Notes: generated by a model from the sequence alone, not told the origin. 64,000 nt of DNA from Alphaproteobacteria bacterium (GCA_017308135.1 JAFKFM010000008.1:496001-560000); one strand, 5' to 3'; shown: positions 1-64,000, counted from the first letter of the stretch. Translations and numbers: made by a program.

Positions 1-318
1 CGACGCTTGATCCAAAAAAATGCGGCGACGTACCTCCGCGAGATCGAGTTGGGCCGTGTCGATATCCTGTAACAAGGCGCCGAGCCCAAGGAGGTCGAAC
101 CCGCGCCTCGCCATGTCAGGCCCCAGGATATGAAGTACGGCGCCCGTCATCGCGCGGCTCACGACATCTATACGCCGGGCGTCGGCGGCGCGCTTGCGCG
201 CCCGGGCGAGCTTGACCTCTGATTCGAGCGCTTCGAGCTCCAACGCAAGCCTTTCGTACGTTTGCTGCGCGTCCAACACTTCTGGCGTGTCGCCGCCCTT
301 GGGGATTTCCTTCGCCAT
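1..318 (-). CDS. Small conjugation accessory protein (TraD/TraC-like), truncated by window edge
   Basis: A minus-strand frame opens with ATG at 318 and stays open to base 1, so the C-terminus lies outside the window. The visible 106 residues begin MAKEIPKGGD and form a charged, coiled-coil-like helix (ALELEALESEVKLARARK) followed by a basic stretch and a hydrophobic segment (RRGFDLLGLGALLQDID). Small basic coiled-coil proteins read divergently from a relaxase gene are typical accessory factors of Ti-type mobilisation modules (TraC, TraD, MobC). The head-to-head arrangement with the relaxase at 747 and the probable oriT between them support that role. The exact family is uncertain; the call rests on context more than on a firm motif. 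Confidence 0.5.
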   Translation of the reverse strand, partial: MAKEIPKGGDTPEVLDAQQTYERLALELEALESEVKLARARKRAADARRIDVVSRAMTGAVLHILGPDMARRGFDLLGLGALLQDIDTAQLDLAEVRRRIFLDQAS

Positions 319-746
319 GCCGCCATCGCCCTCTTCCAGCCAGGCCTCAGGACCCGGCACCACGACCTGATTATGCATGGCGACACTGAATATCCGGCGA
401 CGCGGGCCCTTCGGACGCCGGCAAGCGTTGTCCGCCAGGGCGTCGGCCGCGTTCTAACGGCCACGCCGCCGATGCGTACCCAAGCCCCCTATCACTTCCT
501 ATCGACAGCCAGAACCGAAGGTCGGCGGGCGCGAGCCCGCACGCCATTTGAGACCATCAACAAGGAGGACAGCGGGCTGGGTCAGGGCAGACAGAAGGTT
601 CCGGAGAAACTGGCTGCGCCAGCACGAGATCTTTAGTGCCACGGGTTTACCCTCCCGGGTGTCCAGATCGGGAAATCCGTTCAGGGCGCAATAACGCATC
701 CTGCGCTTTTGTGAGGGACAGGATGCATGCTCAGAGGTGAATTTCG
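319..746. other. Probable oriT region between divergent mobilisation genes
   Basis: This 428-bp gap lies between the divergent accessory gene and the relaxase gene, where oriT sits in Ti-type transfer regions. GGGCGCAAT at 684-692 resembles, from memory, the core of the RSF1010/Ti-type nic region when read on one strand. It is followed by a perfect 7-bp inverted repeat, CATCCTG at 697-703 and CAGGATG at 719-725, the kind of hairpin found beside nic sites. GCGCA/TGCGC at 687-705 can form an overlapping alternative stem. A relaxase ribosome-binding site (AGAGGTG) lies at 733-739. The rest of the gap shows no convincing gene. Function is inferred from location and motif resemblance; no alignment was run. 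Confidence 0.5.
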
Positions 747-2915
747 ATGGCAACGTATGACAGCGAACTAGATTGGGACAGCCTGAAACAGGGCCGCCTC
801 GAAGAAGGCAATCACGACGAATTGGGCCTGACCGGGAGTGGCCGCGCCGCTCGGCAAGCCCCGGTTCATCTGCGACTACGCACCCGCCCCGCGCCACGAC
901 GGATTGCGCCCCTGCTGAGCAGTGGCGTGGTGACTGGTATTGCCTATCGACCGACCGGTGCCCACGGGGTCGCCCCGTTTCATTTTGCCCATAGCTTCGT
1001 CTCCCGCCCTCGAACCTGGACCCGCCCCCGGGCGGTCGAAAAGGGCGAGCGCGTCCAGCTGTTTCCACGCAAGGGCGAGGTCGCTGGCTTACGGGCGATC
1101 CCGGAGGCCCGGTATCACGACCGGCATCGGGTCTGGACGATCCCCAAGTCTCATCCCTTCGCGCAGTCGCCGGAGGGCCAAGCGATGCGGAATGGCTTCG
1201 CCGGTGTCGCTCATTACCGTCGTCGCGCGGGCCAAGGTGCGGTCCGGCGGACCGACACCGGCCGGGCGTTCCAAAACTACATAGAGCGGACGTACTTGTC
1301 TGAAGCCAAGCGCGCCGAAGAGGTTGAAAGCGATGCCAATGGCCCAATCTCGATGGGTACGCTCGGGCCTGCGATCGATGCTCGACGCGCGTTTTGGCAC
1401 GCTGTCGAAGAGCGCGAACGGCGCAATGACGCGCGGCTGCAATGCCGGATCATCGCCGAGCTTCCCCATTGGCTCGCCCCCGCCGACCGGCGTGAGATTG
1501 TCGAACGCCTCGGGGCCGCCTTCGACGAACGTGGCCTTGGCTGGTGGGCAGTCGTGCATCGGCCTGACGTGGCAAAGGGCTCCGACCCGAGAAATTTCCA
1601 TCTCCACGTCGTCTATCACGATCGGCCCGTCACCCATGTCCGGATCCGGTTCGACGGCACCGCCGACGGCCCTGTTATCGACGGGATCGCCTTTGCCGAG
1701 CGTAAGGATCGCGGGGCGCAGGGCGAAGAGTGGGTCGTGGCGCTGAAACGCCGCTATGCCGAGATTGTGAACGACGTCGTGGCGCGATGGGCCACGCGGG
1801 AGAACCGAACTGTACCATTTTGGTACTTCCCTGGCACATATGCGGATCTCGGGATCGAGATCGAAGGTCAGCGCCATTTGGGCGCCAAGCGCACGGCGCT
1901 CGAGCGGTTCGGCGTGGCGACGCTGGTTGGCAGCGCAAATGCGGACCGTGCGGATCCCGCCGGCGACGCGGCCCTCCAGGACTTCGCAAACCGCCGACGC
2001 CGGGCGCGGCTGACTATTCGTTTCGACCAACGAAAAGCGGATGCCATCGATCCCAACACCAAACTCGGGGCTCGGCTGCGCGAGGCGACGGCCGACGCCA
2101 CCGCCGCCGGGATTACAGCGGCGCACGCCGGCAAATCCTTCTACGAGGCGGTCGCCTTGCGCGAGGACCCGTTGGACGCGCCCGTGGTCCGGGACGCTCT
2201 CGCCCGCCTCCCGGCCGAGACCTCGGCGGTGCCGCCAGCACCCACGCGCGAGCTGCGCCTGGAGGTCCGCGTGCGCGGACTCGACCGACTGGCCGCCGCT
2301 GAGCCCGAGGGCTCGCCGATCGGCGTTGAACTCGCGCGACGCAAGGCCGAACTACTCGCCTGGGAGGGTGCGGGTTCGCCCGATGCAGCGATCCGTGATC
2401 GCCGCCGTCTTGAAGACGCGCTGGCGGCGGCGGCGTGCGACTACGATCGAGCCCTCGCGCGGTTCGAGAAGCATGCCGAGGCGGCCGCCTGGATCGCGAT
2501 CGCCGCCGACTTGGCGAAAGCCTATGGCGCCTGGCGGCGCTGGTGCGTCGGGTCCGGCCGCGTGGAAGTCCGCACCCTGCCCCCGGGCCTCGATCGGCTG
2601 CCCACGCTGTCGGCGTTGCCGACGGGCTGGGAGAGCCAAGTGGCGGTCCCCGCCCCCAAGGCCCGCCGGCGCAACGACGGCATCGACGAGACGGCATGGA
2701 TCGAGCTTGCGGCGCGGCGGCGAATGGCCGAGTGCGCGGAGCTCGCGCGCATGATGACGCGGAACGGGATTACCGGCGCTCGCCTGGAGGCGACAGTAGC
2801 GGCCGAGATCGGTGTTCCGGCCGGCGGGTTGGCGCGGGCATTCGACGCGCTGGCCGAAACGGCCGGCGCCCGCGTACGACGGCTCGCGCGGTCAATCCAA
2901 CGCGACCGCGGCTGA
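747..2915 (+). CDS. MobA/MobL-family relaxase
   Basis: This 722-aa protein would nick oriT and pilot the transferred strand during conjugative mobilisation. An HxH metal-binding motif occurs in RNFHLHVVYHDRP (around residues 281-293), as in motif III of MobA/MobL relaxases. The motif GRAFQNYIERTYL (about 175-187) holds the likely catalytic tyrosine region. A typical family segment, YADLGIEIEGQRHLGAKR, follows at about residue 365. Residues from about 430 onward are alanine- and arginine-rich and helical, without a recognisable TraI-type helicase domain, so it is a mobilisation relaxase rather than a full TraA. ATG at 747 is chosen because AGAGGTG lies 7 bases upstream. No type IV secretion genes follow, so mobilisation in trans is likely. 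Confidence 0.85.
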   Translation: MATYDSELDWDSLKQGRLEEGNHDELGLTGSGRAARQAPVHLRLRTRPAPRRIAPLLSSGVVTGIAYRPTGAHGVAPFHFAHSFVSRPRTWTRPRAVEKGERVQLFPRKGEVAGLRAIPEARYHDRHRVWTIPKSHPFAQSPEGQAMRNGFAGVAHYRRRAGQGAVRRTDTGRAFQNYIERTYLSEAKRAEEVESDANGPISMGTLGPAIDARRAFWHAVEERERRNDARLQCRIIAELPHWLAPADRREIVERLGAAFDERGLGWWAVVHRPDVAKGSDPRNFHLHVVYHDRPVTHVRIRFDGTADGPVIDGIAFAERKDRGAQGEEWVVALKRRYAEIVNDVVARWATRENRTVPFWYFPGTYADLGIEIEGQRHLGAKRTALERFGVATLVGSANADRADPAGDAALQDFANRRRRARLTIRFDQRKADAIDPNTKLGARLREATADATAAGITAAHAGKSFYEAVALREDPLDAPVVRDALARLPAETSAVPPAPTRELRLEVRVRGLDRLAAAEPEGSPIGVELARRKAELLAWEGAGSPDAAIRDRRRLEDALAAAACDYDRALARFEKHAEAAAWIAIAADLAKAYGAWRRWCVGSGRVEVRTLPPGLDRLPTLSALPTGWESQVAVPAPKARRRNDGIDETAWIELAARRRMAECAELARMMTRNGITGARLEATVAAEIGVPAGGLARAFDALAETAGARVRRLARSIQRDRG

Positions 2916-2930
2916 CGCGGTAAGAAATTG

Positions 2931-3195
2931 GCGTTGTCACCGATGTGAATCGGCATGTCACCGTTGAATTCGCTTGGAAATTCGATGGCGCGCGATCAGC
3001 GTTGTCACAGCTCGCGCATGATTCGGCGCGAACTGTGACAATCGGTATGAAAACCACCAGTTTTAACGTGCCGGAAAGAGGATCGTTGTCACAGCTGTGA
3101 ATGCAGGTTTCTCCGTTGAATTAGCACGAAAATTCGATAGCGCGTGAGTCGCGTTGTCACAGGCGTTTTGATCCGTGCTTTAGCTGTGACAACGC
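2931..3195. repeat. 152-bp direct repeat with TTGTCACA/TGTGACAA motifs
   Basis: A 78-bp block at 2933-3010 recurs at 3085-3162 with an offset of exactly 152 bp; over the last 49 positions 40 bases agree. Each copy contains GTTGTCAC near its start, CCGTTGAATT in the middle and GCGTTGTCACAG or AGCGTTGTCACAG at its end. Each end motif is then mirrored downstream: TTGTCACAG (3002-3010) with CTGTGACAA (3033-3041), and GCGTTGTCACAG (3151-3162) with CTGTGACAACGC (3184-3195). TCACAGCTGTGA (3089-3100) is itself a palindrome. The pattern fits an iteron or operator cluster bound by a plasmid-type regulator. The cognate protein is not identifiable here. Confidence 0.75.
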
Positions 3196-3430
3196 ACCAT
3201 TTTGGACATTGTCGCTAAAGCGACAGAAATGGACGTTGTTTGTGGGGACAAGGCAGCGTTCGTGGATCGAGCGAGGGGCCGGGTAAATGGCCGTAAGACC
3301 GGACAATCATCGAAGAAAAGCGTAATCCCGCATCGCGACTGGCGGCTAGACCGGCAAGACGCAACAATGGTCAAATAAGCGGCGTCGAAGTACCGATCGC
3401 GTAAATGAAAAGCTGTAGAGGAACAAAAAA
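3196..3430. other. Leader region upstream of the restriction operon
   Basis: The palindrome TGTCGCTAAAGCGACA (3209-3224) immediately follows the iteron-like cluster. A possible 49-codon plus-strand frame runs from ATG 3229 to TAA 3378 and encodes a basic peptide beginning MDVVCGDKAA. It has no clear ribosome-binding site and no recognised family, so it is not called as a gene. The promoter of the hsd operon should lie in or before this stretch, placing the repeat cluster close enough to control it. AGAGGA at 3417-3422 is the ribosome-binding site for hsdM. Confidence 0.35.
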
Positions 3431-5050
3431 TTGCGTTGGGTAGCTGCAAGTCAAAAAGCGAATGAGTCCGTCACACTTGAGAAGCGCCTTTGGGATGCCG
3501 CCGATCAGTTCCGGGCAAATTCGGGCCTAAAGGCCCAAGAATATTCCGGCCCCATCCTGGGCCTGATCTTCCTGCGCTTCGCCGAGGTGCGCTTTGCCGC
3601 CCAGCGCGCCAAGCTCGAAAAGGCCGGCGCCTCGTCGCGCCGCGGCAGCCGCGTCGATGATCCCGCCGCCTATCACGCTGACAATGTCATCTACCTTGCC
3701 CCCGAGGCTCGCTTCGACTTTTTGCTGACGCTGCCCGAGGCCGCCGACATCGGCGCCAAGGTCAACGCCGCAATGCGCGAAGTTGAGAAGCAAAATCCAC
3801 AGCTTGCTGGCGTGTTACCCAAGACCTACAACCTCTTCACCGGCACCCTGTTGAAACAGCTGCTGAAGAAGATCTCCGAGATCCCGGCCACACTCGAATT
3901 CGACGCCTTCGGCCGCATCTACGAATATTTCCTCGGCGAATTCGCGATGAGCGAGGGCCAAGGCGGCGGCGAGTTCTACACGCCCGCCAGCATCGTGCAG
4001 CTACTCGCCCAGGTGATCGAACCCTTCCACGGCCGCATCCTCGATCCCGCCTGCGGCTCGGGCGGCATGTTCGTACAGTCGGCGCGTTTCGTGGCGGAGC
4101 ATCATAAGAACCCCGCCGCCGAACTTTCGATTTGCGGCGTGGAAAAAACCGATGAGACGGGCCGCCTCGCCCGCCTCAATCTCGCCGTGCACGGGCTGGA
4201 GGGCGATATCCGCCACGGCGGCAACGTCAACAGCTACTATGACGACCCGCATACGGCCACGGGCGCGTTCGACTTCGTGCTCGCCAATCCACCCTTCAAT
4301 GTAAACGCGGTGGACAAGGATCGGCTGAAGGACATGGTGGGGGCTAGCCGCCGCTTCCCCTTCGGTCTGCCGAAAACCGATAACGCCAATTATCTGTGGA
4401 TCCAGCTCTTCTACTCATCGCTCAATGCCAACGGCCGCGCCGGCTTCGTCATGGCCAACTCAGCCTCCGACGCGCGCTCCAGCGAACAAGAGATTCGGCA
4501 GAAGCTGATCGAGGCACGAGCGGTGGACGTGATGGTCGCCGTTGGCCCCAACATGTTCTACACCGTCACCCTGCCCTGCACGCTGTGGTTCCTCGATCGG
4601 GGCAAAGCAAAGACCAAGCGCGCTGACTCCGTGCTGTTTATCGATGCCCGCCACATCTACCGGCAGGTGGACCGCGCGCACCGCGACTGGACGCAAGCGC
4701 AGATCGGCTTCATCGCCAACCTCGTGCGCCTCTATCGCGGCGAAGCGCCCGACCTAACCGTGGGCGGCGAGGAGACAGTCGCCAAATTGAAGGAGATTTT
4801 TGGCAAGAAGCTTGCTTATGCCGACATCCTGGGCCTGTGTAAGGCAGCAACGCTCAAAGAAATAGAAGCGCAAGGCTGGTCGCTCAACCCCGGCCGATAT
4901 GTGGGTGTGGCCCCCGGCGAGGAAGTGAGCGACGAAGACTTCAAAGCGCAGCTTGAAACGCTGAACGAGGAGTTGGAAACGCTCAACGCCCAGGCTCGGA
5001 AGCTGGAAAAGACCATTGCCACCAATGTGGCGGGGATCTTGGAGGCGTGA
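3431..5050 (+). CDS. hsdM: Type I restriction-modification methyltransferase subunit HsdM
   Basis: This 539-aa protein is the N6-adenine methyltransferase subunit of a type I system; two copies join one HsdS to methylate the target site. An N-terminal HsdM helical domain ([13 protein letters not shown] onward) is followed by the SAM-binding motif [10 protein letters not shown] near residue 205 and the catalytic motif NPPF near residue 286. The C-terminus ends in a coiled coil ([14 protein letters not shown]) suited to contact HsdS. The start is TTG at 3431: AGAGGA lies 8 bases upstream, and the only nearby ATG (3460) is out of frame. The stop overlaps the hsdS start by four bases, so translation is coupled. 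Confidence 0.95.
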
Positions 5051-6285
5051 GGATGACCAGGTTTCCAAATACAAAATTAGAAGCCTGCGTCGATCTCCTC
5101 GCTGGATTCGCCTTCAAGAGTAAGCTATTCACGAACAATCTCAGCGACATTCCTCTGGTCAAAGGGGAAAATGTTAGCCAGGGTTGTATACTTTGGGAAA
5201 TTTCAAAGCGTTGGCCTGCGGCCGATTGGGCAGATATCAAGAAGTACCAACTACAGCCGGGCGACGTTGTAATAGCGATGGATCGGCCTTGGGTGCCAGC
5301 GGGCCTAAAGTGGGCTTACATCCGTACAAACGATCCGAAGGCACTACTTGTTCAGCGGTGCGCTCGGCTACGAAGCAACACTTCGAGACTAGATCAAGAT
5401 TTTCTACGCTTCGTCATTGGAAGCTCTGGTTTCGAGTCATACGTCAGACCGATAACGACAGGCGTAAATGTTCCACACATTAGCGGCAAACAGATTCTTG
5501 ATTACGAGTTTCCGCTCCCGCCCGTCCCGATCCAACGCCGTATCGCGGGTATCCTGTCGGCCTATGACGAGCTGATCGCGAATAGCCAGCGGCGCATTGA
5601 GATTCTAGAGTCAATGGCCCGCGCCCTCTATCGCGAGTGGTTCGTCTACTTCCGTTTCCCCAGTCACGAAAACCACCCACGCGTCCCGTCACCCATCGGC
5701 AATATCCCAGAGGGGTGGGAGGTGAAGTCGTTCTCAGGAATTGCAACCTATCTAAATGGATATGCGTTCAAGCCGGATGACTGGGGTGACGAAGGCAAGC
5801 CGATCATTAAAATCAAGGAATTGAAGGCTGGCATCACAGCGCAAACTCCACGCAATCCAGGCAATAGCATTCCCAGCAAGTACTGTGTTCGTGATGGAGA
5901 TGTCTTGTTCTCGTGGTCTGCTGATCTAGACGCATACCTTTGGATGGGAGGCGAAGCGCTACTGAATCAACATCTTTTCAATGTGCTGCCATCCGATGGC
6001 TTCACTCGTAGCTACTGCTTTCATGCACTTAAGGAAGAGATGCCGCGTTTTCGCGCACTGAGTTTGGGTGCCACAATGCATCACATCAAAAGATCCGCAC
6101 TCGATCAGGTCACTACCGTCGTTCCACCAGTCGCATTGCGGTTTAAATTTGAGCAAGTCATCCAACCCCTACACCAGCAACTGATCACTCTGACAAAGCG
6201 CGTTCAGAACCTCCGCCGCACGCGCGACCTGCTACTGCCGCGTCTCCTTTCCGGCCAGATCGACGTCGAAGCGATCGCCGCATGA
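5047..6285 (+). CDS. hsdS: Type I restriction-modification specificity subunit HsdS
   Basis: This 412-aa protein determines the DNA target of the type I complex. It has two target-recognition domains separated by conserved helical spacers. The first recognition domain occupies roughly residues 8-160 and is followed by the spacer [20 protein letters not shown]. The second runs from about residue 220 to 360 and is followed by a matching helix ([20 protein letters not shown]). It ends [16 protein letters not shown], the usual HsdS C-terminus. GTG at 5047 gives the 4-base overlap with hsdM; ATG at 5053 is an alternative. G+C is lower in the recognition domains than in the flanking hsdM and hsdR, as often seen where specificity domains are exchanged. 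Confidence 0.93.
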
Positions 6286-7235
6286 GCATCAAGACCAACC
6301 TTAGCCGACTTGAGCGCGTACCCCTTCGTGAAGCGTGGAGGCACGAAGCGGGCGACTTCACGCCCTGGCTGGCGGAGGCAGACAATCTCGATGCACTGGC
6401 GCAAGCCCTCGGGTTGAGCGAGTTGGAGGTTGTGGCGACGGAGCACTATGTCGGCGACTTCAAACTCGACATCCTTTGCACGGATGGTGACCAGCAGGTC
6501 ATCATCGAAAACCAGCTCGCCGAGACCGATCACAAGCATCTCGGCCAGATCCTCGCTTACGCGGCCGGCGTGGGTGCGCGCAAAGTGATCTGGGTGGCGG
6601 AATCCTTCCGGCCCGAACACGTGGCCGCGCTACGGTTCCTCAACGAGAATACGACCGACGACCTCAGCTTCTTCGGCGTGCAAGTCGAATTGTGGCGGAT
6701 CGGCAGTTCCCCGCTGGCACCCAAGTTCGAAGTCGTGGTCCAGCCCGACAACTGGGCCAAGACGGGCCGCGAGCAGGCGCGCGCCGCCGCGTCCGCGTCG
6801 CCCACCAAGCAGTTGCAGCTCAAGTTCTGGTCGGCCCTGATAGAGCGATTGGCAAAGAACGCGCCGCAAATCCGGCCGCAGAAGCCGCGACCGCAGCATT
6901 GGCTGAACAACTCGATCGGCCGCGCCGGTTTTGGCCTCAACATTACGGCGAACACCCGCGATGCGCGCCTCGGTGTCGAGCTCTGGATGCCCGGCGAGGA
7001 GGCGAAGAGGCGATTTGCGCGGCTCATCGAGCAACGCCCGAACATCGAACTTCAGCTCGGTTTCCAGCTCGACTGGCAAGACCTACCCGACGCAATGGCC
7101 TGCCGAATTGCGACATGGCTCCCCGACGCTTCCATCGAGGACGAAAGTCGCTGGGACGAATACCTCGCATGGTTGGAGCAGCGGCTTGTCGTGATGGATA
7201 GGGTGCTGCGGCCGATCGTGAAGGCGCTGCCGTGA
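6282..7235 (+). CDS. DUF4268-type protein with nuclease-like fold, inside the hsd operon
   Basis: This 317-aa protein starts at ATG 6282, overlapping the hsdS stop, and ends four bases into hsdR, so it is translated as part of the hsd operon. The N-terminal half has a restriction-endonuclease-like pattern: GDFKLDILC (Asp, near residue 60) followed by QQVIIENQLAETDHKHLGQI, where ENQ occupies the ExK/ExQ position. The C-terminal half (LKFWSALIERL to WDEYLAWLEQRL) resembles DUF4268. Proteins of this type occur singly in bacterial genomes and within some restriction operons. The role is unknown; it might modulate or supplement cleavage. The catalytic residues look plausible but are unproven. Confidence 0.8.
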   Translation: MSIKTNLSRLERVPLREAWRHEAGDFTPWLAEADNLDALAQALGLSELEVVATEHYVGDFKLDILCTDGDQQVIIENQLAETDHKHLGQILAYAAGVGARKVIWVAESFRPEHVAALRFLNENTTDDLSFFGVQVELWRIGSSPLAPKFEVVVQPDNWAKTGREQARAAASASPTKQLQLKFWSALIERLAKNAPQIRPQKPRPQHWLNNSIGRAGFGLNITANTRDARLGVELWMPGEEAKRRFARLIEQRPNIELQLGFQLDWQDLPDAMACRIATWLPDASIEDESRWDEYLAWLEQRLVVMDRVLRPIVKALP

Positions 7236-10200
7236 GTCCTAGCGCCTACACCGAAAACCAGCTCGTCGAGCAGCCCGCCATTGGGCTGTTTGCGGCGCTT
7301 GGTTGGCAAACGGTGTCGGCGCTCGAGGAAACGTTCGGCAAAGATGGCACGCTTGGCCGCGAGACCAAGGGCGAGGTCGTGCTGGCGGAACGCCTGCGGG
7401 TGGCGCTCACGAAGCTCAACCCTGCCCTGCCTGGCGAGGCGATCCAAACCGCCATCGACGAACTCGCCCGCGATCGCTCGGCAATGAGCCTCGAAGCGGC
7501 CAATCGCGAAATCTATCGGCTAATGAAGGACGGCATCCCGGTCTCCCTCCCCGACCGCGAGAACGGCGGGCAGAAGACCGAGCGCTTGCGCGTGATCGAT
7601 TGGGGAAACCCGCAACAGAACGACTTCCTGCTCGTCAGTCAGTTCAGTGTCGTCGGCAGCCTCTATACCTGCCGACCCGATTTGGTCGGCTTTGTGAACG
7701 GTCTGCCCTGGGTGGTGGTCGAACTCAAAAAACCCGGCGTAACGGCACGCTCGGCCTTCGACGAGAACTTGACGCACTACAAGCAGCAGATTCCGCAGCT
7801 CTTCTGGTTCAACGCCCTTCTGATCGCCAGCAACGGAACCGATAGCCGCGTCGGCTCCCTGACCGCCGACTGGGAGCGGTTCTTCGAGTGGAAGCGTATC
7901 GAGCGCGAGGACGAACCACGCCGCGTGTCGCTGGAGGTGATGCTACGAGGCACTTGCGACCGCAGCCGCCTCCTCGATCTCGTCGAGAACTTCACGCTGT
8001 TCTCTGAGCACAAGGCGGGGCTGGTCAAGATCCTGGGGCAGAACCACCAGTTCCTTGGCGTGAACAACGCTATCGCGTCGATGCTGGAGGCGCGCAAGCT
8101 CGGCCACGGGCGCGGCGGCGTGTTCTGGCAGACTCAGGGCAGCGGCAAGAGCTTCTCGATGGTGTTCTTCGCCCAGAAGATCCTGCGCAAACTCGCGGGC
8201 AACTGGACATTCGTCGTCGTTACCGATCGCGTGGAGCTCGACGACCAGATCGCGAAGACCTTCAAGACCGTCGGTGCGGTCAGCGAGGCCGAGGGCGATC
8301 AATGTCATGCCGAGAGCGGCGCGCATCTGCGGGAACTCTTGCGCGGCAATCATCGCTACGTCTTCACCCTGGTGCACAAGTTCCAGACGCCGGAGATGCT
8401 GACCGACCGCAGCGACGTCATCGTGCTGACCGACGAAGCGCATCGCAGCCAGTACGACACGCTGGCGCTCAATATGCGTGCCGCCCTGCCGAAAGCGCTC
8501 TTCCTTGCCTTCACCGGTACGCCGCTGATTGCGGGCGAAGAACGAACAAAGGAGGTGTTCGGTGACTACGTGTCGATCTACGACTTCCAGCAATCGGTGG
8601 AAGACGGCGCAACGGTGCCGCTGTTCTATGAGAATCGCACACCCGAGCTGCACCTCGTCAATCCGGACCTCAACGAAGACATTTACGATCTGATCGAGGG
8701 CGCCGATCTCGACGCCGACCAGGAGGAGAAGCTCGAAAAGGTCCTCGGACGACAATATCACCTGATCACCCGCGACGACCGGCTCGAGACGGTCGCGCAG
8801 GACATCGTGCGGCACTTCCTCGGCCGCGGCTTCATCGGCAAGGCAATGGTTGTCTCGATCGACAAGGCGACCGCGCTTCGCATGCACGACAAGGTGAAGA
8901 CGCACTGGACCGCCGAGATCGATCGCGTACGTAAGGAACTCCGCCGCAGCAGTCTATCGCCTGCCGAACAAACCGCGTTGCGCCAACGCCTCGACATTCT
9001 CGAAACAACCGATATGGCGGTAATTATCTCACCGGCACAGAACGAGATCGAGCAGATGAAGAAGCTCAGCCTCGATATCGCCCCCCATCGCAAGCGCATG
9101 AACGAGTCTAATCCGGCGCTCGATGAAAGGTTCAAGGACACTTCCGACCCGCTACGCCTCGTTTTCGTCTGCGCCATGTGGCTGACGGGCTTCGACGCAC
9201 CGAGCTGCTCGACGGTGTATCTCGACAAGCCGATGCGCAATCATACGCTGATGCAGACGATTGCGCGCGCCAATCGTGTCTTTCCGGGAAAGCACAGCGG
9301 CGTGATCGTCGACTATGCCAATGTCTTCGCGTCGCTCGAAAAGGCACTCGCCATCTACGGCGCCGGAAAAGGCGGCGCAAATCCCGTCCGGGACAAAGCC
9401 GAACTCGTTGCCGCACTACGGCAAGCCGTGGCGGATGCGACCGCGTACTGCCTGACGCACGGCATCGATCTCGCGGCGATCGAGGCGCTACCGCTCGCTG
9501 GAATGGCGCGTCTGACAGCCATCGAGAATGCCATCAATGCGCTGATCGCACCCGACGCGGTCCGCCGGCAGCTCTTCGGACACGAGAAATTCGTGGGGAC
9601 CCTCTATCGCGCGGTGAAGCCGGATCCGGCGGCGATCGAGTTTTCCGTTCGCATCGCCGGTATCGACACGTTGGCCGCCGCCATACGCGCGAAACTCAAT
9701 CCTAATCCCCCCGACATTTCGACTATTCTTCAAGAGATCGCCGGCCTACTGGATCAGTCGATCATCGGATCGACGATTCAGCAAGCCGGCCCTCCGGCCA
9801 TCGATCTTTCGAAGATAAACTTCGAGGCGCTCGCGCAACGCATCAAGGATTCCCAGCACAAAAATACAGACCTCGAAGCGCTCAAAGCGGCCATTGCCGC
9901 CAAGCTGGAACATCTGGTGCGGCTCAATCCCACCCGAGCCGACTTCGCGGGGAAGTTCGAAGCGTTAATTGAAAGCTATAATAACGGCAGCCGCAACATC
10001 GAGCAGCTCTTGGAGGAATTGCTCAAGCTCTCGCGTAGCCTCGACGACGAAGAGGCGCGCCATGTTCGCGAGAATCTCAGCGAAGAGGAGCTCGTGATAT
10101 TCGACATTCTGACGCGCCCTGCCCCAACCTTGAGCGCAGCCGAGCGAGACGAGGTGAAGAAGGTCGCGAAGGACCTGCTGTCACGTCTCAAGACGCTCCT

Positions 10201-10378
10201 CGTCCTCAACTGGCGGCAAAAATCGGCGGCAAGATCGACGCTGAAACTTGCGATCGAAGACGCTCTCGACACTTTGCCCGAATCTTACGATCGCCCGCTA
10301 TACGCGCAAAAGTGCTCGGCCGTTTTCGAGCATGTCTACGAGAGCTATCCGGAAAGGAACTCGGGTGTGTATGCTTGA
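7232..10378 (+). CDS. hsdR: Type I restriction endonuclease/translocase subunit HsdR
   Basis: This 1048-aa motor and nuclease subunit translocates DNA with ATP and cleaves at a distance from unmethylated sites. The N-terminal nuclease domain shows [10 protein letters not shown] and VVVELKKPG (about residues 149-167), the D and ExK of a PD-(D/E)xK site. The SF2 motor has Walker A QGSGKS near residue 300, [11 protein letters not shown] (the DEAH-type Walker B) near 398, FTGTP as motif III, and [13 protein letters not shown] as motif VI. A helical C-terminus presumably docks on the methylase core. The start is GTG at 7232 within GTGA, overlapping the previous stop. The gene is full length for the family. 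The operon order M-S-X-R is notable for the insertion before hsdR. Confidence 0.95.
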
Positions 10379-10620
10379 CGGCCAAACCTCAATCTTCAGA
10401 ATATTCTGCCGTTTAGTTGTAAAAAAATCGGAACAGTTTGAATTCGCCGTTAACAGAGCCTTCTGATAGGAGACACTCGCCCTTACAGCTTCTCCAAATC
10501 TATGTGTTATCTCGGAATAGAACTAACGGGCATTTAGGCAGTATCTCTAACCCTCCAAGTGCCCAATGAAAAATTGTTCATCAGCATTTACCAACTAAGA
10601 ATCAAACTGGAATTCTTTTA
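10379..10620. other. Convergent intergenic gap between hsdR and the helicase partner gene
   Basis: This 242-bp A+T-rich gap separates the plus-strand hsd operon from the minus-strand genes that follow. No intrinsic terminator with a convincing stem and T-run is visible, and no reading frame of interest was seen. The base composition drops noticeably here relative to hsdR and stays lower up to about 25.2 kb, which suggests that the following block has a different origin. Confidence 0.4.
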
Positions 10621-12096
10621 TTAGCTCTTTGTAAACGCAGATTTGACTTTGCTATGGATATCTTCATCTGCGAAATACGTACCAAGATTGTCCAGCATGT
10701 ATTTTTCGGATCGCTGCAGCACCGTCTCGTCAAAGCTCACAAATCCTAGAGGAACCGCATAACCGCGCGGAGACCTGATGGGGGCATGAACAAGTATGGC
10801 GACCGCAACGGATGGCACCATCAGTATTTCAAGCGGCGCAGGAAAGCGCCGATAGTCGCTTGTGCAAACGGTATCAAACGCCTTCTCTAAATAACGCGGC
10901 GGCCGCGGCGCTGTTAGGCATATCGACTTAAATCTTTCAGAAAGACCGTCGGATTGCGGCTCCGTCAAACGCTTGCCGATACCTGCGACGGTTTCATTCA
11001 GGAGTGTAGTTGCATTCCAGGAAGGTACCTGCGGAGCAAGCCATAAAAGGAGTTCGGGAACATTGGGGGTTTGACGAAAACCATGATTAATGACCTCGAA
11101 AAGGCGCTTTCGGTTTTCGAGTAAAAGCAGTGAACCGACGATTGGCACCGTCTTACGGTTCGCCCGCACATCGCCAGCGCGCGTGATCGCCTCACGATAG
11201 TAGCGCTCAACAGCTAGCCCATCGCGTCTAGCAAAGTCGCTCAAGAACTCCGGTGCGAGGCTGATAAGAGTATCATAGGCCTCCGCGTTATCTTCGCTTC
11301 TCGACTGCTGCAACCCATCAACAAACGAGGCCACAGCACTCACGATTTCCGGTCGATCTGCTTGTTCATGTTCGGGGCGCCATAGAATAAGGTCACTTTC
11401 CTCCGCACTGGGATTCGATGCCCTTGCTCGCACGACCGTACGCACGGTACCCAGAAAGCGATTTTTCGCTGTGACTTGATCGACCGAATATAGGTCCTTT
11501 TTCTCGGCTTTTGTACGTTCGCGGCGATCTGAAATTTCAAAGAAGAACCTTCGGAATGCTTGTGGAATTCTTGCTGCTGCGGACCCAGCTGCCTCCTCGT
11601 CCTGGATCGCCAGCTCTGGGAGCCCACGTTCAAACTCAGTCAGGAATCTGGGGTGCAGAGGCGCAAGCGATATCAGATCGAACCCAACTTCGCGATGCTG
11701 TTGCTCAACAGCGAATATCTCAGGCTCGGGACTTCCGTCTCGGAAAAGCGCGGCGCCAGCTTTAGCTAGCCAGAGACGTCCATTGCTCCGTTCGATGTAG
11801 CCCGGTCCTTCTGCTTCGGCAAAAACAAACGATGCCTCACGCAAGTTGAAGCCGAAAAAAGCAGCTGCATCCTCTTCTGAAATACCTGGAATCGCTTTCA
11901 CCAGTCGCAGCAAGAATTCTGTTGTCAGCGAGGCGCGCCCAAGCACAGCTACTTTGTGATCGACGGCGTACATTCGACATGGAAGTAGAATATCATAGAC
12001 AGCAAGTTCAATAGATCTATCCACTTCTGGATCGATCAATCCATGACTCTTTAGGTGCAAAACTGACCTTCGCGTAGCCATCTCAGCTTTGTCCAT
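10621..12096 (-). CDS. 509-aa-frame protein paired with the NERD-kinase-helicase (491 aa from chosen start)
   Basis: No known family was recognised. The preferred start is ATG at 12096 (MDKAEMATRR), preceded by AAGAAGAG and overlapping the helicase stop by 14 bp; ATG at 12081 is an alternative. Residues about 45-105 (TTEFLLRLVKAIPGISEE through RSNGRLWLAKAG) look like a winged-helix domain. The middle is helical and charged (EISDRRERTKAEKKD), and the C-terminus is a mixed alpha/beta region without motifs I can name. There are no membrane segments or signal peptide. The overlap with the upstream helicase gene implies co-translation and a shared task, perhaps target or DNA recognition for the large protein. 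That role is an inference. Confidence 0.8.
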   Translation of the reverse strand: MDKAEMATRRSVLHLKSHGLIDPEVDRSIELAVYDILLPCRMYAVDHKVAVLGRASLTTEFLLRLVKAIPGISEEDAAAFFGFNLREASFVFAEAEGPGYIERSNGRLWLAKAGAALFRDGSPEPEIFAVEQQHREVGFDLISLAPLHPRFLTEFERGLPELAIQDEEAAGSAAARIPQAFRRFFFEISDRRERTKAEKKDLYSVDQVTAKNRFLGTVRTVVRARASNPSAEESDLILWRPEHEQADRPEIVSAVASFVDGLQQSRSEDNAEAYDTLISLAPEFLSDFARRDGLAVERYYREAITRAGDVRANRKTVPIVGSLLLLENRKRLFEVINHGFRQTPNVPELLLWLAPQVPSWNATTLLNETVAGIGKRLTEPQSDGLSERFKSICLTAPRPPRYLEKAFDTVCTSDYRRFPAPLEILMVPSVAVAILVHAPIRSPRGYAVPLGFVSFDETVLQRSEKYMLDNLGTYFADEDIHSKVKSAFTKS

Positions 12097-15000
12097 TTCT
12101 CTTCTTGAGATGTTCCGGGTCCTTTGTGCTATCGAGAAGCTCGCTCGCAATTATCACCGAAGCTTCCCGGGCTTTGAGCGCCTTGTCGAAATTGTCGACG
12201 AGGCGATGCATCGCTCCCTCTCGCGGCCAACGTGCGTTGGTACCGACGATCACTAGGCGGTCCATTGCACGGCTAATTGCAACATTGATGCGATTGCTAC
12301 GTGATAGAAATCCCTCTCGTACCGTTATCGCGCCAGCTTGATGTGGCCCGTCTGCGTTATTGCGCACGAGCGAGAGGACAACTATCGGATTTTCTTTTCC
12401 CTGGTAGCTATCAACCGTGTCTACTTTTACATGCCGCAAAAGCGTGTCACCGTGCGGGGCTCTGAGAAGTCGCCTTCTCAAATGATCGCGTTGCGCTGCG
12501 TACATGCAGATAACCCCGATTCCCTGGGGGTGCTGCGTTTGTGTCGTTAACCATTTGCGAAACGGATCATGGTCGTACCACCGCGCAAGCATGCCAATTA
12601 TGCAGTCCGCTTCGACTCGGTTTATGCGGCTAGTCCGCCCTGCCTCAAAGCTCTCAAAACCCTGTTCGCCAAGACCATCCGTCGCGACCCAAGTCAGGGG
12701 GGCTGCGAGATCGCTGGGGAGGACAGAAGGATCGACTTCGGGGGTAACGCGGCCGTGTTCCAGGTTGATTTCTGGATAGAAAGTGTCAGAGACAAGCCGT
12801 CCGATGGGTGGGAGCATCCGATACTGTGTTCTCAACTTCCTTCCAGCGGCAGCGCCATAGCTAGTTTCAAATACACGCTCGAAATCACTGCGGATAATCT
12901 CGCTTTCTGCGAATCCCGTCCTCGTTCCTACCTGCTGTACGACCTCCGGTTTGTGCAACGGCTCTAGTTGCGCTTGGTCTCCCACTAGAATGATCCAGCG
13001 CCCTGCTTGAAGTGGCACTGAAAGCTCGCTCGCCGTGCAACGCGCTGCTTCGTCAACAATAACGAGGTCGAACGGCGTACTGGTCAATCCCAGAGATGGG
13101 CGCCCAAGCCCGACGCACGTGCCGGCCACTATTTGACGCGTACCGGCGAGAAATGGCTCGAAACCCCTATGTGCTGTTGATGCGCTCGAAACAAAGTCGC
13201 GAGCAATCTTGCAAGCACTACGCAGCTTGGCCGCGTTTGCTGCGCTCACACCCGGCTCGTGTTTATGCCGATCGATAAGGGCAACAATCGTATCATCAAC
13301 TAGGGTTCCCGGATTGCGTTCGATTACAATCTGGCCTTGGGAAAATCCCAGATAGGACAGATGCGCAAGTAAGGTTTGGTGAAGGCTCTCAATGCGGCCA
13401 TTATCCACTTCGGAGCTGACAATAAGTTCCGCAATCCGTTCGCACACCGAACGGACTGTCGCCTCGACAAATAAAATTTCATCAACGAGGTCTTTGGGTA
13501 AGCCGAGGGCGGCACCTGCAATCCGCAAGCGCTCGCTTTGTTGGGCTCGAAAGCGGTCTTTGAATAGGAGCTCTACCCTCTCAGAATGGAACGGTAGTAG
13601 CCGATCGGATACGACACTTTCGGAGCCAACGCGAAGAATACTCGGCTCACCGCCAGATTTGCGAAACAAACCTAGCACCGACTCTGCCGCATTGTTAACC
13701 GCTTCGTGCGATTGGCTCGCGAGCAACACGTTGCGCACAAGCCCTTTTGCAAGGGCGTAATGTGTCAGTGCCGCGATGAATTTTGTCTTACCAGTACCGG
13801 GCGGTCCTTGCACCAAGCCAAGAGGCCTAATACTCAGAAGCGCACGTAATGCCTCTTTCTGGCTGGGATTCAGGCCATAGGTTTCAACCAAATTATCGTC
13901 CAGGGTGCCTGATATCAATGTCGGAAGCAGGTTCTTACGCGGGTCGAAGACGTCAATAAGCCCCGGTACGCGCGCCTGATGCGATAGGATTTTTCTAACT
14001 GCGCCTTCGCGCCGACGAAGACTTTGCAATTCAAAATGACTGATGAAGCGTAGCCTTTGATTCTCTTCAACGATGTGCGTTTGATTCGGGTTTGCGTATT
14101 CCGTTGGATCGATAACTACCAAGCCGGGCTTTGACCGAGATGTATCGAGCTCACCGACGCGGCGCCAGATGCCCTTCGCGTCTAGCTTCTGCACACCGAC
14201 AGTGTCCGCACGATCAAAATCGAAGGAACCACAGGAAAGCTCGAAAGGCACGAGGTGGCGCCTGAGAGTTCGGTTAAAAGCACTTTCAGAAATCGCAATT
14301 CCTTCTGTCGTAAGCTCCGCCTCAACGTCAATGAGGCTCCTCCATAAGGCCGGAAGATCTGTATCTACTATTTGGGTCGCAGCTGAATTTGCTGCGATCT
14401 CTTCGACAAGCGTATCTTCGGCGACATCCTCTAATTCATCCAGCTTCTCGGGCTCCTCCTCATCTAGCGCGACAACACCATGGACCTTAGTCGCTCCCCA
14501 AAGTGCCTCTCGCACCTGTGCGTCTTGAAGGAGTGCGGCTAGTTCATTGAAGTCGTTGAATGCCGAACTTACAATCGTGATGTCTGCCTCAATCGACTTA
14601 AATTCATGCTTGGAGATGCGCGTGATCCATCCTTGACTAACAGTTCGACGGTGGCCTGAAAGCGGATTGCCATTCTTGCTAATGCGGATTTCAACTTCCT
14701 CGGCGATGCCGCGGATGACCAGCGCGGACACATCTCTTCGTACCCGAAGGTAAAATCGGCCTTCATCTGGAACAACTGTACCTGTAACAGCGTTGCGGAT
14801 TGACAACGCTATGGTCATGCGGGGAGGCGTCGTGCTCGGTGTCAGCGCTGAACTGAGGGCTTCGACTAGTGGCAATAGTGTCGCATTCTGCGGCACGTTG
14901 TTTCGGCAAACTTCGATTGCAGCAGCGATATTGATCACTGCGTGCGGATTGATAGGGCACTTAGCTAGAATCTCTTCGACGATCTTCGTAACAGCGAAAT

Positions 15001-17035
15001 TGTCACGTTCCTGACGATTACCTGTCTCGGGCGCATAAGCGCTCGACGCTATATCTCCATCCAACGTCGGCGAAAAATCAATCGTGTCAATCAATACCGG
15101 CTCAACTCGCTCGCCATCTTGAACGATGATGTTGTCCGGTTTCAGGTCGCCGTGTGTTACGCCGCGTGCATGGAGCTCCACTACGATTTCGGATAGTCGC
15201 AACAAAAATCTGAGCGCAACATGCCAATCAAGCCAGGAGTCTGGCTTCGTCGCGAGACTACTCGCTAGCGTCTCTCCAAAAATCCAGTCCTGAATCAAAA
15301 CGATGGCATCGCCAAGCCACAACACATCCTTAATGGCGGCGCATCCCGCTAGCGGCGACACCTTCAAATCCAGCGCCCGCTCGAGAAAACTTAGGATACG
15401 CGGGCCCTCGCGGCCTTGATCACCCCAAGCCTGCCGCTTCCACATTTTTACTTTGACGGCAGAATCACTTTGCCAGACTTCAGAAATGTCATTCGACGCA
15501 ATGTCTTTTATGGATGGATAGGTATTGAAAAGATGCCGTTGCGTGCGAACAGCTCCACGAAAGCGCTCAAGACCATCAATTACCTCCTTCGGAGTGGGAC
15601 GTGACTCTGTTGCTGAATTGAATGCTTCAAGCGCAACTACAGCGTCTGGGAATCTCTGCGCCGGGTCGGTATCGAGCGCCTTCTCAAACCAGTGGTGCAG
15701 CAGTTCATATGCCCCATCGGTGTCGATCGAGGCGTCCCAGTCTGGTGGATTACTGGGCGAGGAACTGGCAGGCCCACGCCCGAACAAAACTTCATGGACT
15801 ACAATAGCACTTAGAAATACGTCTTTTGCCTTGGCGCTTGAATTTCCGCCGAGAACATCTTCAGGCGCAGTTACTGTTGAGAGGAACTGATAGCGTGCTT
15901 TGCCGAGCGATGCGACTTCTGGAAACTTTGCTGTAAGTAAATGCGAAATTCGAACAGTCGAAGGCGCTTCTAACCAAACACTATGACCACCCAGATCGAG
16001 ATGTGCCGTATTCGCGACATGAAGTGCGGCAACGCGCGCTAGTATTTGGCGCGAAAGTTCGATGCGGTCGTGTGACGAGAGGTTCGGGCCTTCGCTGGCG
16101 ACAAAATCATGGAGCCTTTTTAGACGACGCCGACGGTCGTAGACTTCCCAATAGCTGGCGCTCTGATTCGGATCAGCAGACTTCGGAATGAGAATCCAGT
16201 TTTCACAACCTTCACTTCGGTCGCGAAGGTAATAAAAGACTTTACCTTCTCGTCCTGCAATCTCCGCGCGTCCCTCTTCAGTTTGAAATCTGCCATCCTT
16301 ACAGTTAGCGAAATTCCATAGTCTTAATGTTCCTAAATTCTGTGGCGTGCTCTCTTCTTCAGCTTCATACTCGCGATAAATATCACTCGGATGCTGGAAG
16401 GTGGCCTGTTCTGATGTGGCGATGTACCGATCGTAGCGTGTGCGCCCTGGTTTGAATGGACCTGTTCTGACATTGAAGAATTTAACGAGGCGATCCTTCC
16501 AAGAAGCAGTAGTCAATGGCTCCAGCATAATGCGTCGATCCACATCGCCAAAAGCTGTGTGGAGCGCCCTCTCGGAGCCGAGAGTCTTTAAGAAATCGTC
16601 AATCTCAAAGACGCTGCCTCGCTCGGTTTCGGAGATTCCGCCTAAGTCCGCAGTGCCAGTGACAACGACGACCCCGACGATTTTCGGGATCGCCAATGCT
16701 TTGCTTTCCGGCCGGGACTTCAACTGCCTTGCAAGCAATTGCAGAACGTCTTTTACGTTGCTGTGGATTTTTGCGACTGGAGACGGCCCGGTATCGCGTC
16801 CGTTATGCAGCCAGTTCCCCGAATCACTTTCGATCGTCCCGGACCAATCTTTGAGGTCGATGAGGAAAATCATGCGATCTGCCACTATGATCACGTCGAG
16901 TTCGCGCGATCGTCCAATGCGCGTGGCCAACTCTAAATTCGTAAAGGCGTACCAGTCTTTCGGAAGACTTTTCAGGCGTTCAACGCCCTTTACCTCTCGT
17001 GCATGAAGGCCGCGCCCACCAATTGTGACTTGCAT
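12083..17035 (-). CDS. NERD nuclease-like / pseudokinase / kinase / SF1 helicase fusion
   Basis: This 1650-aa multidomain protein has four parts. Residues about 10-115 form a NERD domain (SRELDVIIVAD then FLIDLKDWSG, with DLK replacing the usual ExK). Residues about 200-480 look like a degenerate kinase (HLDLGGHSVWL in place of the HRD loop). Residues about 540-740 are a better kept Ser/Thr kinase with HGDLKPDNIIV, a DFG position changed to IDTIDF, and YAPETG. The last 600 residues are an SF1B Upf1/Dna2-like helicase: QGPPGTGKT, VIVDEAARCTASEL, VGDQAQLEPL, TQYRM, VDTVDSYQGKE and NVAISRAMDRL. NERD plus kinase recalls PglW of the Pgl/BREX systems, but fusion to a helicase and the partner gene are different. 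GGAGG lies 5 bases before ATG 17035. A role in phage defence is inferred. Confidence 0.9.
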   Translation of the reverse strand: MQVTIGGRGLHAREVKGVERLKSLPKDWYAFTNLELATRIGRSRELDVIIVADRMIFLIDLKDWSGTIESDSGNWLHNGRDTGPSPVAKIHSNVKDVLQLLARQLKSRPESKALAIPKIVGVVVVTGTADLGGISETERGSVFEIDDFLKTLGSERALHTAFGDVDRRIMLEPLTTASWKDRLVKFFNVRTGPFKPGRTRYDRYIATSEQATFQHPSDIYREYEAEEESTPQNLGTLRLWNFANCKDGRFQTEEGRAEIAGREGKVFYYLRDRSEGCENWILIPKSADPNQSASYWEVYDRRRRLKRLHDFVASEGPNLSSHDRIELSRQILARVAALHVANTAHLDLGGHSVWLEAPSTVRISHLLTAKFPEVASLGKARYQFLSTVTAPEDVLGGNSSAKAKDVFLSAIVVHEVLFGRGPASSSPSNPPDWDASIDTDGAYELLHHWFEKALDTDPAQRFPDAVVALEAFNSATESRPTPKEVIDGLERFRGAVRTQRHLFNTYPSIKDIASNDISEVWQSDSAVKVKMWKRQAWGDQGREGPRILSFLERALDLKVSPLAGCAAIKDVLWLGDAIVLIQDWIFGETLASSLATKPDSWLDWHVALRFLLRLSEIVVELHARGVTHGDLKPDNIIVQDGERVEPVLIDTIDFSPTLDGDIASSAYAPETGNRQERDNFAVTKIVEEILAKCPINPHAVINIAAAIEVCRNNVPQNATLLPLVEALSSALTPSTTPPRMTIALSIRNAVTGTVVPDEGRFYLRVRRDVSALVIRGIAEEVEIRISKNGNPLSGHRRTVSQGWITRISKHEFKSIEADITIVSSAFNDFNELAALLQDAQVREALWGATKVHGVVALDEEEPEKLDELEDVAEDTLVEEIAANSAATQIVDTDLPALWRSLIDVEAELTTEGIAISESAFNRTLRRHLVPFELSCGSFDFDRADTVGVQKLDAKGIWRRVGELDTSRSKPGLVVIDPTEYANPNQTHIVEENQRLRFISHFELQSLRRREGAVRKILSHQARVPGLIDVFDPRKNLLPTLISGTLDDNLVETYGLNPSQKEALRALLSIRPLGLVQGPPGTGKTKFIAALTHYALAKGLVRNVLLASQSHEAVNNAAESVLGLFRKSGGEPSILRVGSESVVSDRLLPFHSERVELLFKDRFRAQQSERLRIAGAALGLPKDLVDEILFVEATVRSVCERIAELIVSSEVDNGRIESLHQTLLAHLSYLGFSQGQIVIERNPGTLVDDTIVALIDRHKHEPGVSAANAAKLRSACKIARDFVSSASTAHRGFEPFLAGTRQIVAGTCVGLGRPSLGLTSTPFDLVIVDEAARCTASELSVPLQAGRWIILVGDQAQLEPLHKPEVVQQVGTRTGFAESEIIRSDFERVFETSYGAAAGRKLRTQYRMLPPIGRLVSDTFYPEINLEHGRVTPEVDPSVLPSDLAAPLTWVATDGLGEQGFESFEAGRTSRINRVEADCIIGMLARWYDHDPFRKWLTTQTQHPQGIGVICMYAAQRDHLRRRLLRAPHGDTLLRHVKVDTVDSYQGKENPIVVLSLVRNNADGPHQAGAITVREGFLSRSNRINVAISRAMDRLVIVGTNARWPREGAMHRLVDNFDKALKAREASVIIASELLDSTKDPEHLKKRNGQS

Positions 17036-17373
17036 CCATGCCTCCGGTTAATCTTTACAAGATTAAAATCTATCGGAGGCGGAAATAAAAGGCTGTATTC
17101 GATCTAAATAGTACCCAATTGCCGCTCAATACGTCCGATTTCTCGAAATCGAAGGCTTGAGCTGCCCCGGAGTTTGGGGAACGCATAGATAGAAGTCCAG
17201 TAGTGTCGGCACAGACCAAACTGCACAATGGCATTGGTGGCCTGATACCTAAGAACTCGATCGTTCTTGGCTAGAGTTTTCAGCTGAATGTTTCTGGCTG
17301 AAAGGAGCGAAGAACAATCAACGCATCGAAGTTTTCAGAGGCTCAGACCATCATTGATTTTGAGAATCAATTT
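17036..17373. other. Intergenic region upstream of the NERD-kinase-helicase gene
   Basis: This 338-bp gap should carry the promoter of the large minus-strand gene. A minus-strand frame of about 76 codons stays open from 17334 to the stop at 17104-17106 (containing RYQATNAIVQFGL) but has no start codon and matches no family I recognise; it may be the relic of a lost gene. AATCTTTACAAGATT (17049-17063) is an imperfect palindrome just upstream of the ribosome-binding site and could be an operator. Confidence 0.35.
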
Positions 17374-18120
17374 TTACAAGGCAGCAAGCCATTTCTTTTC
17401 CACTAAAATTTTGATCGACCGCGCGAGCATGTCCTTCGCATCGTCTCGCGTAGGCTCGCAATAGAGTTTAGTCATAGTAGTATCAATTTCTAACGCAATT
17501 TGAATCACAAAATAGATGTGTAAGCAGTAAAGCTGAAACGTTAATTCCTTATTATAAATTGGCACTACAGAACCAGCTCGCGTATCACTCTTCAGTTGGA
17601 GCGAGATAATGTTTCCCAAGTATGTTTGATCAGCGACGTGAGCGACAGAGTTCAAGTCTCCATAAATTTTGGCAAACTCACTACCGAGGTGTTTAACGTT
17701 CGGCGTGCGTTTGTTCTTTCTGCTACCATCCTGACACTCACGAAGTGCTGCTAGCGTCTCCATCTCTTGTTTTAGTAACGCGGTCGCTTGTACATAAAAC
17801 CCCTCAGATATCGAGGTTTCGCAAAGATCTATTCCCTGAACAAACGATGATGCGAGTGATATCCGCTGTTCCAAAACGTCTGACGACTTCCCTGGCACAC
17901 CACTCTTACTATCCACCAGAATTGCTATTGCGCTTACCGCGAGCCAGTGGCCGGTAAGAAGCTCTTTGGCGTCAACCATCCAGCGTTCACGAACTTTTTT
18001 ACCTTCTTCTTTTTGCTTCTGAAGAAACGCCAAGCCGCTGACGAGCGCCTTTTGCACTTCCGTTCGCTTCGGAGAAATCTCCGTGTCTTTGCTGTCACTA
18101 TCGTGTTTATGAGACGTCAT
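17374..18120 (-). CDS. 248-aa alpha-helical protein of unknown function
   Basis: The start ATG at 18120 is preceded by AGGGGAG. The protein begins with a charged tail (MTSHKHDSDSKDTEISPKR) and is otherwise predicted mostly helical. The segments LASSFVQGIDLCETSISEG and QATALLKQEMETLAALREC, then GDLNSVAHVADQTY, recall the R/E-rich helical layout of DUF5677/HEPN-like proteins, but a clean R-x4-6-H catalytic motif is not convincing (RTPNVKH is the only candidate). A hydrophobic stretch (LTFQLYCLHIYFVIQIALEI) may be a buried helix. It lies between two large suspected defence genes on the same strand with gaps over 300 bp on both sides, so it is probably a separate unit. The function is unknown. 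Confidence 0.7.
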   Translation of the reverse strand: MTSHKHDSDSKDTEISPKRTEVQKALVSGLAFLQKQKEEGKKVRERWMVDAKELLTGHWLAVSAIAILVDSKSGVPGKSSDVLEQRISLASSFVQGIDLCETSISEGFYVQATALLKQEMETLAALRECQDGSRKNKRTPNVKHLGSEFAKIYGDLNSVAHVADQTYLGNIISLQLKSDTRAGSVVPIYNKELTFQLYCLHIYFVIQIALEIDTTMTKLYCEPTRDDAKDMLARSIKILVEKKWLAAL

Positions 18121-18224
18121 CGTCTCCCCTTGGTTTGGTGGGCAACGGGATAGTTGTCAACTGAACTTGGGGTATCTCTGGTCTGTGCCTTTGAACTCAC
18201 CCGTTTAGAACTAGAGTCCGCTCG

Positions 18225-18368
18225 TCACTTGAACCTACTGGCCTTCCAATTGTAGAGCGTCGCCTCGCTATTTCCCCGTTGTCGGCACAACTAACCGGCC
18301 TTTCCGCCGGCCGTGTGCAGCTTCAAAATCTCGATGATCTTCTCTTCCGTGGACCGTCTCTTCTTCAT
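18225..18368 (-). pseudogene. IS3-family transposase OrfA remnant
   Basis: A 48-codon minus-strand frame starts at ATG 18368 and reads MKKRRSTEEKIIEILKLHT, then AGGKAG, a TAG stop, and LCRQRGNSEATLYNWKA before a terminal TGA at 18225-18227. This is the N-terminal helix-turn-helix region of IS3-type OrfA proteins (family pattern: GISEATFYNWKAKYGG). The internal stop and the loss of everything downstream show it is dead. No inverted repeats or OrfB were found nearby. It lies between the STAND gene and the 248-aa gene and marks past insertion-sequence activity in the island. Confidence 0.85.
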
Positions 18369-18485
18369 CGTCCACTCTTCTGTCAGGGCGGATGCTACAC
18401 TTCTCAATGGAAAGATTTCATGGACTCAGGCCAGCCCCGGTCAATTTGCGCCTCACGAGGACATGTATAGCTACCATAGCAAAAG

Positions 18486-21400
18486 CTAGCGAAGCGCATG
18501 TGGGAGCTCAAGAACCAGTCGATACGCTGAAGGCCATCCATGGTCAGCAAATAGATTGAGTGCCTCGGTAAGCTTAATCCGAAGCTCCGCATTTTCAGAG
18601 AAGACCCACCTGTGCTCCGCCAAATACTGCCTCACAATTGAAACAGCGAGATCTAAGCCTAAAGTCTCGAATTGAAAGCCACCACGAGAGCCCCCTACCA
18701 AAATAGCTTCCGCAATTATGCTGAAGACGGCCTTCGGATCATCAGGCACAAAGTACTGGAGCGTTTCCAGTAAATGATACGTGACGTTTGGCATCCCAAC
18801 CTTAGCCATAGTCTGGAAGATCAGGTCAAATTCTGCCAAGAAAGCTCTTCTACCAGCTGGGGACATCCGCGGCGGCGCGTCATCGTTCTCACTTCCGGAT
18901 TTTTCGCGATATGCGCCAGAGCCGAAATAAATTTGCGTCATTGCGCCATCTAGGATCCGAGCTGCATGCTGGGCACGCAACTTTTCGTCTTCAAGCGCCT
19001 CACGTTCGAGGGCGTTAAGTTTAGTTAACTCCTGCTCCGCAATTGGCAGAACAGTTGCGAGTATCCGGATGCTCAGTTGGCGACACCGAATGTCGGTTGG
19101 TGAACTGCCTTCAGCGACCTCCAATCTAATTGCATACCGAAGATCCTGGAATAGACGGACAATAATTCGCCAATTCGGAAGTGGATCTGCAATCCAAGTG
19201 TTCAAAACAGCATACGCGCCGTCAAAATTACCCGCCCAGTACAAACGCCCCACACATGTTCCGACATCCGCAAGTAAGCTATCTGTATTGTCATCTTCGC
19301 GCCAATCTCGCGCTGCAATCGCCTTCAATGCGTTGGTTGCACGCAAATGATCCACACCAAGGCAATTAGATAGTGCGCGCACAAGCGCGTGCATTGCCTG
19401 CACACTGTGTTCGTTCGCCAGCGCCCAATCGACGACTTCCCACATCAGACTTGGATCAGCACGACAGATGACATTTATATCTCCAAAGACAGATTCCCTG
19501 ACTTTTTCAGACGCTGTTGCCACCAGTCTTCGAAGGGCTACGGTCAGCTGCTCGTCTGGAGATCCGCCCGCACGAATAATACGAAGAACGGCCTCCGCGG
19601 CCGCCTTCAACAAGGCTTCAGATTCGCTTTCACTTGTCGAGTCCGATGCCGTTGCTCGTTCTAACGCCCCAAACGTGATATTGCGCGCGCTCTCGAAGAA
19701 CGAAGGCGATTCAATCTTTGTTTCGGTGTGAATTTCGTCGAATACACGCTGAACAAGGCTTGCCAACTGCAGCCATCCCCATCCGCTCAACTCCGGAGCA
19801 TGATTTCCAGAACCTTTCAATAGTGCAGTATGCAATTCGTTCAACTTTGGCCAATGCTCATGCCAATACGCCAATCGGTTCTCGCTTTCATCATGGTGGC
19901 GCAGCAGAGTTCCTGTTTGCCGCAATGCTTCGACCAGGCGATGCGCCTCCTCACTCTGCAGATCAATGCCTTTTCTGATCAGCCAATCAAATTCCTCCGG
20001 CTCCGACCGAGTATACAGGCCGTTATGATCAGCATTCGATGCCTCGGCTGGCATCGGTTGAGCAGCCTCAAGCTGAGGGAATGTCTCCGGCAACACACAG
20101 TTTTCCGGTTCAAGATTCCGGAGCAGTCCGTGCCTAACTGAAACTTCTGGGATCGAGAGCAGCGCGCGCTCAAGCACCTCTCGATCACCCGTGCCAATTA
20201 CAAGATGAAGCACCCGCACAAGCTCGCTGACGCCCGGCCTCAACCGATGTTCAACAAGCACATCTGCATCAAGGATCACCGGGAGGAATTTTCGTCCGAT
20301 ATGCTGTGGATGCCGTGATGCAAACTGGAGCATGCGGTTCCAAATTTTATCGGAGCGAATACTACGTATTGCAACATCGATTGCGTCCGACACTTCTTGA
20401 TCGGCAGGATTGGAGGCAAGCCGCGCCTCCAAGCCCTCTATCCATCGTTCAGCCAGCGACTTCCGATCTTCGGTCCCGTAACTGATGATCGGTCGATCAG
20501 CCAAAAGCACGTATGATGCCTCTCCGATGCGGATCGTAATGATTTCTCGAGATTGACCTAGAGCGCGCAGCTTGTGGTCGACCACAAAAATCAAAGTCGC
20601 CGTGGCGAGGCCGGGTACGGCCGCAGTGACTTTTCCAAAACCATCAGCAAGCAAGTCTCGAGACAAAGTAAACTGACTTCGCTTGCTGGTCGTCATTGGC
20701 AAAATTCGACTTTCGCCGAGCGAGACCATTTCGTCGGCGGCCGGCGGCTCAAAGGTAAAAGTGCGCCGGAACACCTTTACGAGAAATTCCGGCACACTTG
20801 AGACAAGGCTCTCCAGGCAGCGACTGAGCGTGAAAAGATCGTCGTGCGCTCGGACATTGAAGCGTGGAACTTCGAGCAATCTTTCCAGAACTGCGGCGGC
20901 TCTTTCTGGGTCGGAAATAGCAGTCATTGATACAGATTCGATCAAAGGCGTAACGATGTGTTGATCGGGCGTTGCCCTATCCAGCTCTCTGCTTAGTGCG
21001 GAACAGGCCGCACTACCCAAACACTCCAACTGCTCGCCGGATATATGCAGATTCTTAGATGTGAGCTTTGCGATTAACGCGCGTAACGAATACCTAACTT
21101 CCGCGAGATCAAGCTTCGCGACTTCGCTCGATAACCAAGACCATGGGCCCGCATCGGCACCCGTCAATCTATCTGTCGATAGAGTATTTGATACAATCGC
21201 GCGAGTTATATGCCCGAACATCAGCACTGCACTTTGCCGAATTGAAGTATCGGCATTACCCAATCGATCGATGAGCGCTTTTAAGTCACGGGCACGCCGC
21301 GCCCGCTCAACGATTGTCTGAGCGACGAGCATGATCGTGAATGAGCCGACAGCACGGTAGTCTATACCAGCCAATCTAAACGCCATCACCCAGAAAGGGG

Positions 21401-23390
21401 TTCGGTCCGCACCTTCACTGTCTTCCCCCCACAATGACCAGAATGCGATCGAACTTGCGGGGGCGAGCCTGAGCAGCGTTTCAGCATTGGATAGCATTTT
21501 GACAAGATCGTCCGTGCTTCGTCCCAAGCGAAGGAGAACACGCGCTGCGGCATAGTCAAAGAGAACATGATGCGAGAACGCGATCAGATCGTTTGGCTGC
21601 CAGCTATCAGGAGATGTTTCGACCAGCACCCCATTTGACAACAGTGCCTCGAAGTCCACGGTGTCAGCCGCTGAAAGGTTTATGCTTCGGATATCGATTG
21701 TCAGTGAACCCGCGAGAATTTGTGCATTGAGAATTCGTTCAAGTAATGCTTCGCGAGAAATCATTGCAACACGACCATCAGCCCCTACTCGAGATTTCCA
21801 GTATTGGGCGAGCAACCCATCTCGACTTCCGATTTTCCCGGTTTCTTGAGGAGACAGGCCCGCTGAAATAACGTCGATTGCACGCTGAAGATTAAACGGC
21901 GAATGCAAGAGGCTTCGAAGTTGCGGATTCGCCGTTTCGAGCATCTCCTTTACAGAGGGCAGTTGAGCCGCCGCTTCGGCAAGCTCGCCATCGGTCAATA
22001 GAGGAATATTGATGTGGCGTTGGCCGGCAAATTCCGGATCTTGGAAATCCGCAACCCCCACCGAACCAGCAAACATCCTACGCCAAGTCTCTCCATATCG
22101 AAGATCGAACTTTCGAATACTGGCAACGATTCTCCACCTTGAAGAGGTCGTCAGCACTCGCTGGATTAGGAACTGCAGGTCGGCTGCTGCTTTGCCACCT
22201 CGTGCTGCGTCCAGCGCGTCGATAAACAACACACCACAAGCGCCTTCGTTCCAGTGCTGAAGGATGTCACAAAATTCACGCGTCAAACCAGGTGACGGTC
22301 CGTCCAGAGCAAGTATTGGCACTCCAGGCTGATCGGCCCGCAAGACGAGTACAGGATGACCACGCGCAGAAAGGAGTTGCGCCGCGCGGTATATCGCCCC
22401 TGATTTGCCCGCGCCTGGCTCTCCGACAACCAGAAAGGAACCGCACAAGGCGGCGTCGCAGATTGCGCTAACAACAGGTCGATCTAAGAAAACATGCTGA
22501 CTTGCTGTCGAAGCACTGCGCATTTCAAGCTGTGCAAAGGACGCCATCGTCAGCATCGTATTTGCGGTACGGCGCTTCAGCTCAGCTATATCGATCTCAT
22601 AGTCTGGGGCAGCCTTTAGGTTGATCCCTGAACGCCGCATAACCGAATAGAGGGCTTGGCGGTCAGTTGCACTTCGTTCAGTACCCAAGCGTAGCATTTC
22701 GTCGATGAGAACCGTCCAAGCTGTCTTTGACTTGGTATCGACGACGCTGCGCCTTAGCACTGCTAACGCGCTATCCAGATCCGCACCGCCGCCATCGAAG
22801 TCAAACTCATGAATGATGATCAGACCAAGCAGCCGATTTCGATCTTCGACTGTCGGGATACGACTGGCGTGCTTCGTCCATGCGGCATCGGCGAGTTTGC
22901 AAAATCGTTCATACGCCCGCCTTTCGCCGGCGGTCGTCGCCAACAATGATACATCAGCATCGAACGGCTGCTCCGCAGCGCGGCGACAAACCGAGGCAAG
23001 GTCTCCGGTGACCGTCGACGAGCTGATTCGGCTTGTAGCGAGAATGAAGCGATCTTTGGATAAATCGAGGGGAGCACGGATTTGCTCTGCGACAAATTGG
23101 TCTATGACCTTGCCCAGTGGAGAATCCAAGCGTCGGCTCAGGCTTACATTTGTTTTTGCATTGATATGGCAACGACCGGAGGGATTTGTGGCCACTGAGA
23201 TATCATCAACGAGTGCAAATGCCTCTAGTCCAACCCTCTCAAAGAGTGTTTCAACCGGCAACCGCCATACTGAAGGTGCGGGCTCACCTGCCAGCATTCG
23301 AACGGCGCACCAGGCGGCTACTTGATCCTGGAACCGAACACCTGAATGTGTCGCCTGGCCTCCGGTCAATTTGGTGCTCTCCCCCAGCAT
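18486..23390 (-). CDS. Large STAND-type NTPase with nuclease-like N-terminus (Avs-like)
   Basis: This is a 1634-aa protein. The N-terminus (GVRFQDQVAAWCAVRMLAG, then ALVDDISVATN and CHINAKTNVSL) resembles the DUF4297/Cap4-type PD-(D/E)xK effector domains of STAND defence proteins, but the usual QxK is NAK, so activity is uncertain. A P-loop NTPase follows with Walker A GEPGAGKS at about residue 325 and Walker B VLFIDALDA near 385. From about residue 600 the protein is a long helical repeat array, the usual sensor part of such proteins. Length and layout fit antiviral STAND (Avs) proteins, which recognise a phage protein and then trigger an effector. No clear ribosome-binding site precedes ATG 23390. 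The minus strand is shared with the kinase-helicase genes. The defence role is inferred. Confidence 0.8.
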   Translation of the reverse strand: MLGESTKLTGGQATHSGVRFQDQVAAWCAVRMLAGEPAPSVWRLPVETLFERVGLEAFALVDDISVATNPSGRCHINAKTNVSLSRRLDSPLGKVIDQFVAEQIRAPLDLSKDRFILATSRISSSTVTGDLASVCRRAAEQPFDADVSLLATTAGERRAYERFCKLADAAWTKHASRIPTVEDRNRLLGLIIIHEFDFDGGGADLDSALAVLRRSVVDTKSKTAWTVLIDEMLRLGTERSATDRQALYSVMRRSGINLKAAPDYEIDIAELKRRTANTMLTMASFAQLEMRSASTASQHVFLDRPVVSAICDAALCGSFLVVGEPGAGKSGAIYRAAQLLSARGHPVLVLRADQPGVPILALDGPSPGLTREFCDILQHWNEGACGVLFIDALDAARGGKAAADLQFLIQRVLTTSSRWRIVASIRKFDLRYGETWRRMFAGSVGVADFQDPEFAGQRHINIPLLTDGELAEAAAQLPSVKEMLETANPQLRSLLHSPFNLQRAIDVISAGLSPQETGKIGSRDGLLAQYWKSRVGADGRVAMISREALLERILNAQILAGSLTIDIRSINLSAADTVDFEALLSNGVLVETSPDSWQPNDLIAFSHHVLFDYAAARVLLRLGRSTDDLVKMLSNAETLLRLAPASSIAFWSLWGEDSEGADRTPFWVMAFRLAGIDYRAVGSFTIMLVAQTIVERARRARDLKALIDRLGNADTSIRQSAVLMFGHITRAIVSNTLSTDRLTGADAGPWSWLSSEVAKLDLAEVRYSLRALIAKLTSKNLHISGEQLECLGSAACSALSRELDRATPDQHIVTPLIESVSMTAISDPERAAAVLERLLEVPRFNVRAHDDLFTLSRCLESLVSSVPEFLVKVFRRTFTFEPPAADEMVSLGESRILPMTTSKRSQFTLSRDLLADGFGKVTAAVPGLATATLIFVVDHKLRALGQSREIITIRIGEASYVLLADRPIISYGTEDRKSLAERWIEGLEARLASNPADQEVSDAIDVAIRSIRSDKIWNRMLQFASRHPQHIGRKFLPVILDADVLVEHRLRPGVSELVRVLHLVIGTGDREVLERALLSIPEVSVRHGLLRNLEPENCVLPETFPQLEAAQPMPAEASNADHNGLYTRSEPEEFDWLIRKGIDLQSEEAHRLVEALRQTGTLLRHHDESENRLAYWHEHWPKLNELHTALLKGSGNHAPELSGWGWLQLASLVQRVFDEIHTETKIESPSFFESARNITFGALERATASDSTSESESEALLKAAAEAVLRIIRAGGSPDEQLTVALRRLVATASEKVRESVFGDINVICRADPSLMWEVVDWALANEHSVQAMHALVRALSNCLGVDHLRATNALKAIAARDWREDDNTDSLLADVGTCVGRLYWAGNFDGAYAVLNTWIADPLPNWRIIVRLFQDLRYAIRLEVAEGSSPTDIRCRQLSIRILATVLPIAEQELTKLNALEREALEDEKLRAQHAARILDGAMTQIYFGSGAYREKSGSENDDAPPRMSPAGRRAFLAEFDLIFQTMAKVGMPNVTYHLLETLQYFVPDDPKAVFSIIAEAILVGGSRGGFQFETLGLDLAVSIVRQYLAEHRWVFSENAELRIKLTEALNLFADHGWPSAYRLVLELPHALR

Positions 23391-24228
23391 GCGGTCGGCG
23401 TGAACCTGCCGATTGAACCCAAATTAAGCAGCGCCCGCAATGAAACGTAGCAAAGTTCTGAACCGCGTTGGGGATCACCGAACGACGTTCGCTGATAAAC
23501 TCTCTATCAGGTACTCCTGTGAGCGTCTCATGCCATGCCTCTAGCCCTTGAAGTACCGCTCGATTAAGCTTATCTCGACCTCGTCGGCCCAATTGGCCGA
23601 TGGAAGGAGCTCATTCTTATGAAGATTCTTCCGATAGCCGAAACACCCCACTCACGGGGATAACCACAGCCCCCCGGCTGATCAGCTAGTAGGAGCAATA
23701 GGGGGCGCCCGCCGCACAATGCGGCTGTGGTTCAGTGGCATGGCATTCGAATGCTGCTGGGTCAAAGTTTGCAGCGGCCGAGGCAAAGTCGCCTACTCGA
23801 TGAGCCTCGGTTATCTTGATAAAATTGCGCTATTGCGCGTCGTCGATTGTGGCGACGGTTTTAAACGTTTCGGAGTTATGGATTCGATTGAGAACCACCG
23901 TCCGGCTCTGAGCGTGATCTCGGATTTCAATACGGTTCGCGCGCATCGTCGGCCAGTTTGCGGAAGCTACCGCAATTCGAGCCACAGTCTCCGCCGATTC
24001 GAACTGCCCAAACGGCGATGAAAAGGGTGCGGATGCGCATTGCTCCGTCCATCTCTGAGTGAAAAATTCCGTGGTGAAGCTTTTCATCAATTATGATGTG
24101 GACGTCGCCGAACGAAATTCAATAGAAAAACGTGCGACGAAATGGGTCCGACATGGACCCAACGTTACCTTACGGAAGATATTGACGGTCGCGCGGTCCG
24201 AATCGCAACTAATTGATAATTTGAAATT
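23391..24228. other. Gene-poor stretch upstream of the STAND gene
   Basis: No gene is supported here. Several short frames of 75-100 codons exist on both strands, but none has a family match or a good ribosome-binding site. CACCCCACTCACGGGGATAA (23644-23663) looks like a single type I-E CRISPR repeat but is not repeated. Bases 23721-23748 resemble the 5' half of a tRNA-Gly, without a matching 3' half. The promoter of the STAND gene should lie just after 23390. The stretch looks like decayed mobile-element DNA. Confidence 0.35.
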
Positions 24229-24724
24229 CTAGACGGCACGGACGCTTTGGATAGTGTTTGTGAAATATATCGAAACTCGAAATCTATGCGACTTTTGCCT
24301 TAGCCCAACGGCTGACTCGATCAAAGGGAACCGCAACGGCCTTTTTTGCTTCCGACGAGCCAGCACTGCCGAAATCCGATCGGTTGCCGCGTGCGCAGGA
24401 TCCGGCGCAAGGTTGGCATAGCGGTCGGTCATCGTCGGGTTGGAATGGCCCAGCAGCTTGCCGATCGCCACAAGTGACCGCCGCGCGCGGCTCCCGCCTG
24501 ACCGGATGTATGCCGCAAGTCATGTATCCAAAGGTTCTCAATCTTCGATCAAGTGCAGAGCGCGCTCCAAGCTTTGCCAATACTGGCCTACCCCGCGTTT
24601 GGTCAACACCGGGATAGGTTGAAACTCGTCCCAGAGATGGGCAGCCAAAAAGCAATGGCATAACGAGATGGATTTCTCGCCCCCGAAAGAATTCGCCCCC
24701 GGATTTCAATCCGGGGGCGAACAT
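24229..24724 (-). pseudogene. Tyrosine (phage-type) integrase, C-terminal remnant with frameshift
   Basis: Reading right to left, one frame gives ENLWIHDLRHTSGQAGA (the HxLRH catalytic box, around 24507-24545). A second frame gives VAIGKLLGHSNPTMTDRYAN (the LGH and catalytic tyrosine box, around 24395-24475) followed by LAPDPAHAATDRISAVL. Together these are the C-terminal catalytic core of a P4/phage-type tyrosine recombinase, but the two boxes lie in different frames, and a stop precedes the first box in its frame. The N-terminal half is absent. It is a dead integrase at the right side of the accessory region, consistent with past site-specific integration. The outer limits of the remnant are approximate. 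Confidence 0.85.
24692..24721. repeat. Perfect 13-bp inverted repeat (hairpin)
   Basis: TTCGCCCCCGGAT at 24692-24704 is mirrored exactly by ATCCGGGGGCGAA at 24709-24721 with a TTCA loop. A partial copy, TCTCGCCCCCGAA (24676-24688), precedes it. There is no T-run on either side, so it is not a classical intrinsic terminator. The position just upstream of the integrase remnant would suit a recombinase arm site or a structured RNA, but nothing proves either. Confidence 0.7.
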
Positions 24725-24775
24725 GCCTTTCCGATGATCAGAGACCGTACTGATTCGGAAGGTACCGATACTTTA

Positions 24776-24879
24776 TTGTCTCAACACCCGCGCCGAAACG
24801 CGGGTTCCTATTGAATTCAGCCTTAGCTCGCTGAGCCAATACTTGTTTCAACACCCGCGATACTCATCGCAGGTTCCTA
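24776..24879. repeat. Two CRISPR-repeat-like units, 67-bp period
   Basis: Unit 1 (24776-24810) and unit 2 (24843-24879) both begin TTGTYTCAACACCCGCG and both end CGCRGGTTCCTA. In each the CCCGCG and CGCRGG halves form a stem around a 6-8-nt loop. They are separated by 32 bp of unrelated sequence. Unit length (35-37), spacer-like length and central dyad match CRISPR geometry, and the upstream side is A+T-rich like a leader. There are only two units, the loops differ, and no cas gene is in the window, so this may be a decayed array or an unrelated inverted-repeat pair. Confidence 0.3.
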
Positions 24880-25374
24880 GTCTAACGCCAGCCTTGCCAC
24901 ACGCTGTTACGCGGCCCAAAAACTGTGTCGCCTCGAAGGAATTTACCAATCACTAGCGACTTCGACAGAGGTTTTAACTGGGTCGCTGCCGACTACGCCT
25001 TTAAGTGAAAGAAAGCATACCGAATGGAAGGACAGTTTTCAAGAAAAACATCAATATGTTTCATTGTCTTAGGCGAACCCCTTATCGCTCAGCCATTACT
25101 TCAAGACCGGTGGTTCGATTTCCCAACGAAGGTGAATCCTCTGGCTCATTCCAAAATGTCTGAACTAGCGTGAAATTGATATCAGCCAACGGTTCTCATC
25201 TTCGTTGCCTATGGCACGCCAACTTTTGATTATTATTTTATATTTTTAATTCTTTTATTTATATTTCCGAATGAAGCGCGCAGTTAAGCGATAAAACGGC
25301 GCTCATCTTCGGCTCCCGGCACGCCGTAGAACGAAGGCCCGCTGGGGCGCCTTTATACCGATGCCCGAACGATC
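24880..25374. other. Right end of the accessory region, no gene seen
   Basis: No coding frame with a recognisable product is present. A T-arm-like string, GGTTCGATTTCCC (25112-25124), occurs without the rest of a tRNA. The stretch contains one copy of the dispersed element (25191-25228) and then about 35 bases almost free of G and C (25229-25267). Base composition changes sharply to G+C-rich from about 25,270, just before the iorB 3' end, marking the probable island border. Confidence 0.4.
25191..25228. repeat. Dispersed element, copy A
   Basis: The plus strand reads GGTTCTCATCTTCGTTGCC then TATGGCACGCCAACTTTTG. It shares most positions with the copies at 42067, 56798 and 61817, in the same orientation. 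It lies about 150 bp beyond the 3' end of iorB and is followed by a very A+T-rich run. Read on the minus strand, the copies share an open frame, WRA(I/V)G(D/N)E(D/G)EN, without a start codon. Confidence 0.7.
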
Positions 25375-26835
25375 TTAAGCGGACGCGATCGCGGCGCGAA
25401 GTTTCTCGCCGGTGTCGTCGGCAACAGCTGCCTTGCGCCACGCGGCGACGATGCTCGATCTGGGCATGTCCGGCGCCAGACCGTCCATCGCCGCGAAGAT
25501 CGCGCGATAATTCGATAAGCCGCGTTCGAACGTCTCGCCATAACCTTTGACGAGGTTTCGACATTCGGCGATTTCAAGCGCCAGCGTGTAGTCACGCCCG
25601 GCCGCCACTTCGATGCGGCGCAGCCAATCCCCGAGATCGGCCTGAGTTTCGGCGAAGCGCATCGATGCCGGGCGAAATCCGCGCAGCCGCGCCGTCAAAA
25701 ACAGCAGCAGAAATCCCGAAAGCGACGTTGTCGCGACGATTCGGCCTTTTGACGTCAAAGCCGAAAGAATGCGGCGCGCGATGGCGTTCGACGTTAGAAA
25801 CCGCCCAAGCCACGCAGGCACGCTCTCGACGATCTCCTGCGCGCGCGGATGTAGGAATTCCGCGATCCGCAAGACCTGCCCGTCGCGTACGCCGACTTCC
25901 GCTGCGACACGGGCAAAGCGGCTTTTGCGCGTCTTCAAATCGGCAACACGATAGATATCCTCGTACGCCATCGCCAACGCGAGATGCCGCGCGACCAGCG
26001 CCGTCAATTGGAAGCGCCCCGCCCCGGACGCCGCATCAACCCGCGCGATGCGCCGCAAGCGCTTGAGATAAAGCGACGCGTAGGCTGCGTTCTGATAATC
26101 CGTCAGCCGTTCGACACCGATTGCCGCGAAGCCTGCCGCGGGTGCGGGAATGTCGCGGGGTTCCAACATCCGTTCAGCAACGGGCGGCGTAACGACCGCA
26201 GGCGGCGGCAGGCCTGCGACGAGCTCGAACGCCGCCCCGAAGGCGCGTTTCGATGCGGCGACGCCGATCCCGCCGCGCTCGATCGTCGCCTCGAAGATCG
26301 CGCGCCTGAACGGCAACACTTCCGTCGCGGCGACGACGCCGAAAATCGCGGCCGAGATCACGCTGCCCGTCTCGCGCGCGACCCGCGCTAGATCCAAGCC
26401 GACGAAGCGTCTCGCGGCAAGTTCGCAAGCCTCGCGCAAAGCGGTTTCATCGACGCGTCCGTCGGCGACGGTTATCTTCTCCGTCATCGCATGGACGCGC
26501 GACGTCGATGCGACCAATACCGTCCTGTCGGATGTTACGAAGCCGCGCTGGATCGCGCGCCCGGCTTCCATCAGCTCCGAGGCGATCACGAGATCGACGT
26601 CCCCCGGCACCGGCATCAGCGCCATATTCGGGCCTTCGTCGGGCGCGCAAGGGGCCGCCGTCATCTCGACGTAGTAGATCGTGGCGCCGGTACGCTGCGC
26701 CACGCCGGGAACCGACGTCATCTGCGCGAGATGACCGTTATGCTCGGCGAGATCGACCAGCCAATTGGCCAGCACGCCACCGCCCTCGCCGCCCATGGCG
26801 AGGATCGCGATGCGGATCGTGCGATGCGCGCTCAT
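25375..26835 (-). CDS. iorB: Indolepyruvate ferredoxin oxidoreductase, beta subunit (with DUF6537-type C-terminus)
   Basis: This 486-aa gamma/beta-type subunit of the 2-oxoacid oxidoreductase acts with IorA to convert arylpyruvates to arylacetyl-CoA. Residues about 7-200 form the 2-oxoacid:ferredoxin oxidoreductase gamma domain (IAILAMGGEGGGVLANWL; LIASELMEAGR region). From about residue 230 onward is the extra C-terminal region found in the long alphaproteobacterial form (LTDYQNAAYASLYLKRLR through ALEIAECRNLVKGYGETF). ATG at 26835 overlaps the iorA stop (ATGA), so the pair is translationally coupled. It is the last gene of the operon that starts with the binding protein at 35697. Confidence 0.92.
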   Translation of the reverse strand: MSAHRTIRIAILAMGGEGGGVLANWLVDLAEHNGHLAQMTSVPGVAQRTGATIYYVEMTAAPCAPDEGPNMALMPVPGDVDLVIASELMEAGRAIQRGFVTSDRTVLVASTSRVHAMTEKITVADGRVDETALREACELAARRFVGLDLARVARETGSVISAAIFGVVAATEVLPFRRAIFEATIERGGIGVAASKRAFGAAFELVAGLPPPAVVTPPVAERMLEPRDIPAPAAGFAAIGVERLTDYQNAAYASLYLKRLRRIARVDAASGAGRFQLTALVARHLALAMAYEDIYRVADLKTRKSRFARVAAEVGVRDGQVLRIAEFLHPRAQEIVESVPAWLGRFLTSNAIARRILSALTSKGRIVATTSLSGFLLLFLTARLRGFRPASMRFAETQADLGDWLRRIEVAAGRDYTLALEIAECRNLVKGYGETFERGLSNYRAIFAAMDGLAPDMPRSSIVAAWRKAAVADDTGEKLRAAIASA

Positions 26836-28976
26836 GCCGTCGCCACCCGGTTCTGCAGCCAACCGATCACGCGGCGCGTCACGGCTTCCTTGAACCGTTC
26901 CCAGCGCGACGGATTGCTGACGATCGACGCACGATAGAAGGACGGGCACAGCACGGCGGCATGCGCGACCTCGCCGCATAGACCGCAGCCCACGCAGGAC
27001 TCGATCACTTTCGTGACCGGATCCGTGCGTAACGGATCGGGATGCGGGGCGATCGTCAGCGACGGACAGCCCGACAGGCGGATGCAGGAGCGATCGCCCG
27101 TGCACGTATCCGCGTCCACGCCGAAGCGCTCGCGGACGACGCGCTTGCCCTCGCGCGCCGCGCGCTCGCGCAACGGCTTCTCGCGGCGCTGGCGGTTCAA
27201 CATGCATTCGGATTGCGCGACGACGACTTTCGGCCCCGTCTCGGGCGTGGTCAACGCCTCGCGCAACGTCGCCATCATGCGTTTGAGATCGTAGGTCGGG
27301 TTGATCGTGCGCGCCCAATTGACGCCGATGCCGCGTACGGCCTTCTCGATCGCATTGCCGGTCTGGCGCGTTGCGCTGGGCTGATGCGAAGACGGGATAT
27401 CCTGTCCGCCCGTCGCCGCCGAATAGCCGTTATCGACGACGATGAACACGTTGTCCGATTTGTTGAACACCGCGTTGCCGATCGACGACGTCAATCCGTT
27501 ATGCCAGAAGCCGCCGTCGCCCATCACGGCGATCACGCGCTTGTCGGGCTTCAAAGCACCCTGCCCGTTCCAGGCCGACGCGGCCGCACCGCCAAGGCCG
27601 TACCCCATCGTCGCCGACCCGATATTGAACGGCGGCAGGATCGAAAACAGATGGCAGCCGATATCGCTGGCCACGTGATGGGGGCCGAGTTCGCGCTCGA
27701 CCAGCTTCATCGCGGTGAAAATCGGACGCTCGGGACAGCCCGTGCAGAAAGACGGTGGGCGCGCATGGACTTGCCCGTCGATACGGGTCAGCGCCGTCTT
27801 CAGCCGATTGTCGCCCGCCCCCGGCGATGCGCTTGCGGGCAGAAGCTCGGGCCGATAGGCGCGCACGAATTTGGTCAACCCGTCGCGCAAGACTTGGCCG
27901 GAATATTCGCCGGCCATCGGCAGCATATCCTTGCCGTGCAGGACTGTTTGCACATCCGCGCGACGCAAGATCGTGCCGATCGCCTGTTCGATAAATTCCG
28001 GCTGGCCTTCCTCGACGACGAGGATCGCCTTCCGGCCGCGCGAGAACCGGACGACTTCCGCGTCCACCAGCGGATAGGCGACATTAAGGACATAAAGGGG
28101 AACGCGCGACGATCCGTCTGGTCCGGCGAGGCCCATCAGTTCCAGCGCGCGCAGCGCCGTGTTGTAGACGCCGCCTTGCACCACGATGCCCACGTCGTCG
28201 ACATCGCCGTCGAAGAACTCGTTGAGTTTGTTTTCGACGATGAACCGCACGGCGGCGGGCCAGCGCCGCTCGATCTTGTCTTTCTCGTGCTGATAACTTG
28301 CCGGCGGCAGCACGATCCGGCTCACGTCGCGGCGCGGCGCCGATGCCGCGCGCTTCATGTCGTAGGCGGGGCGTTTGTTTGTCTTCGTCGCGAACCGCCC
28401 ATGCAGATGGCAGGTGCGGATGCGGACTTGCAGCATCACGGGCGTGTTCGAAGCCTCGGAAAGCTCGAAACCCTTCGCCACGCATTCTACAACCTTCGGC
28501 AGATTGGGACGCGGATCGAGCAGCCAGATTTGGCTTTTCATCGCGAAGGCGTGGCTGCGCTCCTGCATGATGGAGGAGCCTTCGCCGTAATCCTCGCCCA
28601 CGATGATCAACGCGCCGCCTTCGACGCCCGACGACGCGAGATTGGCGAGCGCGTCCGACGCGACGTTCGTGCCGACCGTGGATTTGAACGTCACGGCGCC
28701 GCGGATCGGATAGTGCACCGAAGCCGCGAGCATCGCCGCCGCCGTCGCCTCGCTGGCACTCGCCTCGAAATGCACGCCAAGCTCGTCGAGCACGGGTTTC
28801 GCGTCGGCAAGCACGTCCATCAAATGCGAGATCGGCGCGCCTTGATAGCCGCCGACATAAGCGACACCCGATTCGAGCAACGCCTTGGTGATCGCCAGAA
28901 TTCCTTCGCCGCGAAACTCGTCGCCATCGCCCAGGCGCAGCGTGCCGACTTCCTCGGCGAAGGAACGCTCGGCCAT
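26832..28976 (-). CDS. iorA: Indolepyruvate ferredoxin oxidoreductase, alpha subunit
   Basis: This 714-aa thiamine-diphosphate subunit decarboxylates aryl- or branched pyruvates (indolepyruvate, phenylpyruvate) and passes electrons to ferredoxin. The N-terminal pyrimidine-binding domain contains GGYQGAPISHLMDVLADA. The TPP-binding domain contains IGCHLFSILPPFNIGSATMG and VMGDGGFWHNGLTS (GDG near residue 483). Cysteine clusters lie at about residues 622-670 (DTCTGDRSCIRLSGCPS and ESCVGCGLCGEV) for Fe-S binding. ATG at 28976 shares one base with the preceding TAA (TAATG), and GAGG lies upstream. The likely substrate here comes from the aminotransferase at 40114. Confidence 0.93.
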   Translation of the reverse strand: MAERSFAEEVGTLRLGDGDEFRGEGILAITKALLESGVAYVGGYQGAPISHLMDVLADAKPVLDELGVHFEASASEATAAAMLAASVHYPIRGAVTFKSTVGTNVASDALANLASSGVEGGALIIVGEDYGEGSSIMQERSHAFAMKSQIWLLDPRPNLPKVVECVAKGFELSEASNTPVMLQVRIRTCHLHGRFATKTNKRPAYDMKRAASAPRRDVSRIVLPPASYQHEKDKIERRWPAAVRFIVENKLNEFFDGDVDDVGIVVQGGVYNTALRALELMGLAGPDGSSRVPLYVLNVAYPLVDAEVVRFSRGRKAILVVEEGQPEFIEQAIGTILRRADVQTVLHGKDMLPMAGEYSGQVLRDGLTKFVRAYRPELLPASASPGAGDNRLKTALTRIDGQVHARPPSFCTGCPERPIFTAMKLVERELGPHHVASDIGCHLFSILPPFNIGSATMGYGLGGAAASAWNGQGALKPDKRVIAVMGDGGFWHNGLTSSIGNAVFNKSDNVFIVVDNGYSAATGGQDIPSSHQPSATRQTGNAIEKAVRGIGVNWARTINPTYDLKRMMATLREALTTPETGPKVVVAQSECMLNRQRREKPLRERAAREGKRVVRERFGVDADTCTGDRSCIRLSGCPSLTIAPHPDPLRTDPVTKVIESCVGCGLCGEVAHAAVLCPSFYRASIVSNPSRWERFKEAVTRRVIGWLQNRVATA

Positions 28977-29764
28977 TACGCCGCCTCGGCGATGAGGGCC
29001 AGAACGCGCAGCGGGCTGCCCGAGCCGCGCTCGATCTTCAACGGCGGCGTGATCAACACCGCCCCGGTCGGCGGCAATTGATCGAGATTGGTGAGGCTCG
29101 CCAGACCGAATTTGTTGGCGCCGTGCATCAACGCGTGCGCGGGGAACGCCGGTTCGAAGGAGAATGCCTGCCCCGCATCGGTGCCGACGGCTTCGACACC
29201 CCAGCCATTGACATGGCGCTCCTCGACCAGGAAGCGGATCGCCGACGCGGCCGGTCCTGGCACATGGGGGCCGTCTTCCTTCATGTTGAGGAAGGCGGCG
29301 GGATCGCTGCGCTTCGACCAATCGGAGCGCATCAGCACCCACGATCCGGCGGGGATTGTCCCGTGCTTTGCTTCCCACTCGCGGATATGCGCGTCGGTGA
29401 CGGTGAATTTCTCGTCCTCGGCGCATTCCTTGGAGAAATCGAGCACGCAGGCCGGCGCCACCAGACGCTGCGGATCGACTGTATCCGTGGCGCCGTCCTT
29501 CATGTCCTTGCCGCTGATCCAATGGATCGGCGCATCGAAATGCGTACCCGTATGCTCGCCGCACGCGATGTTGTTCCAGTACCACGCCGGGCCGCGCTCG
29601 TCGAAATTCGAGATCGCCTCGGTCGCGAACGGCTTCGTCTGGCCGAACTCCGGCGGCAATGCGATGACCGGCGTGGATGGCTTCAACGTCTGCGTCAGAT
29701 CGACGATCCGGATTTTCCGGGCGGCGATGGCTTTGGCGAAATCCGCGAGCAAATTTGTCGACAT
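28976..29764 (-). CDS. Cyclase-family metal-dependent hydrolase (kynurenine-formamidase-like)
   Basis: This 262-aa member of the cyclase/KynB superfamily carries the family metal motif HTGTHFDAPIHW (His71, His75, Asp77, His81), which binds zinc or manganese in amidases and formamidases. ATG at 29764 is preferred because AGGAGG lies 7 bases upstream; a TTG two codons earlier (29770) is the alternative. Its stop overlaps iorA. Members hydrolyse formyl-kynurenine, isatin, cyclic imides or related amides. The substrate here is unknown, but position next to iorA suggests it opens an amide or ring compound within the same catabolic route. Confidence 0.85.
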   Translation of the reverse strand: MSTNLLADFAKAIAARKIRIVDLTQTLKPSTPVIALPPEFGQTKPFATEAISNFDERGPAWYWNNIACGEHTGTHFDAPIHWISGKDMKDGATDTVDPQRLVAPACVLDFSKECAEDEKFTVTDAHIREWEAKHGTIPAGSWVLMRSDWSKRSDPAAFLNMKEDGPHVPGPAASAIRFLVEERHVNGWGVEAVGTDAGQAFSFEPAFPAHALMHGANKFGLASLTNLDQLPPTGAVLITPPLKIERGSGSPLRVLALIAEAA

Positions 29765-29804
29765 CTTCAAGCCTCCTGTTGGATCTATTTTCGGTCTTAT
29801 GCGG

Positions 29805-30776
29805 TTATGCCGGGCGCCAAATCACGTGCTGCCCCAGCCCCATATCCCGCGCATTGGCGACGGCGCGTAAGGTCGCGGCCATGTCTTCGACGGCCATGCC
29901 CAGCGATTTGAACAACGTCACGGCTTCGGTGCTCAAGCGTCCGGGATGCGCGCCCGCCAGCACGTCGCCGATCTCCGCGCGGATATGCGTCGCGTCGATC
30001 GCGCCCTCGCCGATCGGCAGCAATAACTCGCCGCATTCGGTCAACGCTTGCGCACGAGAGTCGACGAAAAACTCCGACGCCGCGACGATATCGGTGCCGA
30101 TTTCGCGCGACGACGGCGAGCTGGCGCCGACCGCGTTGATGTGACAGCCCGGCGCGATCCAGCCGCGCTTCAACAACGGCTCGCGCGACGCGGTCGTGGT
30201 GCAGACGATATCGGCGCCGGCGACCGCGCTTTCGATGTCGCGCGCGCAAGCGACGCCCAAGCTTTCCGCGACCTGCTCGGGCTGATCGGCTTCGCGCGCC
30301 CATAACACGATCGATGCTTGCGGCAGAACCAGACGCAACGCCGCGACATGCGCGCGCGCTTGCGTGCCGCCACCCACGACCGCGATTCGCCGTGAATCCT
30401 TGCGCGCCAAGGCGAGCGTGGCGACGGCGCTGGTCGCCGCCGTGCGCAAAGCGGTGATGGCGCTCGCATCCACCAGCGCCAGCAACTCGCCCGTCGTGCC
30501 GTCATGGACGAGGATCGCGCCTTGATGGGTGTCCAAGCCGCGCACGCGATTGTCGGGCGCCACCAGAACGTCCTTTACGCACCACGCAGGATCTTTGCCG
30601 CCCCGGAACACGGGCATCAATCCCATCAACGGTCCATCGGATGTGGGCTTCAGCTGGAAGCGCGCGAATTGCTCGCTCTCGCCGCGCGCCAGCGCGATCA
30701 ATCCGTCGCGCACCGCCGCGATACAATCGGCCATCGGCAATGCCGCGCGCACGTCTTTTCCATTCAGAACGAACAT
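29805..30776 (-). CDS. Ornithine cyclodeaminase / mu-crystallin family protein
   Basis: This 323-aa NAD(P)-binding enzyme contains the Rossmann motif VVGGGTQARAHVAAL (around residues 133-147), the conserved active-site segment AWCVKDVLVAP (Lys68) and ALRTAATSAVA (Arg111). Family members include ornithine cyclodeaminase, alanine dehydrogenase and ketimine reductase, so the likely chemistry is reversible reduction or deamination of a cyclic or linear imino acid. ATG at 30776 begins two bases past the stop of the upstream FAD oxidase gene, so they are co-transcribed. The exact substrate cannot be read from sequence. Confidence 0.88.
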   Translation of the reverse strand: MFVLNGKDVRAALPMADCIAAVRDGLIALARGESEQFARFQLKPTSDGPLMGLMPVFRGGKDPAWCVKDVLVAPDNRVRGLDTHQGAILVHDGTTGELLALVDASAITALRTAATSAVATLALARKDSRRIAVVGGGTQARAHVAALRLVLPQASIVLWAREADQPEQVAESLGVACARDIESAVAGADIVCTTTASREPLLKRGWIAPGCHINAVGASSPSSREIGTDIVAASEFFVDSRAQALTECGELLLPIGEGAIDATHIRAEIGDVLAGAHPGRLSTEAVTLFKSLGMAVEDMAATLRAVANARDMGLGQHVIWRPA

Positions 30777-30778
30777 CG

Positions 30779-32068
30779 TCACAACCCCGCCCGATGATCT
30801 TGCCAACGCGCCTGCGCGATCGCGAAAGATGGTGCTGCCGCCGCCAACATGCGCATCGGCACGCCGCCCGGTTTCGTGATCCCGATCGGCAGATCGCACG
30901 GATTGGTGCCGGAGATCGCGTCGGCGAGGATTTCGCCCAGCATCGCCGTCAACGCAATTCCCCTTCCGTTGCAACCGATCCCGCCCAGAAAACCGGTCCC
31001 GAATTCGTAAAGATGCGGCAGGAAATCCATCGTCATCGCGGCGGTGCCGCGCCAAACGAAATCGACCGATGGCGTTTCCGCCAATGAAAGCTCGTGCCGC
31101 AACCGCGCGGCGATCATCCGCGCCATACGGGCTTCGGCGTCGATCGGCAGCATCGACATGCCGCCACTGATCAAGCGGTTGTCGCGATCCAGCCGATAGG
31201 TCAGCAGATTGGCGCGCGTATCGGCGACCGGATTGCGATTGGGAGATATCCGGCGAATGGTCGCCGCGTCGAGCGGTTGGGTCGCGATCTGATAGACGAC
31301 AAGCGGCACGGTCGAGCGGCCAAGCGGGCGCGCGGCGCCTTGCGTGAACGCATTGGTGCAGAGCAGAACCTTATCTGCGCGCAATGTCGTGCTGCCGCAG
31401 GCGAGTTGCCAAGCGTTCCCGACACGCGCGATCCGATCGACCGGCGTATTCTCGTGCAACACCGCCCCCACCGCGATGGCGGCCGAGGCAAGACCATAAG
31501 CGTAATTCAGCGGATGCAGCATGCCACCGCTTTCGTCGATCAACGCGCCGACGCAATGGCGCAACCCCGTGCGGGCGCGCGCTTGCGCTTCGTCCAACAT
31601 CGAGACGGGCCGGCCCAATGCGCGCCACGCCGCCGCGCGCCGCGCCAGCGTGTCGAACATCGCCAGCGAATGGGCGACATGCAGCCAGCCATTCTGTTCG
31701 GCATCGCACGCGATCGAATGGTCGCGGATCGTCGCGAAGACACGATCGGCGCCGACACCGATCATTTTCAACAGGCGCGTGCCGCGTTCCTGCCCCAGGC
31801 GCGCAACCACCGCGTCGGGATCAGCCTTGGCGAAATTCGGCACGACGAACCCGGCATTGACGCCGCTTGCCCCCGCACCGACCGCGTCCGCTTCGAGGAT
31901 AACGACCTTGGCGCCGCGACGCGCGAGATGCAGTGCCGCCGTCAATCCGGTGAACCCGGCACCGACGATCACGACATCGGCGGCGATATCGGCGCGTAAC
32001 GGCGCCGCGACAGGGCGCTGCCCAGCCGTCGGGAACCAAACCGTGTGGCGATATTGCGCGATACTCAT
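30779..32068 (-). CDS. FAD-dependent amine/amino-acid oxidase (DAO family)
   Basis: This 429-aa flavoprotein has an N-terminal dinucleotide-binding motif VVIVGAGFTGLTAALHLARR (residues about 33-52), the extension SGVNAGFV typical of gamma-glutamylputrescine-oxidase-like enzymes, and the C-terminal FAD motif GFLGGIGCNGRGIALT. It probably oxidises a secondary amine or D-/N-substituted amino acid to an imine with oxygen or an acceptor. ATG at 32068 overlaps the molybdoenzyme stop (ATGA). An imine product would suit the following OCD-family reductase or the RidA-like deaminase in the neighbouring operon; that link is an inference. Confidence 0.88.
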   Translation of the reverse strand: MSIAQYRHTVWFPTAGQRPVAAPLRADIAADVVIVGAGFTGLTAALHLARRGAKVVILEADAVGAGASGVNAGFVVPNFAKADPDAVVARLGQERGTRLLKMIGVGADRVFATIRDHSIACDAEQNGWLHVAHSLAMFDTLARRAAAWRALGRPVSMLDEAQARARTGLRHCVGALIDESGGMLHPLNYAYGLASAAIAVGAVLHENTPVDRIARVGNAWQLACGSTTLRADKVLLCTNAFTQGAARPLGRSTVPLVVYQIATQPLDAATIRRISPNRNPVADTRANLLTYRLDRDNRLISGGMSMLPIDAEARMARMIAARLRHELSLAETPSVDFVWRGTAAMTMDFLPHLYEFGTGFLGGIGCNGRGIALTAMLGEILADAISGTNPCDLPIGITKPGGVPMRMLAAAAPSFAIAQARWQDHRAGL

Positions 32069-34362
32069 CGGCCGACGAACACCGGCAGATCGAACGCGCC
32101 GAGACGCGGCAATTCCCCGCGCCACGCTGCAATTTCGACAAGGCAGGTCTGTGCGCTGCACCCTTGCGACAGCGACGAGGCGGGCGCATCCAGCGTCAGC
32201 ACGTTGGGATTGCCGTGCCGATCGAGCCCGGTCTCGGGATCGGGGTCGTACCAGGCGCCGGTGCTGAGCCGTGCAACGCCCGGCATGATATCTTCGGTCA
32301 GGATTGCCGCCGCCAGGCAACGGCCGCGATCGTTGAAGATTTCGACGATCTGGTATTGCGCGATGCCCCGTGCGGCGGCATCGGTGGGATTGAGATAAAC
32401 GGGTTCGCGCCCCGCGATCTTGCCCGCCCGGCTATGCGGGCTCGCGTCGAGTTGGCTGTGCAAACGGCGCGCGGGCTGGTCGGTCAGCAGATGCAACGGA
32501 AAGCGTTTGGCGGTTTCGCTGCCCAGCCATTCCGCCGGCGCGCGCCAAACGGCATGGCCGGGGCAATCGGACAGTGCGAAACCGGCAACGCGGTCGGAAT
32601 GGATCTCGATCCGCCCCGATGGCGTCGTAAGCGGATGACGCTGCGGATCGGCGACGAAATCGGCAAGCATCGTCGCCGGGCGATCCTGCAACGTAAAATC
32701 GACGATGCCTGCGCGCCAGAAATCGTCGAAATCCGGCAGATCGATCCCGCGGCCTTGGTTGATCTGCCGGCATTCGGCGTAGAGCCGCCGCAACCAGCCC
32801 ATCGTGTCGAGATTTTCGGTGAAGGCCGCGGCACTGCCAAGGCGCGCGGATAATGCCGCGAAGATATCGTAATCGTCGCGCGCCTCGCCCGCCGGCGGAA
32901 CGGCGCGCTTCATCGTGACGAGATAGGCTTCGAGAGTCGCCGAGCCGATATCGTCACGCTCCAGCGTCGTCGTGGCCGGCAGCACGATATCGGCGTGTTT
33001 GGCCGTCGCGGTCCAATATTGCTCGTTGACGACGATCGTCTCCGGCTTTCGCCAAGCGCGTCGCAGGCGGTTCAGATCCTGATGATGATGGAACGGATTA
33101 CCGCCCGCCCAGTAGATCAGCCGGATATCGGGATAGACATGGTTTTGGCCGTTATAGGTGAACGTCGCGCCCGGCTGGAGCAGCATATCGGCGATCCGCG
33201 CCACCGGAATGAAATCGGGAATGCCGGCACGCAATTGCGACAGCGTCGGCCCCTTCACCCGCGCATGCGAACTGCCGACGAGATTGGCCGCACCGTAGCC
33301 CACACCGAAGCCGCCACCCGGCAGACCGATCTGGCCCAGCATCGCGGCGAGTGAAATCACCGCCCAGAAGGGCTGCTCGCCATGCGAGGCGCGCTGCATC
33401 GACCACGAAACATTTAGCATCGTGCGCAACGCCGCCATGCGCCGGGCAAGCGATACGATCGTCGCGGCGGGCACACCGCTGATCGCTTCCGCCCATTCGG
33501 GCGTCTTGGCGACACCGTCGGCCGCACCGGTCAGATAAGCTTCGAACCGCTCGAAGCCGACGCAGCAGCGATCGAGGAATTTCCGGTCGTGAAGCGCCTC
33601 GGCGATCAGGACGTATCCCAGCGCCAGCATCACCGCCGTATCGGTATTGGGTCGGCACGCGATCCATTCGGCATCCGCACCGGCGGCGCCGAGATTATCG
33701 CGCACGGGACCGATATTGACGAAGTGCACGCCCGCTTCGCGCATCGCGGCGAGGCCTCGTGCCACACCGTGGCGCCCCACGCCGCCCGCATTCATCTGCG
33801 CGTTCTTCACCGGCACGCCGCCGAAGGTGACGAATAATTCCGTATGCCGCGCCATCACGTCCCACGACGTGTGCGACGCCATCAGATCATCCATGCCGGC
33901 GACGACATGCGGCAAGATCACGTTGGCCGCGCCCAAGCTGTAGGAATCGACATGCCGGACATAACCGCCGGCCGCGTTCATGAAGCGATGGACTTGGCTT
34001 TGGGCGTGATGGAACCTGCCGGCACTCGACCAGCCATAGGAGCCCGCGAAAATCGATCGATTGCCGAATTGGCGGCGCACGCGATCGATATCGCCCGCGA
34101 CGAAATCCAGCGCCTCGTCCCAACTCACCTCGACGAACGCATCCTGGCCGCGCCGTTCGGGTGCGGCACCGGGGCCGCCACGCAGCCAGCTTTCGCGGAT
34201 CGCGGGACGCCGCACCCGCAACCGCGCGAGATCCGGATCGAGCGCATGCAAGCCGATGGGGCTCGGGTCCGGATCGTCACGGAACGGCACGAGTGCGGGA
34301 CCGGCATCGCCGGCTCGCGCGACCTCGTAAAGTCCCCAATGCGACAGCGTGTAGTTCGTCAT
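32065..34362 (-). CDS. Molybdopterin (bis-MGD) S-/N-oxide reductase family enzyme, BisC/TorA-like
   Basis: This 765-aa member of the DMSO-reductase family shows GSYGWSSAGRFHHAQ (residues 108-122) and YSLGAANVILPHV, where Ser142 matches the molybdenum-ligand serine of TorA/BisC/DMSO reductases. NEQYWTATAKHADIVLPATT and the C-terminal MGD-binding domain (QPARRLHSQLDASPHS) complete the layout. There is no twin-arginine signal, and no 4Fe-4S cysteine motif at the N-terminus, so it is cytoplasmic like BisC. It may reduce a sulfoxide or N-oxide, or work as an oxidase of the operon's substrate. The gene lies directly after the binding protein gene. Confidence 0.9.
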   Translation of the reverse strand: MTNYTLSHWGLYEVARAGDAGPALVPFRDDPDPSPIGLHALDPDLARLRVRRPAIRESWLRGGPGAAPERRGQDAFVEVSWDEALDFVAGDIDRVRRQFGNRSIFAGSYGWSSAGRFHHAQSQVHRFMNAAGGYVRHVDSYSLGAANVILPHVVAGMDDLMASHTSWDVMARHTELFVTFGGVPVKNAQMNAGGVGRHGVARGLAAMREAGVHFVNIGPVRDNLGAAGADAEWIACRPNTDTAVMLALGYVLIAEALHDRKFLDRCCVGFERFEAYLTGAADGVAKTPEWAEAISGVPAATIVSLARRMAALRTMLNVSWSMQRASHGEQPFWAVISLAAMLGQIGLPGGGFGVGYGAANLVGSSHARVKGPTLSQLRAGIPDFIPVARIADMLLQPGATFTYNGQNHVYPDIRLIYWAGGNPFHHHQDLNRLRRAWRKPETIVVNEQYWTATAKHADIVLPATTTLERDDIGSATLEAYLVTMKRAVPPAGEARDDYDIFAALSARLGSAAAFTENLDTMGWLRRLYAECRQINQGRGIDLPDFDDFWRAGIVDFTLQDRPATMLADFVADPQRHPLTTPSGRIEIHSDRVAGFALSDCPGHAVWRAPAEWLGSETAKRFPLHLLTDQPARRLHSQLDASPHSRAGKIAGREPVYLNPTDAAARGIAQYQIVEIFNDRGRCLAAAILTEDIMPGVARLSTGAWYDPDPETGLDRHGNPNVLTLDAPASSLSQGCSAQTCLVEIAAWRGELPRLGAFDLPVFVGR

Positions 34363-34416
34363 GCTCGGCTCCTCGCCCGCGTCGATCCGGATCGGGACCG
34401 ACGCGGGCGCGGTACG

Positions 34417-35697
34417 TCAGCCGTCGATGCGCTTGAACAGCTTCAGCATATCCTCGATCGAATAGCCCTTATCGATGACCATGTTCTGGCCGTCGATACG
34501 CCACGAGATCGCGGGGCCGCTGACATCGCCATAGGCATCGAACTCGATCGGCCCGGTCGCGCCGGTATACTTTATGGCGGTACCCTTCGCGATGAATTCG
34601 CGCGCCTTCTTGAACTCCGCCGGACCGGTCGCCACGTTCTCGCCGCCGGGCGTATGGATCTTGCGGATTGCGTCGCGAACGGACGTGCCCGATAGATCCG
34701 GCGCGATGTTCATCGCGAGACCGAGCGCCATCACCGCGTCGTAGATGTTGTAGATGCCCGGGCCCGCCGCACTCGCCTTGTACTCCGTCTCGAAGGCTTG
34801 CTTGAACGTCTCGACCGACGGACCGCCGGTCGTCGTGTTGTCGGTGCCGAAAGCCTTGGTCAGATAACGCTCGCCCACGGCCTTGACGAAATCGGGGCTG
34901 CGCAGCGCGTTGTTGAGGATCAGATTCTGCGTGCCGCCGAGCGAGATCCACTCGCGCGCGATCGTGGCGCCATCCAACGGGAAGGCGACCAGGAACATCG
35001 CGTCCGGCTTTTCGGCCAACGCTGCGGTGACTTCCGCGCGGTAGGAAGCTTGGTTCTCGTTGAAGCCGACAGCCTTCACGACCTTGCCGCCGGAAACTTC
35101 CGTGGCCTTAGTGAAATCCTTGACCAAGCTGGTGCCGTAATCGGTGTTGACGTAGATCAGCGCGATGCGCTTCCAGCCGCGCTCGGCCGCAAGGGCTGCC
35201 GGCAGATAAGCGAGGCTCTTCACCGTCGGGATGGTGCGGAAGAAGAACCCGCCGGTCTTCCCTTCCTGCGCCATCGCCGTCAGGATCGGCGCCGAGGAGC
35301 AGCACGAGATCTGCGGAATCTTCGACGGTGCGGCGACCGACGTCAGGACCGGGATGGTGACGCCGCTCGAAATCGCGCCGACCAGGCCCGAGACACGCTC
35401 GACCTCGACCAGGAATTTCGCGGCGTCGACGCCAACACTCGGCTGGCCTTGATCGTCGCGCAACGCGAGTTCGGCCTGGCAACCCTTGATGCCGCCGCCT
35501 TCGTTGATGTGGCGGACGGCAAGTTGCGCGCTGTTGGCGATGTTCTTGCCGACGGCACCCATCGAGCCGGTCAGCGACAAAACGGCACCGATTTTCACCG
35601 GGCAAGCCACGGCTTGCGCGGCGGCGGGCGCCGCCATCAACGCCGGCAATGCGGCAACGGCGCACACCGTCAGCAAAGAGCGAATTCCGTAAGACAT
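34417..35697 (-). CDS. Branched-chain-amino-acid-type ABC substrate-binding protein
   Basis: This 426-aa periplasmic type I binding protein has a Sec signal (hydrophobic core LLTVCAVAALPALMAAPAAA, cleavage after about residue 28) followed by VKIGAVLSLTGSMGAVGKN, the standard Peripla_BP_6 opening. It binds the transported solute for the LivHMGF system encoded in the neighbouring operon; no other Liv-type permease is near. It is the first gene of the minus-strand catabolic run, and a TTTGATCATA site lies about 80 bp upstream of its start. The ligand is probably an amino-acid-like compound, given the catabolic genes; this is an inference. Confidence 0.92.
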   Translation of the reverse strand: MSYGIRSLLTVCAVAALPALMAAPAAAQAVACPVKIGAVLSLTGSMGAVGKNIANSAQLAVRHINEGGGIKGCQAELALRDDQGQPSVGVDAAKFLVEVERVSGLVGAISSGVTIPVLTSVAAPSKIPQISCCSSAPILTAMAQEGKTGGFFFRTIPTVKSLAYLPAALAAERGWKRIALIYVNTDYGTSLVKDFTKATEVSGGKVVKAVGFNENQASYRAEVTAALAEKPDAMFLVAFPLDGATIAREWISLGGTQNLILNNALRSPDFVKAVGERYLTKAFGTDNTTTGGPSVETFKQAFETEYKASAAGPGIYNIYDAVMALGLAMNIAPDLSGTSVRDAIRKIHTPGGENVATGPAEFKKAREFIAKGTAIKYTGATGPIEFDAYGDVSGPAISWRIDGQNMVIDKGYSIEDMLKLFKRIDG

Positions 35698-36025
35698 GAG
35701 CTTCCCTTCTTTTTGTTGGTCGCGATGCGTGGCGCGAGCTTGATATCCGGCGAATTCGTCCGGGTGCGCGTTACATCATTTGATCATAAGAGCATAAAAA
35801 AGAAATCCGGTAAAGCGCCGCGATATATCTCCGAAAGCTCCGCTCAGGCATTTATAGTGCACTGAAATTATTTATGTTTTAAGGACTTTCACGCACTTCC
35901 CGGACAACGTAAATAGATAATCGCCACGACCGCCTCTCCTTTCCAAATCGAAGGAACTTGCCCTTGAATAGCCCGTTCAAATATGTTGAAAATCTAAACA
36001 TCGTTTGATCAAAAAGCAGGCCGAG
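35698..36025. promoter_or_regulatory. Divergent regulatory region between binding-protein operon and GntR gene
   Basis: This 328-bp A+T-rich region holds both promoters. TTTGATCATA (35779-35788) lies about 80 bp upstream of the binding-protein start. The perfect palindrome TTTGATCAAA (36004-36013) lies 13 bp before the chosen GntR start. A third copy of the same palindrome occurs at 41692-41701 before the ridA-like gene. The sites are proposed operators of the GntR protein. Confidence 0.6.
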
Positions 36026-36748
36026 ATGTCCGTCGATTTCCTCGAACCGGTATCGTCGCGTTCGACGATTCAGGACGAAGTCTACAAGCGGCTGCGCCAT
36101 GCCCTGATGTCCGGCCATTTCGAGCCGGGCCAAACGCTGACCATCGCGTTCCTCGCGGAGACGTTCCGGACCAGCCACATGCCGGTGCGCGAAGCGCTGC
36201 GCCGCCTGACGGCGGAAAACGCGCTCGTCGTCGTGCCCAACGGCTCGGCCAAAGTGCCGACGGTCAGCCTCGACGGGCTCAACGATCTTTGCCTGACGCG
36301 GATAGCACTCGAATCGCTCGCGACGAAACTCGCCGCCGAACGCGCCACCCCCGCCGAGCGTGAACGCTTCAAAACACTGATGCTGGAGCATGAAGCGGCG
36401 ACATCCGCGCGCGATCTCGCATTGATGCTGGCGAAGAACCAGGAATTCCATTTCGCGATCTACGAAGCCTGTGGATCGCCCGTTGTCGTCCAGTTCATCC
36501 AGACGCTGTGGCTGCGCTTCGGCCCCTATATGCGCATGTTGTCGAATTATATCGAGCCGCTGTTGATCGCCGACGGCTACCGGCCGAGTTCCCATCACCG
36601 CGATTTGATCGCCGCGATGGAAGCGGACGATGCAAGGGCCGCCGTTAAAGCGATCGAAGGCGATATCAAGACGACGCAGGGATTGTTGCGCCGTCTGTGC
36701 CGGAATTTGGTCGAAGATACGCCGACGCGCCGCCGGCGCGACGTTTGA
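36026..36748 (+). CDS. GntR-family transcriptional regulator with FCD domain
   Basis: This 240-aa regulator has an N-terminal winged helix (STIQDEVYKRLRHALMSGHF, TSHMPVREALRRLTAENALV) and a C-terminal FCD ligand-binding domain (LTRIALESLATKLAAERAT onward, with ending motif SSHHRDLIAAMEADDARAAV). ATG at 36026 is chosen; a TTG at 36005 would add seven residues but lies inside the TTTGATCAAA palindrome. FCD regulators usually respond to organic acids or amino-acid derivatives. Its place between the two catabolic/uptake operons, and palindromes upstream of all three transcription units, suggest it represses them until the substrate binds. Confidence 0.9.
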   Translation: MSVDFLEPVSSRSTIQDEVYKRLRHALMSGHFEPGQTLTIAFLAETFRTSHMPVREALRRLTAENALVVVPNGSAKVPTVSLDGLNDLCLTRIALESLATKLAAERATPAERERFKTLMLEHEAATSARDLALMLAKNQEFHFAIYEACGSPVVVQFIQTLWLRFGPYMRMLSNYIEPLLIADGYRPSSHHRDLIAAMEADDARAAVKAIEGDIKTTQGLLRRLCRNLVEDTPTRRRRDV

Positions 36749-36749
36749 T

Positions 36750-37694
36750 CTACGCCGCGTGGCGCGATGCCGTCGCGCGCTCGCCGATCAATCCGCGCGG
36801 CCGCAGCAGCAGCGTCAGCACCAGGATCAAGCCGATCAAAACCGCCTGCGTGGCACCGCCATAAATCTGGAAATGCGGCGGCAGGAACTGCACGGTCACG
36901 GCGCCGATCACGCTCCACAAGCCCCAAATGACGACCGCGCCGAGGATGGCGCCCTTGTTGTTGCCGCTGCCGCCAATGATCAGCATCGTCCAAACTTGGA
37001 AGGTCAGGATCGGCATGAAATCGGCGGGGCTGACGAAGCCAATGAAACTGACGTAAAGCGCGCCGCCCAGGCCCATCAGCATCGCGCCGAGCACGAAGGC
37101 TTGAAGGCGGAACATGTCGATGTTCTTGCCGAGCGTGCGCGCCGCAATCTCATCCTCGCGGATCGCCTTGAGCACCCGTCCCCAGGGCGACGCGACGATG
37201 CGTTGCAGCCCAGCATAGACGACGGCAACCAGCGCCACGATCAGCGCCAGATAGCAAAGATTGTTGAGGATCGGCGCCGGGAAAAGACCACGGAACGGAT
37301 TGGGCAGCGACGATATCCCCATGGCGCCGCCGGTCAACGGATCGAGATTGAGCGCCAGAAGCTGGATCGTCGCGGCGATGCCGAACGTCGCGATGGCGAG
37401 ATAATCGTCGCGCAGGCGCAACGTGGCGATCCCGATCACCAATGCGATGAAGGCGGAAGCCGCCATGGCGCCCGCCACGCCCACGATCCACGGCAATCCG
37501 AAATTGCCGATCAAATCAGCGCGCGGTGCGGCCGTCAAAATCGCGAAGCCGTAGGCGCCGATCGCATAGAAGCCGGCGATCCCGGCGTTGAACAAGCCCG
37601 TATTGCCCCATTGCAGATTGAGGCCGAGCACGACGATCGCCAGGATCAGCGCCACGCTGCAGAAGAACACGAAATAGGACAGGATGCCGATCAT
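36750..37694 (-). CDS. livM: Branched-chain-amino-acid-type ABC permease LivM
   Basis: This 314-aa inner-membrane permease has about eight to ten hydrophobic segments starting with ILSYFVFFCSVALILAIVVL and contains the LivM cytoplasmic loop LRLRDDYLAIATFGIA followed by GLQRIVASPWGRVLKAIRED, the EAA-like ATPase-coupling region. ATG at 37694 is preferred because GAGGAA lies upstream; longer frames run into the livH stop. It is the last gene of the minus-strand operon and converges with the GntR gene, two bases apart. It pairs with LivH to import the solute bound by the protein encoded at 34417. Confidence 0.92.
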   Translation of the reverse strand: MIGILSYFVFFCSVALILAIVVLGLNLQWGNTGLFNAGIAGFYAIGAYGFAILTAAPRADLIGNFGLPWIVGVAGAMAASAFIALVIGIATLRLRDDYLAIATFGIAATIQLLALNLDPLTGGAMGISSLPNPFRGLFPAPILNNLCYLALIVALVAVVYAGLQRIVASPWGRVLKAIREDEIAARTLGKNIDMFRLQAFVLGAMLMGLGGALYVSFIGFVSPADFMPILTFQVWTMLIIGGSGNNKGAILGAVVIWGLWSVIGAVTVQFLPPHFQIYGGATQAVLIGLILVLTLLLRPRGLIGERATASRHAA

Positions 37695-37701
37695 TCGTTC
37701 C

Positions 37702-38604
37702 TCACGCGCGTACGGATTTTGTGAACAGCCCCTGCGGCCGGACATACAGCACGATCAGAAGCAGCAGGAACGGGATCGCCGGCTTGAAGCTCGCCGGGAT
37801 GATCAGAACCGAAAGGCTTTCCGCGAGTCCGACGATCAACCCGCCGACGACCGCACCGAACAGATTACCCGCCCCGCCCAGCACGGCGGCCGTCAGCACG
37901 GCCAGCAACATATTGAAGCCGAGCTCAGGCCGGATCTGAACCGTCAAACCCGCGAACACGCCCGCACACGCCGCCAGCATGCCGGCCAGCAACCAGGTCC
38001 AGCGAATGATGCTGGCCGTATCGATGCCGCAAGCCTGCGATAGCGCTGGGCTATCGGCCATCGCGCGCATCGCCACGCCGACGCGACTGGTTTGCAGGAA
38101 GAAGTGCAGTGCCAAGACGAGCAGGAACGTCAACACCAGGACGAACACGTGATCGGGCAACATCCGCACATCCGGCAGGACTTCGATCGCGATCTGCAAT
38201 TCCTGTCCGTAGTAATGCGCGTTGGGCCCCCAAATCAGCAGCACGAGATTGCGCAAGACCAGCGCCATCCCGAAGCTAGCGAAGACGAGGGTCAAGGCGG
38301 CCGCACGCCGCGCGCGCAACCGGCTGAAGACGAGCCGATCAACCAAGATCGCGATCACGCCGGTCGCAACACCCGCGACGATCGTGGCGACGATCAACGG
38401 CACGCCGAACGAGAACGGGTCGATCGGCGTCCCCGCCCCCATCAGCGTCGCCAGCGTCAGCGCCAGATACGCGCCGACCGTCAGAAACTCCGCATGCGCG
38501 AAATTCGCGAATTTGAGGATCTTGGCGCTCAGCGAATAGCCGATCGCGCCGAGAGCCAGAATGCCACCGGTCAAAATTCCGTCGGCCAGCGCCTGCCCGA
38601 TCAT
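37702..38604 (-). CDS. livH: Branched-chain-amino-acid-type ABC permease LivH
   Basis: This 300-aa membrane permease begins GQALADGILTGGILALGAIG, typical of LivH, and has multiple hydrophobic helices (VATGVIAILVDRLVF; FVLVLTFLLVLALHFFLQTS) and the coupling loop RVGVAMRAMADSPALSQACG. ATG at 38604 overlaps the livF stop by four bases. With LivM it forms the transmembrane core of the importer. Confidence 0.93.
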   Translation of the reverse strand: MIGQALADGILTGGILALGAIGYSLSAKILKFANFAHAEFLTVGAYLALTLATLMGAGTPIDPFSFGVPLIVATIVAGVATGVIAILVDRLVFSRLRARRAAALTLVFASFGMALVLRNLVLLIWGPNAHYYGQELQIAIEVLPDVRMLPDHVFVLVLTFLLVLALHFFLQTSRVGVAMRAMADSPALSQACGIDTASIIRWTWLLAGMLAACAGVFAGLTVQIRPELGFNMLLAVLTAAVLGGAGNLFGAVVGGLIVGLAESLSVLIIPASFKPAIPFLLLLIVLYVRPQGLFTKSVRA

Positions 38605-39329
38605 GAATGCCTCCGCGATCCGAGAAAGGCTTCCGCCACCGCCACGTCTTCGAGCAACGCGCTTGCGCGCCCCGAAATATGGTTGCGGCCTTCGACCAGA
38701 ACGTAGCCGCGATCGGATACGCGCAGCGCCGCCTTCGCGTTCTGCTCCACCATCAGTACCGCCACCCCGCCCTCGGCGAGCTTGCGCAGATCGGCGAACA
38801 CTTCTTGCGCGATTTTGGGCGCCAACCCGGCCGTCGGCTCGTCGAGCATGATCAACCGAGGTTCGGTCATCAACGCACGGGCGACGGCGAGCATTTGGCG
38901 TTGACCGCCCGACAACACATTGGCCATCGAGCGGCGATGCGCGGCGAGTGCGGGGAACCGTTCGAAGGCGCGCGCGAGACGTTCGCGCAGTACGGGCTTA
39001 GCCAGCGTATGTCCGCCCGCGATCAGATTATCCTCGATCGACAGGCTGGCGAAGACGTTGCCGGTTTGCGGCACGAAACCCACGCCCGCCCCGACGATCG
39101 CATGGGTCGATTGTCCGGCGAGGTTCACGCCGCCGAGAAGGATCTCGCCGCTTTCGATCAGAACGAGACCGGCCAGCGCCTTCATGAAAGTCGATTTGCC
39201 GGCACCGTTGGGACCGACCAGCGTTACGATCTCGCCGCATGCGACGTCGACCGAAATGTCATGCACGATCGGCAGACCTCGCCGATAGGACGCGCGCAGA
39301 TTGCGGGCGACGAGAAACGGCGTTCTCAT
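38601..39329 (-). CDS. livF: ABC transporter ATP-binding protein LivF
   Basis: This 242-aa ATPase has Walker A VGPNGAGKST near residue 40, signature LSGGQRQMLAVARALM, and Walker B LIMLDEPTAGLAPKI. The shorter length and the layout around the signature match LivF rather than LivG. ATG at 39329 overlaps the livG stop (ATGA). It energises the LivHM channel together with LivG. Confidence 0.93.
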   Translation of the reverse strand: MRTPFLVARNLRASYRRGLPIVHDISVDVACGEIVTLVGPNGAGKSTFMKALAGLVLIESGEILLGGVNLAGQSTHAIVGAGVGFVPQTGNVFASLSIEDNLIAGGHTLAKPVLRERLARAFERFPALAAHRRSMANVLSGGQRQMLAVARALMTEPRLIMLDEPTAGLAPKIAQEVFADLRKLAEGGVAVLMVEQNAKAALRVSDRGYVLVEGRNHISGRASALLEDVAVAEAFLGSRRHS

Positions 39330-40117
39330 AGCGCGATATCCGAAACGTCGCCGAGATAAGCGTCGATGACGCGCTGCTCGCGCACGACTTCCTGCGGACT
39401 GCCGGAGAAGATCAAGCGTCCTTGCGCCATCACCACGATCGATCCGCAGATGCGCATCACCATATCCATATTGTGCTCGACGATCAGAAAGCCGATGCCG
39501 CGCGCGTTAAGCGCCAGGATTTTGTCGATCAAGGTTTCGAGCAAGGCGGGATTGACGCCGGCCGCCGGCTCGTCGAGCAGAATGAGCCGCGGCTGCGCCA
39601 TCATGACACGCGCGAGTTCCAGCAGCTTCTGCTGACCGCCCGACAGAATTCCGGCCGGATCCTGCGCTTTGGCGGCGAGGCCGGTGAAACTCAGTACCTC
39701 CATCGCACGTTCCCGGCAGCGTCGCTCTTCCTCGCGGACCAGCGACGGACGGAACCAATTGTTCCAGAACCGCTCGCCCGATTGGCCGGACGGCGCCAGC
39801 ATGGCGTTCTCGAGTACGGTCATCTGCGGAAAGGGGCGTGGGATCTGGAACGTGCGCGCGAGCCCGGCATGGAAAATCCGATCCGGCGACAATCCTGCGA
39901 TCGGCTTACCGTCGAACGCGATCTCGCCGCCGCTCGGCTTCACCTCGCCCGCGATCAAACCGAACAGCGTGCTTTTGCCCGCCCCGTTCGGACCGATCAG
40001 GCCTGTGATCGCACCATCCCGCACCGACAAATCGACGCCATCAACCGCGCGCAACGCGCCGAAATTCCGGCGGAGCCCCTGCGTGGTGAGGATGACTTTT
40101 TCCATTGTCGCGATCAC
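39326..40117 (-). CDS. livG: ABC transporter ATP-binding protein LivG
   Basis: This 263-aa ATPase has Walker A IGPNGAGKST, the LivG-type insertion ARTFQIPRPFPQMTVLENAM, signature LSGGQQKLLELARVMM and Walker B LILLDEPAAGVNPAL. GTG at 40117 overlaps the aminotransferase stop (GTGA); ATG at 40105 (MEKVILTTQ) is an equally plausible start four codons later. It is co-expressed with livF, livH and livM. Confidence 0.93.
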   Translation of the reverse strand: MIATMEKVILTTQGLRRNFGALRAVDGVDLSVRDGAITGLIGPNGAGKSTLFGLIAGEVKPSGGEIAFDGKPIAGLSPDRIFHAGLARTFQIPRPFPQMTVLENAMLAPSGQSGERFWNNWFRPSLVREEERRCRERAMEVLSFTGLAAKAQDPAGILSGGQQKLLELARVMMAQPRLILLDEPAAGVNPALLETLIDKILALNARGIGFLIVEHNMDMVMRICGSIVVMAQGRLIFSGSPQEVVREQRVIDAYLGDVSDIAL

Positions 40118-41283
40118 ATCCGATTGAAGAACGTGCTCAAGCGGTCCATGCCTTCCTGCAACCGCGCGAGGCTTTCGGAGCCAAAACAGATCCGCAGATG
40201 CCCCTCACCCGCGGCACCGTAGAAGCTACCCGCTTCGACGACGACATCCGCGCGCTCCAGGATCATATCGGCCAATTGCTGCGAGGGCACGCCCGTGCCT
40301 GAGATATCCGGGAAGGCGTAGATGGCGCCTTGCGGCAACGCGCAGCGCACACCCGGCATCTGGTTGAGGCGCTGCACGACGAAGTCGCGCTTGCGGCGGT
40401 CCTCGTCGACCAATGCGGCCAGAACCTCGCCAGGGCCGGTGATCGCGGCGAGCGCGCCGCTTTGAATGAACGTGTTCACATGCGTCACGTCATTCGCCGT
40501 GATCTTGACGAGCCCCGACATGGCCCACGCGGGTGCGGATAGATAGCCGATACGCCAGCCATCCATCGCGAAGGATTTCGTGAACGCGTAAGCGGAGAAG
40601 GTTCGCTCTGCCATGCCGGGCAGCGATGCGATGCTGATATGCGCCGCACCGTCATAGACGATGTCTTCGTAGACTTCGTCGGCGAACACCAGAAGATCGT
40701 GCCGGCGCGCGATATCCGCGAGCCCTTCGAGCTCGTCCTTCGAAAACACCCGGCCCGTCGGATTGACCGGATTGACGAGCACGATCATGCGCGTGCGCGG
40801 TGAAATTTTGGCCTCGATCCGTTCCGGCGTCAGGCGGAAATCGTCGACGGGATCGAGGGCCGCGAAAACCGGAACCGCGCCGGCAAGTTCGATCTTGCCA
40901 ATATGCTGGGGATAATGCGGATCGATCAGGATGACTTCGTCACGCGGATCGAGCGTGGCCATGAGAACGGCGAAGGCCGCATGCGTCAGCCCGTTCGTGA
41001 CGAGCACGGTTTCGGGCGTCGCGGGAATACCGTTGCGGGTGCGCAGCTTTTCGACCAGCGCCGTGCGCAGCTTCGCAATACCCAACAGATCGCTGTAATG
41101 CACGTCACCCGCGCGCAGCGCGTCGATCGTCGCGCGCTTGATATGCTCGGGCGTGTCTGCCGCCGGGCGGCCCAACTCCAGATGAATCAGATCGCGGCCG
41201 CTGTCGCGCAAGGCGGCGGCTTTTTGATACATGCCGAACGATTTTTTCGGCGTATCCGAGATGCGCCGTGCGACGCGCTTCAT
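40114..41283 (-). CDS. PLP-dependent class I/II aminotransferase
   Basis: This 389-aa fold-type I aminotransferase has PLP lysine 236 in AYAFTKSFAMDGWRIGYLS, the Asn/Asp-Tyr positions in VLVNPVNPTGRVF and LVFADEVYEDIVYDG, and the C-terminal arginine in GHLRICFG that binds the substrate carboxylate. It probably turns an amino acid into the matching 2-oxo acid; with iorA/iorB in the co-regulated operon an aromatic or related pyruvate is a sensible product. ATG at 41283 overlaps the ridA-like stop. The exact amino donor cannot be assigned. Confidence 0.9.
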   Translation of the reverse strand: MKRVARRISDTPKKSFGMYQKAAALRDSGRDLIHLELGRPAADTPEHIKRATIDALRAGDVHYSDLLGIAKLRTALVEKLRTRNGIPATPETVLVTNGLTHAAFAVLMATLDPRDEVILIDPHYPQHIGKIELAGAVPVFAALDPVDDFRLTPERIEAKISPRTRMIVLVNPVNPTGRVFSKDELEGLADIARRHDLLVFADEVYEDIVYDGAAHISIASLPGMAERTFSAYAFTKSFAMDGWRIGYLSAPAWAMSGLVKITANDVTHVNTFIQSGALAAITGPGEVLAALVDEDRRKRDFVVQRLNQMPGVRCALPQGAIYAFPDISGTGVPSQQLADMILERADVVVEAGSFYGAAGEGHLRICFGSESLARLQEGMDRLSTFFNRM

Positions 41284-41672
41284 CGCCGTCCGCCCGCGCG
41301 GCGCGCGACGACTTCGATCTCGACCTTGATCTCGTCGACGGCGAAACCGCAGATGATCGTGGTGTTGGTCGGTCGCGGATCGGCGAACGTGGCGCCCAGC
41401 ACTTTCGAAACCGGCATCACGTGATCGCGCGACGAGAGGAAAACGCGCAGCGACACGATATCCGCCAGCGTCGCGTCGGCCTGCGCCAATGCTTCGGCGA
41501 TCGTCTTTAACGCGCGGTGCGTCTGGTCCTCGGCCGAGTCAGGAAATGTGCCTGTCTTCGGATCGAAACCGGCGGTCCCGGAGACGAAAACCCACTCGTC
41601 GTCGATCACGGCGCGCGAGTAGCCCGCCAAGTCTTCGAACTTCGATCCCGAATATATCGCGCGCCGTGCCAT
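41280..41672 (-). CDS. RidA/YjgF/YER057c/UK114-family protein
   Basis: This 130-aa RidA-like protein (AGYSRAVIDDEWVFVSGTAG, then DATLADIVSLRVFLSSRDH and PRPTNTTIICGFAVDEIKVE) has the conserved Arg in the catalytic-cleft position PRPTNT. RidA proteins hydrolyse reactive enamine/imine intermediates released by PLP enzymes and flavin amine oxidases. Being the first gene of the operon with an aminotransferase, and co-regulated with an FAD amine oxidase, fits that task. The operator-like palindrome TTTGATCAAA lies at 41692-41701, about 20 bp upstream of ATG 41672. Confidence 0.9.
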   Translation of the reverse strand: MARRAIYSGSKFEDLAGYSRAVIDDEWVFVSGTAGFDPKTGTFPDSAEDQTHRALKTIAEALAQADATLADIVSLRVFLSSRDHVMPVSKVLGATFADPRPTNTTIICGFAVDEIKVEIEVVARRAGGRR

Positions 41673-41691
41673 GCTTCACCATTAGTGCTCG

Positions 41692-41701
41692 TTTGATCAA
41701 A
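41692..41701. promoter_or_regulatory. TTTGATCAAA palindrome upstream of the ridA-livM operon
   Basis: This is a perfect 10-bp palindrome identical to the one at 36004-36013 beside the GntR gene, located just upstream of the first gene of the operon. It is proposed as a binding site for that GntR/FCD regulator. The shared motif is visible in sequence; binding is an inference. Confidence 0.6.
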
Positions 41702-42066
41702 TAATCGAGAATCCTTTTAACAGATTCGGAAGCGTGCGCAACCACCGTGTGACGACGGCGCGGCGCGAAGCGCTTTCATTCGTTCGAATCACGATTACAA
41801 ACCAATATCTTAGGAAAACGGCCGATGCATAAACGTCCACTCGCGAATGGGGAGTCCGCCACTGGCTGGCCGGGGCAGGCCTGTCGTCTCTCGGGGGGGC
41901 CCGAACGGTGAGGTTCGAATCCTATACGACACCATTGTGCGGTCTGCTTCCCGGAGCCAACGGGTTCCAATATGCGTCATCGGCATCTAGACGCTGACGG
42001 CGGCAATCTTCAGGTCGATACAAATTCCGTGAGTTCACTATCGAGAAACGATCGATATCCAACAAC

Positions 42067-42104
42067 AGTTCTCACCTTCGTCACTCACGGCACGCCATTC
42101 TTTT
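42067..42104. repeat. Dispersed element, copy B
   Basis: The plus strand reads AGTTCTCACCTTCGTCACTC then ACGGCACGCCATTCTTTT. It has the same orientation as the other three copies and lies about 125 bp beyond the 3' end of the DUF4432 gene, followed by an A+T-rich run like that after copy A. The minus-strand frame reads WRAVSDEGEN. Confidence 0.7.
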
Positions 42105-42222
42105 AGATGTTTTTATTTTTATTTTATATTATCTATGTTTTATACACTTGTGAAAGCCGAAAAGACTTTGCTCTTCGGCGATTTCAATAGGTCGGAATAA
42201 CCTATCCGTTTTCAAAAATGAC

Positions 42223-43158
42223 TTACGACGCGTCGGCAAGTTCGATGTCGATATCGAACACGATCTCGTTGCCCGGCGCCGTCGGCGGCACATCGGCGTT
42301 CGTCCCGTCGGCATTTCGCCCCGCCGAGCATGGCTCAACGCTCAGCACGCCGCAGCCTGGCCGCAGATCGCGCCACAACTGAAGCCATGGCAACGTCACG
42401 GTACTCCAGCTGAAATTGGTGGCGATCCCACCGCCGCCCTGCACGCGGCAAACGGCACGATCGCCCGTCACAGGATAAAGGACCGACTGTTTTACCGCCG
42501 GTTCCTGTTGCGCCAACGGCCCCGTGAGATCGGCGCCGTCCAATTGGATGCGCGTGCCCGCGCGATGCAGCGGATAACCGAGATTGAAATGGTACAGCAC
42601 CATGATCGGCAGCGGCGTCGGACCAACGACCTGGACGCGATCAATCATGCGCAAACGATCACCGCCGATCGGCGCTTCGATCCGGCGGCGCAGCCGATAT
42701 CCGCCCACGCCGGACACCCAGATCGGCGCCTCACCTTCGCAATAGAGGATGGGAACGGGCGCGTCCCAATCCTCGCCGTAGCCGGTCAGGCGCGCGGGCA
42801 TGTGGGGCGCCGAGCCATGCATCGGCTTGCCCCCAGTGGGTTGGCGAATATGGTCGAATCCGCAGGTATTGAGGAAGCCGCCGAAGGCGCGGCTGAAATC
42901 GCGTTCGCCCCGCGTGATGGCGGCCGGCATGGGACGAAATCCCGCCGGGCTTTGCCACGCGACTTGAACGCCACGCCAGGACAACGTTGCGATGTCGAGC
43001 AAGCGGCCGGGCAGAACCCAAAAATCGAGCCCGCCGCCGGTCGAAAACGCCAAGGCATCGACGCCCGCTTCGGCCCCGTCGGCGAGCGTGAAACGGCGGA
43101 CTGATGCGATCTGGCGGGGATCGCCGGCAAGATAGCGTGGCGACTCTTCCTTCGACAT
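42223..43158 (-). CDS. DUF4432-family (aldose-epimerase-like) protein
   Basis: This 311-aa protein begins MSKEESPRYLAGDPRQIASV and shows the DUF4432 pattern: ALAFSTGGGLDFWVLPGRLLDIATLSWRG split across the first 60 residues, then FGGFLNTCGFDHIRQP and MVLYHFNLGYPL. The fold is the galactose-mutarotase beta-sandwich, and relatives are found in sugar-use operons, where they probably act on sugars or sugar acids. ATG at 43158 lies two bases past the ATPase stop, so the genes are co-transcribed. Its substrate is unknown; the sulfatase-linked ABC genes suggest it handles the desulfated sugar. Confidence 0.8.
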   Translation of the reverse strand: MSKEESPRYLAGDPRQIASVRRFTLADGAEAGVDALAFSTGGGLDFWVLPGRLLDIATLSWRGVQVAWQSPAGFRPMPAAITRGERDFSRAFGGFLNTCGFDHIRQPTGGKPMHGSAPHMPARLTGYGEDWDAPVPILYCEGEAPIWVSGVGGYRLRRRIEAPIGGDRLRMIDRVQVVGPTPLPIMVLYHFNLGYPLHRAGTRIQLDGADLTGPLAQQEPAVKQSVLYPVTGDRAVCRVQGGGGIATNFSWSTVTLPWLQLWRDLRPGCGVLSVEPCSAGRNADGTNADVPPTAPGNEIVFDIDIELADAS

Positions 43159-43160
43159 CG

Positions 43161-44240
43161 CTAGCGCCGTTCGATGAGCGTGCCGGCTGCGTCGAAAAGA
43201 TGCCAGCCTTCCGCGGCGAGCCGGATATGGAGTTGGTCGCCCACCGCGACGACGCGTCCCGCGACCTTGAGATCGGCCGGCAGCTTGACGACCAGTTGCC
43301 AGGCGTCCGCCGTCGCCAACGCATAGGCGTCGGAACCGGTATATTCGATGGCGCCGATCTTGGCGGCCAAAGCGCCCGATGCGGGACCGGCGAGTAGTTC
43401 GAACGCTTCGGAACGCACGCCCAGCGTTGTCGCATCGTCGATAGCGCCGACCAGACCCGGCAGTTCCAAAGCGCCGAACCAACACCGCCCGTCGCGCGCG
43501 ATAACGCGCCCGTCGAGCATGTTGATCTCGGGCGAGCCAATGAACGTCGCCACGAAGCGGTTCTTGGGCGCTTCGTAGATTTCGCGCGGCGCGCCAATCT
43601 GCTGGATACGTCCGCGATCGAGCAACACGATGCGATCGGCCATGGTCATCGCTTCGATCTGATCGTGCGTCACCAGGATCGACGTCGCCTTCAGACGATC
43701 ATGGAGTTCGCGCAACTCCAGACGCGTGCGCGCGCGCAGCTTGGCGTCGAGATTGGACAAGGGCTCATCGAAAAGGAAAACGCGAGGCTGGCGCACGATC
43801 GCGCGGCCCATCGCCACGCGCTGACGTTGGCCGCCCGACAATTGCCCGGGCTTGCGCCCTTCGAGCCCTTCGAGCGACAGCATCCGCAACGCGTTCGCTA
43901 GCCGCTCCCGGATTACGCTCTCCGACGTGCCGCGCATGCGCAGCGCGAAGGTCATGTTCTCCGCGACCGTCATATGCGGATAGAGCGCATAGGATTGGAA
44001 CACCATCGCCATGTCGCGGTCGCCCGCGTCGCGGGCCGTCACGTCCTCGCCGTCGATGTGCACGGCGCCGCCATCGATCTTTTCCAGGCCCGCGATCATC
44101 CGCAGCAGCGTGGATTTGCCGCTTCCCGACGGTCCGACCAACACGACGAATTCGCCGCTGCGGATATCCAGATCGAGCGGCGGGATCACTTCGAATCCGC
44201 CGTAGAACTTCCGGAAACCCCGAAGGGAAAGATCAGACAT
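43161..44240 (-). CDS. Carbohydrate ABC transporter ATP-binding protein (MalK/UgpC type)
   Basis: This 359-aa ATPase has Walker A VGPSGSGKST, signature LSGGQRQRVAMGRAIV, Walker B VFLFDEPLSNLDAKLR and a C-terminal TOBE-type regulatory domain (roughly residues 240-355). ATG at 44240 is preferred; GTG at 44249 would add three residues. It is the only carbohydrate-type ABC ATPase in the window and may serve both its own permeases (44283-46027) and the ATPase-less permeases at 54503-56253. That sharing is an inference, though one ATPase serving several CUT1 permeases is known elsewhere. Confidence 0.92.
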   Translation of the reverse strand: MSDLSLRGFRKFYGGFEVIPPLDLDIRSGEFVVLVGPSGSGKSTLLRMIAGLEKIDGGAVHIDGEDVTARDAGDRDMAMVFQSYALYPHMTVAENMTFALRMRGTSESVIRERLANALRMLSLEGLEGRKPGQLSGGQRQRVAMGRAIVRQPRVFLFDEPLSNLDAKLRARTRLELRELHDRLKATSILVTHDQIEAMTMADRIVLLDRGRIQQIGAPREIYEAPKNRFVATFIGSPEINMLDGRVIARDGRCWFGALELPGLVGAIDDATTLGVRSEAFELLAGPASGALAAKIGAIEYTGSDAYALATADAWQLVVKLPADLKVAGRVVAVGDQLHIRLAAEGWHLFDAAGTLIERR

Positions 44241-44282
44241 ATGCGACACCGGGAAACGCGGGGGTGGAACTGCGCGGCTCGA

Positions 44283-45110
44283 TCATTTGACGGCTCCCGC
44301 GAGGAGCCCGCGCACGATGAATTTCTGGCCGACGAGGATCAGGATCAGCGCCGGGACGATCGACAACAGCGTGCCGGCGGCCATTTCGCCGTATTTGATG
44401 TCGTATTCCTGCGCGAAGGTGGAGATCGCGACCGGCACCGTCATCGTTGCGCGCGAGGACAGCGTCAACGAGATCGCGAAATCGCTCCAGGAGAAGATGA
44501 AGGTCAGCGCCGTCGCCGCGATCATGCCGCCGCGCACAAGCGGGAACACGACCCGCCAGAAGATTTGCGCGTTGGCGCAGCCGTCCATTCGCGCGGCCTG
44601 AATCAATTCGCGCGGCAGGGCGCCGACGAAACTCATCATCAAGAACAGCGCCATCGGCAGATTGTGGACGGTGTGCGTTACGATGAGCGCGAAATAGCCG
44701 CCTTGCAGCCCGACGGCGGAGAACATCAGATACCACGACCCTAAGAAGGTCAGCGTGGGCAGCATATGGAACATCAACGCCCAGCCCAGCACGGCCCAGC
44801 GCACCCAAGGGCGGACTTCCAAGCTCACGAGCGTGAACGCCGCCATCGTGGCGATCACGATAACGATCGCGGTCGAGACCAGCCCGATCAGTGTGCTGTT
44901 GAAAAGATTGAGGAGGAATTCCGACTGCCGGGAAAACAGCAACTCCTCGAAATTTTCCAGAGTGAACGGCGACAACGTCGCGCCGGTGATGATGTCGATC
45001 TTGTATTTGAACGCGTTCGACAGGACCCACACGGTCGGGCCCAGAATGACGAACGCGTAGCCCCAGGCGGCCGAATTGGCGATCGCTTGCGCGGCGGAAC
45101 TGGATTTCAT
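44283..45110 (-). CDS. Carbohydrate ABC permease (MalG type)
   Basis: This 275-aa CUT1 inner-membrane protein has about six hydrophobic segments (AYAFVILGPTVWVLSNAF; TAIVIVIATMAAFTLVSL; ALILILVGQKFIVRGLLAG). The EAA loop ELIQAARMDGCANAQIFWRV contacts the ATPase. ATG at 45110 overlaps the partner permease stop (ATGA). It forms the heterodimeric channel with the next permease. Confidence 0.9.
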   Translation of the reverse strand: MKSSSAAQAIANSAAWGYAFVILGPTVWVLSNAFKYKIDIITGATLSPFTLENFEELLFSRQSEFLLNLFNSTLIGLVSTAIVIVIATMAAFTLVSLEVRPWVRWAVLGWALMFHMLPTLTFLGSWYLMFSAVGLQGGYFALIVTHTVHNLPMALFLMMSFVGALPRELIQAARMDGCANAQIFWRVVFPLVRGGMIAATALTFIFSWSDFAISLTLSSRATMTVPVAISTFAQEYDIKYGEMAAGTLLSIVPALILILVGQKFIVRGLLAGAVK

Positions 45111-46027
45111 GACGATGCCGCCTTCCTGGCGGCCCGGCGCTGGGCGTAGCCGCGGGCCAAAATGATGATCAGGCTGATCGCGAACAGCGTCACGATCGAC
45201 ATCGCCGAGCCGAAGCCGACCTGATCTTGGCGGAAAAAGGTGCGGTAGATCGAGAAATTGACGACTTCCGTCGCCGTTCCTGGCCCGCCCGACGTCAATA
45301 GATAGACTTCGTCGAACACTTTGAATGTCAGGATGACGCGGAACAGCAGCGTCACGACGATCGTGGGCAGCATCATCGGCAGCACGACGTGACGGATTTC
45401 CTGCCAGCGCGAGCGCGTGTCCATGCGCGCGGCCTCCAGCACTTCGCCGTCGAGCGATTCGAGTCCGGCCAGCATCAGCAGAAACACGAACGGCGTCCAA
45501 TGCCAGATATCGACGAAGATAACCGAGGCGAGCGCCAAATTCGGATCGCCCAGCCAATCCACCGGGCCGAAACCCAGCAGTCCGAGCAGTGCGTTGGCGA
45601 GGCCGAACTCGCGCCCCATTATCAAGCGCCACATCGTTCCGATGACGATCGGCGGCACGACGATGGGCAGAAGGAAGATCGCGGTCAGGACGGAGCGGCC
45701 GTAGACACCTGACGTTTTGACCGCCAGCGCCATCGAAAACCCGATCACCATCTGGAAGCCGACCGCAACGACCGCGAAGATCAGCGTGTTGCGCACGCCG
45801 TCCCAGAAAATCCGCTCCGCCCCGAACAAACGCCGGAAATTGTCGAGCCCGACAAACTCGAAGACAGAGGCGCCCTGTTTCCATTCGACATGGAAGAAGC
45901 TCAAGCCGAGCAGATTGAGGACCGGAAACGCCGTCAGAATGACGAACAGCAGCACGACCGGCGCCAGAGAAAGCGCGATCCAACGCCGGTTGCGCGCCGC
46001 ATTGTCGGTCGGACGTTTGGAACTCAT
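45107..46027 (-). CDS. Carbohydrate ABC permease (MalF type)
   Basis: This 306-aa CUT1 permease begins MSSKRPTDNAARNRRWIALS and has a first membrane helix LAPVVLLFVILTAFPVLNLL and the coupling loop VLEAARMDTRSRWQEIRHVV. ATG at 46027 is preferred over a longer start at 46048, as the longer form lacks a ribosome-binding site. It is paired with the MalG-type gene that overlaps its end. Confidence 0.9.
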   Translation of the reverse strand: MSSKRPTDNAARNRRWIALSLAPVVLLFVILTAFPVLNLLGLSFFHVEWKQGASVFEFVGLDNFRRLFGAERIFWDGVRNTLIFAVVAVGFQMVIGFSMALAVKTSGVYGRSVLTAIFLLPIVVPPIVIGTMWRLIMGREFGLANALLGLLGFGPVDWLGDPNLALASVIFVDIWHWTPFVFLLMLAGLESLDGEVLEAARMDTRSRWQEIRHVVLPMMLPTIVVTLLFRVILTFKVFDEVYLLTSGGPGTATEVVNFSIYRTFFRQDQVGFGSAMSIVTLFAISLIIILARGYAQRRAARKAASS

Positions 46028-46085
46028 CGAATGACTCTCACCGCGCACGAGCGGGACTGCCGGATCGATCCGGATCCTCGTTCCC

Positions 46086-47426
46086 TCACAGATCGGGAAG
46101 ACGCGTGACGGCGAAGCCGCCGCGTTCCAGGATGCGCACGAGATCGGCTGCGGCTTGGTTGAGCGCCTTGGCCGGCGTCAATTCGCCGATCACCGCGCGG
46201 TTGAGGCTCAGCGCGATCGCGTCCGATGCTTCGACCGCCTGAGCAAACGGCAAACCCAGCACTGCGTGCTCGGCGTTGCTTGAGTATGCCTCGATGAAGC
46301 GGAACGCGTCGCCGCCGCCGAGATCGGCGCGGGTGATATCGCCGCGGATCGGCACGCCGCTCGCGCGCACATAGTCGACTTGCCGCGGCTTCGCGGCGAA
46401 CCAGTCGAGGAACGCCAGTGCCGCTTTCTGCTTCTCGGGCGAAACGTTCTTCGGCACGCCGGCGATCCAATGCCCGGCGCTGGACGCGACGGTACCGTTC
46501 GGGCCGGCGGGCAGCAATGTCGCGTTGATTTTGCCGACGACGCGCGACGCCTTGGGATCCTCGAGCTGGCCCCACGCCGCGATGACGGCGATCGCTTGGG
46601 CGGTGCGGCCGGTCGCGAGAAGCTGGATCAATTCGCCCTGCGCGACGTTGCCCGGCCCCGGCGTCCCGGATTCGGTCGCAAGCTTCACGTAGAGCTCCAG
46701 CGCCTTCAGCGCGTTGGCGCTGTTGACGACGACCTCCGCCTTGTTCGTACCGGCGATCTTCACGAAGGCCGCGTCGTGGCTGAACAGATAGGGCGTGAAG
46801 TTATAGACGATCGAATCGCGGGCGGCGCGCGCCGTGAAGCCATAATACTTACCGCCCTTGCGGATCGCCTGCGAATTGGCGACCAACTCGTCCCATGTCT
46901 TCGGCGGTTTGAGGCCGAGTGCCGCGTAGGCATCGACGTTGTAGTACAGCACCTGCACGTTGCCGTTGGTCGGCACCCCCATCAGCGTGCCGTTCGCCGC
47001 AAAAGTGCCCGTCGAGAAATTCCAATGGGTGGTGTCGCCGAAGGTCAACACGCCGTCTGGCAGTTTGTAGCCGGCGCGGATCTCGGCGAGCGGCGTCAGA
47101 AAGCCGCCCGAATAGATCTCGGTCAGCCAACTCGCGTTGATGTTGACGATGTCGTACTCTCCTTGCGCGCCGCGCACGGAGTTGCGGATTTTCTCCAGCA
47201 AGCCGCCGAAGGGCAGCACGTCGAGCTTCACTTTATTGCCGGTCGCTTTTTCGTAATCATCGACCTCGGCAATGAAGGATTTGAGCCATGGCGATTGGTT
47301 GATCACCATGGTGATCGGGGGCTGGCTTTGCGCAAAAGCCGTTCCGGCGGCGAATGCCAACGCTCCCGCCAACGCACAACGCCGCGTTACACTCGCGAAA
47401 ACCGCCTTGGTTTTATCGATCCGCAT
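46086..47426 (-). CDS. Carbohydrate ABC extracellular substrate-binding protein
   Basis: This 446-aa SBP_bac family protein carries a signal peptide (CALAGALAFAAGTAFA, cleavage near residue 33). The mature part begins QPPITMVINQSPWLKSF and includes VLYYNVDAYAALGLKPPKTW, the hinge region of CUT1 binding proteins. It delivers the sugar to the permeases encoded immediately downstream. It follows the sulfatase gene with a 24-bp gap, so uptake and desulfation are probably co-expressed. The ligand is unknown. Confidence 0.92.
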   Translation of the reverse strand: MRIDKTKAVFASVTRRCALAGALAFAAGTAFAQSQPPITMVINQSPWLKSFIAEVDDYEKATGNKVKLDVLPFGGLLEKIRNSVRGAQGEYDIVNINASWLTEIYSGGFLTPLAEIRAGYKLPDGVLTFGDTTHWNFSTGTFAANGTLMGVPTNGNVQVLYYNVDAYAALGLKPPKTWDELVANSQAIRKGGKYYGFTARAARDSIVYNFTPYLFSHDAAFVKIAGTNKAEVVVNSANALKALELYVKLATESGTPGPGNVAQGELIQLLATGRTAQAIAVIAAWGQLEDPKASRVVGKINATLLPAGPNGTVASSAGHWIAGVPKNVSPEKQKAALAFLDWFAAKPRQVDYVRASGVPIRGDITRADLGGGDAFRFIEAYSSNAEHAVLGLPFAQAVEASDAIALSLNRAVIGELTPAKALNQAAADLVRILERGGFAVTRLPDL

Positions 47427-47450
47427 GGTTGTTTCCTCCGTTCGCTTTTT

Positions 47451-48974
47451 TCATTCCGCCGCTTGCGGCGTGAGCGTCAGCCATTCGAAATATTCCCGCG
47501 GCGCGTCGTGCGCACGCAGCAGCCGGATCGCCGCATCCTTCAACTTCGCCTCGATGGCCGGCATATCGATCGGGTTCAATTGGTTTGGATCGCGCGCATT
47601 GTCGTAGATCGCGGATTTGAACTGAGCCTGGACGCGATTGTTCGGCCCCGGCGCGCGGCTGGACTCGTTGAGCGCGCTATAGCGCATCAACTTCAACCCC
47701 TTGGTGAAGTCGAAGGGCCCCGCCAAAGTCGCCGTTTTCAATTCGTTGGAATTGAAGAACCCGGTCAAATGGGTCGGCATCAGCGTGTACTCGCCCAGCG
47801 TCTCGTCGAACAGATCGCGCGGATAGCGAAAATAACTGTAGGTGCCGTCGGTGATTCCGATTGGCCCGCCGAACATGCCGAAGATGATCGCTTCGCGCCC
47901 CGGCGCCCCGGCGATCAGCGGCAATACCGAAACTCCGGTCGTTTCCGACGGAATGGGAAGGCCGAAAATCTCCAGCATCGTCGGCATCAGATCGCTCGTC
48001 TGCGACAGCGCGCGCACGCGCGTGCCCGCGCGCGCCGCGTGATCGGGATGATGGACGATCATCGGAATGTGCGAGATTTCCTCGTAATAGGGCGTCTGAT
48101 TCTTGCCCCACCAATCGTGCTCGCTGAGCAGGAAGCCGTGATCCGTGGTCAGGATCAGGCAGGTGTCTTTCCACATGTCGTGCGCATCGAAATAATCGAG
48201 CAGCTTGCCGAAATACGCGTCGCACATCGCGACCAACGCCGCGTAATTGGCGCGGATCTCGGCGATTTCCAGCTTGTTCTCTTTAACGGGGCCGTATTTC
48301 GGCCAGTCAATGATCGGGCCGTTATAGGCTGTGCGATAGGCTTCCTTGAACCGGTCCGGCGCGTGGAACGGCTCGTGCGGATCGAAGCATTCGAGATGCA
48401 GCATCCAATCGTCGGCGCCGCGATTCTCGTCGAGGAATCGGAAGGCGCGCTCGAAACATTGCGGGCCCGGGAAATCCGCTTCAGCGACCATCTTCTCGCG
48501 GTTGATCTGGTGCTGGCGGCGCTTGAAATCGCCGGGCGCGTTGTAGTGATGGTCGGAGTATTTTTCCTTGAAGCGCTCGATCGGCGGCTTGACCATCGCG
48601 ACCCAGGGATCGTTCTCCTGCCCGCGCACGAACTCCCAGGTGTTGTAGCGGTTGTGATAGGTGGCGCCGCCATCCTCGAAATAATGGAAATGGTCGCTGA
48701 TCAGATGGCTGTAGATACCGGCCTTCTTCAAAATTTCCGGCAGGGAATTATCGAACGGCTCCAGCGGCCCCCACGAGCGATGCATGAAATTGAGCCGACC
48801 GGTATGGATGTCCCGCCGTGCCGGCATGCAGGGCAGCGAGCCGACATAGTGATTGTCGAAGCTGACGGCGCGACGTGCGAAACGATCGAAATTCGGCGTC
48901 GCGATTTGTGTTCCGCCGTAACTGCCCAAGGCGAGACGATTGAGCGAATCGAAAAGCACGAACACGGTGCGCAT
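47451..48974 (-). CDS. Sulfatase (type I, formylglycine-dependent)
   Basis: This 507-aa arylsulfatase-family enzyme has the formylglycine signature PCMPARRDIHTGR (Cys49 is the residue to be converted), and the metal site includes Asp9 in VFVLFDSLN and LTTDHGFLLSEHDWWGKN. It has no signal peptide, so it should work in the cytoplasm on an imported sulfate ester. It is divergent from the LysR gene at 49061 and first in the minus-strand sugar operon. No formylglycine-generating or maturation enzyme is encoded in the window. The substrate could be a sulfated sugar; N- or phospho-ester hydrolases share the fold. Confidence 0.92.
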   Translation of the reverse strand: MRTVFVLFDSLNRLALGSYGGTQIATPNFDRFARRAVSFDNHYVGSLPCMPARRDIHTGRLNFMHRSWGPLEPFDNSLPEILKKAGIYSHLISDHFHYFEDGGATYHNRYNTWEFVRGQENDPWVAMVKPPIERFKEKYSDHHYNAPGDFKRRQHQINREKMVAEADFPGPQCFERAFRFLDENRGADDWMLHLECFDPHEPFHAPDRFKEAYRTAYNGPIIDWPKYGPVKENKLEIAEIRANYAALVAMCDAYFGKLLDYFDAHDMWKDTCLILTTDHGFLLSEHDWWGKNQTPYYEEISHIPMIVHHPDHAARAGTRVRALSQTSDLMPTMLEIFGLPIPSETTGVSVLPLIAGAPGREAIIFGMFGGPIGITDGTYSYFRYPRDLFDETLGEYTLMPTHLTGFFNSNELKTATLAGPFDFTKGLKLMRYSALNESSRAPGPNNRVQAQFKSAIYDNARDPNQLNPIDMPAIEAKLKDAAIRLLRAHDAPREYFEWLTLTPQAAE

Positions 48975-49036
48975 GGACGTCCCTCCCCGGACGGTTCATT
49001 TCTAGCCGCATCGTCGAATTTGGGTAATAGTTTTAC

Positions 49037-49060
49037 AGATAGGTGATATAACTAATATCT
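49037..49060. promoter_or_regulatory. Possible LysR operator at the sulfatase/LysR divergent promoter
   Basis: AGATA (49037-49041) and TATCT (49056-49060) form an interrupted dyad in an A+T-rich 86-bp gap between the divergent sulfatase and LysR genes, overlapping the LysR start. TAGTT and AACTA lie nearby as a second weak dyad. This suits a LysR-type binding site but is not diagnostic. Confidence 0.35.
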
Positions 49061-49966
49061 ATGGAACAGATTTGGCGCGTTCATCATTTCCTGGCGGTCG
49101 CGGAATTCGGCAGCGTGCAAGGCGCCGCGCGCAGCCTGAATATCAGCCAGCCGGCGTTGTCGAAGTCGCTGCAATTGCTTGAGGAACATCTGCTGACGCC
49201 GCTTTTCGACCGCTCCGCGCGCGGGGTGGTGCTGACGCCAATGGGGCAAGCCTTCTATCGGCGCGCGCGGGCGATCCAAGGCGAATGGAACGGCTCGCTG
49301 ATGGAGCTTACCGCCGCGCGCGACGGGGCGCGCGGCGAATTGCGCATCGGCATCGGTCCGACCTACGCGTCGGTGTTCATGCCCAGCATCCTGGCGCGTA
49401 TGGCGCGCGACTATCCCAATCTTCATGTGTCGGTGCGGATCGGCGTCGGCCAGTTGCTGCTTCCCGCATTGCAAGCGGGCGAGATCAGCCTCTATGCTGG
49501 CGGCCTCGCGACCGAGCCGATATCGGGCGAAGGGCTCGACGAGATGTTCCTTTACAACCAAGGTAACTGTATCGCCGCCGCACGGCAATCTCCGATTGCA
49601 CGACTGGCCGATGTACCGCTCGCCGAAATCGCCCGCCGGCCTTGGGTGACGCTCAATTACGGCGGGGTGTCGCGCATGCAGCTCGATCGGCTGTTCAAAG
49701 CCAACGGTATGCAGTCCCCGCGCGACACGGTAACGACCGACTCCCTCGATTTGGCGCTGAAGCTCGTGCGTAACGACGGATTCCTGACGAGCCTGCCCAG
49801 GCCCCTGCTCCGGCCCAGCGTCACGCCTGGGCTGCAAGCGTTGAACGTGCGTGGCTACGACTGGACGATCCGGACCGGCGTCACGTACCGCGCATCGATG
49901 CGAACGCTAGCACCGGTCCGATTTATCTTGTCGACGCTCAAGCGCGACGTCGCAGCGCTCAAATAG
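49061..49966 (+). CDS. LysR-family transcriptional regulator
   Basis: This 301-aa LTTR has an N-terminal winged helix (HHFLAVAEFGSVQGAARSL, SQPALSKSLQLLEEHLLTPL) and a substrate-binding domain from about residue 90 (GELRIGIGPTYASVFMPSIL). It is divergent from the sulfatase/ABC operon at 47451, which it probably controls in response to a sugar or its breakdown product. Its 3' end overlaps that of the convergent LysR gene by 8 bp. Confidence 0.92.
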   Translation: MEQIWRVHHFLAVAEFGSVQGAARSLNISQPALSKSLQLLEEHLLTPLFDRSARGVVLTPMGQAFYRRARAIQGEWNGSLMELTAARDGARGELRIGIGPTYASVFMPSILARMARDYPNLHVSVRIGVGQLLLPALQAGEISLYAGGLATEPISGEGLDEMFLYNQGNCIAAARQSPIARLADVPLAEIARRPWVTLNYGGVSRMQLDRLFKANGMQSPRDTVTTDSLDLALKLVRNDGFLTSLPRPLLRPSVTPGLQALNVRGYDWTIRTGVTYRASMRTLAPVRFILSTLKRDVAALK

Positions 49967-50843
49967 CGTTTGCGCCGGCGCGCGCGATCGCGATTAACCG
50001 AGCCAACGTTTGGGACCTGTTGCCCGTCCGCCAGGCGACGGCGAGTTCCGCGTTTGGCGCCTGGCCTTCGGCGAAGGGACGATAGACGACGCCGCCCATC
50101 CGCAAGGTCGACATCGATTCCGGCAGGATCGCGACGCCCAGCCCAGCCCCGACCAGCCCTAGCATCGTGTGGAGCTGATCGACCTCGTGTGCGATCGGTA
50201 AGGCGATTTTCGCCTTCTCCAAGCGCGCGCGAAAGCGGCCTTCGACATAGCGGCGCTTCTTCGCTGGCCGCGTGATCAAACGCTGACCATCGAGATCGCG
50301 CAGCCGGATCGCCTCGCGCGCCGCCAGCGGATGACGCAAGGGCAGCGCCACGAGATAGGGCTCGCGATGGATCAGAAAATATTCGAGGCCGCGCCCCAGC
50401 GTAATCGGCCGCAGAATGCCGACATCGACGCGGCCGTCGGCCAACGCGTCGATTTGTTCGGCCGTTACCATTTCGCGGAAATCGATCGACACCTCGGGCA
50501 CCGCCTCGTTGAATTTCGCGACCAGATCCGGCAGCACGGGTGCCGCCTCGACAAAGGCGATCGTCAGCCGCCCGATCCGGCCGGCGGCGGCGCTGCGCAC
50601 CCGGGCGACCGCCTGATCCATCCGGCGCAACGTTTCCGTCGCCTCCTCCAGAAATATGCGCCCCGCGTCGGTCAACGCCACGTGCTTGGGCCCGCGCGAA
50701 AACAGCCGTACGTTCAGCTCCGCCTCCAGCCGCGCGATCTGCTGGCTCAAGGCCGGCTGGGTGATGCGCAGCCGTGCCGCCGCTCTCGAGAAGTGAAGAT
50801 CGTCCGAGAGAGCGACGAACGAAGTCAGTTGCCGACGATCCAC
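49959..50843 (-). CDS. LysR-family transcriptional regulator
   Basis: This 294-aa LTTR has a helix-turn-helix (RQLTSFVALSDDLHFSRAAA, TQPALSQQIARLEAELNVRL) and an effector domain starting near GRIGRLTIAFVEAAPVLPDL. It is divergent from the sulfatase gene at 50936 across a 92-bp gap with a perfect palindrome, so it is the likely regulator of the right-hand sulfatase/SDR/ABC operon. Confidence 0.92.
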   Translation of the reverse strand: MDRRQLTSFVALSDDLHFSRAAARLRITQPALSQQIARLEAELNVRLFSRGPKHVALTDAGRIFLEEATETLRRMDQAVARVRSAAAGRIGRLTIAFVEAAPVLPDLVAKFNEAVPEVSIDFREMVTAEQIDALADGRVDVGILRPITLGRGLEYFLIHREPYLVALPLRHPLAAREAIRLRDLDGQRLITRPAKKRRYVEGRFRARLEKAKIALPIAHEVDQLHTMLGLVGAGLGVAILPESMSTLRMGGVVYRPFAEGQAPNAELAVAWRTGNRSQTLARLIAIARAGANAI

Positions 50844-50864
50844 GCGTGTCTCCTTCGAGTCTTC

Positions 50865-50881
50865 AATAAATATTATTTATT
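50865..50881. promoter_or_regulatory. Palindrome AATAAAT-N3-ATTTATT in a divergent promoter
   Basis: This is a perfect 7-bp inverted repeat with a 3-bp centre in the A+T-rich gap between the LysR gene (start 50843) and the sulfatase gene (start 50936). It is a good candidate operator for the LysR protein. GAGGAAG before 50936 is the sulfatase ribosome-binding site. Confidence 0.45.
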
Positions 50882-50935
50882 TTAAGATAGGATATAATTA
50901 ATTCACGATTTGCCCAACGATCAAGAGGAAGCGTC

Positions 50936-52429
50936 ATGGGCAAACCGACGGACGGCGTACGTCCGAACGTTCTTTTCGTCTCGGTAGATCAATGGCCCGG
51001 CTCGCTGCTAGGCGCCGCCGGTCATCCGACGATCGAAACGCCTACGCTCGACCATCTCGCGTCGATCGGCACGCGCTTCACCCGCGCCTATGCCGAATGC
51101 CCGATCTGCATCCCCGCGCGCCGCAGCATGATGACGGGCACCAGCCCGCGCCGTCACGGCGACCGCGTGTTCCAACCCGCCTTGCCGATGCCCGCCGATC
51201 TGCCCACGCTGGCCGCGACATTCGGCGATGCGGGTTATCAGACCTTCGCGATCGGAAAGCTGCACGTTTATCCTACCCGCGACCGGATCGGCTTCGACGA
51301 CGCAATGATCGCCGAAGAAGGCCGCAGCCATCTGGGCGCGGTCGACGATTACGAGCTGTTCCTCGCCGATCGCGGCCATGCCGGCGCGCAATTCCTGCAC
51401 GGGATGAGCAACAACGAATATTCTTGGCGACCCTGGCATCTGCCCGAGGAACTGCACGTCACCAACTGGACCACGATGACGGCGGCGCGTTCGATCAAGC
51501 GGCGCGATCCGACCCGGCCCGGTCTGTGGCACGTCTCGTACACGCATCCCCATCCGCCGATCGCGCCGCTGGCGAGCTATATCGAGCGCTATCGCGATCG
51601 CGAGATTCCGCTGCCGGAGATCGGCGATTGGGCAAAGGACACGGAATCCCTGCCCTATGCCGCGCGCGCGGTGCGAAATTTCTGGGCGACGTTGAAGCCC
51701 GAACAGCATGCCGACATGCTGCGCGCCTTCTACGCGCAATGCACCCATATCGACCATCAACTGCGCTTGCTGATCGGTACGCTGCGCGAAGAAGAACTTC
51801 TCGACGACACGATCATCCTGGTGACCGGCGATCACGGCGACATGCTCGGCGCCAACGGTTTCTACGCCAAGCGACTGATGTATGAAGGCTCGGTCGGTGT
51901 GCCCATGATTCTGGTCGGCACCGCGAAGGACGAAACGCTCGTCGGCCGGGTCGATGAGCGCCTCGTCGGCTTGCAGGACATCATGCCGACCTTGCTGGAT
52001 ATGTGCGGCATTCCCGTGCCAGCGACCTGCGAAGGCCGGTCGATGGTGACAGGCGCTAAGCGCGAAACGCTCTATTGCGAATCGCTGCTCGGCAAAAAGG
52101 CGACGCGCATGATCCATGACGGCCACCACAAGCTGATCTGGTATCCGGCCGGCAACGTAATCCAGCTATTCGACATCGCCGAAGACCCGGCCGAGTTGCG
52201 CGACCTTTCCGCCGATCCCGCGAAAGCGGCCTTGCGTACGAAACTGGAAGCCGCACTCGTCGCGGAACTCTACGGCGACGATCTCGCCTTGGTGCGCAAC
52301 GGCAAGCTCGCCGGAATGCCGGACGCGCCCGACGACGCGAAACCCAATCGCGGCCTTTCGGGGCAACGCGGCGTGCATTACCCGCCGCTGACGCCGACCG
52401 ATCCCGCGAAAGTCGTGGGGGCCGGATGA
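50936..52429 (+). CDS. Sulfatase (type I, formylglycine-dependent)
   Basis: This 497-aa sulfatase carries the signature CPICIPARRSMMTG (Cys58 to be converted to formylglycine). Asp19 in VLFVSVDQWPGS and the DHG of LVTGDHGDMLGANGF supply metal ligands. It has no signal peptide. It is only distantly similar to the sulfatase at 47451, so the two probably cleave different sulfate esters. ATG at 50936 has a GAGGAAG ribosome-binding site. The stop overlaps the SDR start (ATGA), tying desulfation to oxidation of the product. Confidence 0.92.
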   Translation: MGKPTDGVRPNVLFVSVDQWPGSLLGAAGHPTIETPTLDHLASIGTRFTRAYAECPICIPARRSMMTGTSPRRHGDRVFQPALPMPADLPTLAATFGDAGYQTFAIGKLHVYPTRDRIGFDDAMIAEEGRSHLGAVDDYELFLADRGHAGAQFLHGMSNNEYSWRPWHLPEELHVTNWTTMTAARSIKRRDPTRPGLWHVSYTHPHPPIAPLASYIERYRDREIPLPEIGDWAKDTESLPYAARAVRNFWATLKPEQHADMLRAFYAQCTHIDHQLRLLIGTLREEELLDDTIILVTGDHGDMLGANGFYAKRLMYEGSVGVPMILVGTAKDETLVGRVDERLVGLQDIMPTLLDMCGIPVPATCEGRSMVTGAKRETLYCESLLGKKATRMIHDGHHKLIWYPAGNVIQLFDIAEDPAELRDLSADPAKAALRTKLEAALVAELYGDDLALVRNGKLAGMPDAPDDAKPNRGLSGQRGVHYPPLTPTDPAKVVGAG

Positions 52430-53187
52430 ACGGGAAACCCGCCATGCACTTGCCGAGCCTCGCCGGAAAACGCGTCGTCGTCACTGGTGGCGCCTCCGGT
52501 ATCGGGCGCTGCATCGTAGAAGCGTTTCTCGAACAGGATTCGATCGTCGAGGCGATCGACATCGATGCGGCGGCGATCGACGATATCCGTGCGGCCAATG
52601 CCGCGCGCCGACTGACGGTCCGGCGCGCGGATCTGACGGATCCGGCGGCACGCGACGGCGCTTTGCGCGAAATCGCGGATTCCGGCTCGATCGACATCAT
52701 GGTGACCAACGCCGCCAACGATATGCGCCACGCCTGGTCAGACGTGACGCCCGAATCCTGGCGGCAAACCCTGGCCGTCAATCTCGACCACCAATTCTTC
52801 TGCGCCCAGGCCGCCGCGCGCGCGATGACCGCGCGGGGGACCGGCGTCATCGTGATGATGGGCTCGGTCTCCTCGCGGCGCGGTTGGCCGGCGATGGCGG
52901 GCTATCTCACCGCCAAAGGCGGGATCGAAGCGCTGGTGCGCGGCTTGGCGCGCGAATTGGGGCCATCGGGCGTGCGCGTGGTTGGTGTCGTGCCCGGCGC
53001 CATCGACACCGAACGCCAGCGCCGCTTGTGGCAGACACCCGATCGCGTGCCGCAGATCCTGGCGACGCAAGCAATCCCCCAGCGGCTCGACGGTTGGGAC
53101 GTCGCGCAGATGGCTTTGTTCCTCGCCTCGGACAACGCGCGCGGCTGCACCGCGCAAAGCTACATCGTCGACGCCGGCCTCACTTGA
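52426..53187 (+). CDS. Short-chain dehydrogenase/reductase
   Basis: This 253-aa SDR has the cofactor motif TGGASGIG (residues 20-27), NAANDM in place of the NNAG motif, and the catalytic pair Tyr160 and Lys164 in AGYLTAKGG. The C-terminal FLASDNARGCTAQSYIVDAG is standard. It probably oxidises the sugar or sugar alcohol released by the overlapping sulfatase gene's product. NAD(H) rather than NADP(H) is not decided by the visible sequence. Confidence 0.9.
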   Translation: MNGKPAMHLPSLAGKRVVVTGGASGIGRCIVEAFLEQDSIVEAIDIDAAAIDDIRAANAARRLTVRRADLTDPAARDGALREIADSGSIDIMVTNAANDMRHAWSDVTPESWRQTLAVNLDHQFFCAQAAARAMTARGTGVIVMMGSVSSRRGWPAMAGYLTAKGGIEALVRGLARELGPSGVRVVGVVPGAIDTERQRRLWQTPDRVPQILATQAIPQRLDGWDVAQMALFLASDNARGCTAQSYIVDAGLT

Positions 53188-53216
53188 AAACCCGAAACGA
53201 TAAAACGGAGGAACCC

Positions 53217-54494
53217 ATGACCATTCGTCTTTCCCGCCGCCAAGCCCTGGCGGCCGCCGGTGCAGCCCTCGCCGTACCGTCGCTCGCGCGCGCGCAAAGC
53301 GCCGACAGCCTCACCTATCTCGGCTGGAGCCATACCGAAGCCGGCAGCAAGCCGTTCCTGGACGGCGTGTTCGGCGACTTCAAGACCGCCAATCCCAATA
53401 TCCGCTTCGAAACCGTCGGCGTGCCGTTCGGTCAGATGGAAACGACGGTCTTCCTGCGCAAGCGCTCCAGTCAGCGAACCGACGTGATCCAGATGCAGGA
53501 ACGCTGGCTCGCGACCTTCGTCGCCGCCGGCGGCATGATCGACGTCGACAAAATCTTCGGCGCCGATTTCGTCGATCGCACCTACCATCCCAACGCGGTC
53601 GCGATGGCGCGCGTGCGCGGCGGCCGTTACGGCCTGCCGTGGGTCACCGGCTCGACCGGTTTCGTCGTCAACAACAAGCTGCTGGCCGAAACGGGCGTGC
53701 GCAAGCCCGAGACGATGGACGAATTGCTCGACGCGATGCGAAAGATCAAGAAGGCGAAGCCCAATTCCAGCCCGCTCGGCATCACGACCAAGAATGCGTC
53801 GCTGACCCAACTCGAAACGCAGCTGTTCTTCTGGCAGTTCGGCGCCAAGTTCTTCGACGAAAGCGGCAAGGTGACGATCGACAGCCCGGCCGCGCGCCAG
53901 GCGCTGGAACTGCTTGCTACGATGACCAAGGAAGGCCTGATCGTTCCCGGCAACGACCGCTTCGACTTCCGCCGCCTGTTCGCGCAGGAATTGGTCGCGT
54001 TCTATCCCGACCCGCCGCTCGCCCGCGCCTTCGCGCGCGCGCAATCGGGCCAGGGCGAAGCCTACGACCGCAACATCGCGCCGATGGCCACGCCCGTGCT
54101 GCGCAAGGGCGACGATCCGGTGTCGATCCAGTGGGCGCATCTGCTCGCCTTCCCGGATTACGGCAACGCCAAGCCCACGGCCGACGGCGCTGTCGGCAAG
54201 TTCGTCGCGCACCTGTCGAAGACCGAAACCCAGCTCGCCTATTTCAAGACGGCCGGCGTGTTCCCGGCGACCAAAGCGGCGCTCGACACGCTCGCCTCGG
54301 ACAGCTACGTCACCGATTGGATCGCGCTGTCGAAATTCGCGCGCCCCGACGAGATCGCGCAATTCTCGAACGGGCCGCAGTTGCGCGACGTGATCGGCGA
54401 GGAAGTCGTCGCCGCGATGCTCGGCCAGAAGACCGCGTCCGACGCGGTGTCCTCGATGGCCAAGCGTCTCACCGAAATCGGCCCCAAGACCTGA
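53217..54494 (+). CDS. Carbohydrate ABC substrate-binding protein with twin-arginine-like signal
   Basis: This 425-aa SBP_bac family protein begins MTIRLSRRQALAAAGAALAV; SRRQAL followed by a hydrophobic stretch and ARA is a probable Tat signal. ATG at 53217 follows CGGAGGAA by three bases; longer in-frame starts fall inside the SDR gene and are rejected. The mature region includes SGFVVNNKLLAETG-like hinge sequence (TGFVVNNKLLAETGVRKP). It supplies the permeases downstream. The 29-bp gap after the SDR gene supports one operon. Confidence 0.92.
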   Translation: MTIRLSRRQALAAAGAALAVPSLARAQSADSLTYLGWSHTEAGSKPFLDGVFGDFKTANPNIRFETVGVPFGQMETTVFLRKRSSQRTDVIQMQERWLATFVAAGGMIDVDKIFGADFVDRTYHPNAVAMARVRGGRYGLPWVTGSTGFVVNNKLLAETGVRKPETMDELLDAMRKIKKAKPNSSPLGITTKNASLTQLETQLFFWQFGAKFFDESGKVTIDSPAARQALELLATMTKEGLIVPGNDRFDFRRLFAQELVAFYPDPPLARAFARAQSGQGEAYDRNIAPMATPVLRKGDDPVSIQWAHLLAFPDYGNAKPTADGAVGKFVAHLSKTETQLAYFKTAGVFPATKAALDTLASDSYVTDWIALSKFARPDEIAQFSNGPQLRDVIGEEVVAAMLGQKTASDAVSSMAKRLTEIGPKT

Positions 54495-54502
54495 AGGGAC
54501 CG

Positions 54503-55402
54503 ATGGCATCGATCGCGCACAAGATGGGTGCCGCGCGAGCGCAGGCATGGTTCGGCTTAGGCCTCACCGTGCCCGCGCTCGCGGGCTTCTTCGTTCTTAT
54601 TCTCGGCCCCTTCCTGGCGTCGGTCTATTTCGCGCTGCACGAGTACCGGATCGATTCCGCCGTGCCGACCTTCGTCGGCACGCGCAATCTCGAAGCATTG
54701 TGGCGCGAAACGACCTTCTGGCAGTCGTGGCGCACGACGGTGCTCTACGTCGTCGTCACGACCGGATTGACGGCCGTTCTTGGAACCGCCTACGCGCTGT
54801 TCCTGAACGAGCCGTTCCGCGGCCGCAACATCGTGCGCGCCGCGTCGCTGCTGCCGTGGGTGTTGCCCAGCACCGTGACGGCGTTCCTGTGGGCCTGGAT
54901 GTTCCACGGCCAATACGGCGTGATCAACGCCGCGCTGCTGACGCTCGGCACGATCAACCAGCCATTCTTTTGGCTGTCGACGTCGAACGGCGCGCTCGCC
55001 GCCGTCATCCTCGCCAAGGCTTGGCTCAGCACGCCGATCGTCATGCTGTTCGTGCTGGCGGCGCTGCAATCGCTGCCGATGGAACAAGTCGAAGCCGCGC
55101 GCTTGGACGGGGCCGGCGACGGCGCGGTCCTGCGTTACGTCGTGCTGCCGCATATTTCGCGCACGCTTGGCATCGTGCTCGTGCTGCAAGCGATGGGCAA
55201 TCTTCAGGTCTTCGACGTGATCTACGCGATGACGGCCGGCGGCCCCGTGCGCGCCACGACCGTGCTGTCGATCGAGGTCTATCGCCGCGCGTTCGAACAA
55301 TGGAATCTCGGCATGGCCGCCGCCGTCGGTCTCGTCTGGTTCGCGACGATCGCGGGCGTGGCGCTCGTCTATCTACGCATGCTGCTGAAGGACAACGATT
55401 GA
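54503..55402 (+). CDS. Carbohydrate ABC permease (MalF type)
   Basis: This 299-aa CUT1 permease starts MASIAHKMGAARAQAWFGLG with a first membrane helix LTVPALAGFFVLILGPFLAS; the coupling loop is VEAARLDGAGDGAVLRYVVL. ATG at 54503 lies 8 bases past the binding-protein stop; longer frames read through that gene and are rejected. Its TGA overlaps the next ATG (TGATG), so the two permeases are coupled. Confidence 0.92.
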   Translation: MASIAHKMGAARAQAWFGLGLTVPALAGFFVLILGPFLASVYFALHEYRIDSAVPTFVGTRNLEALWRETTFWQSWRTTVLYVVVTTGLTAVLGTAYALFLNEPFRGRNIVRAASLLPWVLPSTVTAFLWAWMFHGQYGVINAALLTLGTINQPFFWLSTSNGALAAVILAKAWLSTPIVMLFVLAALQSLPMEQVEAARLDGAGDGAVLRYVVLPHISRTLGIVLVLQAMGNLQVFDVIYAMTAGGPVRATTVLSIEVYRRAFEQWNLGMAAAVGLVWFATIAGVALVYLRMLLKDND

Positions 55403-56253
55403 TGGCGCCCGTCGTTCTCACCGCGCGCGCACCCGGTGCGGTCTTCCTGCGCATCGTGCTGTTCGGATTGCTGCTCTTCTTCCTGTTCTTCCCCGTCTAT
55501 TGGATGGTGGCGACGTCGTTTCGCCCCCAAGGCGAAGTGTTCGCGCAATTTCCGACGATCTTCCCCTACGCGCCCACACTCGACAATTTCCGCCGCGCTT
55601 GGGGGCAATCGGATCTGCCGCTCTACCTCGTCAACAGCCTGTTGACCGCCGGCGGATCCGCGCTGCTGACCACCACCCTCGCCTCGCTCGCCGCCTATGG
55701 CTTCGCGAAGTACAAGTTCCGGGGGCGCAAATCGCTGATGTATCTGATGATCTCGGCGCAGATGTTCCCCTTCGCCGTGATCCTGATCAGCATTTATTCG
55801 CTGTTGCAGACGCTGAACTTGCTCAACACGCTCGCGGGATTGACCATCGCCTATATCGTGTTCGCGCTGCCGGCGGCGATCTATATCCTCTATTCCTTCT
55901 TCATGCGCCTGCCGAACGAACTGCTCGAGGCCGCGCGTATCGACGGTGCGGGCGAGCTGCGCATCCTCACCAAGGTTATTCTGCCATTGTCGGGCCCCGC
56001 TTTGATCGCGGTCGGGATCTACTCGTTCATGTGGGCATGGAACGATCTGCTCTATTCGCTCACGCTGATCACCCGCGACGATTCGCGCACGATCGGGCCG
56101 GGCTTGTTGCTCGCCTTCTTCGGCGAAATGCAACAGGACTGGGCGGGTGCCATGGCCGCGTCGATCCTCGCCTCGTTGCCCGCCGTGATCGTCTTCGGCG
56201 CATTGCAGCGCTATTTCGTCCAAGGGCTGACCGCCGGCGCCGTCAAATCCTGA
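55402..56253 (+). CDS. Carbohydrate ABC permease (MalG type)
   Basis: This 283-aa CUT1 permease has six hydrophobic segments from RIVLFGLLLFFLFFPVYWMV onward, the coupling loop LLEAARIDGAGELRILTKVI, and a C-terminus RYFVQGLTAGAVKS typical of MalG-like proteins. It is the last gene of the operon; no ATP-binding gene follows, so the ATPase at 43161 or one elsewhere must drive this importer. A strong terminator lies at 56418-56446. Confidence 0.92.
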   Translation: MAPVVLTARAPGAVFLRIVLFGLLLFFLFFPVYWMVATSFRPQGEVFAQFPTIFPYAPTLDNFRRAWGQSDLPLYLVNSLLTAGGSALLTTTLASLAAYGFAKYKFRGRKSLMYLMISAQMFPFAVILISIYSLLQTLNLLNTLAGLTIAYIVFALPAAIYILYSFFMRLPNELLEAARIDGAGELRILTKVILPLSGPALIAVGIYSFMWAWNDLLYSLTLITRDDSRTIGPGLLLAFFGEMQQDWAGAMAASILASLPAVIVFGALQRYFVQGLTAGAVKS

Positions 56254-56417
56254 GCGACAGCCGCAAGCGCGCCGAAGTCCTTCGCCAGTGTCCCAAGCAA
56301 GCATCTTCGTTTTGGCATGATAACCGGCCACGAAGAAACTTCACGAGAAACGGAATCCGCCCAAGAATCGACTTTTGACGGAGATATGGTGATTTTTCGT
56401 CGCGGGCATTCGACGAA

Positions 56418-56446
56418 AAAGGCCCCGGTCGGAAACCGGGGCCTTT
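56418..56446. terminator. Bidirectional intrinsic terminator
   Basis: AAAGGCCCCGGT (56418-56429) pairs perfectly with ACCGGGGCCTTT (56435-56446) around a CGGAA loop, giving a 12-bp G+C-rich stem. It is followed by TGTTT on the plus strand and flanked by AAAAA on the left, so it can work in both directions. It should stop the plus-strand sugar operon and anything transcribed leftward past the tRNA remnant. Confidence 0.85.
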
Positions 56447-56462
56447 GTTTCATCTGGGCCGA

Positions 56463-56516
<54 letters not shown>

Positions 56517-56797
56517 TTGTCGCGCGGCAAGACCTTTAACGCCGAAGCCCGCCGCTGGTTTCCCAGGGCAGGCTTCTTTCTTGGTCAGAGCGGTAGGATT
56601 CAAATCCCGTGACGCGTCGCGTCGCGCCCAGTCCCCCAGCTATGTACGCGATCAGCAAATTAGAAACGGCGTCTGGGTCCGCGTGGAAGCGCCGGCTTCG
56701 GCAACGACGCTGGTCTTACCATAATCACAAAGCATGCTTTCCACCGCTTAAATATTTGAATTCACTTCATTTGGCCTCTTCACTATCCGACGCCAAT

Positions 56798-56828
56798 AGT
56801 TCTCATCTTCATCGCCTACGGCACGCCA
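56798..56828. repeat. Dispersed element, copy C
   Basis: The plus strand reads AGTTCTCATCTTCATCGCC then TACGGCACGCCA. It has the same orientation as the other copies and ends 30 bp beyond the stop of the response regulator gene. Unlike copies A and B it lacks an A+T-rich flank. The minus-strand frame reads WRAVGDEDENYW. Confidence 0.7.
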
Positions 56829-56857
56829 CGCGAAGCTTTCGGCGCCGTTCGCAACGG

Positions 56858-57676
56858 TCAAATGACTTTGCGGCGGACTCCGACCTTCGGCATCAATTCC
56901 GTGACATGCGATAGATCGCGCAAGGCTGCGATCAGCACTTCCGTCACGCGCGTGCCGGATGGCGCGATCAGGCGTCCGCTTTTCGTCGTCATGTTCTCGG
57001 CCAGCATGTCGCCGACCCGGATTTCTTCCCAGGCCAGCGAGATGCTTTGCTGACCCGATGCGATCGCCACGTCCCCGGCCCGAATCACCGCGACGACGCT
57101 TTCGGCGAGCTTGCCCACGTCGGTTTCGATCGTCGAAGCGTCAAGTTCGGGGATCACCAGCATTTTGTAGATGTCCGCCGGCTTCAACTGCAACGGCATC
57201 TGGAGCCCCCGCAAGACGCGGTCGGCCACGGCCTTCTGACTGACCGGTTTCGAGGCGAAGCCTTGCGCGTCCAACGCGACGGCGGCGCCGATCAGCGCTT
57301 CGTCGGAATGTGCCGACATGATGACGACAGGCAGGTCGCGCGGCGCCACCGTCATACCCGCGCGGATCGCCTTCAGCATTTCCAGCCCGTTCATCGGCAG
57401 CATGCGTATATCGCTGACGACGCAGTCGATCTTCTGGCTGACATGTGGACCGCCTTGGAACAGGTCCGGCCGCTGGCGTTTCAAGGTTTCGATCGTGCTG
57501 CCCGACATCGCATCGCCCAGCCCCAGGATCGTCAAGGCTTCGAACCCGTCGGACGCTTCGACCGTCGTGGCGCCGAACGCCTTCAGGCCTTGCGAGATCA
57601 TGCCGCGAATGAATTTCTGATCGTCGACGACCATGACTTTGATTTCGTAGAGCGGGCGATCGGGAATGACGGACAT
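56858..57676 (-). CDS. Response regulator with an insertion in the receiver domain
   Basis: This 272-aa protein has an N-terminal CheY-like receiver: acidic pair Asp18/Asp19 (VMVVDDQKF), phosphoacceptor Asp89 (VVSDIRMLP), Ser/Thr switch in VVIMSAHS, and the Lys in FASKPVS. About 28 residues (LGLGDAMSGS to GGPHVSQK) are inserted before the strand that carries Asp89. The C-terminus (from about residue 165) holds no recognised DNA-binding domain; it includes LPxLDASTIETDVGKLA-like helical sequence and ends VGDMLAENMTTKSGRLIAPS, a pattern seen next to HD-GYP-type proteins. It lies 12 bp after the hybrid kinase gene and is probably its partner. Confidence 0.85.
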   Translation of the reverse strand: MSVIPDRPLYEIKVMVVDDQKFIRGMISQGLKAFGATTVEASDGFEALTILGLGDAMSGSTIETLKRQRPDLFQGGPHVSQKIDCVVSDIRMLPMNGLEMLKAIRAGMTVAPRDLPVVIMSAHSDEALIGAAVALDAQGFASKPVSQKAVADRVLRGLQMPLQLKPADIYKMLVIPELDASTIETDVGKLAESVVAVIRAGDVAIASGQQSISLAWEEIRVGDMLAENMTTKSGRLIAPSGTRVTEVLIAALRDLSHVTELMPKVGVRRKVI

Positions 57677-57688
57677 GTCGAATATCTT

Positions 57689-60600
57689 TCAGTTCGGAAG
57701 CTTGTCGATATAGGCGCCGAGCTTGGCGAAACCCGTGCGGATGCGTGCGGCGAATGCGCCGACGCGCGGAAGATCGCCGTCGCGTGCCGCGGTTTCGGCT
57801 TCCCTGCACAGATCGGAAAGCCAAGCGGCACCGACGGAGGCGGTCGTGCCCTTCATCGCGTGCGCGGCTTCGCGCGCCTTGGCAGCGTCGCCTGCGGCCA
57901 GTGCCGCATCCAGATCGTCCGGACCTTGCATCGCCGTTTCGGCAAAGAAACGCAATGCCGCATGGATGGTCGAATCATCGTCGCTGCCGAGCTGATCGAC
58001 GAGGACGTTCCGGTCGATCAGCGGCGGTTCGCTGGTCGGCACGGGATTGGCGCTGCTGCGCCGCAACGCCAGGGCGGCCGGCAATCGACGCTCCAACTCG
58101 TGGCGCACCACGTCGTAGCGCATCGGCTTGGTGAGATAGCCGTCCGCCCCCGCCGCCGTCACCAGACGGCCGGTTTCAGGCAACGCATCGGCGGTCAGCA
58201 CGACGATCGGCAGGCGCGGCGCGCCATCGCGCGCTTCGGCGGCGCGGATGGTTTTGGCAAGCTCGAGCCCGTCCATCTCCGGCATGTGATAGTCGGTGAG
58301 CAGCACGCCGTAGCCCGGCTCCTCGCGCAGCGCCTGTAGCGCCTCCTTGCCATTGAAGACGAAACGGGACGCGAAGCCGGCGCGGTCGAGCACGCGCTTG
58401 ATGACGTACTGGTTGGTCTTGTTGTCTTCGGCGACGAGGACCGCGGCATTGGCCGCGCGCGCCGCCTCAAGCGACGGCGGCACGAAGCGTTCGGCGGCCG
58501 CGGACGAAACGGCGCTCTGCGCGTCGGCGAGCGAAGCGCGGTCGAGGGCGGCGGCGATCGCCAGCCACACGCGCTGACGGCGCAGCGGCATGGTGATCGC
58601 GTCGAACGCGCCGGATTCCGGCGCCGCCTTCAACGTCGATGCCAGCGAACGCGGTGCCGCCAGGATCGCGCGGGCTCCCGGAAACGCTTCGATCAGGCGC
58701 TTCGAGACGGCGATCGCCTCGCTCGACGTACCGCGCAACATCAACACCGGGACGGAGCCGGCGGGAATGTCGCCCTCCTCCACATGGTCGCGCAAAATCG
58801 GTTTGATCGCGGCGGCGCCGAGGATCGCGTCCAACGCATCGCGGGCGATCCCTTTGAATCCGATCGCGACGACTTTGGCGTCGGAAATATCCACGGCCGG
58901 ACGCGAAGGCGCGCGTTCCACCACCTCGGCCGGCAGGCGCACCCAGAAGGTCGAACCTTCGCCCGGCGTCGAGCGCACGCCGACATCCCCGCCCATCAAT
59001 TGCGCCAGACGCTGGGTGATCGACAGGCCTAGCCCCGTGCCGCCGAATTTGCGCGAAGTCGAGGAATCCGCCTGCGTGAAGGCCTGGAATAATTTCTCGG
59101 TCTGCGCTTGCGTCATGCCGATGCCGGTATCGCGGATCTCGATCAACACGCTTTCGTCGCGATCGCCCTGGCGCACCTGTTCGAACTTCACGCGTGCGAC
59201 GATGGCGCCTTCGTCGGTGAACTTGACCGCGTTGGAAAGATAATTGAGCACGATCTGGCGCAAGCGCGTCGGGTCGCCCGCGATCCGCGCGGGCATACTC
59301 GGATCGACTTCGACGATCAGATCGAGCCCTTTCTCGTCCGCGCGCGACGCGATCAATTCAGCCGCTTCCTCCACCACGTCGCCGATATCCAGCGGCAGGC
59401 GTTCGAATTCCAAGCGCCCGGCTTCGATCTTCGAGAAGTCGAGAATGTCATTGAGGATCGTCATCAGCGCTTCGGCCGAGCCGCGAATGACCTTCGACAT
59501 TTCGCGCTGATCGGCGCTGAGCTCGGTCTGGTCGAGCATTTCGGCCATCGACATCACGCCGTTCATCGGCGTGCGGATTTCGTGGCTCATCGTCGCCAAG
59601 AAGTGCGACTTCGCCTTGGTCGCTTCCTCGGCCGCATCCTTGGCCTTCTGGAGTTCGATCTCGGCCGTCTTGCGCGCGGAAATGTCACGCACCGAGGCGG
59701 CGATAACGTCTTCGCCGGGAATGGGGTTGAGCGAGACTTCGACCGGAAACTCGCGGCCCTTGCGATCGATGCCGATCAGATCCTGCCCCGTCCCCATCGC
59801 GCGGCTGGTCGGGTTTTTCGCGTAGCCGTCGCGCATCCCGACATGCTTGCCGTGGAACCGCGCGGGAAGAAGAATTTCGATCGGCTTGCCGAGCATCTCG
59901 TCGCGCCGCCAGCCGAACAGCGTTTCCGCCTGGCGATTGACGAAACGGATGACGCTCGTCCGATCGACGATCAGCATCGCGTCGGGCGTGCCTTCGAGCA
60001 ACGCTTCGGTGCGCACGCGTTCGCGCCGCACACGCTCCTCAGACTCGCGCTGCTGGGTTACGTCGAGCAGCCAAAGCAGCGCACAAGGCCGCTCGTGATA
60101 TTCGATCCGCTCCGCCGAAATCGACATAATCGGTGAATTCGCGGGGCCCGCATCGATGCGGAATTCCTGCGCGGTCACGATGGACCTGCGTTTGAGGCTG
60201 CCCAACAATTCGTCGAGGATCTCGCCGCCGTCCTCCCGGCGCAGCGCGAGCGGCGCGCTGGCGAGGTCGCGTTTCGTCGTATCCAGCAACGCCGCCGCGC
60301 GCTCGCTGGCGAACAACACGCTGCGATCGTCGAGAGCGACGACGACGGCGCCGGCCGGGCCGCTATCCAGCAAGCCCGCGAGCCGCGCTTCGCCTTCCTT
60401 GAGTTTCGCGTTCAGTTGATCGGCTTCGAGCAGCGTTTCGCGGAACGTGACCATACCGGCGGCGAGGCGCCCGATCTCGTCGAGGCGTTCGGTGTGCGGC
60501 ACGTCGATCGTGTGATTGCCCGTCGAGAGGCGCGCCAGCGTGCCGGTCAACGCCACGATCGGCGCGCCGATGCTGCGCGCGAACAGGCCCGCGAAGGCCG

Positions 60601-61660
60601 CCAGCACCAGGCACAATATCCCCGCGACGACGAAATTGAAGGTCAGTTCCTCGTAGATCGCCGTTTGGACTTCGGCGAGATCGGTCTTCGCGGTGATCGC
60701 CCAATGCACCCCGTAGATGTCCAGCGGCTTGATCGCGCTGATCGCCGTAATTCCGCGATAGTCCCTATAGTGAACCGTGGCGGTTTCACCCGCCAGCGCG
60801 CGCCGCACGCCTTCGGTTTCGACGCGTAGCACGAGCGGCCCGGCCGACGAAAATCGCGCGGCGTTGCGGGCGATGAAGTCGGATCCGACGATCACGATTT
60901 CGCCCGTATGCCCAAGATCCGGCGCGCCGCGCACCACGTCCCGGAAATTCGTGTCGGGTAACGCCATCAGAACAGCGCCGATCACAGCACCCGCGCCGTC
61001 GAGCACTGACATGGCCAGAAAACCGGTCGGCTCGTCCCCGGCCGGCTTGTAGAATCCGATATCAGAGAAAGCTGGCGCGGAGGGCGGATTCTTGGCCATC
61101 GTGTCGATGAATACGCGCACAGCCAATGCGGCCGGATCGCCGTCGAGCAGATTGCTGCCGAAGTCGCTCCGCTTGCGGACCGTGTAGAAGACGTCGCCGC
61201 GCCGATCGACGAATAGCAGGTCGGGAACGTCGTTTTCCTGGATCCAACGCAACCACGAGCGATGATAGGCGCGATGGAAGGAATCGTAGCGCGATCCATC
61301 ACCCGCGAGTTCGATCGTACCGCGCAGCGCCGCCGGCGTAGCGTCGTCAGACGCAAAACGTGCGACCAGCGCCTTGCGCGCCTCGGGGCTCAACTCGCCA
61401 AAGGCCGCCGCCATATCGCCGAACGAGGACCGCAAAGCCGGATTCAAAACCAGCGTGCGCAGCACCGCGACGTTTTGCGTGATGCTGCTTTCGATACCGG
61501 CGGCGACGACGTTGCGGATATCCTCGACTTTGCTTTCCGCCGCTCGGACGAGTTGGCGATAGGTCTGAAGGGCCGACAAAGCGGCGACGGCAAGCCCCGT
61601 CGCCAAGCACAGAGCCGCGACCACAAACACGATCCGAGCCGCGATCGATCGACGCAACAT
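57689..61660 (-). CDS. Hybrid sensor histidine kinase with Cache, HAMP, PAS, receiver and Hpt domains
   Basis: This 1323-aa membrane kinase has membrane helix 1 at about residues 10-30, a periplasmic Cache-type sensor to about 335, helix 2 at about 338-358, then HAMP (to about 410), two PAS domains (about 420-670), HisKA with [11 protein letters not shown] (His near 692), and HATPase ([20 protein letters not shown], about 800-890). Two receiver-like domains follow: the first (about 925-1040) has lost its phosphoacceptor Asp, and the second has [12 protein letters not shown] (Asp near 1118). The C-terminal Hpt domain contains [11 protein letters not shown] (His near 1267). This is a full phosphorelay in one chain. 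The ligand is unknown. Confidence 0.93.
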
Positions 61661-61951
61661 TGTATCAATACCGATGAATATCAGACGACGTCAGCTTCCC
61701 ACCGGCATCGGATTTCGTCAAAAGACAGCTATGGAATATGCGCCGAATGAAGTTTCAACCGCTATTTGCACCTGACCTGACCATCTCCGCCTATCTTGTT
61801 ACCGCGATCGCCCAGTAGTTCTCACCTTCATCGCCGATGGCACGCCAACTTTTGCGGGAGTGTTTTCACATATTAGTATAATTTTGGCATCGGCCGAGCG
61901 GAACAACGCACCGTATTCGACCCACGCCGGCGAATCCCAGCGAACTCGTAT
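61661..61951. other. Intergenic region between the TIM-barrel gene and the kinase gene
   Basis: This 291-bp region should contain the promoter of the minus-strand kinase gene at its left part. Dispersed-element copy D occupies 61817-61855. No coding frame or terminator is convincing. Confidence 0.4.
61817..61855. repeat. Dispersed element, copy D
   Basis: The plus strand reads AGTTCTCACCTTCATCGCC then GATGGCACGCCAACTTTTGC. It lies about 105 bp beyond the 3' end of the gene at 61952, in the same orientation as the other copies, followed by a moderately A+T-rich stretch. The minus-strand frame reads WRAIGDEGENYWAIAVTR then a stop. Confidence 0.7.
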
Positions 61952-64000
61952 CTAGACGAACTTCGCATCGTCCGGATGGATGACGACATAGGGCTGCCCG
62001 GCGAGGTCGGCGCCGAGGCCCGGGGCGAAGATCGGCCCTTCCCCGCTGTCGAACACCACATAGAACTGGATCGGATAGTTCGATTCCGTGAACGCCGCCG
62101 GCAGCGTTGCCGTGAAGCCTTGGCCGTCGGCCGACATCATGGTCTTCGACCAGATTTCGCCCTGATGAACATGGCGGAAATACAATATCGCCGCCGAATC
62201 TTTCACGGGATTGCGAACGGCGATCGTCAGCGCTTTGCCGCGCGCGTAACGCTGCGGATACGTGCCGGAAAGCGCCGCACTCGGCCGCGCTCGCCAGTTT
62301 CGCATCGCCGCCAGCCGCGCCGCGACTTTTGCCTGCTCGACGATCGGGCGATCGCGATCGTTGATGTACCAGAACTCGAAATCCTGGATGTCGCGATCGA
62401 TGCCGGCGAGTCGGTCGCGCCAAGCACCACGCAACCACGGCTGCGGCCCGTAGGAGAGATCGGTCTGATAGACGCCGTCGGCCGCATTGACGATCGCGAC
62501 CCACGCGTCACGTGCGCGGACGTAATCGTTCATCGCCGCGTCGTAAGCCGCGCGCCCGCCCGCGATCAGATAGAGTTCGTGCGCGCAGGCCGAGCGGAAT
62601 CGCGCGGCGAAAAAGCGCGCGAGCGATGCCTGGATCTGCGCATCGACGACATAGCGACGCGTCGCGGGACGATAAGCATCCGCGCAAGCCCGCACCGCGC
62701 GCAATGCGGCCTCGCATTCATCGGCGAGTGCGTCGAGCCACACCGCGACGTCGAGCGCCGTGTATTTCTCGATCGGCGTGCCGTTCCACAGCGCCGCGAC
62801 CGTATCGCGCGGATTGGCGAAAAGCTGCGGATCGAAAGTCGGCACGTCGCCGAAACGCGTCGAGGAATCCGAATCGTAGCCGTAGGGATAGGTCGTCGGC
62901 GGATAGACCAGCGACATGTTGTCGTAGATCTCCGGCCAATAGGTGTTATTGCAAGCCGAAACGCCGTGCGCGAGCGTGACCAGCGGTAACACGCGGCTGG
63001 CATGCGCGAGTGCCTTCTCGCACGCTTCGGCGGCATCGCCCGCCGTCGCACGCAAAAACCGCAGCCAGCTTTCGCGCGGCGCGTCGGTCGAGTAGGCGAA
63101 CCGGCCTTGCAGCAAATAGCCGTATTCGAATTTCGACCAATCGTAGCGGCCGCGTAGCTCTTCGGGCTCGTAGCAGAAGCGTTCGCCCAAACGCCCCGAC
63201 CCCATCCGGCCCTTGAAGGACAAGGGCTCGCAGAATTCCATGCCCGATGCGCCACAGAACCGTGCCGCGCGCGCATAGGCGGCCGCGAAGGCCGGGTCGC
63301 CCGACAGCAACACGCGCTGCGTGCCCGGCCAGACGCGCACGAGCACATCGTAATCGCGATCGCTCGCCAGCAGATCGCCATAGCCATAGCGCAGGAAGCG
63401 ACGCGAACCTTCGCTAAGCTTGAATATCTGCCCGACGGCTTCGTCGGACGGCATCTCGCGCCGGCGCACGGCGGATTGGTGATAGGGCAAACCCGTATGC
63501 TCGGCCATGAACTTGGGCGACATCGTCATCTTGTGCCCGGTCGATAGGGCGATCTCCATGATGCGGCGATCGGTGCCCTTGGCGTGAACGTCGAGCGCGA
63601 TCGGCCGGCCGATATCCTTGAGCGAGGAGAACACCGTCTCCCAGAACGGATAGCTGCCTTCCGGGACGCCGCCTTCGACATGGACGCGGATCGTCAGGCC
63701 GGTGATCTCGGGCACTTGCCGCATCAACGTCCCGAGCGCATCGCGGACGTATTCGGCCTGATTGCTCCGATCGATGCCGGTGATCTGATAATTCGCGCGC
63801 GGCACGTCGTGGAAGTCGTAGCCATGCGTCCAGAGCGCGACCTGGAATTCGAGCCCGCGCCGCGCCGCCTCGCGGCCGATGAAGCGCAGCATGCCCAGAT
63901 TGCGTTGCCGTTCTTCGGCCGACAGACCGTGGACGCGCACGTCATAGCCCGGCACGTCGACGAGGAACGGATAGGCGAAGTAGAAATACACGTCCTCGAT
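61952..64000 (-). CDS. Large putative TIM-barrel (glycosidase-like) protein, truncated by window edge
   Basis: The frame is open to base 64000, reading IEDVYFYFAYPF before the first internal GTG, so the N-terminus lies beyond the window; 682 residues are visible. Segments such as AARRGLEFQVALWTHGYDF, ITGLTIRVHVEGGVPEGSYP, RPIALDVHAKGTDRRIMEIA and YGYGDLLASDRDYDVLVRVW alternate strands and helices as in a (beta/alpha)8 barrel with acidic residues at strand ends. The middle is helical, and the last 110 residues (KALTIAVRNPVKDSAAILYF onward) look like a beta-sandwich. The overall layout recalls alpha-glucuronidase-type or other glycoside hydrolases, but no family signature is certain. A catalytic role is inferred only. 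Confidence 0.6.
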   Translation of the reverse strand: MEDVYFYFAYPFLVDVPGYDVRVHGLSAEERQRNLGMLRFIGREAARRGLEFQVALWTHGYDFHDVPRANYQITGIDRSNQAEYVRDALGTLMRQVPEITGLTIRVHVEGGVPEGSYPFWETVFSSLKDIGRPIALDVHAKGTDRRIMEIALSTGHKMTMSPKFMAEHTGLPYHQSAVRRREMPSDEAVGQIFKLSEGSRRFLRYGYGDLLASDRDYDVLVRVWPGTQRVLLSGDPAFAAAYARAARFCGASGMEFCEPLSFKGRMGSGRLGERFCYEPEELRGRYDWSKFEYGYLLQGRFAYSTDAPRESWLRFLRATAGDAAEACEKALAHASRVLPLVTLAHGVSACNNTYWPEIYDNMSLVYPPTTYPYGYDSDSSTRFGDVPTFDPQLFANPRDTVAALWNGTPIEKYTALDVAVWLDALADECEAALRAVRACADAYRPATRRYVVDAQIQASLARFFAARFRSACAHELYLIAGGRAAYDAAMNDYVRARDAWVAIVNAADGVYQTDLSYGPQPWLRGAWRDRLAGIDRDIQDFEFWYINDRDRPIVEQAKVAARLAAMRNWRARPSAALSGTYPQRYARGKALTIAVRNPVKDSAAILYFRHVHQGEIWSKTMMSADGQGFTATLPAAFTESNYPIQFYVVFDSGEGPIFAPGLGADLAGQPYVVIHPDDAKFV

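What the first reader, a model, noticed from the sequence alone, without database searches (positions are those of the whole stretch)
10621..17035. Candidate undescribed defence system: NERD-pseudokinase-kinase-SF1 helicase plus an overlapping partner
Seen: a single 1650-aa chain joins a NERD nuclease-like domain, a degenerate kinase, a second kinase with HGDLKPDN, and an Upf1/Dna2-type helicase. The next gene overlaps its end by 14 bp and encodes a protein of no recognised family with a possible winged helix. Known: NERD plus Ser/Thr kinase is the layout of PglW in Pgl/BREX phage defence, and SF1 helicases occur in many defence systems. Inference: a compact two-gene system in which kinase signalling and a DNA-translocating nuclease are fused. 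No PglX, PglZ or BrxC is present, so it is not ordinary BREX.
Basis: partly seen in the sequence, partly recalled or inferred. Interest (0 to 1): 0.78.

Follow-up and report, generated by a model that had tools for sequence, protein, structure and literature searches.

The report
Mokosh type I anti-phage defence pair
The two overlapping genes are a Mokosh type I anti-phage system (mkoA plus mkoB), a defence system already described and catalogued; the one detail worth keeping is that this branch carries its nuclease-type domain in the first protein instead of the second.

Summary
On the minus strand, 12083-17035 encodes a 1650-aa NERD / degenerate kinase / kinase / Upf1-like SF1 helicase protein, and a partner starting at ATG 12096 overlaps it by 14 bp. 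The 'undescribed system' reading fails: the long protein matches PADLOC MkoA end to end (1655 bits) and the partner matches MkoB (E 2e-115). This is Mokosh type I. In 398 genomes of the phylum all 6 MkoB hits lie directly behind a NERD-type MkoA; the layout recurs in more than 20 further loci and in 309 of 5426 E. coli genomes.

What I add is a domain trade within Mokosh type I. In 27 intact loci like this one MkoA has NERD and MkoB has no HKD phospholipase-D domain. In 11 loci of the other branch MkoA has no NERD, and MkoB has the HKD domain in 10. The branches are separate clades, so this is one event. A predicted fold suggests, weakly, that the PLD-less MkoB keeps a PLD-like core without catalytic residues. 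A review already lists NERD and PLD for Mokosh type I.

The parts
12083..17035 (-). mkoA: 1650-aa NERD - degenerate kinase - kinase - SF1 (Upf1-like) helicase
   Evidence: PADLOC MkoA PDLC03921, 1655 bits, residues 1-1633 on profile 1-1603 of 1607; Pfam domains
16661..16993 (-). NERD domain of MkoA (residues 15-125) with the PD-(D/E)xK-type motif ELD...DLKDW (E14 just before it, E45, D47, D60, K62)
   Evidence: Pfam PF08378 E 2e-14; motif conserved in intact homologues (L044 with a variant end)
15770..16117 (-). Degenerate first kinase core (residues 307-422; HLDLGGHS at 345-352, no DFG)
   Evidence: weak Pfam PK_Tyr_Ser-Thr; HxD kept, Asn lost in most homologues; Foldseek best match of the model is the TYK2 pseudokinase-kinase tandem
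14876..15508 (-). Second, probably active kinase (about residues 510-720; HGDLKPDN at 628-635, Asp650)
   Evidence: Pfam Pkinase E 2e-9; HGDxxPxN in all 27 intact homologues
12239..13873 (-). SF1 Upf1-like helicase (residues 1055-1599; Walker A GPPGTGKT 1077-1084)
   Evidence: Pfam AAA_11 and AAA_12; closest solved chains are Upf1/NAM7 (E 7e-25), SMUBP-2, Dna2, Sen1
10621..12096 (-). mkoB: 491-aa partner, ATG at 12096, 14-bp overlap with mkoA
   Evidence: PADLOC MkoB PDLC03923 E 2e-115; start and overlap read
11710..11946 (-). Winged helix of MkoB (residues 51-129)
   Evidence: AlphaFold2 model, VIA-align Z up to 11.4 to MarR-family proteins
10672..11469 (-). C-terminal domain of MkoB (residues 210-475), possibly a PLD-like fold without the HKD residues
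   Evidence: Foldseek top matches NucT (E 3.7e-3, prob 0.99), phospholipase D, TrmBL2 and TrmB; no HKD motif; no profile similarity to the PLD domain of the other branch

Best explanation
The pair is a Mokosh type I anti-phage system, NERD branch. Shown by sequence: MkoA joins a NERD domain with a conserved PD-(D/E)xK-type motif, a degenerate kinase, a kinase with conserved catalytic-loop residues, and a complete Upf1-like SF1 helicase; MkoB carries a MarR-like winged helix (predicted) and a C-terminal domain without recognisable catalytic residues. Inferred mechanism: MkoA and MkoB act as a complex; MkoB helps place it on nucleic acid through the winged helix, the Upf1-like motor travels on phage RNA or an RNA/DNA intermediate, and engagement releases the NERD nuclease to cut it, with the pseudokinase-kinase tandem acting as the switch, probably by phosphorylating the complex itself. 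Identity is about 0.97 likely; the cutting by NERD about 0.55; the order of events and the role of the kinase about 0.35.
For: Identity: PADLOC MkoA and MkoB matches; 6 of 6 MkoB genomes in the phylum sample have NERD-type MkoA next door; same layout in named alphaproteobacterial contigs, on plasmids and in 309 of 5426 E. coli genomes. NERD and PLD are both listed under Mokosh type I, citing Millman et al. 2022, in PMC10952713. Mechanism: NERD motif, HGDxxPxN and Walker A conserved in intact copies; the helicase is closest to Upf1, SMUBP-2, Dna2 and Sen1; another nuclease domain, PLD, is present where NERD is missing; MarR-like winged helix; tandem kinase fold.
Against: No experiment was available: the original Mokosh paper is not held, so whether the tested type I system was of the NERD branch is not known to me. 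Secondary papers describe type I as helicase plus PLD nuclease (PMC11672841), which this MkoB does not have. Nuclease activity of the NERD domain is inferred from motifs only. The substrate, RNA or DNA, is not decided by sequence. Complex formation was not modelled.
Confidence: 0.6

Rival explanations
1. A Mokosh type I system in which NERD is only a nucleic-acid-binding or structural domain, and the active kinase is the effector that shuts down the infected cell.
For: HGDxxPxN is conserved in every intact copy; the NERD-pseudokinase-kinase block also occurs in PglW and a subset of DndF, where an abortive role of the nuclease or the kinase is proposed (PMC12839542).
Against: NERD catalytic residues are just as conserved, and the branch without NERD has another nuclease domain, PLD, which points to a needed nuclease. 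The HGDxxxxN motif is not found in the PLD-branch MkoA proteins.
Confidence: 0.2
2. A new, undescribed defence system.
For: No Pfam or NCBIfam model names the pair.
Against: Near full-length PADLOC matches of both genes to MkoA and MkoB and conserved pairing.
Confidence: 0.02
3. A BREX type 2 / Pgl derivative with PglW fused to a helicase.
For: MkoA residues 11-361 match PglW (3.8e-23).
Against: The best stretch covers only the first quarter of PglW; PglZ is absent from the whole genome; PglW ends in winged helices and an inactive STAND domain (PMC12839542), not an SF1 helicase.
Confidence: 0.02

Closest known systems
Mokosh type I (MkoA + MkoB; PADLOC PDLC03921 / PDLC03923)
   Same: Both genes match near full length, in the same order and close spacing as in E. 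coli and other Proteobacteria.
   Different: Sequence divergence only: 28% identity to E. coli MkoA; MkoB aligns with E. coli MkoB at 20% over about 360 residues.
Mokosh type I, PLD branch (PDLC03920 / PDLC03922)
   Same: Kinase plus SF1 helicase in MkoA, adjacent MkoB with a related N-terminus.
   Different: MkoA is 1111-1221 aa (one shorter copy, L066, 804) without NERD; MkoB is mostly 580-640 aa with an HKD phospholipase-D domain.
Mokosh type II (MkoC)
   Same: Related helicase: the MkoC profile matches MkoA at 3e-26.
   Different: Single gene with a C-terminal PLD nuclease (PMC11672841 and PMC10740426).
PglW of BREX type 2 and MAD6
   Same: Collinear NERD-kinase N-terminal part; NERD-pseudokinase-kinase order described for PglW and a subset of DndF (PMC12839542).
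   Different: No SF1 helicase in the described PglW; different partners; PglZ absent here.

Membership tests
Mokosh type I | MkoA: Upf1-like (COG1112-type) SF1 helicase with a Ser/Thr kinase domain | tested here: met
   PDLC03921 1655 bits over the whole chain; Pfam AAA_11, AAA_12, Pkinase; Upf1 closest solved chain
Mokosh type I | MkoB encoded directly next to MkoA | tested here: met
   PDLC03923 E 2e-115; 14-bp overlap; pairing in the genomes examined
Mokosh type I | A nuclease-type domain in the pair (NERD or PLD, both listed for type I in PMC10952713) | tested here: met
   NERD PF08378 E 2e-14 with conserved motif; listing
Mokosh type I, PLD branch only | HKD phospholipase-D domain in MkoB | tested here: not met
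   No Pfam PLD match and no HKD motif. It marks the other branch: this MkoB fits the separate model PDLC03923 over nearly its whole length, as do the PLD-less E. coli-type relatives.
Mokosh type I | Protection against phage | not testable with these tools
   needs an experiment
BREX type 2 / Pgl | PglZ present | tested here: not met
   PF08665 absent from the whole genome
BREX type 2 / Pgl | Full-length PglW | tested here: not met
   best PglW stretch covers profile 14-352 of 1403
Phospholipase-D superfamily (MkoB C-terminal domain) | PLD fold | tested here: inconclusive
   Foldseek NucT E 3.7e-3, prob 0.99, rmsd 7; no profile support
Phospholipase-D superfamily (MkoB C-terminal domain) | HxKx4D catalytic motif | tested here: not met
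   absent in 26 of 27 NERD-branch MkoB proteins; the one hit (L058, residue 192) lies outside the domain

The most novel reading that the evidence does not exclude
Within Mokosh type I the catalytic centre moved from one protein to the other: the NERD branch has its nuclease on the helicase-kinase chain, while its MkoB kept a PLD-like core that lost its HKD residues and now serves only as a scaffold or sensor.
Probability: 0.35. Interest if true: 0.45.

Novelty: already known. Interest (0 to 1): 0.2.

Why it matters
It removes a false 'new system' and files the locus correctly. The NERD/PLD trade gives a direct test of which nuclease does the work in Mokosh, whose mechanism is still listed as unknown in a 2026 review (PMC12926258), and shows that the usual description 'helicase plus PLD nuclease' does not fit the branch found in about 6% of complete E. 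coli genomes.

Tried and rejected
A scan of viral contigs with the diverse MkoB alignment found no relative, and phage records gave no match, so there is no sign here that phages carry it. The same alignment was too diverse for the genome-contig scan; a closer one worked. A helicase-only MkoA next to MkoB in Magnetospirillum (L042) looked like a third architecture but begins just after Walker A and is a truncated copy. Profile comparison of the two C-terminal domains of MkoB found nothing, so the PLD-like reading rests on the predicted fold alone; the VIA-align list for MkoB is filled by winged helices and says nothing on the C-terminal domain. BREX was rejected for lack of PglZ and of a full-length PglW match.

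Full report
Observation. On the minus strand, 12083-17035 is one open frame of 1650 aa with a good ribosome-binding site, GGAGG, before the ATG. Pfam places NERD at 15-125, a weak kinase match at 307-422, a clear kinase at 575-642 and a two-part SF1 helicase at 1055-1599. The partner's likely start is the ATG at 12096, so the overlap with the MkoA stop codon is 14 bp, as stated; the 509-aa frame in the list begins at an earlier TTG.

Identity. Against the defence-protein library the long chain matches MkoA over 1-1633 of 1650 residues (1655 bits) and the partner matches MkoB over 25-472 (E 2e-115). The first is what was found. The second was tested and is not the case: in 398 genomes of the same phylum the MkoB family occurs in 6 and an MkoA of the NERD-type model lies directly beside it in all 6 (in one, G228, the first stretch is cut by an in-frame TAG). 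A scan of genome contigs gave 15 more loci in Phenylobacterium, Rhizobium, Devosia, Acetobacter, Aminobacter, Paracoccus, Mesorhizobium, Bradyrhizobium and others, plasmids gave further ones, and nearly all have MkoA immediately upstream, overlapping mkoB by 4-14 bp or ending within a few bases of it. In E. coli 309 of 5426 complete genomes carry the pair, with MkoA of 1652 aa and MkoB of 478 aa annotated only as 'AAA domain-containing protein' and 'hypothetical protein'.

Two branches. The defence library holds two pairs of Mokosh type I models. Loci of the second pair were collected. They have a shorter MkoA (1111-1221 aa, one copy of 804) without NERD and a longer MkoB with a phospholipase-D domain. 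Counting intact loci: 27 of 27 in the window's branch have the NERD region and none has an HKD motif in the MkoB C-terminal domain; 0 of 11 in the other branch have NERD, and 10 of 11 have the HKD domain, the eleventh being a short MkoB (356 aa) with a transposase gene right behind it. No locus had both. On a helicase tree each branch is one group with full support, so the trade is one historical event and the counts are not independent evidence of a rule. The N-termini of the two kinds of MkoB are related (NERD-branch proteins match the first part of the other model at up to 1e-12, and the window's at 2.5e-5), though profile comparison of my own alignments gives only weak support (27.7% probability). 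A 2023 review already lists both NERD and PLD under Mokosh type I (PMC10952713); it is the only open paper found that holds both the words Mokosh and NERD, and the passage read does not describe the two domains as alternatives.

Working parts of MkoA. The NERD motif E-x-D ... [DE]-x-K is kept in the intact copies (L044 with a variant ending), as are HGDxxPxN in the second kinase and GPPGTGKT. The first kinase keeps HxD but in most copies loses the Asn and the DFG, so it is probably a pseudokinase; two copies, L021 and L046, keep the Asn. The best structural match to the modelled first 1052 residues is the TYK2 pseudokinase-kinase tandem. The same NERD-pseudokinase-kinase block is described for PglW and for a subset of DndF (PMC12839542), and MkoA is collinear with PglW and MAD6 there. 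The motor is closest to Upf1, SMUBP-2, Dna2 and Sen1 among solved structures.

Working parts of MkoB. The AlphaFold2 model (mean pLDDT 72, 16 sequences) has a MarR-like winged helix at 51-129 and a well-predicted C-terminal domain from about 210. Foldseek's best matches for the whole chain are the phospholipase-D-family nuclease NucT, a phospholipase D, and the TrmB/TrmBL2 regulators (E 4e-3 to 3e-2). That suggests a PLD-like core without the catalytic HKD. It is a weak result: rmsd is high, and sequence profiles of the two C-terminal domains do not find each other.

Mechanism. Shown: domains, motifs, conservation and pairing. Inferred: a complex of MkoA and MkoB in which the Upf1-like motor meets phage RNA or an RNA/DNA intermediate and the NERD nuclease cuts, with the kinase pair as switch. 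One paper says Mokosh degrades viral transcripts (PMC11291487), but it cites others and I could not read the original report; a 2026 review lists the mechanism as unknown. Expression in a laboratory strain with single mutants would decide.

Surroundings. The pair sits in a stretch of lower G+C (0.49-0.55 against about 0.57-0.66 around it), next to a type I restriction-modification operon (3431-10378) and a candidate defence gene PDC-M54A (18486-23390). No MkoA of this type was found in the other 22 genomes held for its family. It is a defence island, probably acquired.

Verdict. A correct observation with a wrong novelty claim: a known system, with a modest structural point about which protein carries the nuclease.

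Noticed in passing
window 18486-23390 (-): 1634-aa protein matching the candidate defence family PDC-M54A (E 5e-274), with plasmid relatives annotated ATP-binding protein. A 248-aa gene of no known family lies between it and mkoA (17374-18120), with relatives on mostly conjugative plasmids.
   Followed up: partly
window 3431-10378 (+): Type I restriction-modification operon (methyltransferase, specificity and restriction subunits) with an inserted 317-aa DUF4268 gene, PADLOC PDC-S11.
   Followed up: partly
window 747-2915 (+): MobA/MobL-type relaxase gene at the edge of the island, hinting at a mobilisable element.
   Followed up: no
window 10000-26000: G+C falls to 0.49-0.55 against 0.60-0.66 in most of the flanks; ordinary metabolic genes resume at about 25.4 kb.
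   Followed up: partly
L042, L047, L054, L019: Several mkoA copies are broken: truncated just after Walker A (Magnetospirillum plasmid), split into several frames (Sphingomonas sp. NIC1, Devosia aurantiaca), or with an in-frame TAG (G228), next to an mkoB that is still open in L042, L054 and L019.
   Followed up: partly
L022 4897-8238, L023 6164-9535: Helicases of about 1115 aa that match MkoA only in part, with neighbours of about 500-800 aa and no MkoB found beside them; possibly a related, different system.
   Followed up: no
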